Position numbers and translations under genes: made by a program. A stretch of 64,000 nucleotides of DNA from Straminergon stramineum (lineage: Eukaryota > Streptophyta > Bryopsida > Hypnales > Calliergonaceae), in contig OY987263.1 in the NCBI GenBank assembly GCA_963920665.1, positions 29,066,547-29,130,546 on the forward strand, in the 5' to 3' direction. The notes under the pieces are model-generated. The model had not been told where the DNA came from, made no database searches, and was given only the letters and a program-made list of their open reading frames with translations. Positions within the stretch are counted from its first letter, which is position 1. Each line of letters opens with the position of its first letter. Positions 1 to 64,000 of this stretch are shown in pieces.

Positions 1-1530
1 TATCGCTCCACCGGGTATGGGTGATCACACTTGTCCTTGCCGTACTTGAAGAAATGCCCAAACTATATAACATGAAACAGAAAATAATATTTAATCGGAA
101 GTTAATTGCAGTGCACAGTCAGACCTCATTTCGAGTAAGAAACTTACTCTGATATATGTTCAGACTGTGTCCCACGGTGTACACATGTGATTTGGACAGC
201 TTCCACGTGTTATAATCTGACCACATGATTTTTCTGCCATAGTGCACTAGCCTACAGAATGTGTACTGTATCAATAAAAAGTGTCATTCCAGAGTCTTAC
301 ACTCAACACTTTCTAATGACATACTTGGGAATTGTACATTCCTCATGTTCTGTCATTTTGTGTAAGCATTGATTAGAGAACCTCTACAGATCAAGTTTTG
401 AATACATGTCAGTGCGCATTCAAGACATTTAGAGCCTGTTCGTCCCAGGCAGAGCAATTCGTGCAATTAGAGAGGGTTGAGTGCGCATTGCCTAAACTCT
501 GAGGGTTTGGTATACACTCAGAACACTTTTAAGTGACGTTCTCTAAAACAAACATTGTAAAATAGCACTGGAAAGGCTGTCAAAGAACGTAGCCCTCTTG
601 TCACACATTCAAACTAACTGATGTCCGAGTCATTTTGTTGGACCCCAGCAGTAACGAGATCAGGATAAGAAACTGAAAGAATCTAAACTAGAACGGATAA
701 GCAAAAGACAATACCTGGCCAAACATGGGCCCAACTCCACCGATCTGGAAAAACACCCACTGAATGGTCTCCCATTTCAGACGAGGATCATGAGACAAAA
801 ACTTCCCCGTCTTCTCAGCGAGGTACAGCAAGATTGCACCACTTTCAAAGACGTTGATCGGCTTCCCATCTGCCACATTCCAGCCCAATTGCACTGCAAC
901 GTGAACCTATTGTCCATGCCGCATTGATCACAAAACATTTCTAATTGAATTCTAAATCGGTACTCCAGAAAATTTCATCTTAAAATTCTGTACAAAAATT
1001 GCAGAGGTCAAATTTCCGAAATCAAGCATTATAAGAAGATGTCAGTCAATAAGCTCACCTGGGCCGTTAGGATCAACGATTGCAGGAATCTTGGAGTTTG
1101 GGTTGATGGCAATGAACTCCGGGGTGAACTGCTCATTCTTCATGATGTTGATGGTATGAGCATCATATTCTAACCCCATCTCCTCGAGCGCTACACTGAT
1201 CTGTAGCAATCGGACATAAACTTAGGGATGAGCAAAATTACGATACTTTGAAGTATAATTCCTTCACAAGGAGAGCATCTACTTTATCCTTCACCTCTAG
1301 TCACGTGTAAATCGTTTCAAGGTTCTTCACCTAACATGGTTTCAGAGGTACAATCATTCGTTACAAATCGCAGACTGTGTTCCATTATGTAGGGCAATTT
1401 CTAATCGAAACATATAAAATACTAAGATAGAAATGTCGACACTGAGCCCCCCCAAACACCCAATCTTATCAGAGCATACCTTCTGGCCATTGGGTGTGGC
1501 CAAGCTGTAAAGCTGAATCTTCGACGCCAT
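1..1530 (-). CDS. Ure2p/YghU-type glutathione S-transferase (5' part, truncated by window edge)
   Basis: Four exons read on the minus strand: 1530-1480, 1200-1059, 893-715 and 62-1, all with GT-AG introns and matching phases. They give about 144 residues before the window ends. The N-terminal thioredoxin-like GST domain is clear: LYSLATPNGQK (residues 7-17), a helix with VALEEMGLEYDA, the INPNSKIPAIVD segment with the cis-proline, and FESGAILLYLAEKTG, whose Glu-Ser binds the glutathione gamma-glutamyl group. The last exon begins FGHFFKYGKDK, as in bacterial YghU and yeast Ure2p-like GSTs and unlike plant tau or phi classes. This class conjugates or reduces substrates with glutathione in the cytosol and is known from mosses. 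The start is the ATG at 1530-1528; an upstream in-frame GTG at 1542 is not needed. The C-terminal helical domain lies mostly outside the window. Class assignment is confident; substrate is unknown. Confidence 0.9.
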
Positions 1531-2184
1531 TTTACCGTTCACTAGTTTCGCTACAAGAGAAGCTGGAGGCAGAAACCTAAAATTCCACGTTACGAAAAAC
1601 AGTCAGGTGAAAAACCCACCAGCAATGAGAGCACAATTAGGAAGAATCAAGACGACCATCGCCAACCGCTACTAAACTAACCAGGCAGGTCCATTTGCTG
1701 CACAATCCAAATCCAAATCCAAATCCACATCCAGATCCGAAATCCGAAATCCGAGAAGCTGTAAAATCCGCCCGAGAAAACAACGACATTGATGTTGAGA
1801 AAGCTCACACACACTGATTAGCATCTGATGCAAACATTAAGCATCAAAGCAGGAAGGAACCTACTACAAAGCATGCAGAAAACGTTGAATTCAATTCCAG
1901 TTTGTTTACCTTCTACAGAGTTGCAAATACTTCGATACAGCAGAGTTCAAACATTCAGAGATGGACGAGATAGAAACGCTTGACACTTGTATCATATAGG
2001 AGGGACCTCGGAAACCCTCATAGAAAACCCACTCACTGTCATCAGGGCTCCCAAGCCTAGAGAACGACGAATGTCACTAGGAAGCTTCTGAAGGGCTTTC
2101 TGCATTCGGAGTCGAGGAATGAAATATGGATGAATGTGGGATGAGAAATGTCCGTCATTGTGAAACTGACCGGCCGGCGGAAAA
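1531..2184. other. Upstream region of the GST gene
   Basis: This is the presumed 5' UTR and promoter side of the minus-strand GST gene. It is less AT-rich than the DNA further right. A short AATCCA-type repeat lies at 1704-1754. No TATA box or upstream exon could be fixed with confidence. Confidence 0.4.
1704..1754. repeat. AATCCA/ATCCGAA short tandem repeat
   Basis: About eight imperfect copies of a 6-8 bp unit (aatcca, then atccgaa) run in tandem just upstream of the GST first exon. On the gene's strand this is a TTGGAT tract. It is a simple-sequence repeat with no proven role. Confidence 0.8.
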
Positions 2185-2245
2185 AAGCCCCCTTCCATTG
2201 TTTCAGTACTGTTTCAAAGGGCTCACAGTCCAATATTAAAAGTAT

Positions 2246-2712
2246 ACTAAGGTAAAACAGCCCATTACGGAACTTTTGCCCATTACGGAACTCTATGAAT
2301 GAGCCCATGACAGTTTTCTTTTAATTTTTGAGATTTGGACCACATTCAATGTCTTAGCTAACTGGAATGGAGTAATTAGTGATTGCAATAGGAACTTTCA
2401 GTTTTTTAGTGTTAGTTCATTGCAGGAAGTGCCTTTTTCAGGTCTTCTGTGTTAGAAAATATTGTGACTGTAATAGGTAAGCAAGATGAGTGTTATGGAT
2501 TAGTTTGTTGGTTTTGGGGTAGTCTACAGGCTATGATGGGCTAAACATTTAAAAAATTCATAACAAATTCGCACTTTGTCAAAAAAATATAATTTCAAAT
2601 GTTCTTGCCATTTTTGTCACTTGACTTTCTCTGGAAAAAAAAGTAGAAAATTTCAGAAATGACAAGAGGGCAAACCCCCCATTTGGTCCATAATGGGTTG
2701 TTTTACCTTAGT
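2246..2712. mobile_element. MITE with 26-bp terminal inverted repeats (ACTAAGGTAAAACA ends)
   Basis: The left end (2246-2271) starts actaaggtaaaacagcccat. The right end (2687-2712) is its reverse complement with two mismatches over 26 bp. The element is 467 bp and has no coding potential, so it is non-autonomous. Its interior at about 2340-2510 matches the repeat at 18.8-19.05 kb and, inverted, the one at 61.4-61.5 kb. No clear target duplication was found, so the superfamily is open. Confidence 0.7.
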
Positions 2713-2950
2713 GTGTCCTCTGCCGTTGTCACAATCAAAATCAAAGTAAAAGTGATTTTCTAATTTTTTAATTCAATTTTTTTTAAAATTCAATAACTTT
2801 CACACCAAAGGCCAAAATGCCACAAAACAAAGCCCGTGCACCCCACCTCACCAAGGGCTTTCCAGCAATACCAAGAACACAACTGGAGGAGGCACAGTTC
2901 GAGAGATCTCAATGTAACAAACAAACAGCCTAACTTAAGGTGTGGATCAC
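2713..2950 (+). repeat. Dispersed repeat, copy 1 (partner at 43.1-43.4 kb)
   Basis: This block contains aaattcaataactttcaca, then a segment on aaacaaagcycgtg, a GGGCTTTCCA motif, gagatct and taacttaaggt. All occur in the same order and orientation at 43135-43396. The copies are diverged (roughly 70-80% by eye) and non-coding. It abuts the right end of the TIR element at 2712. Confidence 0.75.
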
Positions 2951-3410
2951 TACAATATTGCAAATATATTGCAACAATACATTTTCAATATACCATTTGA
3001 AAATGTACTTTTACAATACAATTGCAATATTGCAATAGTATATTTTCAATGTTGGATTGTGAGCCCTTTGAAACAATACTAAAACAGTATTGAAGCAATG
3101 GGGGGTTACTTTCTTGATGGGCGGCGATGCTCCCGACATTGGAAGGACCCTTGCAAGTTCATTGCAAGCAATGTTCATGATTTGGAAGGGGTTCCACACC
3201 TCAAAGCATTGATCAATCCATTTTTTTTTGAAAGATAAGAAGAAGTCTCATCTAACCCACTTTAGTTCATATTTTGAGGACTTCTATAGAATTAACTATG
3301 AATTTCTGAAATTGGACTTGGAGGTGCTCTAAAATCATTCCCACCTTTGAATGTTCATTGTGGCTATATTGAAAACTATATAATATGTACTCATGTATTA
3401 GAAAATGCTT

Positions 3411-3972
3411 TTAACCCTTTCAAGACTAGACGTTGAAATTTCAAACAACAGATGAATACAAATACATCTCAAGCATACAAAAATATTTTTTTCCTTCATT
3501 GAATTTTTTGAAGATTCTTGTATTGATTCTTTAATATTTGTATTATATAGAATTTGAAGACTTTTCTTTGCAAATATTCTATAATCAAAGAATACTAGTA
3601 GGTCTAGCTTTAGAAATAAATTTTTTCAATTCAAAAAATGACCCTTCAAAAATGACTTGAATAAAATAAAATAAAAAAGTCTTCAAAAGTCACTATAATT
3701 AGAACTTAAAGGGAAAAAAATTCTTGTGAAACTCACAAATGTTCAATCTACAATCACTTTTAGAAGAAATTTCAATTTTTGGCTCAAATTTTATTGAAAA
3801 ATATTGGTTTGTATACTAGCTGATCTAACCATATGGATATGATCTATGGATCATATTTTATAACTATTGTTTGAGAGCCATCACTAAATTATTTTTCTAA
3901 GTTGTATTTTATAATACATCCTTACAATTTTGGAAATCTGGACTATCCTAGCTTCTAATCTTAAGGGGTTCA
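3411..3972. mobile_element. TTAA-flanked MITE, family G
   Basis: The left border is TTAA followed by CCCTTTCAAGACTAG. The right border is the complement of CCCCTTAAGATTAG followed by TTCA, a one-base variant of TTAA. The element is 562 bp, strongly AT-rich and without coding capacity. The interior does not resemble the other TTAA-flanked families in the window. Confidence is lower than for the multi-copy families because only one copy is present. Confidence 0.5.
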
Positions 3973-6900
3973 ACTAAGCACACTTTTTGCAAACCACACT
4001 CTAGATTTTGAACATTTTATAAAGCCAAATAATTGCATGTTAAGAAACTTGCTCTTCTTCAAATGTTACAAGAATTGTTGCATTTCAAGTTGTAGAGTCT
4101 CCAAAGACTTAGGCATACACACATATTTCACAATTAATGCTAGTATATGACAAAATTAGTGCATATTTGAAAAATTAGTAATAGATTTTGTATGTTTTGT
4201 TTCATAGAGATCGTGAATTTGATGTTTATCTATTTGAATTGACCTTTAGATCTTGAAATAAGTGCATGAGTTGGTGCTAGAGGTGTATATAAGCCTAAAT
4301 TCAATTTGTATAACAATGTTTAACCTTGAATTCAACAAAAAATTATTAGAAAAAATTCTACATGTGCTCAAAATGTGTCTTTGGAAATGTTAGAATGCTT
4401 AATTTCTTGTCGAAATTATTTTCACTTGAATGATTTTGTTTCTTACATCTTTATATGGCTATCAACTAGAAAGAGTCATTGAATAATGCATAAACAATTC
4501 AATCTTATGTCTTGCTATACTCAAAATTTGATGCAGATACTATAAGGAAACCATGCAAATCTGACAAAGCCAATATGACTAGGTGGTGATATGGACTTTG
4601 ACACAATCACATTTATCATTTCTGAGTAGTCAAGTCATATGCTAGTCATATATGTTTATGAGATGATGGGAACTCAATGGGAACTTCATGGAGAATATGC
4701 ATGTTTAATTTGTTCCACTTGCATTTTTTTAGTCACATTTGACAATATGAACTCACGGATAGTGCAAGTGAGACTGCACCGAGGACTACACTAACCAGAT
4801 CTCATCAACATAGGGTTTTTTTTAGTGTTATTATTTTTTATTTTAGTTCCTTTTTGCATCCTTCTACATGGTCAAGGTGAATTTGCCCCGTCATTGCCCC
4901 CCCAATAGATGGATGGGGGGATGAATAGGATTTCTTTCAGCATGTATTCAATGGTGGTTCTTATTGTTATTTCTCTTTGTTTTTTTTCTAAATTATAATT
5001 CACTACTTCTTCCCTTAGTACTATCTAACAGTAAAGTGATCTATCATATACAGAGTAATATGTCCCAATGGTTAGTCAAGGCTTGATTCAAAGTCCATGC
5101 GTGCCACAAAAGTAAAAGAAAGTCTTTCATGAAACAAAATTAATTTTATCATCCATTTTAACAACTACATTGTCCTTAGAGTTTTAAAGGATTAGAGTCG
5201 TAAACTCAAATATGGATGATCATGCTTTATTCCAAGTTGCTCAATCATTTATGGCACAATAGTAGATAGAGTATTAGAGCATCTTGAACACCCTAATTCT
5301 TCTTTTGAATTAGTATATGTTATGCATTTTATTACAAGTTTTTTGGAATTTCTTTCAAAAATGTTGATTTTGTTAATGATATTTTGCTTATTCATATATA
5401 GCTTGAGGAACTATAGATTTATGCATGTCAGAATTTCTTCCAAACTCAATTTGCAAAAAAAATAGTATTCATTTGTCCCCACTAAAAAGACAAATAAAAG
5501 CATTAAGAGAAATTTGTTTAGATATTTCTAGATTTAGATGTATGGACTAGAAATATCAAATAATCTACCAATTGTGAGTAGCAAAATCAAGGATTGATGT
5601 AACACAAATATAATAATATGCTATTATATATAGACATTGTTATAAGATATTTTTATAATAAAAGTTAAAAGGCCCACTCTAATTGTGACAATGTTCTAAT
5701 GAATGAACTTCTTGTAGTAGTGTGTATTCCTATTAAATGGCATTGTTGATCTCTCTACGTATATTCAAATTCTAAAAATAAATTAAGAAGGAGGCAAAAG
5801 AGGAATGGGAAGATATGTTGTATGGTAGAACCACCCACAACCAACTAGGCCCCATGGTCAATACATAGGTAATGGGAAATTCAACAAAGAGATGATTGAT
5901 AAATAACTAATAGTTTCTTGGTTTCCCACCATCTTCTAGCCATCTGTGAGTGTTTTAAACTCCACCCTCTGAGTTAAAACGTGCACACGAGTTCTAATCG
6001 TTTGTTAAATCAATTATTTAGGGTGTTTTCAATCTAAGTTCAATTTGTGCCTTTCAAGCAATGGACACTTTGTTTTTAAATATTCAAATTGAGCTCAAAT
6101 TATGTAATCCTAAACTTTTAAACTATGGTTAACTAAATCAACTACCTAATGAAAAAATGAATTCAAACTACATTTGATCTAACCTCACTTGTAGAATGTA
6201 ATTTTCCCTTTCCGGAGTAATAAAGCAAGTTAAATTCTAACTTCCCTACTAAAAGAAATGAATGGATGAAATGTTGACCCCTAAACTACATCATAACCTT
6301 CATCTACGAATTAAAAATAATAAAAATAATAAAAATAAATCTAAATTTTAGAGTTGAGGTTTCTAATTATGTTAGTTACCTAATTCTCAGTTTAAACCTA
6401 ATTTGACCAATAATCAAAGAACTTCATCCAAATTAAGATCAAACTTCATCTAACCTTTTCTCATTTAAAATTAAAGTATTTTTTAAATGAAAAGAGGTTC
6501 TGAAATCTTTAAAAGATTCCCTAATTGATTCCTAATTTAAATGATTTTTTATAGATTCTTTTTAATTATCTTCTAATCTAATGTAAATCAAACTTTCTAT
6601 TCTAAAATTAGGATTTTTTAGGATTTTTTAAAATATTTTTAAGAGGAAAATTCAGAAATTACCTTTCCAACAAGGTAAAACACTTAAATCACTAAATTCC
6701 TAATGAAAAAGTTATTAATGGATGAAATTTGTTAAAAATTAGTGATTTAAACTTCATCCATCAATTACTTTTGATTTAAATTAGTAGTTTAACCTACTCT
6801 AAATCCTATAGGGTAATTCTCTAATCTATTCTAATAAGAAAATTTCAAATTCAACTTCCAAATCAAAGCAAAACAGAAATAAATCAAAAGCGGAAATTTA

Positions 6901-8179
6901 AAAGCAAAAACAAAAATAAATCAACTTACTTCACCCATGAATGAGTCGATCATGCCATCCTCAAGCATCACGAGATGGATTGTCTCGTAGTAACCCGCTC
7001 CCTCCTCCATTTTTGCTAATCCATCGCGCAATTTGAAATTAATCCTTGTTCATTGTCATATTTCTGTTTTAACTTTGTTTTTCCTACTAATAGTTATGGG
7101 ATTTTATTAATTTTGGTTGTATTTAAGACAATTCCTAATTAATTAGAAATTCTTTTAATACCCCAAAACCTTTTAAATCCACTAAATCAAATCAAATAGA
7201 ACCTTCTAATTAGTAATTATTGTATAAATTTCCTAATTATTTTAGAAATATTAATTGGCCTTTTGTTTTATCTTCTTGGCTTATTAGGCCTAATAAAGCA
7301 AAATCCCATACAACAATCCAAAGCCCCTAATTCCCTCAAAAATCTAATTAATAACTAACAAACAATTTAGTGAATAGTTTAAGGAATAAAATCTAGTGAC
7401 ATGACCCTACCTATGAAAGATAATATTCTTCCCAACTATTCATCATCCAACTACCAAGACTTCTTAGTTGTCACTTCCAAATGGTTTTGTTCATTTGGTG
7501 GTTGGAAATTTGATGTGAGGTTGCAACTTTGTGAGATTAGACTTGATTTAAAGACTTATACTTGTTTTTAGAGATTGAATTCAAGTTTTAGGTGTGTAAT
7601 TATATCCTAGAAAGTTGAGCTTATCAATCAAATTATAATTTCAAAGAACCAAATTCTGAATGAGTTGGACTATGAGTATATGTACCAATTAGTTTTCAAA
7701 TTCTTGCTTTCACGATTTGGCTTCTGAGATTTGACTCACTGGTTGGCTCCCTGGCTTCCACGCTCTGTTTGACTACTGTCAATTTTCGAACTAGCTCACC
7801 ACCCAACTAGCTGACCATCACAAAATTCCCCTGTCACGAATAGTGAAGAGTAATCATACAATTATCGTCGAGCACTGCTTTCATGTTACATTCATTCATT
7901 TGGAAACATTGTTACAACACGACGTTGACATTCATGATTACAATGCGGTATAGACATATCATTTATATTTGAGTTTGAAGTGTTAAAGTTATACGATAAC
8001 TATGCATGACTAAAAATGAACGATTTCAGTGGTTTAATGGTGGGTGACTGACTACATGCAGCATTAGTGTTTATTTGAGATATATCAAGCTCGTGCAATA
8101 ATCATACAACATCATGTCAATGCATAGTTATTGCACTAACATTGCATTTTTTTTATCTTTCACAATTTTAGTATGAGGT
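3973..8179. other. AT-rich intergenic DNA without a recognised gene
   Basis: No open frame longer than about 60 codons, no TE protein and no RNA gene were recognised. There are short A/T runs and an (ATAAAA)-like tract at 6311-6340. One GC-richer spot at 6925-7020 carries a small spliced-looking reading frame, listed separately. A CACTACTACAAG-like motif in reverse orientation at 5709-5722 could be a CACTA terminus, but I found no partner. Confidence 0.5.
6930..7010 (-). other. Possible 27-codon first exon ending at a consensus splice donor
   Basis: On the minus strand an ATG at 7010-7008 opens a 27-codon frame starting MEEGAGYYETIH. It runs directly into a strong donor, gaa followed by gtaagt, with the exon ending at 6930. 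Base composition is clearly less AT-rich than the surrounding kilobases. No matching downstream exon was recognised. It may be a leftover exon of a gene or of a retroelement. Confidence 0.25.
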
Positions 8180-8586
8180 CAATTGAAAAGTAGGAATTGT
8201 ATTGAAAGTAGAAATTTAGTCCTCATTTAGGCATAGTAGAATAATTTTTTTCAAAAAACTTTAAACTAAGAAAGGTTGGTAAATCAATCTAGCTTTCATT
8301 TCAAAAAATCCATTTGAGATTTCGAGCCTCCAATCAAAAGTTATGGACAAAGTTTAGAGACGAATTAGAACATACATTTTTTTTGACATTTTCAAACATT
8401 CTCTTTGAATTTTGTCCATAACTTTTGATTGGAGGCTTTAAATCTCAAACGGATTTTTGGAAATGAAAGCTAGATTGATTTACCAAATTTTCTTTGTTAA
8501 AAATGTTTGAAAAAAAATATTCTACTATGCTTAAATGTGGTCTAAATTTCAACTTTTAACACAACTGAATTCCTATGTTTCAATTG
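8180..8586. repeat. Long foldback hairpin (about 180-bp arms)
   Basis: The arm from 8180 (caattgaaaa...) to about 8362 is complementary to about 8403-8586 (ending in tttcaattg). Shared blocks include gcatagtagaata with its complement, the tagctttcatt block, and cctccaatcaaaagttatgg. A loop of some 40-50 bp separates the arms. There is no coding capacity. It is a foldback transposon or MITE and could form a long double-stranded RNA if transcribed. Confidence 0.8.
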
Positions 8587-11269
8587 GCAATGAGTGAATA
8601 GTCAAGCTCTCATCTTCAAGTTATCCCTTATCCTTTGAGTGTTCGTGATGGACAATGGATTTTAGTATAAAAGGGGACTCTCTACCCTCCATTCTCATGA
8701 AGAGTCAATGAAGTGATTCTTTCACTACGTCATCAAGTTTCTTGATGGCCTATTGATAGATTCAATTTGAGCTATGTTTTGATGCCAATGAAGTGATTCC
8801 TTCACTATGCAATCAAGTTTCTTGGTGGCCTATTGATGGATTCAATTCAAGGTGGAGTTGTGTGGCCTATAATAATTATGAATTTTGTGGCCAAGTGTAG
8901 TTATGTAGTTCATTTTGAAGCTACAGTAGTGGATGTTTTAATTTACAAAATGCAAACACTTGATTAATACACACAAATCATTTTCAGTTTATATCTTAAT
9001 GATTACACCATTAAATAAGAGGTATTACAATACAAAGAGCAATGACATTATTGTCATGGATTTTCTATGTATTGAAACGCATATAAAATGCACAACAATA
9101 ATAATTATTTTATACGTACAATTTATGTCTTTTTCATTCATTTGATTAATGTATTGAAGCCATGTAATTAATACCAATTACAAAGTAGTGCCAAATTGTT
9201 GTAGTAATCATGTGCATTGTAATAATGCGATAAATTGTATGTCAACTTGCGCACCCATGAAACAATGATAACCACATGATAACTATTGACAAACCACAGG
9301 TTCTAAACTTTGTGATGATTATATTGTTAATTGCAACCACGTGTTGAGGCGTATTGGTCTTCCAATCAGTACCTCGGTCAACACCCCAATTGGCACCTCA
9401 GTCGACATTTGACCTTGTCTCCTCATTCTGTTTACCTTATTTTTGATGTTTGGATTATGGCCCTTTGTTGAAATCACTGAATTTTGTAACTACCCTAATT
9501 TTTTACCAATCTAATATTAATAAAACAAATTCTCAAGCTTAAAGATTGAATTAATTCTCTAACTAAAACTAATCAATTTTGGATTTTTTTAGGAACTTCT
9601 AAGCAAACTTTCACTAACTATAACTATGACATTCAAATGGGTTTGTTTGGGGTTTTTTTGTTGAATTTTCCAACTTCTTAAATTCTAAATTAATAATCTA
9701 ATTTTTGGGGATTTTTGGAATAAATTTAACTAAGCAAATCAAAGTGTTCTAATCTAATTGGAACTCTCTTTGAAAATAATTTTAATAACTCTAACTAAAG
9801 GAAAAACTAATCTCAATTTTTGGGTTTTTCTAATTACTACTAAGGATTTTCTCAAGGGTTCAGACTAAAGAATTTTGACTACTTTTTTTTTAATTCTCTC
9901 ATGAAATCAAATGACCCAAATTACTTCCACGTGCAAGGGCATTTTCCCAACATACAAAGAAATAAATTTTTCTAATGATTTCAAGTACTTAAATACTTGG
10001 AACCACTTTGAAAAAGTATAAATTTTGGAAATTCCAAAGTTAAAGCTTCATTGTGCAAGGGCAACTTCAGGTATCCACGGTGTCAATGGTCAAAGAACAA
10101 TATTTTGAAAATTCAATCTTTAAAGGAGGTACACATGACAATGTTTAAACCCAACATTAAAGACTAATTTCTCAAAATTTCAATGTATCCAAGATTTAAT
10201 CACTAAAGGAGGTACACATGACAACATTTAAACCAAACTTGAGCAATTAAAGTCCCAATTTTTGTTATACAACGAATCTTGGGCAAAGGTTGGTTTAATA
10301 AACTTTTGGCAAAGTCAAGCTTCGCCACCTTAAGCCTATTAATCCCAAATTCTGTTATAATGAGCACAAATTGTTAGTATTTAAGAAATCTCAAACGAAA
10401 TTAGAGTTTGGAGGTCTATCCCTTCCAAAACTCTCTTGAATAAAAGAAAATGAAGGCTTAGCCTCAAGAAACCAAAGAAATCAAATAGAAATCACTTCAA
10501 AGGGACCTTCTCGTTCTTCAAAGTGTGCTAATCAAAAAATAGAATGAAAATCAGGTTAGATCTCAACTTGGATCAGTACTCCAACTACGCTGATAGCACA
10601 AGAGAATCAAAAACAAAGTTTAGTTATGAGAATGAGAGTGCCAAAAACCTCGAGGGAAGGGCCTTTTATACTTGTCTCAGGCCCCTTCTTGGTAAGTTGT
10701 CGGCGGAAAAACATTTACTTTCGATTCCTAGATATTTCCTAAACTACCCTAATGTATTTTCTAAATATTATTTGTTTAATGAAAGAATTCTCTAAAATCT
10801 TCCCCATTTAGCTGATAAATCTTGGCTAAATCAAATCCAAGATCTTTTTCCAAAGATATTTCGAAAATAACCCTAATTAACCGAGATATTTTACTAATTA
10901 ACCTAGATATTTTGCTAATTAACTCAAAGTATTTCTAAATTATCTTTCTTTAGACCAAAGATGGCTTATTATACAAGAAAAGAGATCTTACCCAAATCCA
11001 ATCTTCAATCTTCCAAAAGATATTTGTGAAATTAACTTTGAATTACTTCTAATTACTCTAAAAAAGTCAAACCTACTGTTGGACCCTTCCTATCTTCTAG
11101 GGAACAATTCCAAATTGAGAAACGATTGCGCTATCGTGTTTAGAAGACTCAAATTAACAATGGAAAGCCGTTTGTAAGCGTAAAATCAACCTACGGTAAT
11201 TCCAAAGAAAAGTCAAAACTCTAACTTTTGGAATTTGTTTCTTTTGAGGAAATTGTCTGGCTAGGGTTA
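8587..11269. other. AT-rich repeat DNA with a short tandem duplication
   Basis: No gene was recognised. A segment beginning taaaggaggtacacatgaca at 10121 is repeated with an 83-bp period at 10204. Open frames at 8960-9145 and 10544-10795 are short, AT-biased and show no motif. The 10.4-10.8 kb part has loose similarity to about 28.1-28.6 kb and may belong to the long repeat described next. Confidence 0.45.
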
Positions 11270-12240
11270 CTCAGAAGGTTCAGGGGAGTAAGAAAAGACC
11301 CCTCATTCATGTCATTTGGACACTGCCAACTCCTAGTATATTAGTCAACCCACTATAAAGTTGTAAATTCTTCAAAAGTTCAATGTCGTTGCCGATTTTG
11401 ATACTTAAGAATGTCAAAATATCTTCAATCTTTGTGGGACGCTTTATTAGCACACAAAACACTATCCTAATTTTTAGTGGGATTTTACTGTATCATGAAT
11501 AATTTCTAGGAATTTACGACCATGTTCAAAGGTAATTGACTTCCGATGGAGTCATTGTAATTATTTTGGAAAAATCCAAAACTTTTTGGGTAGCTTCTAA
11601 AAAATTCCCAAAATCAAAGTGCAACATTACATTTTACTATGCACTATTCATAAGGGAGCTAAAATTAACAATTTCCTTTTAATTTTTGCCCAAAGGAAAA
11701 ATTATTCTTGTATTTGAGAATCTTAGAACAACTAGTTCCATGCTTTTAAAATAAAAACACTTTTCTTTATATTCCGGTTGCTCTCCCATCACTTTACTTG
11801 CAGATTGGATCATTCTTCTATAAGTTACTTGCAAATAAGAATTTACCAATCCAAATTCTTTACGAATTGGATGGTGACCTATACTAGACTCTCTAGATCT
11901 AAAATAGACTTAGCCAGTTTGTCACATGCATTTACAAGACTTAGTTTAGCATAGACAACTACTAGGACTAGTTAACACTCAGACCCTTAATTCTCTCAGA
12001 AATACTTAATTGACCTCTCAGTCTTTCAACTAGGCACTAGAAGTATGAAATTGGAGTATTTTAGGTACTCCATACTTTTAGGATGATTTCTCATTACATT
12101 GGTAGGGAATTCTATCAAATACCACTCAAACACTCTTTTTTATACCTTTTTATATATAAATACTCTAAAATACTAACAAAACGAAAAAAAAAAAAGCTTG
12201 AGTTCCAAGTGCCAACTTGAGGGCTCACACCATCACTATT
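11270..12240 (+). repeat. Degenerate long dispersed repeat, copy 1 (partner at 28.8-30.1 kb)
   Basis: Blocks shared in the same order with 28810-30115 include a ttcaggggrgtaa-like start, actcctctTCAAC-type sequence, ctaatttttattrgratttta, and later cacatgcatt. After these come ggagtattytaggtactc and a block ending ggctcacac. The copies are old and interrupted. No retroelement protein remains, so the class is unknown; an LTR-retrotransposon fragment is possible. Confidence 0.45.
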
Positions 12241-12469
12241 ATGACACATGTGTTTCATTTTGAGAGCCAAATTAGTCTTTAAATGAGCAATGATGGAAGA
12301 AACTATGTATTAGGGATGGGTATAAGCTAACTTCTTGCTTCTAAAATTCATAACAATTTGAATTTAAGGAAAAAAATTACAAAAATTTGACAATGCCCAT
12401 CATTTCTATCTCTCTATAGGGCAAAAACTTAACAATGCCTTCTACTACTCCAGGTCATGCACAAAATGC
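12241..12469. other. Intergenic spacer
   Basis: A short AT-rich stretch between two repeats. Nothing recognisable was seen in it. Confidence 0.4.
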
Positions 12470-12700
12470 TTAACCCTTAAACGATGCGGCAGATGGTTTT
12501 TGTCTGATGAACATCAAGGAATTCTCCTCTGTAGGAAAGAATTGCAACTATTCATCCTCAGAATAGGGGTGGAAAGAAGAGATCTTCTACAATAGTTTAA
12601 CTTCAAATGAGTATTTTTTTTATTTTTTTAAAGTGGATGACGTCACATGGTTCTAAAATGGCTGATTTTCACGATCACGAGCCTTGCGTTCAAAGGTTAA
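12470..12700 (+). mobile_element. TTAA-flanked MITE, family C copy 1
   Basis: The element is bounded by TTAA at 12470-12473 and at 12697-12700. The left terminus is CCCTTAAACGATGC and the right is the complement of CCTTTGAACGCAAGG. The 231-bp length and internal order (gtttttgtcygatg, attcatcct, agagatct, gatgayGTCACATGGTTC) match the copy at 48552-48784. It is non-coding. TTAA target sites with CCC termini resemble piggyBac-type elements. Confidence 0.8.
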
Positions 12701-12879
12701 GTGGATGGTAATGGGTGGTTCTACTATAGTGACAAAAAGGAAGAGGAAACTCTAAGAAGCAAAACTCACATTAGAAGAGAATGAGCTATTGTGGAAGACT
12801 GCGAGTTCCCACAAGTTCTCGGATTGTAGGAACTTGGCCACAGCAACTTGCTGACGTGGTTCGGCGATAACCACGTTAG

Positions 12880-12968
12880 ATAATAATAAAAAAAATAGTT
12901 TTTTAATAGTTTTTTGATTTTTTAATTTTTTAATAGTTTTTTAATTTTTTAATTTTTTAATAGTTTTA
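12880..12968. repeat. AT-rich minisatellite (TTTTTTAATAGT units)
   Basis: Imperfect tandem copies of units made from aatagttttttaattttttaa fill this stretch. It carries no coding information. Confidence 0.8.
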
Positions 12969-13340
12969 AATTCTGGCTAGCCATGGTTGGTTCCTAACCT
13001 AGGAAACTAGCCTGAAATGGCCCTCTAAGGTAGCTAAATTCCATCTAATGAAACAATCAAGGGAAATCAATGCAATTGATCTGAATTTTGAAGGAGAAGA
13101 GAAAAAAAGAGATGGTCAACATTCCTTAAGAAAAGACAAACTATTCTTAGTATCCAACAAGAGCAACAAGCAACCAAAGAAATCGTTGAAAACTTTTCAA
13201 TTAGAAAAATCTACTATGAAGAAATACTTCAAATTCTTTTTATATATTTCAAATTTTCCATTAATGTACATTTTGAAATCTTACAAATAAAACAGTTCAA
13301 AATCTTCTAGTTGTATATTTTCTACAAATAATACCATGAG

Positions 13341-14117
13341 AGCATCTACACCACAACCGCATTAGACCGGGGAGCCTAGAGGGGTTATGGTGTGCAAGTT
13401 TGAAGTATTTGGTCTCACAGCTTTTCTTGTGCCTTTCGGCAGACACGCTAGAAAAGAGTGCCAAGGAGAGCATTTAATTGAAGGATGGTTTCTTTTCTTA
13501 AAAATCTAACTATAATAAAATAAATTGTCAATGCATCAAGAGTATTGATTTTATCATCAACCCCACAATGTTCCAATTAATAGCAATTTCAAATGAATTT
13601 GAATTTTCTTGTGAAAAGGGAAGCTCTCTATAAACACATGGGGTGGTAGGAGATAAGACAACCCATAAGGGATATGTAAATTAGAGTTAGTAGGAGTTTC
13701 AACCACTCGTGTGTTTATAGAGAACTTCCCATCTCGATTGAAAATTCAAATTCATATGTAAAAATTCTCATCATAATTCATTTAACACAAATAAAGGAAA
13801 CTTTATTGTAGTGCAAAATGTAATTTTCTTGAGTTTTTATGACATCAATAAAGGGAACTTCACTACATTATCAAATGACTTTGAGCCCATTTGGGGGCTA
13901 GTTAGGGGTTGGTACCTTGAAGACGGGGCCGAAATTCAATGCAGACCTCTTGGCGTAACATGCCGAAGTCACACTACTTGACCATGGCCTCTTGAAATTT
14001 CAACATGGCCCATGGGTTTGTTTCACTTGGTGCACTTGCCATGGGGAAGAAAATCAACTTGAGCGCACCTAGTGAGTGAGTTGAGTCTGTTTAGCAAGAT
14101 GGCGTATAGATGCTCTT
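13341..14117. mobile_element. TIR element with GAGCATCTA ends
   Basis: The left end reads gagcatctacacc (from 13341) and the right end reads ggcgtatagatgctc (to 14117). The ends are inverted over about 13 bp. The ends are GC-richer than the surroundings. The interior holds a separate hairpin: 13593-13640 pairs with 13709-13756, sharing ctctataaacaca. GAGCATCT ends are common among plant MITEs. I could not identify a target duplication, so the superfamily is uncertain. Confidence 0.5.
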
Positions 14118-14952
14118 ATTAGTGGTAGTACCGCCATTAATATCAATAGTAATCATGGATCCATGATTCATGACTACTTGTAGTAGCACATTTTTAAAAT
14201 AAGGGTAGACACAAAGATCATTCAAATGACTAAAATTAGTCAAAATATTGAAATGCTTTGACTACAAGGATTGTAAAATATATTGCTAGCTACAAAGTTG
14301 GTAGTCAAAAATATTAATAATGGACTAAATGTAGTAGGTGATTATGGAATTGTCATTGAAATAAGTAAGACAATAGGTCTTTTGACTATGTCTAGGTGAA
14401 CTTGGTGCCAATTTTTTTTATTATATCTAGTAATGGTAAACAACACTATTATCACTATCCGCAGTGAAAACAATGCGACTTCTAATAGTTAGAAATGGCT
14501 AAAAGCTAAGTTGGAGACTAGTCTAAGGTGAAGGCACTCATAACCAATCAAATAAGGAATTTTGGACTTGATTTGGAATAGTGCAAGGGTGAAGCAAATA
14601 TTTTAGAGGTGCAACAACAAGAACGATGGAGATTGCAAAAACTTTGGTAATTTTATCACTTGAAGTAAAATTACTATGAATTTTGAAAGCCAAAAGTTGG
14701 TTTGGATTCATGTCCAATGTTTAGAGTCTTTTAAAACCACTCATTTACAATCACTCAAGGTGAAGGACATGTGTCATGGGACTTTGGTACCTAGACATAT
14801 CATGGCATGTTAGCATATAAGATGAGGGACATGTATCATTTTTTGAAAAACGGAAATGAGTCCCAACCTTTATTGCATTTGAGACACCCTATTGATTGCA
14901 AATGGGGCACCAATTAGTAATGGGTGCCTTTACCTTAGGTCCCCAAAATGTT
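14118..14952. other. Intergenic DNA
   Basis: No gene was recognised. The stretch contains several tagtagt/actact motifs and an imperfect palindrome near 14165-14190, possibly old subterminal DNA of the neighbouring element. Confidence 0.35.
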
Positions 14953-16763
14953 CACTAGTAGAAAACATGCCATATCTAACCAACAAAAAAATGAATAATT
15001 GACCTATATGACTATTTTGCGACAAGAATGTAAATGAGCTCACAAGTCACAATGTAACATGTACAAATTTGTAGTTGTAATTTAGTCATATAGACAACTA
15101 GTAGATGTTGAATCAATGATCAAAAAGCAAAAGGGCTACTTACATCAATGCATTATCATCCCTACAACATTGGATTTTTTGATGTGGACTTGTAGGACTA
15201 GCATGGATTGTTCACAATCATAGTATAGTTGTAAAATAATACAATCGAGGATCTTGTATGATTGGCTAGCAACTACTATACAACTATATTGTAGACTAGT
15301 TGCAAAGTAGTTTGTAGATTGTCAATGAAAAGTTGAAGATTAGTCATTATCAGTTGTAGAATAGTTAAAGAGCAATTATGAAGGCGTTGAGATAGCACAA
15401 CTACCAATTTAGGGTTAAAACCCTAATGAAATCCTAGTTACATCCCTTTTGACGGTGTTGCTTCTAAATGCATCTAAATAGGGCAACACCTATTCTCTTA
15501 TCTCTTTTTTTTGCCTCTTGTTGCTTCTTGTTGCTTCTTGTTGCTTCTTGTTGCATCTTTCTTTTTCATTGTGGTGTTTGATTTCTTGTTGCTTGTTGCT
15601 TCTTGTTGCCACTTTCTTGCCTCTTTTTCTTCCAATATACTTTTGTCATTCTTTCTCATTATTTATTGTGATTTTCATAGTCATATTGGTCTCTTCATGT
15701 TGTTCTTTGCTACTACAAGGTTGGATATTTTTCATCTTTAGGTATAACTTCCATTCAACTTCTTCAATTTCATTAATGATACCACTCTTTTTTGGAGTCC
15801 CAAAGTTGAAGTTGAGACATTATAAGTCACTTAACTTACCTAGAAAACTATTTTTACATTTGTATTGCAATAAGTTTCTAACCTTAGAAGAGTATTCATT
15901 TTTCATTGGTGATTGGGTGCATCTAGTTTCTATAGAACAAGGTTTAGAAGGTGGTTGTTGGGACAATAAAGAAGAAGGTTATTAGTTAGAATTGTTGTGT
16001 GTTAGAAAGTCATTGAATGGCTAATTTTTTGACAAATGAACCTCCAACTTCAACTTCATAGATTTGAATTTCGAACTATATAGAGTGCTTGTTTGACTAA
16101 GTCATGATTGTAATGTAGTTTTGATTTAGTTGTATGCAATAATTTGTCTAATAAACATACTTGTTATTGAACAAACCTAGAACAAACCTATATTTGGACT
16201 ACAACTTGAAAAGCACATAATAAAATATAGGAACAACTATTGTATGGTTGTTCTCTATGAAAAGGATTTAGTCTATTAGAAATGAACTAATTAGCAACTT
16301 CAAGACAAATGTTTTGCAACTACATTGCAACGACATACAAAAAAGTGACCTTTGGGCATTGGTGTAAATAACAAATTTAAAAAAAATAAAAAAATAGTAG
16401 CTAAATTTTTTATTGAAGATCCTCTATCAATTTGACACATGGCATAATTGTATAAATGGGCTCCTCTCACAATTGTATTGCAATTGACAAGTAGTTGGTA
16501 ACTTTGGGCACAAATAAAATTTTGTTTGCCATGATGAAGGGCAAATTAACCTTCAAAGTTGTAATGAGACTTACTAACTCATTTGACATGAACATGTTAG
16601 CATCCACATGTGCACCTCACATTGATGAACTTCCAAGTCAACAAAGTGATGAAAAACAACCCATATGTCCTTTAGAATTGCAATGTCCTAAATGATAGGT
16701 TCACAATGAATAGACCCCCAAAGAACAATGTTACAAGTTGTTTATTGCCCATTTCTACTAGTG
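14953..16763. mobile_element. Non-autonomous CACTA-type transposon with GTT target duplication
   Basis: The 12-bp perfect terminal inverted repeat CACTAGTAGAAA starts at 14953 and its complement ends at 16763. The 3 bp on each side are both GTT, the duplication length expected of the CACTA (En/Spm) superfamily. Many short direct and inverted copies of acaacta/tagttgt (about 15.0-15.4 kb and 16.3-16.5 kb) look like the subterminal repeats to which a CACTA transposase binds. No transposase is encoded. The open frames at 15.5-16.0 kb begin in a TTGTTGCTTC microsatellite (15512-15560). Confidence 0.85.
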
Positions 16764-18415
16764 GTTATTAGGAATGTGCAATAGGGAACCAAATGTGTCA
16801 AATATACTTGTCACATTTATCCAAGGTGATTGGTTTCAAATCACTAACTATACTACTACTCAACCTTGTCTTGTGTGCCCATCAATGGTCATAAACCCCA
16901 ATCACATTTGTCATTTTTCTGTCTAGTGAGAGTTCATTGTTGGATAAGCACCATATTAAACAAACTATTATACCACTAAGTCCACTTCTACTTTCTACAA
17001 TTCAAATTTACAAAAATAACAATATTTTGTAAACAAATATTGAATTTTTTTTCAAGAAAGTAGTATGGTATTCAAAAGATTAAAGACAAGCTTTGTGGTG
17101 AGTTTTACTTTACATAGTGAAGCATTATGTTTTTAGCCCAATTTAGCCTTTTAAATAAGTTTCAATTTATATTTCTATTATTTGAAACTACATGATTTTG
17201 AATGTTGTAATCTAAATTAATTAGTTTTATATAACTTTGGAGTCTTCTCAAAGCAATGAAGTTGTTGGATGGAATGCATTACAAATTAGTCTAGTTTCCC
17301 CGGATGTATATATAATTCAAGGCAATGTTGAACCCAATTGAATCTCCACCTTTGAACACTTTAATTTGTAGTTTGAAAGAAGGACAAATCTTCTAAATGA
17401 CATGTTGATGGAGCATTTCAAGGGGGTGGATTTAATATTATTATAGTATAGAAAAGGGAAATAGAAAATGCCAAAAAATAGATACTTTGATACTTCATTT
17501 TTAGAAAATAGTAAAAAAAATCAATAAAAATTGGCCATTTTTCCTAACTAGAAGGTGCTGTTTTCAACCATTTGCATCTTTAGGAAAAAAATTGTGTTCT
17601 TTCCAATTGCACAAAGGTAGTATACTTTGGAAGTTGGACATTTTTCTATTTTTAGAAAATCTCTTCATGATATTTTGTAACTTTAGTAGAAGTCCTCCTC
17701 TACCAAGTTTGACCTTTAAATTTGTATTTTTGGATTGAAAATTGTACTACCCCCCCATTGGCAAAAATAGACATCCAATCGGGGGCTTTTTTAAAATAGT
17801 AATATAGATTTTAAGAGATGGAAAATATATTCAAGGTCTACGAATACCACATGTACCTTCCTTTCAAATTTCATATAAAACTAACATATGACGCAAAAGT
17901 TATGAGCAAAAAATACCCTTTCAAAGCCAATTGCAAGAGGACAAAAAAATTGGAAAAGTATTTCTTGCAATGGCTTGTTGATTTGGCCCCTTCCAAAATT
18001 CGGACTTGGGCCCTCTTTTTCATCTCTACGACTCTGTGGTTGTCAAACCCATGTCAAGAAATGTCCCATTCATTTTCTAGGAGGATTACTTCCCAGAACC
18101 TCTTCATGGCATGCAAAATCCGTGTAATTGGTGATTACAAATTCTTCATTCATTAATCACATATTTAATCCACTTCTAGATGGATGTTTACGTTGGTCAA
18201 TCTCCTCATTGTCATGAATTCTAAAAAAAAAAAAAGCATTCCTCGTTGGGCTTTGCCATCCTCATCAATTTATTTTTTTCAAAATTCCCTCTACCTTGGT
18301 GATTGCCCTATACAAATTCACTCTAGTCTTGATCTCCTTGAACTCTCAATTTGCACCCATGTTCATGAATGACTATATATATGATACATCACTATTCTTG
18401 AGTTGAAACGGACAC
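16764..18415. other. AT-rich intergenic DNA
   Basis: No gene recognised. A 112-codon frame at 17818-18156 has AT-driven composition and no motif or splice context, so I do not call it. One poly-C and several poly-A/T runs are present. Confidence 0.4.
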
Positions 18416-18555
18416 AAGGTAGACACACCCATTCTTGTCCTTGTACCCCATTCTATCATCATGTACCACTAGTGCACATTTTCTTTCAATAATGTATTCC
18501 ATTGGTACATGATGATGGAATGGGGTACATGGACGGGAATGGGTGCATCTACCTT
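18416..18555. mobile_element. Miniature hairpin element (AAGGTAGA ends)
   Basis: The arm from 18416 (aaggtagacacacccattc) is complementary to the arm ending at 18555 (gaatgggtgcatctacctt). Pairing continues inward through gtaccccattc and atcatcatgtacca, about 53 bp per arm with few mismatches. The whole unit is 140 bp. It is a MITE or foldback element and is non-coding. Confidence 0.75.
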
Positions 18556-18779
18556 ATCATGTCACATAACTTTGGGTTGTTTTGGGTTCATTAATTCTTG
18601 TTTTTTTAGTGTTCCAACAATGTCCTTCTTGTGTATGTAAAGGATAGAAGCTCATCCTTTATGGGGTGATTTCTAGATGGTGGAAATAAGCTACTATCAT
18701 AGAAAGGTGGACATATATAAGGCAAACCACCCATGACAAACACCCAGGGAATGATCTTACCCATTATAGTCTAATATCA

Positions 18780-19050
18780 ACCAATGACAAACTGTTTTTA
18801 ATAAATGAGATTTGGGCAACATTAGGTTGAATTAGTGGCCACAATTGAATCAATGTCTTGGATGATGGTGATGGAGTGATGAGTGACTACAATAAGAACT
18901 TCTACCTTTTTAGTGTAAATCCATCCCATGAAGTGACTTTTGTAGGCCTTCTTATTCTAGCTATGTTTGAGATTATTGTGGCTATGTTAGAAAATATTTT
19001 AATTGCTTTAAGTGAGGAAGATGACTATTATGGATACACTTTTTGTTGAT
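18780..19050 (+). repeat. Dispersed repeat I, copy 2
   Basis: This stretch (ttaggttgaattagtggcc, caatgtcttgga, gatggtgatggagtgat, ttagtgt, gaagtgacttt) matches 61380-61560 as a reverse complement and 2340-2510 in the same direction. A 63-codon frame at 18858-19049 falls inside it but is not conserved in the other copies, so I treat the repeat as non-coding. Confidence 0.65.
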
Positions 19051-19319
19051 TTGGACCAATTGGGCAACACACTTCCTATTTCTCACATTTATCTCTATAT
19101 GAAGGGTTTTTTTTTCATTTTTTTCTTCTAAGTTCAACAATGCCAAACATTTGCAACCAGTCATTCTACCTGTCATAGGTTGGTTTACCTTGCTCGAGGG
19201 ATATCCCATAGTGGAAGAGACATATTGGAAAAGATGGGTAAAGCCAATAAAATTTCCATATTTAAAAAAATATATATAATTAAAAAAAATTTAAATTCAT
19301 CCACATTCACTCCAACTGA

Positions 19320-19568
19320 TTGCTTGGCCAACTTATCACCATCTCATCACCCTCCCTTCCAGTTCCCCGGACTTGCACGCAGCAGGGTTTAGGGCCCCGG
19401 AACTGAATTCCCCCTTCCCGAGGCACCTCAGCCTTCGTCTTCTTCTGTCCTTCTTCGTGAATTCGGATTAATCATATTCCGGGGATAATTGATGGTTTGG
19501 AATTTCAACTGTTTCTTCCAGGTTTTTCAATTTTGAAGAAACCCACTAGCTTGCGATAACTCAAAGCT
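19320..19568 (+). promoter_or_regulatory. CLPR4 5' region with telo-box-like motif
   Basis: Composition changes sharply from AT-rich to balanced about 200 bp before the CLPR4 start. A GGGTTTAGGG motif lies at about 19385-19394, similar to the telo-box found upstream of many plant housekeeping and plastid genes. A second TAGGGTTT lies in the second intron at 20114-20121. No convincing TATA box was seen. The transcription start is not determined. Confidence 0.4.
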
Positions 19569-22381
19569 ATGGCGCTGCTGGACAGCGGCACTCTGCGAGG
19601 GCTATGGCAACAAACGCCCAAACTCAACGCGCGCTCTCCGTCGCGACGGTTGTTACCACGAGCTGTGCCCGCGAGGGTGACCATGATGGGGATGGGCTTG
19701 AAGCATCCCCACTCTCCGAATGATCCTTTCCTTACGAAGCTTGCGGCTGCGGCGTCCACGGAGTTGGGCAAGGCGCAATTGGCTGGCGCTTCTGGAGTTT
19801 CGGATGGACCCCCATTGCTGGACATTCTCACGAATCCCACCATGATGGCTGCACCAGCTCAGGTTGGTAGGGTTTTGAATTTCTTTGGTTTTGTGAAAGT
19901 GTGTTAAGCGAATGGTTGTGTTTCTAATTACTTCGGTGGGGTTGAACAGGTTGAGAGGTCGTCTGGATATAACGAACACCGGCCACGACGACCACCGCCG
20001 GATCTTCCCTCCTTGCTTTTGAATAGCCGAATTGTGTACATTGGAATGCCGGTACGTACTTTCGATACCCTAATTGGATGTGGGTTTTTGATGGGTAGCG
20101 TGAATTTGAGATTTAGGGTTTACTATTGCAGCAACCTCTCCATCAGTGGTTGACTAGGAGGATTTAAAGGAGGAAATTGATGAGGGATGTCCAAATTTGG
20201 GGAAATGAGAGGTAGTTTTGAATTTTCTGATGTTTCGAAAGCCTAATGTGGGGTTGTGTTTGGAACAGCTTGTGCCAGCAGTCACCGAGCTAGTGATTGC
20301 GGAGTTGCTTTACTTGCAGTATGCGGACCCTCGGCAGCCTATTTATGTTTATATTAATTCCACTGGAACGTCGCGTGCCGATGGTGAAACGGTATTGCAG
20401 CTGCTCTCTTGATAGAAGGGGTTACTCTTGTATTTGTGATGATTACAGAATCTGCGGTGTATTGGATTAGTTGTGTGCATCTCTGCATTGGCTGGTAGTG
20501 CATGCCTAATAGGTATACCGTATTTTGTATTGGTTTTGTGCTCAAGCTTAGGTTACTGGCTTGTTGTTGCCATTTGAGCTCTCCTCGCTGAGAGTGTGTG
20601 TTGCTGTACAGGTTGGCTTGGAGACGGAGGGTTTTGCAATATATGATACCTTTATGAACGTTAGAAATCAGGTAAAATATGGTTTATGAGGAGCTGTTAA
20701 TTTTGCTTCTAAGGTCGGGACCCATTTCCGTGGCTTGCACCTGTTTGGACGGGTTTATATCAGTAGAATGGAATTTCTCTTTGTGGGTTTATCCCCATTT
20801 TCGTGAAGTTTTCAACGAGCTAAAATACGTATTATTTGGATAGTGTATGAATAAGTTATGAATTGTGGAAATCTGAAGTAGCAGAGTCCCAACAACCTTA
20901 GAATGATGAGTTTGCATCTACGATGTTTCTTATGCAAACATCTTTGACTGTGGCAGAACCTAGAAATATCTCGTTTTCTTTGAACTCACGTGTTTGGATG
21001 GCACTTAGAATTGTGAACGGGTGACTTTTCAACCCAAGAGAGAGGGAACCCCACGCGGGCCTACGGTCATTACGAGTTGCAGACTTACAAAATTGTGTCT
21101 TTGGCAGATTCAAACTGTAGCAGTTGGTGCCGCTATTGGACAAGCTTGTTTGCTTTTGGCATCAGGGGACAAGGGTATGCGTTACATGATGCCTCATGCT
21201 ACAGGTACGTTTATATGTTTTGAGCTCACCATTGTAGAGCTCACATTCGGATACAAATATTTTCGAATAGTAGAAGAATGATATCTCGCTATTATCATGG
21301 CTTGTGTGGTTAGAGAAGGAAGCTTGCACATCTGGATGTCAGTCTCTTTCGTATGATCTAATCCTTCGCATTCAGTTTGCTTGTAAAGCTCTATTTGGGG
21401 GTTTAATTGCAGTGTCAATTGCATATATCACAGGTTGGGATTTTAAATCATTTATTACATTGGAGTCTGTGCAGCTATGATCCAGCAACCTAGATTACCC
21501 TCAACAGGCCAGATGTCCGCCATTGACGTTCAAATTAGGGCTAACGAGGTTCTCTCTCTCTTTTATTATACCCTTATTTTGTATTTGACTCAGCATGTGA
21601 AATTCCCATTGATGGTGCAAGTTGTACGGGTTCGTCTATTTGTTTTTGGAATGCATCGTTCTAGGATTCGTTCTTCTAATTTCCATATATTGTGGTTCCT
21701 GGTTTGCAGCTGATTAATAACAGGGACACACTTGTTGAGTTACTGGCCAAGCATACTGGCAATGTAAAAATTCTCACCCACACCCAGCCCACTTTAGTCT
21801 TTCGTGCCTAAAACAAAATTTCATTTAAAGTGGCACCTGAAGTTACTGCAATAAAACTGAGTTCTAGGGTATTGCAACAAACTTGAGAGGGTGAGTGTTG
21901 TGCTTTCTAAAGTAAGGTTGATCTATTTAATGTTCACAATTTGCTCACTAATGATTTACATGGTTTGCAGCCTGTCGAGAAGGTTGCCAAAGTGATGGAG
22001 AGGCCTTTCTACATGAATCCTAAAAAAGCCGTGGACTTTGGTGTTGCTGACAAGGTTTGTGTCCTTTTCTATATCATAGTAGTGTCAGTCAATATTTCTG
22101 GAGATATTTCAGAAACATTCTCTTCAGTATTTTGCGAAGCGGTTGGAGGCTTTATTTTTGAGTGTCTGGTGGTAATATCTCGATGCTTCTTATTCGAGTT
22201 TATTGAACTATATTATGTCACCCAATTGTTTTTTCACTTCCTGTGGAAATTCGCGGTGTTACAGATATTGTGGCGAGGTCAGGAAGCTATGGCGGAGACG
22301 ATGAAGGCTGAGGAATGGGACAAGGGTGCAGGCATCCGTGTGGTGGAGCGTCCTTCATCGTATGGAGGTGGTGACTCGTGA
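19569..22381 (+). CDS. CLPR4: ClpR4, non-proteolytic subunit of the chloroplast Clp protease core
   Basis: Nine exons: 19569-19862, 19950-20051, 20269-20391, 20612-20671, 21108-21204, 21475-21548, 21710-21763, 21971-22054, 22265-22381. They join in frame into 334 residues with GT-AG introns throughout. The first ~95 residues are basic and Ser/Ala-rich, consistent with a plastid transit peptide. The ClpP fold follows: PPPDLPSLLL, RIVYIGMPLVPAVTELV, PIYVYINSTGT, GAAIGQACLLLASG, MMPHATAMIQQPR, and a C-terminal ILWRGQE segment characteristic of ClpR4. The protease triad is lost: Gly replaces the Ser (GQAC region), Gln replaces the His (MIQQP), and Pro replaces the Asp (MERPFY). This fits a structural subunit of the stromal ClpPR tetradecamer that degrades plastid proteins. 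The ATG at 19569 is the first in the exon and gives the transit peptide. Confidence 0.95.
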
Positions 22382-24157
22382 GCTTAGACGATTACGGACT
22401 CTAGTTCGTTTTAGGTGTAGGAACACAAAACTTGAGTGTCATCTTGTGTATGAATACAGTGCTAATCAATCTTAATTTCCGGTTTGGCCGCCAGATTGGG
22501 GGTTCACTTTTCTTACATCCCGTCTAGTAATTTCTTATACATATGTGACGTGCTTGTTGAGTGAATCGCTATTTGTCTCAAGCATGTACTTCTTCGGTCA
22601 TGATTGATATGAACGTACAGAGCGTGTCTTTGAGGCTGTCAGAACTGGCCTGCTGAAGAATGCGAATTTGAAAGTTGTGTTTCTAAAGTATATGAGGGGC
22701 TAGTACTTCGACGAGAAAAGAACCATTTTGTGTCCAGTTTGGTAACATATTTGCAATTCACGCCACAGGAATTGTATGGTCAAATTACTGTGCAGGAATT
22801 TCGAGGTCTGGTACACTATATTTGAATGTGAATCTAAACTACTGTTTATGATAATTCATCTCAGAACAGTTATAAGTACTGTAGAAACAATTTAGTGTAA
22901 AAAGGTAAGTCTGTAAATTGAATGGAATGGTGACTTGGTGAGAAAATCGTGCAAGGGGCATGGACTAAGGTAGCAACATCCAAAGCCACCCTTTCCTAAG
23001 AGTGATCCCTATTTAAACCTTGGCTACTGTAGACTAGCATGACCACAGCTATGATGGCCCAATGGCCCAACCCATGTTATCAAATTCATTATAAAATTTG
23101 AAGAGAAAAATAATATTGAAATTCATTTTTTTCTTCTCTTGCAGGTTCAAAGTACACAAAAGAAAGTATGTTAAAAACTCTTTTCATGAGAACTGCAAAC
23201 ACCTGCATTTCCCCCACTATGATTCATGTTACATCCTCCAATTTGCTGGTTTCCTAGTTTTTGTAATTTTTCATGATGAAGTACTTCGGAATTCAGCTCT
23301 GTAAGTTGGACTTATGTTTAAAGTGGAGTGAGGTGGTTGCCACAATTATGACAACCCCTTATCCATGTTCCACCTACAGTGATGGAGTTAGTTTTACATT
23401 AGTGGTGGAGGAAGACATAACTTTCACCGATGGGGAGGAGGCTTTGCATAGACAAAACTGCATATTAGGGGAGTTTGAGGAGTCGAAAGTGCGAGCTGCT
23501 TGTTTGGTAGATGAACTAAAACTGACTCAAGTTCTTATGTAAAGTGGATGCACACTTTCAAATCAACACTCTCTGAAAGACTGTAAATTATCGAAAGTAG
23601 GCACGGAAGTACTTATACCTTAGACGTGGTTGCGAATATCACAGGAGCTCATATTGAATCCCAGGTGTGAAAAATGTACATCTTCGGTACATGGTCTCAG
23701 AACTGGTTGTGCGACCATCTACCCAGGGTGTACAGTCCACATACTGAGGATTCAAAATGTGCAGCATGTGAGCATAACATGTACGCCTTCAGCACATTTC
23801 AAATGAACCGATCACCAGACGATTGCATGGCAAGACACTTGGAACTAGCAATTCTGCATGTAACCACGTACAAATGCCATCCACCTCAACTCAATTGCTT
23901 TGAACATTTTAGCAGGACCACACGCACATCACGTACATGCTAAAAGCACTGTTCCAAGTGTAATAAATCCAGAGACGCTGCCAAGGCCTCGGTGGAGCAC
24001 TTCGCTACCCGCCCTTTCCTTACAACACTTTCACTTTTGCCAGTTGAATCTTTGGCGACTTGGCGACTTCCCATGCAACCACGCTCCTGGTTCCAATTAG
24101 CAATCAGACACACACGTACCCACAAGCCTGGTGGACATGCAGGCCCGAACCAAATCG
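22382..24157. other. CLPR4 3' region and ELIP upstream region
   Basis: The first few hundred bases are the presumed CLPR4 3' UTR. Short open frames at 23098-23304, 23273-23542 and 23674-23943 have no recognisable domain or splice context and are not called. Closer to the ELIP gene, ACGT cores occur at 23866-23869, 23931-23934 and 24114-24117, the core of G-box/ABRE-like plant light and stress elements. Their role here is inferred only. Confidence 0.4.
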
Positions 24158-24165
24158 TATAAATA
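24158..24165 (+). promoter_or_regulatory. TATA box of the ELIP gene
   Basis: TATAAATA occurs 154 bp upstream of the ELIP start codon. It leaves room for a transcription start near 24190 and a leader of roughly 130 bases rich in CT and A. Three ACGT cores lie upstream, in keeping with the light- or stress-inducible expression usual for ELIPs. Confidence 0.7.
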
Positions 24166-24318
24166 CCAGACCCCAACTTCATCCTCTAAACAACATTCAC
24201 TCTTTCAATTCAAACCCTTATCTCACATTCGATATCTCATCTTCAATTTCAAACCTTGAAAACGCGTTCCAGACTTGAGTGAAGTCGTTTCGAATCTAGT
24301 TTCCGGGAGTTTTACACA

Positions 24319-25499
24319 ATGGCAGCCTCTACTATGATGTTGCAGACTAGTGGTCTTGGTTTCAGAACTGGACTGAGCTCCAAGTTCCAGGCTTTGGGAA
24401 CTGGTTCCCCTTCTTTGGCAACGTTTCGGAGGCGCCAGCAGATGATTAGCTGCGAGGCGGGGAACAACGGCACTCCGGGCGGGTTGAAGGAGGCGGTGGA
24501 CCAGGCTACGAAGAAGACTATCACGAGAGAAGATATTCTGCGTAACCAGGAAAACAATGACTCGGAGAAGAAGTCGGTCTTGGGGACGGAGCCCAGTGCT
24601 TCCGGGTCGTTTTACCCGCGCCCGGAGATTGAGAGGAGGCCGGAGACCGGAGACCTGAGCTTCAGTAGCATATTTGCATTTGATGGTGCTGCACCGGAAA
24701 CCATCAACGGTCGCTTGGTAAGGCCTTGATTTGAACTTATCATTTGTTGGCGTTGGTGTTTTTGTTGTACGCCTCTTGCACGTGTCGCTCAATGGTATCT
24801 CTGTTCTGGCTGCCTATTACGGAGGGTTTGATCGAGATATCCCAAACACCAGTAGCTCCTCTTTTAAGAAATCGTGGTTGTGGACAATATTGCTACCAAG
24901 TTGGAAGGAAGATAGACTACATAAATTTCCAGAATCTGAGCTGCAATGATGTAGTGACGCACGCAAGTTGTGTATGTGAATAAATGTCACTGTTGAGGGT
25001 TACCTTCTTCACTGACAAGCATGTTCGAGTGGTATCGTTGAATTTCGAATGTCTGAGTCTATATGCCTCTTTAGCTGATAAAGATTTCACATTGAGTAGC
25101 AGAATTACGTGTTTCGTTTCTTCGCAGGCTTGACAAGCCCGTGGCAAGTTGGCATTATGGGTTTGGCAGTATGGATTTCATGTTCTGACTTGGCTATGGC
25201 GATGTGCGCAGGCAATGCTGGGCTTGGTGTGGGCGTTCTTCGCCGAGAAGGCCACCGGTTTAACCGTTTTCGAGCAGCTGTACACTCCGGGTCAAACTGG
25301 TCTGGTGTGGTTTGTGGGTGCCGTGCAGCTGTTCACGTACGCGTCTCTCGTCCCCATCGTCAATGGCGAATCTACCGATGCTCGGAGCTTCGGGCCGTTC
25401 ACGGCACAAGCTGAGCGATGGAACGGGCGATTGGCTATGCTTGGATTTTTGTCACTCGTTGTCACGGAGATGTATCGCCACGCTCCTGTCTTCCACTAA
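24319..25499 (+). CDS. Early light-induced protein (ELIP)-like chlorophyll-binding thylakoid protein
   Basis: Two exons, 24319-24717 and 25212-25499, join in phase 0 across a 494-bp intron and give 228 residues. Residues 1 to about 45 are Ser/Thr/Arg-rich and read as a plastid transit peptide. The mature part carries the ELIP pre-helix motif RPEIERRPETGDLSFSS. The first chlorophyll-binding helix is ETINGRLAMLGLVWAFFAE, and the intron falls exactly between NGRL and AMLG. A second hydrophobic segment is TGLVWFVGAVQLFTYASLV, and the third helix is AERWNGRLAMLGFLSLVVTEM. Helices 1 and 3 show the E..NGR.AM pigment-binding signature of the LHC superfamily. ELIPs bind chlorophyll transiently and protect thylakoids under light stress. 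The start ATG is the first after the TATA box. Confidence 0.93.
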
Positions 25500-25599
25500 A
25501 TTCAACTGATACCATTGTCTTAGCTTGGAACTGATTGAGTTGCAATTTTAAGATGTATAGACCTTGAGAAGTGAATGTGAAGCTCTTCAGCTGATTGTA

Positions 25600-25631
25600 A
25601 ATAAAACATTTCATCACCAGTTCTGAATAAA
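25600..25631 (+). terminator. Polyadenylation signals after ELIP
   Basis: Two AATAAA hexamers occur at 25600-25605 and 25626-25631, 101 and 127 bp past the stop codon. Their position fits the 3' end of the ELIP transcript. Cleavage site unknown. Confidence 0.5.
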
Positions 25632-25639
25632 CTGGTGCA

Positions 25640-28600
25640 ATCAATCATCAATGTAGTTGTACCTGCAAAAGGTCGAATGTTGAAGAATGGATTTAACTTT
25701 ATATACTGCAATTCTTTGGTAACAATGAAATGTGAAGATATTTTCTCAATGATGCTTTACTTCTAAGCTTCGGAGTAAGATTTTGAGTACATGGTTCATT
25801 TTGTTTTATGTTAAAATTGGATTTGTTGAGTATTGGATAAATTTAAATGTCTGCTATTACCTCCTAGAGGAGTATTTTGTTTGCTGCAATCAGGATAATT
25901 ATAAATGAATTTTTCAAATGGATGTTATTACACATTTTGTCTGGCAAATATGACATACTCTGCCGCAGACGAGTAAATGAATTCATGAACTCCATTGTAA
26001 TCTATATATGGAATGAAAACTTTGGTCAATCTGATTTGTACACAGCATGACAAATTCTTGGGACATACGATATCCGTCTAACAAAGACTTAAACTAAATA
26101 AAACAGCTGAACTTTTTTGGAAATTCCTGAGAAAGATAGTTGAAAAACAAATATATAAATGTTCCAACTGTCTAATAATTAGAAAATGAGCCTCGTGCAA
26201 ACTGTAAAATAGGCTATATGTAAACCTCAGAATAATAAATTGAGCACCTTCTTAAAGTTTCTATAATAAACTAATGAACATGTCAAATTAAAAAATAAAA
26301 ATAAATTTGAAATTTCTATTAAATCTAAACATGATTGTTGAATAACTTTTTTCCACTTTAATTAATTAATTGGCATGAAATGCTGACCTTGATAGATGGA
26401 TAGGATGTAATCAACTAACAATTATGGAAAATGTTATTTGACCACAAGAAAAACAGTATAGAGATTCATTTCATATGACTAATAGGTTAAAACTCTTAGA
26501 GTGGGCTTTTAGAATTTTTAGTAAACCCTTATAGGAAAATCAAATTTGTATTCATTAGATGCTTGGGGGAGAAAGGTACATGTTTCTAAGTACAAAATGT
26601 GTAAACCTAAAATCCTCAACAATAACCCAAAAATGCAAAATGTAAATATTATTATCGTATATTATATTTATGTCTATGTGGAGAACTTTCATTCATTCCA
26701 TTTAAAGTAGTGATGTGAAATTTGTGTAAAACTTATTTTTCAGCAATTGAGTTATATTTTTGAAAAAATAATGAAGAAATTTTGTTTCTAAAGCCTATTC
26801 TCACAATTTCTAAAATAAAAAATCTAGAATGTTGATTACTTAATACAAAAATTTTACTACTATTTTTCACTTGTTTCAATTCTAAAATTACTTACGATTT
26901 AAGTTTTCTTTCCAGCTTGTATCCACTTTTATTTACATCTTTTTTTAATTTTTTATTCTTAGATTTTTATTCAAATTCCTCCATCGTGAAGATTCAAACC
27001 TCAAAAGTTCATAATACAAAGAATTTCAATTAATCCTAGAAAGATGGGCCAGTCACCATGGAAATCATCCATTTCAATATTAATAGTGTGAATCATTGCT
27101 TAAGAAACTCAAGAATATTGGTCGAAGGTCAAATTATTGGAAAGACCTTCCCTTTTAACACAAATTTTCAAAGATGACTATCTCCACTTTTGTCTTATTC
27201 ATAAGGATTCCATATCATCTATCGAACATTTAGTGTCCACGACATTCTTCTAGGGATAAGCCCTTGAAGAACAAGCCTTGTGGATGTGCTAAAATAGAAG
27301 AAATTGGCTTAAGACTACAAATATAGATTTATGAGTTATCCCTCATTTCACTTCAAAAATTCAAACCTCTGTAGCTTTTTGGCAGTTTGGTAATTCATTA
27401 TATGAGATTTGGGCCAAATAGAAAATTGCAGGTTCCCTTCAGTTTTTGATAGTAGAGAACTCTCTAAACTACACACTATAGTAGTATTGATGTGGTCAAG
27501 CGTTGGACACATCAAAAAAATTATTTTTATTTTTATTTTTTCAATTTCAGGACCAAAAAAAAAAAAAAATTTCTTTAAAGTATTTATGATGGCTGACAAT
27601 AGTTAGCCGTGCCTTCACTACTACAAGAACAACATGGGGAACAAGCTTGAAACGGCCCCTTATTTCCCCAAATCTCATCTAATGTTTGATGATTTTGTTG
27701 TTTTAGGGAAGCTCTAATGGTTCCTAACGCTCTCAACAACTAAATTCAAAACATCAAGAAGTTGTCACAAAAAATTTAGCACAACTCTAGCAACTTTTAA
27801 GGTTTTCGCAATTTTTTTCAAAATGACCTACAAGTTGCAATTTTTGTTTGTTTTCCTTGAAACTAGTGCAAATTAAAGCTTACATTGGAATGCTTGAGTC
27901 AACCACTTACTCAACTCTTTCTAAGCTCTCCAATAAAGGAAAATTTTCTTAGTTCAAAGCTTTGCTATCACAAATGCTTTAATAATGAAGACTAGTGAAA
28001 GAAAAGAAAGAAAAATTTGAAAACACACAAGATGTCACAAGCAAAGCCAAAGCTTTGCTTTTAGTTTAGAAATATGACTTAAGAAACTTGACAAGAACCC
28101 CAATTTGCATCTCAAGGCTCTAGGGAGAATTCTCAAACAAGTTGGGATTTCCATAGAAGGAACTCGTGCACAATACTTCACACAAAGACAAAGGATTGTA
28201 GAAAGTTTCAAGTAAACACATAGCCAAAATTTGGTTGAAATTCATAGGATTAGTACTTAACTAACAAAATCCACCCAAATCAACATATTAGTAGACTTAA
28301 AATGCCCTAATAGTAAAATTGAGGTGCTAGAATTAGAAAGGACCCCTAAGTCCTTCAAAAATACATCAAAACCAAAGAGATGGGCCCCAAAGCCTCCATA
28401 AATACCACAAAGATACAAAAATGGCCAAAAGTTGGCCAAAATACAATGTTAAATGAAGAATCAAAGTCTTACAATAGAAATAGTGGTGATTTGGGGAGAG
28501 AAGGGGTGGCCTTTTTTACGTTTCGCAAAGGCCTCCGATCCCCTTTTCTTTTAAACCCAAGATTTTTCTAAAATTAATCACTAATTACCAAGAAAAAGTC

Positions 28601-28809
28601 AAATTTTAATATTGGACCAATACTAAATTTTGGAAAAAAGCTCTAAATGATAAACAAATTGTGCCATTAGCTTGAAAAAACCCCAATTTTTTGCAAACCC
28701 CTCCTCCAAGGTCATTTAGACTCATAAAATCATGAATCGCCAAAATAATGAATTGTAAAATCTTGGATAATGAAATTTTTACTTTTCAAAGATTTTGACT
28801 TACATGGAG
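25640..28809. other. AT-rich intergenic DNA
   Basis: No gene recognised. The stretch holds poly-A/T runs, including one of 13 A at about 27556, and a CACTACTACAAG-like motif at about 27616 that could be an orphan CACTA end. The part from about 28.0 kb resembles 10.4-10.8 kb and may be the upstream part of the next repeat. Confidence 0.4.
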
Positions 28810-30115
28810 TGTCTGTAGAGTTTAGGGGGGTAAAAAAATACTCCTCTTCAACTTCTTTTGGATGTCGTACGTTATTGGGGCTTTGTTCAACACCTCAAAT
28901 TTGTTAAAAATCTATGGTAAATAGTTGGTGTTCTCCATTCAAATACTTTTCAAGGTGTGTTATTATCACAAAATATGTTGACCTAATTTTTATTAGAATT
29001 TTACCACAACTTAGGTATATTCTAAAAATTTACTAAGGTTGATTTTAGCAATTGACTTTCTTAACTTTTGTTATTCAAAAAAATCCAAAATTCAATAGTT
29101 GAACTTTAGAGGGTCTTATAAACCTAGTGCAAGCACATATTGTTACTCTATTGTTTTTCTAAGAAGGTTTATTGATTATTACCTTCTAAAGAATAAATGG
29201 TTCAGGAATCTTTTGATTGATATGGAATTTTGGTGAACTGAGTGTATTGTTGGATTCCTGGGGTATAATTATACTTCAAACACATTCTTTTGGCCTTGGA
29301 TGCTCTTTTCTTTGTGTTACTCGATTTTGTCACTTGCAAGGCTAACAATTTTATTTCTACATTTTAGAAGGATGATTGGAGTAACTCTGGTTCATTAGAA
29401 GAAATTTCGGAGCTAAAGCAGCCCAAGAATTCCTTGGAGATCCTAGACTATGAGAACTACCATATCATCAATCTAACGTGGTTGAAACTATGCCACGTCA
29501 CATAATAATAATTAATGAATTAATATAATATATATATTTAAAATGAATCAATTTTCAGTTTTTAAACACTTTTTGAATTTTTCATTTTTTTATAAATGAA
29601 AAAACTGTAATTTTTTATAAATGAAAAAATGGATTTTTTTTTAAATAAATTTTTTTTGATAGTAGTTCCCTTATAACAAGGGGAACAACCAAGGGAACAA
29701 CCCTAAAATGGCACTCCCTTGCCTCAATCCCCCCTAATGCTTTCTTAAAGTATGTTGAAGCCTAAAGAGAATTTGCACTTCCAAAATATTAAATTCCATT
29801 TAGACAAGCTTTGTCACATGCATTGGTAGGTTTGGATAAGGTATTTTAGGATTGATTATGTAAACTTAGACATATGCTATCTTTAGGATGTAAAACCTAT
29901 TTACAAGTGAGATTTTGGAGTATTCTAGGTACTCTAGGATTTTACAAATAAAAAAAAAATGGTAAGTACTTTATATATTGTGACTTAACACTTTGTTTAG
30001 GGTTTGGGACCTATAAAACTCAGTAATAAGATGTAAAATCAGAAAATAAATAAATAAATCAAAAATAGTCACTAGGTTTACGTCCCTAGTGACGATTGGG
30101 AGGCTCACACTCTAC
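28810..30115 (+). repeat. Degenerate long dispersed repeat, copy 2
   Basis: This is the partner of 11270-12240, in the same orientation and block order. It is longer because it contains an AT-rich insertion at about 29.5-29.7 kb. It ends near a palindromic segment at 30065-30091 (gtcactagg ... cctagtgac) followed by ggctcacac. No protein-coding remnant could be assigned. Confidence 0.45.
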
Positions 30116-31274
30116 CTATGGAAAGGGAAAAATGTTCATCCAAATGGCTTCATAAACCTCTCAAGCCATCACTTTTGCCAACCTAGTAACTTAGTAGCCT
30201 AAGTGTATTACATATACCAAAGGTAATGTGGATTTTTGGTCTCTTGAGTCAAATGTGACTCTTTGCAATCTAAAAGCAACAATAGGTAATTCTTGTCAAG
30301 CATTCCAAGAATGTGGTCCACTTGCCATTCAATCATGTTGATATTGATCTCTAACAAGATGGTTTCTAATTGTTCCAACCATATATATAAGCACACTATT
30401 ATGGGATTACTAGGGGAAGTGGATACATTTATAATGTTTCAACTCTTGATATTGTATTTGTAGCAAGCATCTCATAAATCTCACACCAAAGCAAAGCAAC
30501 GTTTCTTGGCTTCTTCTCCTAAGTTTCCAATTTGGTTTGCAATGTTCTTGGTGAAATTTGCACTTCTCAATCTTATTCCAAAAGTTGTAGCATATCAATG
30601 TGAATAAAATCTGAAATTACAAAATTTGAAGTTGAAATGATGACATACTGACATCTTCATCAGAAAAGTTGGTCCAGATTGTTTGGGTGCCAGTTTGACA
30701 CCAAAGGTTGCATGCAGGTCATTTTAGTGTCATTTTATGCATACTAAGTTGGTATGGAGGTTGACATCAAATTAAGTTAATTGCATTTCAATGCACCATC
30801 GTGGCACCATGTTCACATGCCTTGAAGTTCATGATGTTGCAATGTATATTGAATGATGAGGAAAAATATTCATTCCAAAAGCAATTTTTATTGATAGGTA
30901 TATTTTAGAATAAACACAAACCATTTTCTATGGACAATTTAGAAGTTGCTTCTAAAAATTTCAATGAAATTTCTTCAAGCTTTCAATTCACTACATTGAA
31001 TTGCATTTTCTAACATCTTTGTATACAACACTCAATCCCTATTGTCCAAATTTAAGATAGTTTATTTCTCTCAAGAAGCTATTAGACAATCACAATGTCT
31101 ACCAAAATATCATTTTTAAACTAAAATTTTAGGTTATGATTTTTTCTTTTCAATGATAAATTTACTTTGCTATCTTCCTAAATGATTCGATTATTTTAAA
31201 CTATTTAGTCACTTAGAAGAAGATTCTCATCAAAATAGTAAAAATCATATATTAACAATAAAAGATAAATAAAA

Positions 31275-31276
<2 letters not shown>

Positions 31277-31309
<33 letters not shown>
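31277..31309. repeat. (AT)n microsatellite
   Basis: About 16 uninterrupted AT dinucleotides. Shorter AT runs occur at about 49795-49816 and 52200-52230. Confidence 0.95.
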
Positions 31310-31312
<3 letters not shown>

Positions 31313-31731
31313 ATAATTAAAAAAGCAAGATATAGGACTTCATCAACCATCATAGATAATCTATATGATGCAATTAGAAATATTATTGCATAAAATTTAT
31401 GTGGTTTTAGTCTTTTAGAGTTGTTAATGATAATGATAATGAATAATTACTAAAAAAGGAATTTAAGAACTTCAAGAAGCTTTCACTTTATATCTTCATT
31501 GATTTAATATAATCTATTGAACTTCTATGTAAGTCGATATTAAAAAATGTTAAAGAAGATGCCAATAAAATACATTTCTAATTAGTTATTTGTACTCAAA
31601 TTAAAGATTAGTTAACAATTATTTGAATGAAAAAATTTCATTTAAGCTATTAAAAATTTTGAAGGTGAAAATTTAGGAAATTCATTTTTAAAACATTTAA
31701 TTAGTGGAATTTCAACACATGATGAACTTAT

Positions 31732-31865
31732 ATCCAAAAGGCCACATTCAATGTACTCAATCCTCAAAGACTACATTCAATGTACTTTACTTCTAAAAGC
31801 CACAATCATTGAACATAAACTATAAAAGATACATCCATTGACCCTAATTCTAAAGTCAACACTCT
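31732..31865. repeat. Minisatellite of about 29-30 bp units
   Basis: Four to five degenerate units of the form tctaaaaGccacattcaatg follow each other, e.g. at 31732, 31761, 31791 and 31821. Units diverge by several bases each. Non-coding. Confidence 0.65.
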
Positions 31866-32489
31866 TGATGCAAGGTTCTTCCTCCAAGTTGCTTGTGGAT
31901 GGGGGCTTGTTATTTTTACCCTCCTACTAGTAAAGGTTTTCCTTTATTTGTGTCCAAAAAAAGTCAACACTCCAAAATGTTTTTAGAATTTACATCTTCT
32001 TCTAGATTTTAAAAACAAAATGAAAATCATTGTAGTTTTTTTAATAAATGGAAGATTTAATGCAATCTATATCAATTACATAATATACTTAAAACTTTAA
32101 TATTTGGTGATAAAACTCCATCCTCCATTTTACTAAAGACGAAGGTGAAAACACCAAAAATCATATGAGTACCCATTCCTAACAAGTAGACTTCTATTGA
32201 AAGCGTCTCCAAAAGTGCTATTAAACAATTCCCATATCTAACTAAGATTGGTTGATTATTCATTTTCTATATTTTGGTATCATGACCAAGCTATGTGACA
32301 GATTTGGTGGCCTAGGGAGTTCTACTTTGAAAAATCATAGTAATTACATGTCTTATCCAAAAATTTAAAATTAAAAAAAAGAAATCCACAATTTTCAATT
32401 GCTAATATGACATAAATATTTTTTTCCTTGGAAAAAGTTGCCTCCAGCTATGTTGAATTGCTTATTTTGATAGGTTTGGGTGTTTTCAC

Positions 32490-32665
32490 CTGAAGATGAA
32501 GAAATTTCCACTTTTATTGAGGTATGCCATCCTGAATGTGCGAATCAACTCAAGAAGGGGAACGGTCACTTCATCCCTGTATGTTTGCCGCACTTGGTGT
32601 TGGGAGTAATGTTTGAGAGCAATATGAATCTGATCCAGATGTAGGTCTACATTCATTTCTAAGAC
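32490..32665 (-). other. Candidate orphan internal exon
   Basis: On the minus strand an open segment of 176 nt is framed by an acceptor (gtgcag before gtcttag) and a donor (ttcag followed by gtgaaaac). The translation has soluble, helix-like composition: VLEMNVDLHLDQIHIAL, then HQVRQTYRDEVTVPLLELI, then FRMAYLNKSG. I do not recognise the family. No neighbouring exon was found, so it could be a relic or a captured exon. Confidence 0.3.
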
Positions 32666-32699
32666 CTGCACTAACAACTCTCTCTAAGTTAATACCAAG

Positions 32700-33974
32700 T
32701 GCAAACATACTGGGAGTCCTTAACTAGTGGACCTCCTCCCGGACTCTCAGGGGGTATGGTACGAAGGCATTTGAGTGCCGAAGTACAGTACACTGCAGTA
32801 TATTACTGAAGCATGTTCTGTAATTTCAAGGTACGCTGCCACAGGACAGACATTGGTAAGCGCTGGAATCTAGAATCAACAGGTGCAGGATCTACTGCTA
32901 CAGTTTTGTTGTGTTGTAAGTTACTGTACAAGAGGAGCCTGTCAGCCAGTTGCAGGCAGTGTTGCCAATACCGAGGTGGAGGAACATCCGGATACGACTT
33001 TTTAAAGAGCTAAGTTATGACTTGTCTTTGCCATATGGAGACACATGACGCACTTGCCCAGTCAGTGCCAAGCTACAGTCGAAGCCCCTAAAGAAGGAGC
33101 CACTTTGACAATGGATGCAGCTACTCTGGAATTGATTTGCTGCCACGAGAAATCGCATGCGGCGCCCCGACCCTGTCCAAACGACTTTGATCGGAAGGCT
33201 CAAAACTTCCCTCCACTACGTACGGTCACGATCTTCCTCCGACCCCGACCGAATCGGATGGCGCAGATCGCCTCTCCGTAACAGATGGCCCAGATCTTCC
33301 GTTATCCCCGCGCTAATCGGACGGCGTGGATGGAAACGGGATCACGGACGGTCGGGATCGCCTCTTGGCCGCGCCCAAAGGGTCGTTGTCCCACTAAAGC
33401 TAAGCTTAACTTCAGTTAAGCCTGGGCCCGCTCGTCCCGACGCAGGCATCAGTCCTCAGGTTGTTGGTACGTAGGGTTGTTTGCTTCCGAGTTTCTCCGC
33501 CATCGCCAGCTGAAGATTTGCGCATAGTAAGGGCTGTGACTGAGGTACTCTATTTGCCGCTCGCCTTGTCTCCTGACTGCCAATGGATCGACGCTCTCCT
33601 TTCGGCTGTGGATTGAGCTCGGAAGCGCTGTAGGGGTTGGGAGCTGATTGGGGTGGCGGTGTGCCGGGTCAATTTCGGTCTGACACCGACTCTTGCAGTA
33701 TTTTCTTTGTAATTTGTGGTTTGCAAATTTTTCGGAGATTATGTTTTTTCTGTCCTCAATTAGGTTGTACTGGAGCTATGTATTTATGAGATAAGACTTT
33801 CTATTGAATATTTCCAAAAGATTCGTCATGGAATGAGGGCAATATACTGATGCTCTCCTCTTTAAACCTAAAGAAATGATTCACGAGAATCGTTAGCATG
33901 CTAGAAAAATGCTTAAAACTATAATTGATTTTGAATTTCGGCTTGGGATGTTGTATTTTCAGGTCTACTTCGAC
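32700..33974 (+). promoter_or_regulatory. Upstream region and probable 5' UTR of the ankyrin kinase
   Basis: Base composition rises to clearly GC- and CpG-rich at about 33150-33480, with repeated aatcgga(c/t)ggcg and gatcgcctct motifs. This suggests a promoter or first non-coding exon. A splice acceptor (gtattttcag) at about 33952-33961 lies 13 nt before the start codon, implying a 5' UTR intron. A donor candidate is gtacgt at about 33468. The exact first exon is not fixed, and an upstream coding extension cannot be excluded. Confidence 0.45.
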
Positions 33975-36900
33975 ATGAACGCTCCGAAGGTGGCAGAAGA
34001 AGTTGGGAATCTTTTGTTTTGTGCAAGCAAAGGAGATGTAGCGGGGATTCAAAAGCTGCTGGATCAAGGCATGCCGGTGGATGCTGCGGATTATGACGGT
34101 CGAACAGCTTTGCATCTTGGAGCAAGTGAAGGTCACGCTGCCGTGGTCAGGTATTTATTGGAGAACAAGGCTGACCCGAATCCGATAGACCGAAATGGAG
34201 ATACAGTACGTTTACCACCTCATCACTTGAAGATGAAAGGGAATCGTGATTTTCCAGAAGTTTAGCATGACAGCATGTGAAAAACATTGAAAAGAAAATT
34301 TCTCGAAGTATAATTTGTGTTGTTAAACTCTCTGATTCTGATATTTTCTTCAATAACAATATTGAGAAATGGTTAACAACACATTAGCGCTTGAAATCGG
34401 CATGGTCATTTTCTCATCCCAGCTTGTATGCACCTCTTAGAAGAGCAGCTGTTGTTCGTACATATGCACGGCCTCCAGTATGATAGATAAATGGATATAG
34501 TAGAATATGGGGCACCCGTACAAAACCTGCACATCACTCCTGTAATAGGTTCTTGAGGATGTGCCAGTACCATGGACCTATACTTTGGGGTGATCATCGC
34601 ACAAACCCAACATTCTTTGACTTTCAGCAGTGAGGTGCTAACGGAGTGTCCTGTCATGAGGACAGCCATTGTCAAATGCGAAGGATTATGGACATGAGGA
34701 CATTTGTAAACTTTTGGAAGCTGGACGTGGATTCGTCAAGGTAAGCCATTATTGGTATTTGACCTATTCAGTCATTTTCAGAAGGACTACAGTTTTATGG
34801 TAGCCAACGTTACTGACTTGTACTACATTTTGGTTGTGTAGCAGTCACGCGGTCTTCACGAATTTGAAATCCCGATTGCCGAGCTGAACATGAGTACAGG
34901 CAAATTTATTGGGAAAGTAAGTGAATCGTCTCTCATCAGTTCATAATGTACATATTTATTCGAAATTTTGGAATGGAACTTTGAGTATCTATGTACCAGG
35001 ACTTAAAACGCACCGAGCTAGGAAGTTGTCTATGTGTGCGCTGCATATTGAATCCCTGTAAAATATTGTTTCCGATTGCCTTACCTTCTTTTATCACTTT
35101 GAAGTGTTTCCTCATCAGAATCACCGGATCGTCAGAGACTAAGTGGGTTGCAATAAACGTGTTCATAGGGTGCGTTTGGAGAAATTCGAGTTGTGAAGTG
35201 GAGAGGCACAATAGTCGCTGCCAAGACCATCACTGCTGAGTTGTCGAAAGATCCTCAAATTTTGTAAGTTGAGGCAGAATATAATATTTATATATTATTC
35301 AGTGGTAGGGGCGATGCGTAGGCGTGAATATGGCGTACTGTTAGGTATGGAGAGATCTATTTTTGGGAAGTCTTTTAGTAGATCGAAGTACCGATCAGAT
35401 TTTTCACATCAAACATGCCCCATCATTCTCATTTTGACCATGAGAAGGTCCCTTCATGTTCGTTGAAGCCATCCGTCTTGCATTTAATTAGGAAATATGA
35501 CATTCAATCGACCCTATTGACACCTTGAAATTGGTGGCAAGCAGGAAGGAGTTTGTAGCTGAACTGGCTTTACTGTCAAATCTTTCGCATCCAAACATAG
35601 TGCAATTCCTGGGAGCTGTGACAAAGCAGCGACCGATGGTCATGGTCACTGAATATCTTCCAAAAGTTAGACTCGACAAACTTCATGCTTTTGAAATCTA
35701 AGTTTTTAGCAAGTTGAACAAATCAGAGGCGATGTGAAGTTGGCTTGCAAGTGGGATTTTTCTCTTATCATATTCAACCTCGTATTTATTCTCAGGGAGA
35801 TCTGCATGACCTGATGGAGAGGAAGGGAAAATTAGATGCGAGAACATCTGTTTGTTTTGCCCTCGACATCGCCAGGTTTTTTCCTAAACACCATTTACCT
35901 CTGTACTTTTCTTTCGTATCCGAGTGGCTGTTGTTGCATCATCTTCTGACTAGCGGTGCAATTTGAGCAAATTTTTCTGGGCGTCACCATGCCGTTGGCT
36001 TGTTAATTCAAGACCGCTTCAAGTACCTACAGTTTATGGGCAATGTCGTTCATGATGAATTTAATTTTCAATCACATGTTTTGTGAATGTGTCCACTGAA
36101 CCTCATAGATATAGGAGCTCCAATGTGTGATGGTAAAATGTCATGCGAATTTTGGAAGCTCAAATATGTTCTTGTGACATTGCAGAGGCATGAACTACCT
36201 ACACGAACACAAACCGAATGCCATTGTCCATCGCGATCTAAAGCCCAGGTACTAGCGAACTTAATGTGATTGAGCAGTATTCATTCGCAACTTCTTTCCA
36301 TCCTATTGAGAGTGACCAAAATTTCGTGCATTCTTTACCACTTGACATCTTATTAGTTATCTCTCACTCCTTCATGGCATCGCAATGATCAGGAATCTTT
36401 TGAAACATGAGGCGGGTCATTTGAAGGTGGCAGACTTCGGGCTGGGCAAGTTTCTTGATCCTCTTGCAGCGGATAATAACGCCTTGTACGAAATGACGGG
36501 CGAGACCGGCTCTTGTAAGTCCATGTCTCGATCTCGAATGGCGTCAATTGTAACTTTCTCGATTACTTATTTTTTTGCGAGCATGCATGATGTCAGAGCA
36601 GGTTTCGGTGATGCACTTGAACTATCAAAGGAATTTGAAATCTTTACGAAGGGTAGTAAGCGCCATATCCAAGATATGCTGCACGCATTTGATCGAAGCG
36701 TGGGTATTTGTCTGAGTGTCAGTTTCTTCAAGCATGGCCGCTAATTTTCAAGTAACTATGTTCATTGTGTTGCTGGAGCAGATCGATACATGGCCCCCGA
36801 GGTATTCATGCACAAGCACTACGACAAAAGCGTAGATGTCTTCTCGTTTGCCATCATCGTTCAAGAGGTTTGGTGATCTGTTCAGAGATCTGTCAATCAA

Positions 36901-37587
36901 GTTTTTACGTGATTGCAAAAGAATATTTTCATCTTAGCTCATGATATCATCACGGGGTTTAGAAGACACAGCAGAATTATGCAGAGTGTGGGGATACTTG
37001 AAATGTGACACATTATTGGATGTTCGGAAGAAGCGTTCGGACATTTTTGTTAACATCTTAAGCCGCTGTATTTCGCTGAGATAAATTTGTGAAATATTGA
37101 TGCTACATCATGTGCGCTGTCTTTGAGCGCAGATGTTCGAAGGATCAAGTTCACTAAAATACCAGCTGCCAAAATCCATCGCCATATCTCGAGCTAAAGA
37201 CATGCAACGTCCATCCTTCAACGTTGCCTACCCATCTGGAATGAAAGAGTGAGTGCTGGCCATTCCTGAGTATGATTGCGCGATTCTTTGTCGACTATCT
37301 GAACTAAGCAGATTTTGTACTGGCCTGTGTTGGCATCTGTAATATCTGCTCTACTCGGAAGTGCAAAGATTTGATGTTCAGCAGATGTTGGGTGTGCCTG
37401 ACTTGTTCCTGTTCTGGCACATTTTTTCAGATTGATAAAGGAGTGCTGGGACTCAGATCCGAGCAAACGGCCAACGTTTGCAATGTGCATAAAACGCTTG
37501 GAAAAGATCCAGGTGGATGCCGGGTTCGTCAGCAATGGAGACGTATCCGAGAAAACAGAGAAGAGAGAGAAATGTACTATAATGTAG
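33975..37587 (+). CDS. Ankyrin-repeat protein kinase, integrin-linked-kinase-like (Raf-like MAPKKK group)
   Basis: Eleven coding exons: 33975-34205, 34666-34740, 34845-34916, 35169-35263, 35545-35665, 35796-35875, 36186-36248, 36393-36514, 36782-36867, 37133-37248, 37431-37587. They join into 405 residues with all phases matching. Residues ~10-100 form ankyrin repeats (LLFCASKGDVAGIQKLLDQG, DGRTALHLGASEGHAAVVRYLL, DYGHEDICKLLEAG). The kinase domain has the glycine loop GKGAFG (125-130), Lys145 (VAAK), Glu164 in helix C, HRDLKPRN (240-247), DFG (260-262) and APE (291-293). All catalytic residues are present, unlike several ILK-family pseudokinases. Plant relatives act in stress, nutrient and immune signalling. 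Exon 3 could begin 3 nt earlier (cagcag acceptor), adding one Gln. The start is the first ATG after the 5' acceptor. Confidence 0.93.
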
Positions 37588-38023
37588 CTTTCCGGTTCCT
37601 GTAGTTGTACACTCACAATTTCAAAAACTTAGGCATTCATCATTGGTTTCAGGGCTATACTGGGCAGGACCGAAGTGTGAGATTACTTGAAATCAACATT
37701 AAGCTAAGCTTTCTGAGACGCTGGGATTTAGAAGTGTCCTTTCTCGAAAGGTCATACAGTTGTGAAATTATATGTTGTTTTTCTGTTAGCAATGGTTTTA
37801 CATATCTTTGATCCTGGGTATAGAAAGAAACAAGTGCAATAAGGTAGAGGTTTAGACAAATGTCGACTATGCTATGGCGAGATGTTTTTTATCGTACGGA
37901 ATCTTTTCAAGCAATTCTCCATTGCTGTAATTTCTACCCGAGTCGAAGATGTCACTGGATTTGCCGTTTGAAGTGTACTGACGAAGTTGCCTGATTGAGA
38001 GCACTAGGTGTTAGATGCACCAC
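37588..38023. other. Convergent 3' intergenic region
   Basis: 436 bp between the stop codons of the convergent kinase (+) and FAD oxidase (-) genes. It must contain both 3' UTRs. No further gene was seen. Confidence 0.6.
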
Positions 38024-40145
38024 CTATGAACCAACAAAAATTTTATCCTCGATACAATTGCCGTCCTCACTCCACAACTCGCTTCCCACACACTGCCTGC
38101 AAATGAATAGGCCGAGAGGATCAACTCGCTGCTTGATCGCCCTTAACCTGGCATAATTTTCAATCCCCCAGAACGACCTCATCCAATCGAGCTCATCAAC
38201 ACTAGCTTCATTGACGTAAGCACCGGCTTCAGGAAACGCCGTCTGCAGCATTTCTACAAAGCTTCTGGTATGAATCCGGGCAGCTGTTTTCTGCATTTCT
38301 GTTGCATTCCAACTCCAACTTGATCTTGTGGTCAAGTGCCAGAGCCCCTCTCGCCACGCCGGCGTCACAGACGTTTGTCGAAGAGGATCCCCCATGCGAA
38401 CTCCTGGCCCAACCACCATATGGCCCAGCACGCTACAGCTCTCAGAAAGCTGCATGACTGCGACTATGGTCTTCGCCAGGCCACGAGGATTCTTCAGAGC
38501 TGAGAAGGGGATGATTCTCGACCCGAGCACTCCGCGAGCCCCTGTGTAGTCCGTGTGCGTTTGGGGGAACATCAGCCCATAGACGGCACTATGCCATTCC
38601 TGGAATGTGGAGTAGCTGTGGATTAAGTACAGGGTGGTCGTGACATTCTGGATTTGTGACAGAGCTTGCACCACGGGAGTGAAGGTCGCCCTCGCGGCCG
38701 TCTCTGTGGCTGGCACCAAGAAATTCCCGAAATACAAATTGGGATTGAAGCTCCAGTATCCGGCCCAGTGAGCTGCATCGAGTGGAGCCGTGCCTTGGGC
38801 CCACACAGTCAGAATCTCTTCTTGCGTTGCTGTCGTCCAGGCCGTTCCATTGGGAGGATTCAGCTGCAAGATGGCACCCACCAAGTTGCTGGGGTTCCGA
38901 TGGAGTTTGTACGTGACGGATGTCACCACCCCGAAGGTCCCTCCACCGCCGCCGCGAAGGGCGAAGAATAGGTCCGTCTCTTGGCATTCGTTTGTGATTC
39001 GCAGTGTGGCGTCCGCCGTTACCACCTCCATCTGCAGGACGCTGTCGACGGCCAGCCCAAAGGTGGGGCTGAGGGCGCCATGTCCGCCTCCTTGCACGAA
39101 CCCACCCCCGGCGCCCACCGTGAGTGACATCCCACCCACGACAATGTACCCTGTAGGCTTCAACGCGTCGTAGACTTCGCCCCATGGAACGCCACCTACA
39201 ACGGTGATGGCGGCCCCGTGATGCGCACATCCGCTCTCCGGCATAAAGGATTCATGGATGGTGATGTTCTTGAGCTTGTGCATCCAAATGAGAAATGAAC
39301 CAGCTGCCGCATTTCGGCCAAGCAAGTCGTGGCCGCTGGTCTTTATCACGACGCGGAGATTGTGGAGCGTTGCAAAGCGAATGGCGTTCTGCACGTCCTG
39401 GACAGCTTCCACTTGCACACCCAGCACAGGAACTAGTCCTTGATGACAAATACTCGTTTTCGACGCATTCATCGCGCAGGTTCTGTCGCCATCTTCCTCC
39501 CAATTCTCGTTTTGCATGCTTCCGGCATTGCCTGCTCGCATAAATGAATTGATTTGATTGTTCCGAATGTTCTGGCACGTTATTGCGTTGAAATGTGGGT
39601 CGTGACAGGGATTTCCTGAATTTTGCAAGAATGAGGTCCGAAAATGCTGTTAGCGTCGAATCAATGGCAATTGAATGGACCTAAGATCTGTTCTCTTTTC
39701 ATCACCTCTGCTTGGCAATCAGGCAGCTCAGTGAATCCCTCGGAATTTAAATACTCAATCTCATTTATTCCTATTAGCTAGAGATTCACTACGTATACAA
39801 GACCTGAATTAACTCTAGAACTTGGCTGCAACATGTACTCCATATGGAAGAACTAGGTCAGATCGATCATGGATAAATCATGAGTTTGAAGAACCAGTCG
39901 TGGTGTAATTTTGCACGCACAAGCGCGTACAACGCGGAAGATCTACCTGTGGGTTTGGGAGCAATTAAGCGACCATCCAGAGTTACATTGAAAGAATCCC
40001 ATTCCTCTTGAGTCGGCCAACAAGCAACTTTAGAATCCGCACAGCGACAAATGTTTCCTTTGCTGCAGGTAAATAATGTGGCGATCGTCCACAGAGTCAA
40101 CATCATCCTCATTATAACTTCGGTCGGATGGCTGTGCATCGCCAT
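38024..40145 (-). CDS. Secreted FAD-linked oxidase, fungal isoamyl-alcohol-oxidase/BBE-like type
   Basis: Two exons on the minus strand, 40145-39947 and 39615-38024, join in phase 1 over a 331-bp intron into 596 residues. The N-terminus has a hydrophobic stretch (LTLWTIATLFTCSKG) that reads as a signal peptide. Next come CRCADSKVACWPTQEEWDSF and GNPCHDPHF, typical of fungal secreted FAD oxidases. The PCMH-type FAD domain follows: NLRVVIKTSGHDLLGR with His162 as the probable covalent flavin site, VGGMSLTVGAGGGFVQGGGH, and ALRGGGGGTFGVV. The berberine-bridge-like C-terminus has FWGIENYARLRAIKQ and DPLGLFICRQCVGSE. Such enzymes oxidise alcohols or amines with O2, giving H2O2, outside the cell. 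The 1.6-kb GC-rich single coding block and the fungal-like sequence suggest transfer from a fungus. An in-frame ATG at residue 12 is an alternative start. Confidence 0.92.
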
Positions 40146-43134
40146 CTGGTTTTGAGGTGTTCTCTTGTCTGTAGTCGGCGCTCAGCATGAGAGGCGTAAG
40201 CAAGTTATGGCTGTTCACGTTGTTTTTGGTTTGATCAGGTGGCAATCTCAAACGGCAATCTTCAAGGCAAGGTGGAAAATCAGTTCCAGACTGGAAATTG
40301 TAGCAAAGACGAATTCCCTCGACTAGAACTGGACCAGCTGCATTACTTGGATGCCGAACTTTGAATGTCTTGATCACTGGAATACAAGACCACAGAACAT
40401 TGGAGCTCCCTCTCTGGTTTGTTAGAAATTCGGCTTCAAATGCAATCAAGCGCTAATTCAAAACCCTGCAGAGAAATTGGAGACGGCTTACCTTCAGAAC
40501 CTAGTGATGGCACAAGATTACAGAAGTGTGAACATTCCTACATGGTTTGGTGTATAATCCAGTGCCTATCCAAAGTGTTGGTACAATGTGGGCTAACCAA
40601 AGTCACAAGTACTTCATGGACAAGCTTTCTGAACCAGCTGAATATTGTGACTAGAAGTGACCCACCTTGCATTCTGCCACTCAATGAATCAAGGCCGAAT
40701 ACCCTAAATAGCATAGCAATTTCTTGTATGCCTCTGTAGTTGAGGCCTCTTATTCTTTCAGTTTAGCTTGGATGGACCACATGCAGGGCCTTGACCCACA
40801 TTCTTGTTCTTGTTCAGGAGTAACAGCTTCAAAGTGGACATGCAAGTGGATGTGCAAGTGCAGTTGGCTGTGAAAGCAGATTCAGTGACAGATGTAGCAC
40901 ACATGCAAATAAGGTGACTTCTAGTTTGTGTGTCCCTTCTAAGATGTGAGACTTTCCAACATGCTTAACTGGTGTTTTCATACATGCCAATGTTGAGGTC
41001 ATTTTCCCTGGTCTAGGTACCCCAACATTTGCTTGTCAATTTTTCTTCTGAGGACAGACTTTTGTTTATGCTGGCAAGTGGTTGTATGCAAAGGTTTCTG
41101 TCTTCTGTCCATCAAGGTTGAGTAGTTGTATTATAATGCTGGTGCACATCACATCCACTGAACTCTAGTGGTCCAACAGAAAAGCTCATTCAGTGATTTC
41201 AAGCCAGTAGCAAAGTCAATTACACAACTTGGTTCATGCAATCAAATATTTCGTTTATGAAAGGGAGTTTCATTGCACAAACTGTCATGGGTGACATTCA
41301 ATTAGACATTTGAGCATTTTTCAGTTCACAATACTGGTTAAAGATTGCCATGCTTTTTTAGTTTGCAACTGACTGATCTCGATTGCAAGTGAGTTTTTCA
41401 GATGAAATCTTAGAAACTCTGGGTGAATACTTTGTGCTGGTTGGAGATCCGGGCAGTTTGCTTTGTCCCATCTCATTTGACATGAAATTGGTCACTATTG
41501 ACCTGTTTCAACCAAGTTTGGTAGATTCCTTGGATGAGATAGGACATGATGTCCACTACTGATAATTCACATTAAAACAGAATATTTTATCTGATCACAA
41601 TTGCTTTGAAAAGGAGCACTCCAAAAGTTGGACAAAAAAAGGAAGTTGCACTATCTCTCATTCAGAGGCTGAAAGGACTATGAGTTTGCTCACCTGCATA
41701 ACTTACTGTACTGTATCTGTCTGTTCTTGTTTGCAGATGAGGCATCAACAGCTTTAGCAAGGCTCATGCGTTCTTCAATCATGTGTGGGCTTCAGCATGT
41801 GGAATCAATAATGCTGAAACAGATAATGCTAAAACTAGAAACAAATGCATATCTTTTCTGTTTCAAATGATAGAAGAAGGAACAAGCATTGTGATTGGGA
41901 GAATTTGGACTGATGCTGATTCACTGTTTCCTCTGAGAATAGGACTGGGGAGCAGGGCACTTTTCCCTTAATATAGAAGCTGATTTTGAGGCTCCCCTTT
42001 TAGCATCAGATAAAACACCAAAGAAATGATCCTCTCAGAGTGTCACTGTATCCCATCGAGAACAAGAAAAAGGGCATCTGGGGGTGGAGTAAAAGATGCA
42101 GATGTCACTCAAAAGTCCCTCATAATCCAAACAGGGCTAAAAGTTTCAAAGAAGGACGGAATCCCACACACAGATGGATGTGTGTGTCTTGAAGCATGAA
42201 TCAAGGCAATGGACACAAACTGGTTTTCTTGAAAAGGACTTTGTCCACTGCCTCGTGGAACTCTATGCCAATGAATTACAAGACATGAACTTGCCCACCA
42301 GATATATCTAAGTCACACTGGTTTGTGTGCAGTGAGACAGTGTTGGGAAACTTGGTTGAGTGACAAGCATGGTGATTACGTTTCTAAGCATAAATTAAAG
42401 CTTGTTGATTACATGACATCATTCAGTTTTTAGAAGTAGAGGTAAGGTAAGGTAAGCACATCCATAGTGACACTAATAGCAACTGAGCATATTTACTACT
42501 ACTAAATATTTTATTGGATTTTGTAGGAAAGTGAAAGAAGATTCCTATGCATTTCAGTATGCACTAAGGTAGAACAATCTCTGATCACTCAGATTTACAA
42601 TATAGGTATCTTGTGCAATGAGTTGATTGTGCCAATATTTTTCAAAGTTAGAATTAGTTGAATTGACTGAAATACAAGTGGAATCATATTAATTTGATAA
42701 GAACTTGAATTGATTTAAATTTTCAAACCAAAAATACAAACCCGTTTGTAGGTGCGGATCATGACCATATTAAAAAGGTTCAAAATCAGTGACCTACCAC
42801 CCTAATCACAAGTTGTCACAAGTGATATAAAAGCACAAGTTCAACATTCTAAAAGCACCTCCTTTATTGGCTAAAACTACATTGACTTTTATGACAAGTA
42901 TTTATTCACAATTAAGCTCACCCAAACCAACATTTGATAAACCACATCTTAATCAACCTTAAACCCTTCATAACTTGATGAAAACTTGGAGTAGTTCTCT
43001 GACAAAGGCACCTAATTACTTGCCCAAAGTACATGACTTCCAAGCTCTGTGAAAATGGGTGGGAAATTGCTACAAGTAGGAGGGTCTTGTAGATGGCAGA
43101 ATTAGGTGACTAACAAAATTGGACTAATTGATTC
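40146..43134. other. Intergenic DNA upstream of the FAD oxidase
   Basis: The first ~350 bp should hold the promoter and 5' UTR of the FAD oxidase. Beyond that no gene was recognised. Open frames at 40419-40739 (+) and 41783-41971 (+) lack motifs. A short ggtaa tandem lies at 42440-42457. The 40.5-42.4 kb part is less AT-rich than most intergenic DNA here and could hold an unrecognised transcript. Confidence 0.4.
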
Positions 43135-43396
43135 TAGTGTTGATTGTGCCATTGCCACAATCGAAATGAAAGTAAAAGTAATTTCTAATCTTTTCATTCA
43201 TAAAAATTTCGAAATTCAATAACTTTCACACTATAGGTTCAAACATCATGAAACAAAGCTCGTGTCCCCTTCCTCACAAGGGGCTTTCCAACATTACCTA
43301 GAATGCAACAGGGGGACATATTGGTCCAAGAGATCTTAGTGTACAATACAAACAAAAAAAATAAAACATAACAACTTAACTTAAGGTAAGGATTAC
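43135..43396 (+). repeat. Dispersed repeat, copy 2 (partner at 2713-2950)
   Basis: Same block order and orientation as 2713-2950: gccacaatc, aaattcaataactttcaca, aaacaaagctcgtg, ggggctttccaacatta, gagatct, taacttaaggt. Non-coding. Confidence 0.75.
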
Positions 43397-43693
43397 TTGG
43401 ATTCCATATCAAAATATGAAATTTCAAAGTATTTGTTATTGACGTCCAAAAATCAACACTAAGCTCTCTTGGTCTCTTGTGATTTGATCATGTGTACATC
43501 TTGTGTCATCAATATTTAAGTTTTAGTGTCGTTAGGTCCAAATATAGGTGTCACATTTTAGGCAATGATGATTACTTAGGGGGAAGCACTATGTATTAGT
43601 CCTCCAAGTAGTGTGGATTCAAATATACGATGACTTATATTCTTGTGATGTAAAAATTAGAAAAATTATAGAAGGAAAATATGGCTACTAGTA

Positions 43694-44271
43694 TTAACCC
43701 TTAAGCGCTCTAACATCCAATTTATGGACAGTGAACAAATAGAAACCCAAGTTTCATCCTCCTAACTACTTGGATGAAAGTATTTTCATTTCTGGAGATA
43801 CATTATCAAGTTGTTGTCCTATCTAAGGTTTGTATTTATTGTTACTAAAGTACATATTTTTCTAAAATTACAAATGTGCAAGTATGTCAAGTGGTCAAAG
43901 TACATTGACTTTAGTTCAAAACTAGGTTTGCCAAAATGAGGTCATAGATTTTAAGAACACTAAAATTTCAAAAAAATCATTATGTGAAGAGAACCTCATT
44001 TCCATCCATTCCAACAAATTTTACTCAAAAAAATGATAATATTTTACTGGTAATCAAATTTAGAAGGAATTTTGGAATTTTCTTTTCAAAATTTGTAAAA
44101 AAGATATGTGATAGCATTAGTGAATCTAACTATACAAATGAAATCTACAAATCAAAATCTACAACTTTACTTTCAATATCAATTCCCAAATATGCCTCCA
44201 AATAGCACTTTATAATGATTTTTCTCAAATCATCAATTCTAGAGAGATGAACCTAGATGCTTAGGGGTTAA
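43694..44271 (+). mobile_element. TTAA-flanked MITE, family B copy 1
   Basis: Exact TTAA on both sides (43694-43697 and 44268-44271). The termini are CCCTTAAGCG and TTAGGGG. The 578-bp body aligns along its whole length with 62940-63510; shared landmarks are acaagtatgtcaagtggtcaa, cattccaacaaattttact and tccaaatagcactttat. Both copies stop at the same borders, which defines the element. No coding capacity. Confidence 0.85.
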
Positions 44272-44900
44272 AGAGGTAGGTATTGAAATTAAAAATATGA
44301 CATAAATAAGTGAGAATTCTATCAAAATATTAAAAGTAACATATGTTATAGTTAATAGAACAATTATGGTTCCTTATAGGCTATGACTCTACAAAATAAG
44401 CAAAAGATCTTATACTCCAAGATTTGGATGCATGGTAGATGATCCATGATTGATGGTAGTATAGCATGTATTAGATAGCAAAGTGTTTAGGCAAACTAGT
44501 CCATAGGATTTTGTGGTGCCGTGCAATGCATCATTCTACTTATTCTAGTAAAAAGACTTTGTATTTAGTGCATAAACTTAGGATGCTTTAAATACCAATA
44601 GGCAAATTTAACACTAGATGCAATGCCTTTAATTCATTTTGTTTTGCAATTGCCTTTGCATTAGAAGTTGTAGGTGTAGTTGTTGGTAGTTTTGAAGTGG
44701 ATTGTTGTAAATCAACGATTAACGTTAAAATTTAGATAGAAGATAGCATACCAAAAAAAATTAGAAACAAAACAATAATGAAAACAAGGATATCATACTT
44801 TGCACGCTTTAGAGAACTATGTAGCAATAGGGAATGAGATTTACATAATCCATGCAATCAACTACGAATTTCCTATTCTCCTTTCACTTGATCTAAAGAT
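44272..44900. other. AT-rich spacer
   Basis: Nothing recognisable between family B copy 1 and family F. Confidence 0.4.
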
Positions 44901-45151
44901 TTAATCCCTCAAGGCCCAAGCAATTTTTGTACTTTTTCACAAGTTTCAACTTTGATTGACAATACACATTGTACATTAAGCTTGTTACATGATGTCAATT
45001 GTACTTTTGAGCTTTCCCCCTTCAATATGAACATCATCATATGAAATTCATTTAGATATACATTTTAGAATGTAGGAATACAAAGTTATAACTTTGACTT
45101 GTTGAACAGGCAAGAGGCTCAAAAATGGCTCCTTGGGCCTTGAGGGGTTAA
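44901..45151. mobile_element. TTAA-flanked MITE, family F
   Basis: The left end is TTAA then TCCCTCAAGGCCCAAGC. The right end is the complement of CCCCTCAAGGCCCAAGG followed by TTAA at 45148-45151. The inverted repeat is 15 of 17 bp and the element is 251 bp. Non-coding. This has the clearest terminal inverted repeat of the TTAA group. Confidence 0.75.
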
Positions 45152-45849
45152 AAACCTAAAGATATTAGTTTCCTGACCTCAGCACCTCACACACCTTGAA
45201 AATTTATTTCTTAAATTTTTAGCCATTGACAAAGGCAAATTAGATTTCGCCTCTTTTGCTTTCTCTTGTGAACAATCTGACTAGTGGAAGAACATCATGT
45301 TTGAGAATAACTCAAGCACATGAATTTTCAAATGCAATTCAATTCCCAAGTCCTGCCCGACTTCAATCAATTCTCTAAGTTAAGTTACTCTGCAACTGAA
45401 CATGGAGAGAAAGCCTCGTTCTCCATTTCCTCAAAGTTTAAACTTACTTATCATAGAGAAATTCACAGTGATCTTTCTTTTCTTGTACACAAACGCCATC
45501 CATCTGTCCGTCCATAACTTTTTGAAATGCACTGTTTTTGTTTTTGAAACCGGGACTTTATTCCAAGAGTGTATCAAAGAACTACTACAAAGTGGACTGT
45601 TCTTAACTCAACTGATCAATAAAGAATCCACTGAACCCTTCCCCAAATCAGACCCGCCTCACCTGAAAGTTCAGTGATCCCAAAACGGGTTCTGGGAAAT
45701 TACCCAAATGTTCATTTCGGGAAGATTTTTTAAAATATAACTCTGAGGGCATGTAGAAATTAAGTAGCAACCAAGCGAAAATTAGCCAGTTTTGGAATTG
45801 CTGCTGCTGTTGTGAACCAAGCCAACTTAATTTCAGCTATTCTGGGAGA
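45152..45849. other. Intergenic DNA
   Basis: No gene recognised. The open frames at 45320-45677 overlap in two frames and lack motifs. Confidence 0.35.
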
Positions 45850-46800
45850 CCAGATCCCGTTTCAGTTTCAGTTGTGTTTTGGTTTCAGTTTCAGTTTTCA
45901 GTTCCACTGCTGCTGCTGCTGCTGCACTGAACCAGTGAGAGACCACTCAGACAGACATCCCCCGCCCATTTAAAGTTCCATAGAAAGTTAAGTTCACATG
46001 CTCTTTTGATAAGTTAAGTAGGATTCTGGGTGGGGTGGGTGTTTTGTAGTTGTTGTCTTGTTGTCAATCCAGTTATTATTAAAAAATAATCAATGCAGGT
46101 GCTGTTCCATGCTCAGTGAGCAACCCAGGCAGGCACGCAGGCAGGCAGGACGTACCTTAAGCTTACCTTACCTTACCCGCAACAGCAGCAGCAACAACAA
46201 CAACAACAATTTCTGTCAGTGATATTTGAAAGGCCAGTCGTGCAGAAGTTATAACTTTGGTATCAGACACACAAAAGACAATGCGGGGCTCATCATCTCA
46301 GCATGGTCCCCAATGTACGAGAAGATACCTTGCCTTGCCTCGCCTTACCTTGCCTTACCCTACCTTACCTTACTCCAAGTGCATCATATCATTGCGATTT
46401 TGGGTTCTCTTTTTGAAGCTTCGTTGCGGTTGGTTGGTTGCAATTGGTTGGCCATTTGGCGTCGAATCTAGGAACGATTGTGGAACGCAGAAAAAGAAGG
46501 CTTGCGAACAAGCTCCCCACCTGAACGAGCGCGAAGGAAGGAACGAAGACGAGTGATGATGGTGATGGTGGGTTTGACCACCCTAACTAACTTGCCATTA
46601 CAATATACATTGTAGGCGCTTATTGGCGAACGATCGTGCGTGTGAGTGACATGGAATAATAATGACAAGGTGACTTGTCTTGCACATTTACTCCACTGGA
46701 TAGAATGATTGTACAGTCAAGTCTTGTTACAAAACAAACCTCATCCTGCGGGTGGCTTTGAATTCTAGTGCTGTCTTCTTTAATTGGTTTTTTCTTCTTC
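45850..46800. other. GC-richer island packed with microsatellites
   Basis: Composition is clearly less AT-rich than the flanks. It holds ctgctgctg (about 45905-45925), caggcaggcag (about 46128-46150), a CCTTA/CCTTG run (about 46327-46375), and CAGCAG followed by CAACAACAA (about 46183-46209). Overlapping frames at 46226-46556 are products of the repeats. It could be a promoter/5' UTR of an unrecognised transcript. Similar islands occur at 55.6-56.8 and 60.3-60.9 kb. Confidence 0.45.
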
Positions 46801-47646
46801 ACCTCACTCCTGGGGCTGTACTATACCTTTGGTAACTTAACTGAAACTGAAGGGGCTGCCAAGATGCCACCTAAGGTAGACACTGTTGAAATGTAATGTA
46901 ATGTTGGGGCACTTGCGGAGGGGATGATTGAGGTAGAAACCACTGTTTCTGTACTTAGAAGTCCTTTAATATTGCTCCCACTCTCAACTACATGATGTGG
47001 CTATGTAACGTAAGTTTTCCCAGAGGGAGACATTCAAAATGAGGAATCTTCAAAACCAAAAAAAATAATTAAAAAAATTGCACCGCTTCCTATGATTGAT
47101 GCCGTGATTTTCCAAGTACTAACGTAGGAAGAAATTTCAACTTGCCTCTAAAAAAAGGGTTTGTATTTGTAGGTGCATAAATTGCCCCATGCATTGGAAT
47201 TGTGGAGGCCTACCAATTTTTTTGATGGCCAATCACAACTCGGACAAATTCTAGCTCACAGGCACTTATTTGTAGAAGGCATCAGGGTGGTTTTTTTGTT
47301 TGCTTTTTTCATTTTTCATGAAGTGTCAAAGTGGTGATATAAAATGTTATAATGGTGCTCCAAATCAACATTCATCTACATGTTGGATAGAAAATATTAC
47401 AATAGCAAATATCACATGTCCATAATTTAGGCTTCATCTACAATTGGGCAATGTTATCTAAGATTTTTTTTTAATTCAAAGTTTTCTGATGAAAAACTTC
47501 AAGTTTGACTTCCATTTTTTAGCCAAATTATTTTTTTCTATAGCAATCTAGCACCAAAAAGCCCCCCCATAATAGCCTTGGAATGCACCTATAGAAAGTT
47601 ATAGCCTCCTCAAAAAACACAACTAGATCAAGATTTGCCATTGAAG
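46801..47646. other. Intergenic DNA
   Basis: No gene recognised; composition returns to AT-rich after about 47.0 kb. Confidence 0.35.
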
Positions 47647-48555
47647 TTTACCCCCTAAAGGACCAAGTTACGTTTTTGGCAACATAGTGATTTCAAGCAA
47701 CTCACTACAAACGGAATTTTTATTTGTCTTTGAAATTTTCACACAACATGTGCCCAAGGAGTATCTTCAAGGCGCAACAATTTTCATAAATTTTGAATAC
47801 ATGGTTAAAAAGTTATTGTGTGATATGTAGTTTTCATAGCTCAGCGGGCAGCCTGGGCAGCAAAAAAAACTTCTTTAAAAATCAGTTTTTTTTAAAATAA
47901 AAATTTGAAATTGGTTTTCTAGATTTACATGTATGTGGAAAGCTTTGAATCATCCCATTTTGATTTAGGAGATGAAAGTTATGAGGAGTTTTAGTTGTGG
48001 GTAGTTTACAGATAGTTATGGAATCTCCACTCTAAAATAAACTTTGAAGATCTTTATTTAACTCAATTTTCAATATTTTTGGAAGAAAATAAAAACTTCG
48101 TGTGTAGATTTTTTATTAAAACATTACAACCATTGGGATTGGCATTTTTCAATTTCATTAATAAATTGTTGACAATTTAGTATTTTGAATCATTCTCTAC
48201 TTCTTTGTACTTACTAATTTTTTCCAAATGATCTAAAATTTTTCAAGCATGTAGCCAACTTGACTTGAAGAATGAATCTAAAGAGTTAAAACCATTTTGG
48301 ACATTTTTTCTTAATGATCTAACCTTGTGAAGTGTAGTTGCCTGGATTTTTGTCACTTCAAACGTTAATATCTTGCAATCTTCAAGGTGGAAATTTCTGA
48401 AATTTTTTCCACATCTTCCCAAACCAGTTTACTACCTGATCCTATGGTCACATGTGTACAAAAATGTATTTTTTCTAAAATTTGGTACTTGCACTAGAAA
48501 TGACAATTTTGGAGCGTTTTTAGTGAAAACATAGTCAAATTCATTTAGGGGTTAA
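47647..48555 (+). mobile_element. TTAA-flanked MITE, family D copy 1
   Basis: The left border is TTTA then CCCCCTAAAGGACC; the right border is CATTTAGGGG then TTAA at 48552-48555. The 909-bp body matches 50068-51017 in reverse orientation end to end, including aggaccaag, cacacaacatgt, catggttaaaaagttattg, gggcagc, and acatttttgtacac with its complement. The right TTAA is also the left TTAA of the family C copy that follows. Non-coding. Confidence 0.85.
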
Positions 48556-48784
48556 CCCATAAACAAAGCAAAGGGATGTTTTTGTCCGATGGATGACAAA
48601 GAATCTTCCTATATAGGAGAGAAGTGCAATTGCTCATCCTTAGAATTTTGTGGAGAAAGGAGAGATCTTGCACAATAATTTGACCTCCAATAAATATTTT
48701 TTTTGGTTTTTTTAAAGTAGATGATGTCACATGGTTCCAAAAGAGATGATTTCCATCGTCACCAGTCTATCCTTTAAGGGTTAA
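48552..48784 (+). mobile_element. TTAA-flanked MITE, family C copy 2
   Basis: TTAA at 48552-48555 and 48781-48784. Termini are CCCATAAACAAAGC and the complement of CCCTTAAAGGATAG. The 233-bp body aligns with 12470-12700. It directly abuts family D copy 1 and uses the same TTAA, as expected if one element inserted into the target duplication of the other. Confidence 0.82.
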
Positions 48785-50067
48785 GATTCTCTTAGCAAGT
48801 TTGAATTTGGGTGCATGGGTGTAGGGACTATTTTGGGTGTTTTCACCTACAAAGAATGTATATCATACTCATGAGTGGATGCACTTGCCTATATACAAGG
48901 AGGTTTTTTTTTCATTTTTTTAGAAAGAATTATTTTCATGTAAATATTCTAGTAAAATAAAAGTAGAAATTTTTTATGTTAAACAATGGATTCTGAATTT
49001 AATTATTTTATAACGAAATAAACTAGGAAATATTTTGAACCTAATTTAACCTAGCAATTTTGACATGATACACAATAGACCCATAAAAAAGATATAATTT
49101 ATATCCAAAAAAGAATTTTGAAAATTTATAATTGCATAGTTTATTACTTTCATTAGTTTTAATACAATACTAGTATGCCTTTTGTTGTTGCCACTTACAA
49201 TTATTATAATGTCATTTGTAACTGCCAAAGAAGTGATGGCCTATCCAGTCAACCATATATGGTCGATTTGAAATTTCAAGTCCATTTCTATACAAGCAGT
49301 TAAATTCCTGTGACCAGTTTCAAAAAATTCAAGCAGTTTTGAGGGTTAACTATGAAAAAATTTCAATTTTCATTGGAAAAAGTACATCTTCAATCATTGA
49401 GAGATCTTCAAAGGTATATTTTATGTATAGTAAAAGTGTAGTGTAAAGCTTGCTAATTTTACTTCATTTTTTGGCTTTATGCAAAGCTTGGCAATTTCAT
49501 TTGATTTGAGATCTAAAAAATTGTACTTATCCATTTGTTTTGAGAATGGTCCCAATGAAAAGTTTAAAGTATTTTCATGATTTTCACCATTGAAAATTTC
49601 AATATGCAAGTGTTTATTTGAAGCTATTTGCAATTTCTACTTATAAACAAAAATTACATTTCAACAATTGCAAGGTGTATTGTGCAATGAGTTTGATGTC
49701 TTTTCCTATGAAAATTAAGTTTTTTGGAAGTACATTTTAGTGTGCTAACACTCTTTGAAGTTGGTCATGTTACCTCCAATCCCAAAAAACATATATAAAT
49801 ATATATATATATATATGCAAATTTTTGAAACATTGTGGACAAAGACAACATACTAAAAATAGAAAATGTATATTTCCCTTGGTATAATCTCACAACTCCT
49901 AGGAAATTTGAGACTCAAAATTGGTGTGCATACTAATAAACGAGCTCTATTAACATCCATATGGTTAGATTTGGAAAAAAAAAAATTTGCTTCATTGAGG
50001 ATAACTATGAGCCAATGCTCTTTTTTCATAGTCAAAACACACTTGAAAAGGCTTGGGCATTTAGCGG
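48785..50067. other. AT-rich intergenic DNA
   Basis: No gene recognised. An end-like motif, cttgggcatttagcgg then TTAA, stops at 50071 and shares TTAA with family D copy 2. It may mark a further element whose left end I could not place. An (AT)n tract is at 49795-49816. Confidence 0.4.
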
Positions 50068-51017
50068 TTAACCCCTAAATGTATTTGACTATGTTTTCAC
50101 CAAAAACACTCCAAAACTGCCATTTCTAGTGCACATACCAAATTTTAGAAAATACATTTTTGTACACATGTAACTGTAGGATATTGCAGTGTGATAGGTT
50201 GAGAAGATGTAGAAAAAATTTCAAAAATTTTCACCATGTAGATTGCAAGATATTAGCGTTTAAATTGGCAAAAAGCCTTTTTGGGGCCCTGCAAAAACCC
50301 GGGCAGCTGCACTTCACAAGGTCAAATCATTAAGAAAAAATGTCCAAAATGGTTTTAACTCTTTAAATTCATTCTTCAAGTCAAGTTGGCTACATACTTG
50401 AAAAAATTTAGATCATTTGGAATCGTACAACATATAGGAAAAAATTAGTAAGTAGAAAGATATAGAGAATGATTCAAAATAATAAATTGTTAACAATTTA
50501 TTTATGGAATTGAAAAATGCCAATCCCAATGGTTGTAATGTTGTAATAAACAATCTACACTTAAATTTTTTATTTTTTTCCAAACATAATGGAAATTGAG
50601 TTAAATAAAGGTCTTCAAAGTTTATTTTAGAGTGGAGATTTCATAACTACCCACAAACTACCCATAACTAAGATTCTTCATGACTTTCATCTCATAAATC
50701 GAAATGGAATGATTCAAAGCTTTCCATGTACATATAAATCTAGAAAATCGATTTCAAATCTTTATTTTTTTTAAAAGTGATTTTAAGGAAGTTTTTTTTT
50801 GCTGCCCGAGCTGCCTGCCAAGCAATGAAAACTACATATCATGCAATAACTTTTCAACCATGTATTCAAATGTTATGAAAATTGTTGGGCCTTAAAGTTA
50901 CTCCTCGGGTACATGTTTCGTGAAAATTTCAAAGAAAAAAATAAAAATTCCATTTGTAGTGAGTTGCCCCAAATTGCTATGTTGACAAAAAACACCATTT
51001 GGTCCTTTCGGGGTTAA
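50068..51017 (-). mobile_element. TTAA-flanked MITE, family D copy 2 (inverted)
   Basis: TTAA at 50068-50071 and 51014-51017. Termini are CCCCTAAATG and CCTTTCGGGG. The 950-bp body is the reverse complement of 47647-48555 with indels. With copy 1, about 1.5 kb away, it forms a large inverted repeat that could make a long hairpin RNA if read through. Confidence 0.85.
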
Positions 51018-51966
51018 ATTTCTTTCTATATTCATTTATTTAGTAGCAAATTACCCATAGTATTGACATTGAACTCCATGTACACTGTCAATTATCGTAA
51101 TAATATGCTTGCTCTTTTTTTTTAACATGTTTGTTTGGCATACACATTTTCTTCAAGATGAAAGTAAGTCATTTTTTTGGAACATCCTTAAAACATGCAC
51201 TAATATAATCTATTCTTATTGCGTAGAAAACTTAGATCATAATAGATCTAGGCCTAGCTTGTATACATATCATTTTCGAGCTTTAGGAATGAAAGATTTA
51301 GTTTCAACAAGACATGAGCAAGTTTATAGCCCAAATAAGAGTTTTGCTAAATGCACGAGTCATAGTTGCAAAAATATACATACATATATATACCTATATG
51401 CCCAATAAGTACCCAAGAAAGGAGAAAGGCATCCCAAGTTTGCAAAAAGTTTATCACCATCTTATCTATCTAAATGTAGAAGAATTTAAATCTTGCAAAA
51501 TACATCATGAGAGTTTGGTGTGGAAATTTTGAAGTTTGTCAATAGCACGAAAAAAAATTTCATTTCTGTTCCAAAATTTTGATAATTATCCCCTATTGCT
51601 TACATCTCTAAAATTTGAATGTGAACCTTTACAAAATTTATAAAAGTTTCTATAAAGTTTGTATAAGATAGTGAGCATTGTAAGGATAAATTTATACTAA
51701 AGGGAGCATTTCTCTTAACCTTAAGAGTGGACAATATCATAATATTGTTTACCAACCCTATTGAAATATATTTTTATCCCCACCACTCACAAGCAATTAA
51801 TGACATTTGGTTGACATTGGTTTTGTCTATATAGGACCTACATTCCAACCTCATTCATTCCAAGATCTTTAGAGAAATATAATTGAAGTATCATCCAAGT
51901 ATCTATAGAAAGTATATCCTTCTATCCCTTGGATAGAGGGAGAAGAATGAGCTCAATTTTGCAATG
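51018..51966. other. AT-rich intergenic DNA
   Basis: No gene recognised; frames at 51109-51532 are AT-driven and overlap each other. Confidence 0.35.
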
Positions 51967-52870
51967 TTATCCCATAAAGTCCAAAGAGTCCCATGGAGGG
52001 ACTCTTTGACTTTGGGAAGGTACCCATGATCTCAATTTTTGGCAAGATTTTTTGGAACTTTCATTCAAGACAAGAAAATTGATGAGCTTTTGGGAAATAT
52101 AATTTTTTATTTCAATCAACGTCTAGGAGCAAAGGCTATACCACAATAAGCCCCAAATAGGAGAGGGTGGGAAACCAAAAACACTTTGAAATAATTTTAA
52201 AAATATATATTTCATATATATATATATATTATATTTTGTTTGTTTGGAAAGATTTGATTCATTCCATTTGGATAAGTAATACAAACATTCTTGTTTTGTG
52301 GACAATTATAGCAAATTCTTAAGAAACTGAAGTATTGGATCCATTTATGAAGTCAATTATAAATTTTTTTTAAAAAAGGCTATCATTGTTTAGACAATTT
52401 GCTTCCAAAATAATCTCATTGTTGAGATTAGTGTATTTCAATTCCATCTTAAAGTTATCAACAATTTAACTTTTTCTTCTATCTTGTACCTACTTTGACA
52501 TAATTTTTTAAAGAATGAATTTATTTTTAAAAATTTCTTGAATTCTCAATTCAATTCTTCAACATAAAAATATTTAAATTCACAATTTGCAATATAAAAA
52601 AAATGAAGTTAACAAGATTTAAAGCCTTGGTACTCTAGTCATCGTAGGAGGAAAAACGATTGTTTTCTTCACTTTAAATGCTTATATCTTGAAATTAATA
52701 TGGTCAAAGATTCTAAAATTTCTTCCAAATATTCTCATACAAGTATATTGCTAGATCCTATGGTTGGATATGCAAAAGAAATACATATTTAAAATTTTAT
52801 TGTTTACATTGAAAATGGCAATTTGAGTGATTTTGATTTTAAAAAATGGTCTCGGAATTTTAGAGGTTAT
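51967..52870 (+). mobile_element. TTAA-type MITE, family E copy 1 (TTAT borders)
   Basis: The borders are TTAT then CCCATAAAG on the left and TTTAGAGG then TTAT on the right, so the same 4-bp TTAT flanks both sides. A near-perfect small hairpin (aaagagtccc with its complement) lies at 51983-52007. The body matches 54562-55141 in order: ggtacccatgatctcaattt, ccacaataa, gattcattccatttgga, gatcctatggtt. Non-coding. Confidence 0.7.
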
Positions 52871-52880
52871 GATATCTTTA

Positions 52881-53187
52881 GTAAGGTAGGAGGTCTACAA
52901 AGTATCTATTATAGAACTAAAAATTAATTTGAAGAGGTTAGACTTCTTGAAATATTCTTCAGGAAATTTTCCTTGAAAGACAAATGGAATTGGCATCTAA
53001 TTCAAAAAATTTGGAGCTTTATAGAAATAGTTATGAATTTTGAAGTGGAAATGCAATGATCATTGAAAGTGTCTACTCTTGAAATGTACATTGTTTATAC
53101 ATTGTTGGTGCTATGAGAAAGAAAAATGTAACTCTATATTAGAAGACACTTATAGAGCCCAAGTGCTCTATGGACCTCCTACCTTAG
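52881..53187. mobile_element. MITE with GTAAGGTAGGAGGTC ends
   Basis: Left end gtaaggtaggaggtct (52881-52896) and right end ggacctcctaccttag (53172-53187) are inverted with 14 of 16 matches. The unit is about 307 bp and non-coding. The AAGGTA core recalls the ends of the elements at 2246 and 18416, but the relation is not proven. Confidence 0.6.
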
Positions 53188-54365
53188 GGCAAGCTTCTAT
53201 GTTCAATTGGTGATCTATGAGAGGGCCAAAACAATTAATTATCCAACCAATGCTTATGGAAGCAACTTTAGGCTTAGGTTCGCTCTACAACTTTTTGCCA
53301 ATGAATTGGTCATATCACAACTTAAGTATTTTTATTTTTCCTTTTTACCAATCACTAATGTAGTTATTCACCCTATACAATTTGTTTATACAAATATGAT
53401 TTATTCACTTGACCTATAAAGCTCGGAACCTTTTTTGGGCAATTGAGGAGGTGGTAGTTTGGTGGTGGTGATTTGGTGCTATTAGATGTTTGGTAGTGGT
53501 GAATGGGAGTGGGGCTGCATGTTATGACCTTCTAAGCCTACTCCACCCCTTCTACATGGAAGTGTTATTACAAAAAATTTGAACCTTGTAAAGGGCTATT
53601 TCATTTTTGGCCCCCCCCCCCAATGCAAATATAGAATAAATAAATAAATATTTTTATTGGAAAAATAATTTATAAACAAAATCAAATCGCCAATTTGACG
53701 TGACATTAGTAGTGCCCCGTGAGATTCCTTTTTCCCTTGCTATAATTGCACCACTACCATGCAATCTCGCAACCTTTTGTAGGGTTTAGAATTTGAGTAA
53801 TGAAAATCCCCCAAACAATAGTTTTGTCTGGGTGATCTTCCATCTACAACCAATCTTGGTCTTACAGACACATACCTCACATGGAAGTAGGCCCTTACAA
53901 TCAAGGGAGAAGAATGAACTTGGTTTTTGCATTTCTATGATCACTTCACTACAATCTAGGGGTTCAAATAAGATGGGCCAACTCAAATGCACCACTGACC
54001 CCAAAACACCATCTTTACTTGGTGTACATCTCCAAAATCAATTATATACATATGTGGAAGAAATTGTTTTAGAACCAAATTTTGTTTCTTAATAACTTTT
54101 CCATATAGTATCCAAATGTCGTTTTCTTTGGTGCATTGGAACCTCCTTCCACTTGCCAACAAGAAAATATGAAAACTTGACCAAACTAATGATAATAACT
54201 ATGTACATTAGCTAAAAGTGGCAGTTTGAGGGGTACCCACTTGGCCACCTTAATCCCACTCTATATTCTTTCAATCTCAATCGTCAAGCTTAGTAGGGAT
54301 TTTTTTTATCCCTCTCAAATTGAGAATCTCCCCTAAGATGGCTACAAGAAAAGGGAAGTTCTCAT
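53188..54365. other. Intergenic DNA
   Basis: No gene recognised. A complementary pair of frames at 53786-54092 shows no motif. A poly-C run of about ten lies near 53611. Confidence 0.35.
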
Positions 54366-54395
54366 CACTACAAGAGAAATGGGTGTTTTAATTGG

Positions 54396-54557
54396 GTTTT
54401 TTAGTATAGTCCTAGGCATAAGATTATAAATAATGACTTTTAAGGAGTTTTTTAGTAAAAATTTGCTAGAAATACATGTGTTTCTAGTAAAATTTCATTG
54501 AAAATCTCCTTAAAAGTCATTATTTATAATCTTATGCCTAGGACTATACTAAAAAAC
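54396..54557. repeat. Perfect 52-bp inverted repeat hairpin
   Basis: 54396-54447 and 54506-54557 are exact reverse complements over 52 bp (for example cctaggcataagatta), with a 58-nt partly paired loop. Lack of mismatches indicates recent formation or conversion. A transcript would form a miRNA- or siRNA-like stem. Confidence 0.9.
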
Positions 54558-54561
54558 TCAC

Positions 54562-55141
54562 TGAACCCCTAAAGTCCCAATGTCCCTACGGGGGACAAAA
54601 TGGATTTCGGGTAGGTTCCTATGAGCTCAATTTTTAGTGAATTTTTTTGAAACTTTCTCATAAGATAGAAAAACTTATTAGCTTTCTGGGAATATAATTT
54701 TTATTCCAATCGGTGCTTGAGAGCAAAAGTTATGCCACAATAACCTCAAAATGGGGGAGAACGGGCAGCAAAAATAATTTGTAAAAAATTGAAATATATT
54801 TTTTGATTATTTTATTCTCATAGATTATATTTTTGTCTAAATGGGAAGCTTTGATTCATCCCATTTGGATTAGTGATGTAAAAGATATAGAGTTTCTTGT
54901 TTTGTGGGCAATTGGAGCATCTTTAAAAATAAATTCTTTCACTTTGAATGCTAATATCTTTCAATTTGTACAGTCAAACATTGTGGAATTTTTACTACAC
55001 GATCCAAAAAAAGTTTGGTACAAGATCCTATGGTTAGATTCTAAAAAAGGTATTTTTTCTAATTCCTTAGATGAATGCAATAGAAGTAGCAGTTTTGAGT
55101 GTTTTTTGACAGAAAAATGGCCTTGGGACCTTAGGGGTTTA
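54562..55141 (+). mobile_element. TTAA-type MITE, family E copy 2
   Basis: Left terminus CCCCTAAAGTCCC preceded by TGAA; right terminus the complement of CCCCTAAGGTCCC followed by TTTA. The 13-bp inverted repeat has one mismatch. The body matches family E copy 1 with a large internal deletion. Flanking tetramers are one-base variants of TTAA. Confidence 0.7.
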
Positions 55142-55163
55142 AACACCCATTTCTCTTGTAGTG

Positions 55164-55559
55164 GATACACTCCTACTTTGTTTGTGGGTCTTTTTGTCTT
55201 CCTTGAGTACTTTTGTGCAAGTTGGTAATATAAACACCCTAACTTGTTATTGGGGAGGGAGAACCAACCTATTGACAATCACAAAGTAGGGGACAACTGA
55301 AGTTTTTCCAAACAAGTTGGGCCGGGGTGAACTGTCCCCTTCACTCATCCCTGAGAGAAAATCCTGAATTTTTTAATTTATGATGCATGATAAAAAAAAT
55401 TGCAAATTTTGAATTCATATATGCAATCAGAGGCCCCAGATTATCTAGGAGAGGTACACAAGATAAATCAATGAAGCACAAAATAGGGGGCTATTTTTTT
55501 ACATGCACCCCTGGAATGACTTGGGAGGGGGGGGGATTAGCAAGGGTTTAGGGTTCACC
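55164..55559. other. Intergenic DNA
   Basis: No gene recognised. Confidence 0.35.
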
Positions 55560-56820
55560 CTGACCAATGAATGCAACCACTCCTACCCAACTTACTCCCA
55601 AGGAAAGTAAGTTCAGCTTAACTTAACTTCCTCCCCAATCCCCCATCCCCTTGGTTTGCGCTTTTTCCCTGAGCAGTTGTGGCGTGCTCGCTTTGCTTGT
55701 ACAAGCCTAGCTAGGGTCTCCCTAGGTTGTACGCTGAAGTTAGGGTGGTGCCAACCCCAAAAATGTCAGCACAGAGTTCTAGAACTGACTTTATCAGTGT
55801 ATCATGAGAAAATGGGACAACAGTCCATCTGCACTGCACTGCACTGCCGTGTGCCGTGCCTCACAGTCTGCTATGAGTATCTATGTTGTGAGGGGCCGAG
55901 TTTTTCCCACATCTCGCACAGGCAGGCAAGCCATCTCGTTGGAAGGAAAGGGAAGGAAAGCAAAGGTCCTCAGAAAAAGGCAGGGACAGCAGATAAGATA
56001 GCTTGGCTTAGCTTAGCTCACTGCTGCTGCTTCTTCTGCGGCTGAGAAAAGCTAAGTTACCCTAACCTACTGTACTATAAGCTAAGCTTACATAAGTAAA
56101 GTTAAGTAAAGTTAAGTAAAGTTAAGTTAGGAGTGGCACAGAAGAAACCAACCAAAGAGAAGGGAAGGGAAGGGAGAGGGTGATCAGATCTGAGCATGGG
56201 AGGCCAGGCCAGAGGCCTTCCGTCATGCCATGATCTGCTGCCATTCAAGGATTCAACAAACTCACTGCTAGCTGCTGCTGCTGCTGTTGCAGAGCCAGTC
56301 AAAAGGTCCACCAAAGGGCACCCCCTCCCTGGCCATCTGATCCACCCACTTGGGTTCTAACTTAGAGAATTTGGCAGGGCAAGGCAAGGCAAGGCAAGAA
56401 ACTTTGGGTGCGTGCTTGCCACTGACAACTAATCACATCATGCGGGAAGATTAAAAACTGAAAACAAAAAGACCCAGCATCATCTCATCTCATCTCATCT
56501 CATCTGCTTTTTTGCTTGCAAACCTAAGTTAATGTGGCATGGGTTGAGTTGGGTCCTCACTTAACTTATGCTCCCTTTTTCCCACTCGGTGCCACTCCCT
56601 TCCACCCACCCACATGATTCAGAGGAGTCTGAGACAAGCAGAGAAGGGGGCATGATATATTCTCTTGGGGGAAAAGGAGATCAGCAGCAGACATGCAAAC
56701 TTGTTGCAGATTCTATGCATTTGTTTTCTCCTAAGTACGGCAAGATTGGAGCTAAGGTAGGGTCACTAGAGGCACAATGACAATGGAGGGTGGGTTGGCT
56801 GTTGGATTTCTGGAATTCTC
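55560..56820. other. GC-richer island with many short tandem repeats
   Basis: It holds a 10-bp tandem taagtaaagt x3 (about 56093-56125), aagggaagggaaggg (56158), ctgctgctg (about 56271-56285), caaggcaaggcaag (about 56378-56398) and catctcatctc (about 56480-56503). The motif (c)ttaactt/aagttaa recurs throughout. Frames at 55656-56045 and 56568-56780 have no known domain. It resembles a promoter/UTR-like region without a recognised gene. Confidence 0.45.
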
Positions 56821-58590
56821 TCTCATTGGGAGGTGATGAGGGAGACTAGATAGCACACTATCCTAGCTCGCACTTTAGTTTACTTTCTTTAGGTTCATTG
56901 GACGGAGTAGCAAATTATTTTTTTGCAATGGAGCAAGGAATGGGAAGAATACTCTATTCTCTCTCGATGGATTCAATATCAAAAGATTGACAACTTTCCA
57001 TTTGTGGTGGACCTAGAAGGGAGGGGGGGGGGGTTGTCAAGTTAATTCTTGGTTGTTGTGATTATGTTTGGACTCTATTGTTGCATATGAGGATTGTCTT
57101 TAATGCAAAAAAATTCATACAATTTGGGATTGGTGGTTACAAAGATATGTTCAATTCCTCCTTGAAGCCTTGAGACATGATTTCAAGTCATTTTCCACTT
57201 TGGGGCAAACCCTTCCTGGTTAAGTACTTTTGTTCTCAACACATGCAAATTAGGCAACAAGAAACCTTTTTACACATGTTTTTTTTGTTTTTGTTTTTGT
57301 TTTTTCAAATTCCTGGATTTCCAATTTAATTTCAAAGCAAGTAATTTTACCTCCTAAAGCTTTTTGAAGGCTCATGTAGGTTTGTATGGGGTCATTTTTG
57401 AAAAAATGAAAGTGAAAATTTTAACAAAGATGCGCATTTGTGTTAGCTTCATGAATTCCTATTTAAAAAAAAAAATAGATTCTTGGATCAAAAGTTATGG
57501 GGCTCAAAAGTTTTATGGGTAGTTTTGATAGTGTACTAATAGAGAAGGCAAGCAATAACACAAGGAATAACACAAGCTATGAATATTTTTCCATCAACTT
57601 TGAACACATATATCTTAAAATCTATGAAGCCAAATAGACTAAAATTTGTTCTATATATTTTCATAGTTTTGATAGTAGTATAGGCTTGTAAGTCAAAATC
57701 ATGTACTTGTATGCCTTTGAATTTTGAGGATTATATAAAAAAATCTTGTGGAGGGCATACTATGTATAAAAAAACTTCAAATCAATTGGACCTATCTATA
57801 ATGGGTGCCTAAACTACCCCTACTTTAAGAATGTCCTTTTGAGGCACAATTTTTTAACCATGACTTGGATAGTTGTAAAATTTTCTAAGCAATAGTCAAA
57901 GAATTTTAGGGAGTAACTTGCAGAACTTAAGAAACACATAAATTTTTCTAGAATGTTTTTGAAAGATGAACTATGCATGTGTAAAGTCATAGTTAAAAAC
58001 TTTTTCTCAAAGTTTTAAGATAAATATCTTACAATGACTGAAGTGCATCCCTTTGAAATTCTAACACAATATTTTTCAACAGTTTAGGTGTTTGATATTA
58101 TTGTTGAATAAGAAAGAATAATCAAAACAAAATATTTTTGTAGATGCACAAGTTGAGATTGAAAACACATTTTCACCTCATCATTCTACACTAACTACTT
58201 AGTCAAATTGGGCACAACTTAGTGTGCTAGAAAGCTAGTAACATAACACACATTTCTTCAAAAACAATTGTGTGACTTTACAATGACTTGCCACCAAAAA
58301 AATCCTAAAAACAATATAGGCTTTTCAATCCTACAAGGGTAAAAGGATAGAAATGTAGTAGATTACGAGAATGGAGTGAAAATAGCACCCTCATTTTTCA
58401 CGATATAGTTTTACGCACGTTAGAAACAAGCTTACTCATTTTTCACAAGCCTCCCAGCAAAAATAAATTCTGATGACCAATTCCGATAAATTCTCCTCTT
58501 GCAACTATTGCACGCTTCCATTCGAGCAATGGAAATTCAGAACCTCCATTTTTATTTTTATTTTTGTCTCTTTCCACAAGGTTTGGGTGA
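56821..58590. other. AT-rich DNA with old D/E-like repeat relics
   Basis: No gene recognised. Phrases such as tatatcttaaaatct and caaaagttatggggctc at about 57.5-58.1 kb resemble internal parts of families D and E, suggesting old truncated copies. A poly-G run is at about 57022. Confidence 0.4.
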
Positions 58591-58960
58591 TTCTAAGTGC
58601 ATGGAAGTCCGCCCTGATGAGAGGAACCCAACGCAACGAAAGGGAAGATGGGCAGACAGCATGGGACTCTGCGGTGACGCCTCCAATCACGGCCTCCACT
58701 CCTCCCTTCAATGGCAGCGGCGGCTCCCCTCCGTCACTCCTCCCGAGCCATTCCGAATCCCAACGCACCAAAAAGCCCACCAATGGAATGCCTGGGTTGC
58801 AACAACAACGGCAAAAGAACGGAACGGAACGGAACCCCCCAAAAAATCCCACCAGAACAGAAGCAAACAGTGACACTGATGAAACAGTAACTTAAGAACA
58901 GAACTGAACTGTGAAGAATCATGCCATTCCATTCATTCTACTTACACTAATACTGATGAA
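58591..58960. other. Small GC-rich block with overlapping open frames
   Basis: Composition is distinctly GC-richer than its flanks. Frames are open on both strands (58473-58895 +, 58505-58876 -) and none has a recognisable domain. It may be an exon or leader of an unidentified gene, but the coding strand cannot be decided from sequence alone. Confidence 0.3.
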
Positions 58961-59379
58961 AATTTAGGGTTTGCAACACTAATTACAAACTCAAACACAA
59001 AAGGGCAACAACATTGGTACTCTTGTACTATTATGTGAGTCTAGGAGTGTGATCTCATAAGCCTAGAAGACTATACACCTATGTTATAGGTATTTAAATT
59101 ATAAATTTTTTCATGATTACATCATAACTATGTTATAGATACCTCTATTATAGATGTTTTTATTATAAGCAACTTCAATGGTTGAAAGATACCTACTTAA
59201 TACATATACTCAATGCTCACACACTAGCATCATTGTGTTATCATCACTAAATGGCAACAACATTAGTAATGTTACCACCACTAATAGACAATAATGTTGG
59301 TGACGTTACCAACATGGAATGGCAACAATGTTGGTAATATTACCAATACTAAATATCAACATGAATATTAATTGTCAAT
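58961..59379. other. Short palindromic repeats around ACATT(A/G)GTAATGTTACC
   Basis: Between about 59250 and 59345 the motifs caacattagtaatgttacca, aatgttggtgacgttacca and caatgttggtaatattacca follow each other, each partly palindromic. No gene recognised. Confidence 0.5.
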
Positions 59380-59600
59380 GTAACCTCTAAAGGACCAAGT
59401 AGCAGTTGGGGGCAACATAGCATTTTTGGTCATCCGTTTATGAATGAAATTTTCATTTTTTCACTTTGAAGTTTTTCACACAACATGTGGGCGAGGAGTA
59501 GATTTAAGGTGCAACAATTTTTGTAACTTTTGACTACATGGTTAAAAAATTAATTGCATGATGTGAATTTTCTTTCTCAACATGGATAAATTGGATAGCT
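59380..59600 (+). mobile_element. Truncated family D copy 3
   Basis: It begins GTAA then CCTCTAAAGGACCAAGTAG and follows the left part of family D: ggcaacatag, cacacaacatgt, gcaacaatttt, catggttaaaaa. Similarity ends near 59600, so the right part is missing. Confidence 0.65.
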
Positions 59601-59878
59601 TAGAAAAAATCACTTTTTCTAGAATTTTGTTGGCAAATAATTGCCAAAATCTAACTTGTTTTAAGAACAAGCTCCCTTTACACTAGAAAAATTTTAAAAA
59701 TAGAAATATGAATGGAATTGCCAAAAAAGACTTTAAAAAAAAATTCAAGGTTCAACAAAATTTGGACAAGGTTTACTAGGTTTAGATAATATTGTGGATG
59801 AGTGAAGGATGGATGATCACAATTGGACAATACAATTTGTCTCATCTGCTTGCATTCCAGGGTGCGTGTTGTATTGTA
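59601..59878. other. Intergenic DNA
   Basis: No gene recognised; AT-rich until about 59.85 kb, where composition becomes balanced. Confidence 0.3.
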
Positions 59879-60305
59879 CTTCCACCAAGAAAACCAACCA
59901 ACCGATTCACTGCATCGATCGATCGATGCATCAGTTCGGTAGAGGACTGCAACTGAAGCACAAGTGTAGAGCTTGCCAATAATCATATTGATTTCTACGG
60001 GCACTGCTACCGGCCTGCCTAGGTCGCCTTCCTCGTTGTCTTCAGCAGCAGTTGATGCCACGGCCGGTCGACGTATGGTAGGCGTCGTGCTTCCGGGCGT
60101 GCTTCCACCACGAAAACCAACCAAATTCACTGCATCGATCGATCAGTTCAGTAGAGGACTGCAACTGCAACTGAATCACAAGATCAGAGAAGAGCTTGCC
60201 ATTAATCATATTCTAAGTTACAGGCACTGCTATGGGCCTGCCTAGCTCGATTTCCTTGTTGTCTTCAGCAGCAGCAGGAGCTACGGTCGACGTCTGGTAT
60301 GGTAA
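59879..60305. repeat. Two-copy tandem duplication, 223-bp period
   Basis: Unit 1 starts cttccaccaagaaaaccaac at 59879 and unit 2 starts cttccaccacgaaaaccaac at 60102. Both continue with cactgcatcgatcgatc, gtagaggactgcaactg, agagcttgcca, taatcatatt, ggcctgcctag, and ttgtcttcagcagcag. Unit 1 has a long minus-strand open frame with AAEDNEEGDLGRPVAVPV. Unit 2 keeps a similar frame (AAEDNKEIELGRPIAVPV) but then meets a stop. A duplicated exon is possible; no family was recognised. Confidence 0.8.
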
Positions 60306-60880
60306 TTCTAGGCTCCCAGAGTTTCGATCAGACATCCGGGGGCAGCAGAGAGTCTAACTTAAGATAGCTCATCAGACCAGTTCAACTTTCTCTCCGTCTC
60401 CTTGACCTCCCTTTGGTGGGCTTTTTTTAGTTCCCTTTCCAGTGTCTGACACGCCCAGCCAAGGGCAGGCAGGCAGGCTGGCCATCCCTCCTAATAACGA
60501 GCTTACTTGTCTCGCCTGCGATGCACGTTGGTGCTCGGATTCCTCTTCATCTTTTCATCAGTGGTGATCATCTGTTCATCAGCAGCAGGTGCAGCCTGCC
60601 GCGGTGCAGCCTGCCTGCAGCTGAGCGGAGTGCAGCTGAGGAGTCCGTCCGTCCGTTTGCAGTGCGCGCTCCCCTCCAGCCATGTCCCCACCATGCCGGC
60701 ACCCATGCCCATGCACATGCTGACCCACTTCAGATTCCCCTTCCACGTTGATCTCCGCAGGGCGTCCGTCCGTCCGTCCGTCTTCCTGAAAATTTTACTG
60801 TGTGGAGGAGAAACGAAACTGGAAGCCGGAGTGGGGAGGAGAGCCACCGACATAAGGTAAGAAACCAGACTACCGGCTTA
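60306..60880. other. GC-rich island with GTCC microsatellites
   Basis: It contains tccgtccgtttg (about 60643-60656), a gtccgtccgtccgtccg run (about 60764-60782), aggcaggcaggc (about 60468-60479) and CATGCCCATGCACATGC-type repeats. A 117-codon frame at 60507-60860 starts only at TTG. It resembles the islands at 45.9 and 55.6 kb. Confidence 0.45.
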
Positions 60881-61154
60881 TGACAGGTTGAACCGAAGGA
60901 TTGGTTGACCCTGCAGGCGTTGTTAAAAAATTGGACGGAGTAAAAAAAATTCCACATATAGATGAATGGGTGAAATGGGGAGGGCAATTGAAATTTTGTG
61001 TTTTTGGCAAAGTAGGAATTTGTCATGGATTTTTGAAGTGTGTTATCCAATTGGTTCAAAAGAGTTTGGAGACTACCCCAAAACCAACAAAAAGTGTATC
61101 TATAATGGTCATCTCACTCACCTTATAAAGCAATCATAATATTTTTGAACATGG
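60881..61154. other. Intergenic DNA
   Basis: No gene recognised. Confidence 0.3.
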
Positions 61155-61359
61155 CACTAGTATAAAACAACATTGCCTTCAACAAAATCCAGGTGAAGCA
61201 TTTTTTTGTTTTCTACCCCAAAATGCAAAATTTGTGTTGACCGTAATGCAATTTTTAGAAAATTGCATTACAGTCAACACAAATTTTGCATTTTGGGGTA
61301 GAAAACAAAAAAATGCTTCACTTGGATTTTGTTGAAGGCAACGTTGTTTTATACTAGTG
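61155..61359. mobile_element. CACTA-type foldback MITE with TGG target duplication
   Basis: A 205-bp near-perfect hairpin. It starts cactagtataaaacaac at 61155 and ends with the complement at 61359. Each arm is about 100 bp with only three mismatches, all transitions, and almost no loop. The 3 bp on both sides are TGG, fitting CACTA-type 3-bp target duplication. Non-coding. Confidence 0.88.
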
Positions 61360-61379
61360 TGGCCATGACATGAAGGCCT

Positions 61380-61560
61380 AAAATAATCACTTTTTGTGAT
61401 GAACTTATATTCAAAAGGTGGAAGTTCCTATTGCAATCACTAATCACTCCATCACCATCATTCAAGACATTGATTGTGGCCACTAACTCAACCTAATGTA
61501 GGCCAAATCTTGTGTATTGAAAAAACTTTGTCATGAATTGATGCAAGACTTTAAATGGGT
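61380..61560 (-). repeat. Dispersed repeat I, copy 3 (inverted)
   Basis: The sequence atcactccatcaccatcat, aagacattgattgtggccac and tcaacctaatgt is the reverse complement of 18780-18900. The start (tgatgaacttatat) lies close to the CACTA-type hairpin. Confidence 0.6.
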
Positions 61561-62328
61561 CATTGCCTAGGGATATGTGATGAGCCTTTTGCATGTCTAA
61601 GGTTGATTCACCTTAGAGGGGTGAGGAGGGGCAAGGTTTCCACACTCCACATATTGTTGTTGAAACGGTGATTTTTATTTTTTATTTTGAAATGCTTATG
61701 TTCATGTTTAATTTAGAGGGTGATAAGAACATTTCTACACTTGCTTCTTGAACTGGGAACACTCAAATTTTACATCAATTTTTGAAGGGCCGTCAAACTA
61801 CTTGTCTCCTACTCTTGCTAACTAAATGTGTTTTGTAAATAGTCAACCATTCAATTCATCAAGTAGAATAAAAGATAAAGCAACTAAAATGAGGTAAATA
61901 TTCATTGGAAGGGACATTTCTTGACATACTAACACAGGGAAATGAGGAGTGTGATACCAGGGGGGGGCTATAATATTTGAGTGTGTAACTATTTCCCCCC
62001 CCTTCCATCTTTCTATTTTCAGAAAGTTTTGGGAGGGGTATAGTTATACATTGAAATATTATACACACACACACACTGGAATCACCCTCCCCATCTCCAT
62101 GTGTAAGATTGAGAGCCAAGAGAATATTTGGAAGGGCATGAGTGGAGATGCTTAAAGAAACTTTTCTACAATATTGGATAATAAAAAATTCTATTGTAAT
62201 CTTGATAACATTCTTGAACAGCTCTTGAGAAAAATTGGAGGCAACAACAATGACCAATGTGTTGGGTTGGAATCTCAAACCCTCAAATAAACTTGTTTGG
62301 AATTAGTACACATGGTTATGAATTTATT
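61561..62328. other. Intergenic DNA
   Basis: No gene recognised. A 139-codon minus-strand frame at 61859-62278 lacks motifs and crosses a (CA)n run at about 62063-62075 and G/C homopolymers. Confidence 0.35.
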
Positions 62329-62560
62329 TTAACCTTTGAAGGTTGAGGACCATGTTTTACAAGTAAAATCCTAAGCCATAACCATTTCTAGTGTAGCATG
62401 ATGCAATGAATAATATTATTATTTTTGGATATTCATCCTTAGAATCTTGTAATAGACTTATATGAGAGTGTGTGAAAAAAATTTCATAAACTTTGATAAA
62501 ATAGATAGTAAGATATTAGTATCGAGAGTGGGTTTTCTTTTGTTAAGTACCTCTCTTCAT
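62329..62560 (-). repeat. Possible truncated D/E-like element
   Basis: It begins TTAA then CCTTTGAAGGTTGAGG. Read in reverse, the body follows the internal order of families D and E (ctaatatcttactatc, aaatttttttcacac, ttctaaggat). No right border was found. Confidence 0.35.
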
Positions 62561-62939
62561 TTTAGTTTTTCAATCTTTGAATCCTTTTAACTTAACATTC
62601 AAGAAAATCTATCCCCTAGAGAGTATTGGTTGACTTTTGGCAAATGAGAAAATCAAAGGGAAATTTTTTTTTTTTTTAAAAAGAAATTTAGTCCCCAATC
62701 CTGAGTGACACACAAGGTGATCATATGGGCTAAAAAAATCTTTTCTTTTTCTTTTTTTTCACCATAATTGCATATTTTCATGGACTCCAACAATCGTGCA
62801 TGAAGTCAAGATTTCCTCAAATGAATGCTTGCACTAAAAAGCTTTGGAGTTTGAATCTTTGTGGTTAGGAATTGAATTGAGAATGTAGGGGAAAAAAATT
62901 AATAAATCAACAAATTGATATCCTTTTTTTATTAAGTTG
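62561..62939. other. AT-rich spacer
   Basis: Nothing recognisable; long T and A runs. Confidence 0.35.
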
Positions 62940-63510
62940 TTAACCCCTAAATGCATCAACCTCCATTTTCTAGACAATGAACAATTTCAAACACCAGTTT
63001 CGTCCTCCTTATTGCTTGGATGAAAGTCATTTTAATTTGTGAAGATATGTGAAGAGGTTGTTGTCCTATCTAAGAGTTGGATTTGGTGTTATTAGAGATT
63101 ATATTTTCCTAAAATTACAAATGCACAAGTATGTCAAGTGGTCAAATTGCATTGACTTTAGTTCTAAACTAGATTAGTCAAAATGAGCTCATAGATAAAA
63201 AGAACACAAAAATTTCAAAAAACCACCATGTGAAGATAACCTCGTTTCAAATCCATTCCAACAAATTTTACTCAAAAAATGATAATATTTTACTTGTAAT
63301 CGAATTTTGAAGGAATTTTGGAATTTTGGAATTTATAAAAAAATATTGGTGATAGAATTGTTGAATCTAACTGTATAGATGGAATCTACAAATCATAATC
63401 TACAACTTTTGTTTGTATGTCAATTCCAAAATATGCTTCCAAATAGCACTTTATCATGATTTTCCTCAAATTGTCAATTTTGTAGATGAATTTGGACGTT
63501 TAGGGGTTAA
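62940..63510 (+). mobile_element. TTAA-flanked MITE, family B copy 2
   Basis: Exact TTAA at 62940-62943 and 63507-63510. Termini are CCCCTAAATGC and CGTTTAGGGG. The 571-bp body aligns end to end with 43694-44271 in the same orientation, with homology stopping at the TTAA on both sides. Confidence 0.85.
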
Positions 63511-64000
63511 ATATAGGTAGATTCAAGATGAAAGGAAAAACTAATCTTTAATAGTTTCAAAATGGAATTAAGACATGTCAATCATATTTGTGAGATTGTC
63601 TCCGGATGAAATCTTAGAATGCAATATTGCTATGGAATTCCTCTAGAGTATTTTTGTTATGATAGAATATAAAAATTGACTTCAAAAACAAATTCTAACA
63701 TTTTTTAATAAAAATTCCCATGGTTGTCTACACAACAAGACTCTTCTTAACTTTCATTATACTAATCTACGTGGAATGATTTATATAGTCATGAATATAT
63801 TTTATATGGAAAAATGAAAAATTAACTTTGATTATTTGCTACTTGTTGCATGAGGGTGAAAATTTTGAGCTTAGGAGGTCATTACATTTTCTCTTCGGCA
63901 TTGGTTGAAAATTTTAAAATGTTATCCTTCCAAATTGAATGTATTTTTTTACCTTAAATTTTTTTTTTTAAATATCAATAAAATTTGACCATCATAGGAA
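63511..64000. other. AT-rich DNA at window end
   Basis: No gene recognised. Confidence 0.35.

Follow-up and report, generated by a model that had tools for sequence, protein, structure and literature searches.

TTAA-bordered, MITE-like elements of probable piggyBac affinity, and piggyBac transposase genes, in the genome of the moss Straminergon stramineum

We propose that the short TTAA-bordered elements in a 64-kb stretch of the genome of the moss Straminergon stramineum (hereafter "the window") belong to the piggyBac superfamily as non-autonomous, MITE-like elements, a reading to which we give a probability of about 0.95. Behind it stand the ends of the elements, their TTAA borders, empty sites, transposase genes that lie between ends of the same kind, and termini common to the short and the full-length elements. 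Very probably, judging from sequence comparison, it was the transposases of full-length piggyBac elements that moved these MITE copies; that excision leaves no footprint, and that any of the elements is active today, is inferred.

Elements in the window and their relationships

Ten elements of the TTAA-CCC(C/T)TNAA type, with cores of 223-942 bp, were delimited in the 64-kb window, eight of them within 43694..63510 (Table 1); the borders of that range, as given in the earlier note on this DNA, are the outer TTAA of the two B-family copies. Exact TTAA stands on both sides of B1, B2, C2, E1, E2 and G. It had been claimed for B1, B2, C1, C2 and D2, which is right for B1, B2 and C2 but not, as delimited here, for C1 (TTAC on the left) or our D2 (TGAA/TTTA). 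B1 and B2 are 84.5% identical inside, and the terminal repeats of G match at 15 of their 16 first bases. A right end of C3 was looked for and not found, as was a left end of the further element whose right end abuts C2.

C and D align at 58-68% across much of their length, and B and H have some 165 bp in common at 65-67%. Where at least six internally unrelated families had been claimed, we thus find four groups without detected mutual similarity among the delimited elements: B with H, C with D, E, and G. The earlier families were named without coordinates, so that our D, E, G and H are possibly not the same as those.

Counted on both strands of the window, the motif TTAACCCYTNAA is present seven times in exact form, where 20 dinucleotide shuffles gave 0.3 on average and 2 at most; sites with one mismatch number 16 against 5.45 in the shuffles, and those with two mismatches show no excess (60 against 62.3). 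Whatever motif is chosen for that count, seven of the 22 exact CCCYTNAA cores in the window directly follow a TTAA, about 0.15 being expected from TTAA frequency.

Table 1. Positions of TTAA elements and associated features in the window (tetramers given as left/right border).
Feature	Position	Strand	Description
B1	43694..44271	+	non-autonomous TTAA element, 570 bp core, TTAA/TTAA
B2	62940..63510	+	second copy of B, TTAA/TTAA
C1	47648..48555	+	non-autonomous, TTAC/TTAA; homology with full-length elements L010/L011/L013/L014 at both ends
C2	50068..51017	-	C copy in inverted orientation, TTAA/TTAA
C3	59380..59640	+	partial copy, C-type; left end GTAA-CCTCTAAAGGACC
D1	51967..52870	+	non-autonomous, TTAT/TTAT
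D2	54562..55141	+	non-autonomous, TGAA/TTTA; nested in palindromic CACTA-like repeat; homology with full-length L012 at both ends
Empty site of D2	54366..54451	-	other arm of palindromic host repeat, single TTAA
E1	12470..12700	+	E copy beyond reported range, TTAA/TTAA
E2	48552..48784	+	225-bp core; left TTAA (48552-48555) is also the right TTAA of C1
G	44901..45151	+	243-bp core, TTAA/TTAA
H	3411..3972	+	probable TTAA element beyond reported range; TTAA left, TTCA right
Probable right end of further element	50060..50071	+	CATTTAGCGG-TTAA, abuts C2, TTAA common to both

Transposase genes between ends of the same kind

A search of the same assembly (326 Mb) with the PF13843 (DDE_Tnp_1_7) profile, as the earlier note had advised, gave at least 118 matches, the best with an E-value of 7.8e-79. 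The matches listed are located on contigs C1-C11, and scoring covered 116 of the 473 first-look candidates. The best protein relatives of this genome that bear a name are from mosses. None of 14 control genomes matched the profile. The protein of locus L011 (840 aa) matches PF13843 at 3.2e-79 and that of L026 at 7e-73, and both have D aligned with each of the three catalytic triad positions of T. ni piggyBac; in L024 the second of these places is occupied by N, and in L028 the third. The Cys/His pattern of the C-terminal domain is visible in four of seven aligned moss proteins, and is missing or cut in three. For the fold of a relative, P0122, the best PDB matches are piggyBac 6x67 (4.9e-24) and piggyBat 9c0f (6.0e-24), followed by Tn5 at 4.6e-06. 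In a 63-row tree, with two animal rows only, the moss transposases form a separate and strongly supported branch. When an alignment of T. ni piggyBac and piggyBat was used to scan viral contigs, it gave 56 pattern matches, of which none proved to be a relative.

A matching pair of TTAA ends, 4.7-6.6 kb apart, flanks the gene in 17 of 20 fetched loci, a tally which is partly so by construction because end pairs were chosen among pattern matches; at the other three (L016, L027, L028) there was no convincing end pair. These full-length elements have ends of the same kind as the MITEs, TTAA-CCCCTNAA. In L009, L011, L013, L014 and L018 the homology that copies share stops, on the left, at (T)TTAACCCC, and for L009/L018 the alignment between copies continues 32-33 bases beyond the right TTAA. 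The piggyBac reading, already made in the earlier note, is supported by the profile matches, by ends of the same kind around the gene, by copies that end at TTAA and by the empty sites described below.

Links between MITEs and full-length elements

The L013 element aligns at its two extremes with positions 1-213 and 775-908 of C1 (68-73%), and L012 does so with positions 3-63 and 364-578 of D2; C1, C2 and D2 are linked to full-length elements at both ends, D1 at its right end only. The majority sequence of B is matched by L024 over the initial 45 bp, with a score of 51; this was the highest score in 68 comparisons, and 200 single shuffles reached 33 at most. As judged from these alignments, the L010/L011/L013/L014 group has a shortened relative in C, and the L012 element one in D, and B has its left end in common with the L024 element. 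A comparison with 17 full-length elements pointed to no clear parent for E, G or H, the best scores being 37-39 against null maxima of 33-36; it is their ends and TTAA alone that place E, G and H, putatively, in piggyBac. In place of the one transposase suggested for many families we see several lineages, since the links of C, of D and of B lead to three separate elements.

It is possible, if not what we favour, that the MITEs are relics of long-dead piggyBac lineages and that the present full-length elements were not their source. Such an origin would accord with the mere 68-73% at which C1 and L013 agree in their common ends, with the divergence of B copies from their majority sequence (median 5.9%, n = 32), and with the stops that interrupt many transposase copies. 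Against this, over stretches of 3.6-6.6 kb L010, L011, L013 and L014 agree with one another at 96.7-98.5%, and three of them have a stop-free reading, which argues that at least one lineage moved more recently.

TTAA borders across the genome

First-look candidates genome-wide numbered 4107 for B, 4811 for E and 8051 for C, all unverified as copy numbers, with 40 scored per family. Whether homology ends exactly at the tetramers, as had been stated, is hard to judge in the window, with its two copies per family. Across the genome this holds well for B, with 36 of 40 scored copies covering precisely positions 1-578 of a query that ran from TTAA to TTAA, and for C, with 32 of 40 covering precisely 1-908. 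E is less uniform: 18 of 46 matches span exactly 1-233, and another 18 begin at 22-32. In 32 B copies the border was TTAA 31 times on the left and 32 times on the right. Among E copies picked for a start near position 1 (20 of them for a start at positions 1-5), TTAA was present in 17 of 22 per side; 16 of the 18 late-starting copies, fetched later as a check, had TTAA near the expected place at 10 left and 12 right borders.

These borders bear on the possibility that we are dealing with Tc1/mariner-type (Stowaway-like) MITEs, in which TA would be duplicated, the ends would start ACCC, and the outer T and A would reflect target preference. TTAACCC can also be parsed as T-TA-ACCC, and Tc1/mariner MITEs are listed for plants in a passage of PMC9033089. 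However, in the 32 B copies majority identity is 0.97-1.00 across the TTAA, with 0.97 for the outermost T on the left and 1.00 for the outermost A on the right, and drops to 0.34 and 0.41 one base further out; four bases are conserved at the B borders and the next is not, which is not the pattern of a 2-bp TA duplication. Elements with these ends, moreover, encode piggyBac transposases, and we consider a Tc1/mariner origin very improbable.

Pooled ends (n = 54; 20 MITE and 34 full-length), picked partly by the CC(C/T)T pattern itself, have C at positions 1, 2 and 3 in 51, 54 and 52 cases, C or T at position 4 in 52 and T at position 5 in 51. The first base is C in 19 of the 20 MITE ends and 32 of the 34 full-length ends, the remainder having T; two of the 34 full-length ends start TCC. 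Membership of Kolobok, another superfamily with TTAA target sites (PMC6004289), is extremely improbable, as Kolobok ends are described in part of that paper as starting with purines (AGGRR, terminal RR) where none of our 54 ends does, and as the transposases examined here are PF13843 proteins whose close relative P0122 folds like piggyBac.

Empty sites

The empty site of D2, in the other palindrome arm, is identical at 83 of 86 positions (97%) through the junction, counting 4 bases supplied, and holds a single TTAA. A joined-flank search with the ten window elements (plus C1+E2 as one) found an empty site for D2 only. Joined flanks of B and E copies (n = 48) gave 10 spanning matches from 5 copies and none for the other 43; L044 and L051, whose B matches start after position 1, were excluded from the test. 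From these matches L036, L038 and L054 were used: the first two give 90% over 101 columns with a single TTAA and 91% over 123 columns with GTAA at the junction, and L054 gives 78% with TCAA. Paralogous empty sites carry one TTAA or a one-base variant of it; the single TTAA looked for in the earlier note is present for D2 and L036, but at L038 and L054 it is replaced by such a variant.

L056 and L077 were left out, their matches running into neighbouring TTAA elements. Among the full-length elements, candidates at L024 (an insertion into a C copy, with a 13-base gap in the matches), L017 (77% over 69 columns, TTGA at the junction) and L026 (low-complexity matches only) were discounted. Joined flanks of L010, L019, L021 and L023 gave short or one-sided matches.

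Discussion

In the piggyBac scheme that we prefer, transposase would be supplied by full-length elements elsewhere in the genome, several transposase lineages would coexist, and ends of the type CCCCTNAA(G/C)GNCC would be recognised. An element would be cut out at its flanking TTAA and inserted into another TTAA, which would be duplicated. As an inserted element ends up with TTAA on either side, new elements may land in the TTAA of an older one and form chains with a common tetramer. We suggest tentatively, at somewhat short of even odds, that mosses have a deep and diversified piggyBac clade of their own, part of it active to this day, several transposases of which mobilise thousands of MITEs; if true, the seamless cut-and-paste at TTAA, now borrowed from insects, would have a native source in land plants.

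PiggyBac appears among the superfamilies in all groups studied, land plants included, in a 2015 literature compilation (PMC4438587), and a table for the C-Fern genome has 1230 PiggyBac-labelled copies (PMC6890710); in the relevant parts of both sources these are table labels, with ends, target sites and transposase not shown there. The portion of a 2022 review that treats land plants (PMC9033089) gives six TIR superfamilies, piggyBac not among them, and lists Sola1 for Physcomitrella. We found no structural description of piggyBac in mosses in the open-access PMC literature. The remark that piggyBac was not established in land plants is thus fair, although the superfamily had already been listed for them in the two tables.

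Here a plant genome, with contigs up to 47 Mb, has piggyBac transposase matches in the number given above, full-length elements and large MITE families. This would extend the range of hosts in which a widely used transposon family is firmly documented, aid correct labels for several MITE families in moss annotations, and provide candidate plant transposases for tests of seamless excision in plant cells.

With T. ni piggyBac and bat piggyBat the moss elements have in common a PF13843 transposase, three aligned aspartates, TTAA borders and CCC ends. L011 is, however, 23% identical to T. ni piggyBac, and the latter, at 2472 bp by the figure quoted in PMC10813416, is shorter than the moss full-length elements. 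Xenopus Kolobok T2-MITEs resemble ours in MITE form and TTAA target sites but differ in their AGGRR ends and in having another transposase, according to the portion of PMC6004289 that describes them. Coral MITEs with CC[C/T]T ends and TTAA have been ascribed to piggyBac (PMC2872659). As portrayed in sections of that paper, Acropora CMITEs are about 100 bp long, well below the moss cores, and their interiors are highly conserved, in contrast to the four moss groups without detected mutual similarity; like the moss elements they have TTAA, an end motif common to several families, a tandem arrangement, and ends of the kind CCCTTTAAGCCCTA and CCCCTCAGTGTCCG.

Element ends and borders

The element ends in the window (G000:C1:29066547-29130546, in an assembly of 326 Mb and 59 contigs, very probably of a moss) are real. 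The end sequence TTAACCCYTNAA has seven exact occurrences, against 0.3 in dinucleotide shuffles (n = 20), and 16 sites with one mismatch, against 5.45 in 20 shuffles; with two mismatches there is no excess in the window, 60 sites against 62.3 being chance level. TTAA directly precedes the CCCYTNAA core at 7/22 window sites (expectation about 0.15). Ten short elements were delimited (H, E1, B1, G, C1, E2, C2, D1, D2 and B2), and exact TTAA lies on either side of six: B1, B2, C2, E1, E2 and G. The earlier note had also placed C1 and D2 in this class, but not so as delimited here (Table); nor do its six or more internally unrelated families stand, as the interiors of C resemble those of D (58-68%) and about 165 bp are common to B and H at 65-67%, which leaves four groups without detected similarity.

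Features of the window, with flanking tetramers or coordinates
Feature	Position	Left flank	Right flank
Element C1		TTAC	TTAA
Element H		TTAA	TTCA
Element D1		TTAT	TTAT
Element D2		TGAA	TTTA
TTAA common to C1 and E2	48552-48555
Probable end of further element, one TTAA in common with C2	50060-50071
Palindromic repeat holding D2	54366-55163
Gene for 540-aa FAD/berberine-bridge-type protein	38024-39646 (-)
Near-perfect inverted repeat (95.6%)	61155-61359
Places where parts of the repeat it interrupts lie close together	2340-2613; 18759-19052
Near-palindrome, 407 bp (81.5%)	8180-8586
Repeat pair (75%)	2721-2927; 43147-43354

Across the genome, homology ends for the most part exactly at TTAA, as previously claimed, in B and C, and less uniformly in E. 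With B1 as query (578 bases including both TTAA; 4107 first-look candidates, 40 scored) 36/40 copies match exactly at 1-578, and with C1 (8051 candidates, 40 scored) 32/40 at 1-908. For E2 (46 matches from the 40 scored among 4811 candidates) 18/46 match exactly at 1-233 and another 18 begin only at 22-32. We aligned B1 and B2 with the best 30 of the 39 B copies after B1 (n = 32), a choice in which damaged copies are under-represented, and found TTAA on the left in 31/32 and on the right in 32/32; the lone exception, L033, has ATTAACCC, that is, TTAA minus one C. Majority identity in these copies is 0.97-1.00 across TTAA, and one base outside it is 0.34 (left) or 0.41 (right). Among 22 E copies (E1, E2 and 20 picked for starting at positions 1-5) TTAA is present in 17 on the left and 17 on the right; in a looser count of 16 late-starting copies, it lies at most a few bases from the expected place in 10 (left) and 12 (right). 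GGG terminates 4/32 left flanks of B copies and CCC opens 3/32 right flanks, in six copies altogether, as though here, too, abutting elements had a single TTAA in common.

Empty sites

A palindromic repeat with ends CACTACAAGAG...CTCTTGTAGTG carries D2 in its right arm, and its left arm has this sequence uninterrupted by D2: the D2 flanks joined round one TTAA match this arm at 83/86 positions, and the arm has a single TTAA. The host repeat resembles a CACTA-type MITE; no clear target duplication of the repeat itself was seen. Five copies among 48 joined flanks of B and E copies gave spanning matches. The single TTAA that the earlier note had looked for at empty sites is found for D2 and again for L036, which matches a stretch of L010 (90% over 101 columns), but not for L038, which has GTAA in its match (123 columns, 91%) within the full-length element of L025, or for L054, matching the interior of H (78%) with TCAA. 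L056 and L077 were left out, as their matches extend into neighbouring elements. The full-length element of L024 is inserted in a C copy; uninterrupted C copies differ from this one by a 13-base gap adjoining the junction.

Transposase genes between the same kind of ends

The profile search proposed in the earlier note proved positive: PF13843 (DDE_Tnp_1_7, the piggyBac transposase) gave 118 matches in the assembly (116 scored among 473 first-look candidates), many of them covering nearly all 349 profile positions and located on contigs C1-C11, and matches in 0/14 control genomes. At 17 of 20 loci fetched round high-scoring matches, a TTAA-(C/T)CC end lies on either side of the gene at a spacing of 4.7-6.6 kb, the end pairs being our choice among pattern matches; L016, L027 and L028 have no convincing pair. 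Independently of any pattern, homology between copies stops on the left at (T)TTAACCCC in L009, L011, L013, L014 and L018, and on the right at TTAA or 1-2 bases past it in L010, L011, L013 and L014; in L009/L018 it goes on 32-33 bases beyond the right TTAA.

L010, L011, L013 and L014 are 96.7-98.5% alike across 3.6-6.6 kb. The frames of the near-identical copies L011, L013 and L014 are open but unequal in length (948, 906 and 918 codons), and the L010 copy has a stop. The close identity of the open copies favours recent movement of this one lineage. The L011 protein (840 aa) matches PF13843 at 3.2e-79 and, while 23% identical to T. ni piggyBac, aligns with it at LTIDE, VMDSFFSS and RGVDVADQ, which we take to be the places of the three catalytic aspartates. 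Its N-terminal part carries internal repeats rich in Gln/Glu/Gly (EEVSGQEGGQ...). In L024 and L028 one catalytic aspartate is replaced by N, yet the domain frame is open, in L024 across 792 codons, perhaps a sign that this copy is inactive or domesticated.

The predicted structure of P0122, a database relative at 70% identity (mean pLDDT 79.1), best matches piggyBac and piggyBat complexes in the PDB (E about 1e-24), followed by Tn5 (4.6e-06). Residues 300-790 of L011 found 54 proteins at E 1e-3 in a set of 5.8 billion, and an alignment of seven moss lineages found 198. The relatives among the matches listed (120 of the 198) are all JGI, ENA or Logan data, with no NCBI, nr or UniRef names; since the search detects only relatives with common short exact words, the lack of named plants or animals is no proof. 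P0122-P0264 include many JGI, ENA and Logan piggyBac proteins. In a 63-row tree, with T. ni piggyBac and piggyBat as the only animal rows, one branch (100/100) apart from these two unites the seven moss sequences with 34 database relatives, out of the 54 that were long enough; the 34 may come from moss DNA present in metagenomes.

Links between MITEs and full-length elements

C1 aligns with both extremes of the L013 element (6292 bases, both TTAA counted), at 1-213 with 1-217 and at 775-908 with 6159-6292. As C matches this lineage at 68-73%, its sequence suggests an older or different relative of the L010/L011/L013/L014 lineage as source. D2 matches the L012 element in two stretches, 3-63 with 3-63 and 364-578 with 5830-6043, and D1 aligns at the right end only. 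For B, the majority sequence agrees with the L024 element over the initial 45 bases of that element; with the first 12 bases excluded the match scores 51, and 200 single shuffles reach no more than 33. The other end has no match. For E, G and H the best of 68 comparisons each reaches only 37-39, where the null maximum of a single comparison is 33-36, and these families are therefore assigned by ends and TTAA alone. Over the first 16 positions, 34 full-length ends and 20 MITE ends mostly have the same majority base.

By analogy with piggyBac, a transposase would bind both CCC ends of an element and release it at TTAA, and the freed element would be joined to another TTAA. The data show the limits of the elements, one TTAA at some of the empty sites, and genes of the expected family enclosed by ends of the same type; which protein moved which MITE, and any present movement, we infer.

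The piggyBac superfamily itself is already known; the new part appears to be that it is demonstrated structurally, and on this scale, in a moss. A review of land-plant elements gives six TIR superfamilies without piggyBac (PMC9033089), a 2015 compilation has an entry for PiggyBac in all groups covered, land plants included (PMC4438587), and one table for ferns labels 1230 copies PiggyBac (PMC6890710). Titles and abstracts listed from open-access literature on piggyBac with mosses or bryophytes yielded no description of moss elements, and the text seen of a moss-genome paper has 'piggybacking' as its sole related word (PMC10619864).

Other features of the window

The near-perfect inverted repeat, by eye not of the TTAA-CCC type, interrupts another repeat and may be a hairpin element that inserted into it; the two places where parts of that repeat lie close together would then be empty sites. 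The near-palindrome is a fold-back-type repeat, and the further repeat pair lies outside the delimited TTAA elements. The FAD/berberine-bridge-type protein indicates that the host is very probably a moss: its top match is a Logan protein (94%), and the best relatives with a name are from Ceratodon purpureus, at 69%, and Physcomitrium patens, at 64%, with Selaginella at 38%.
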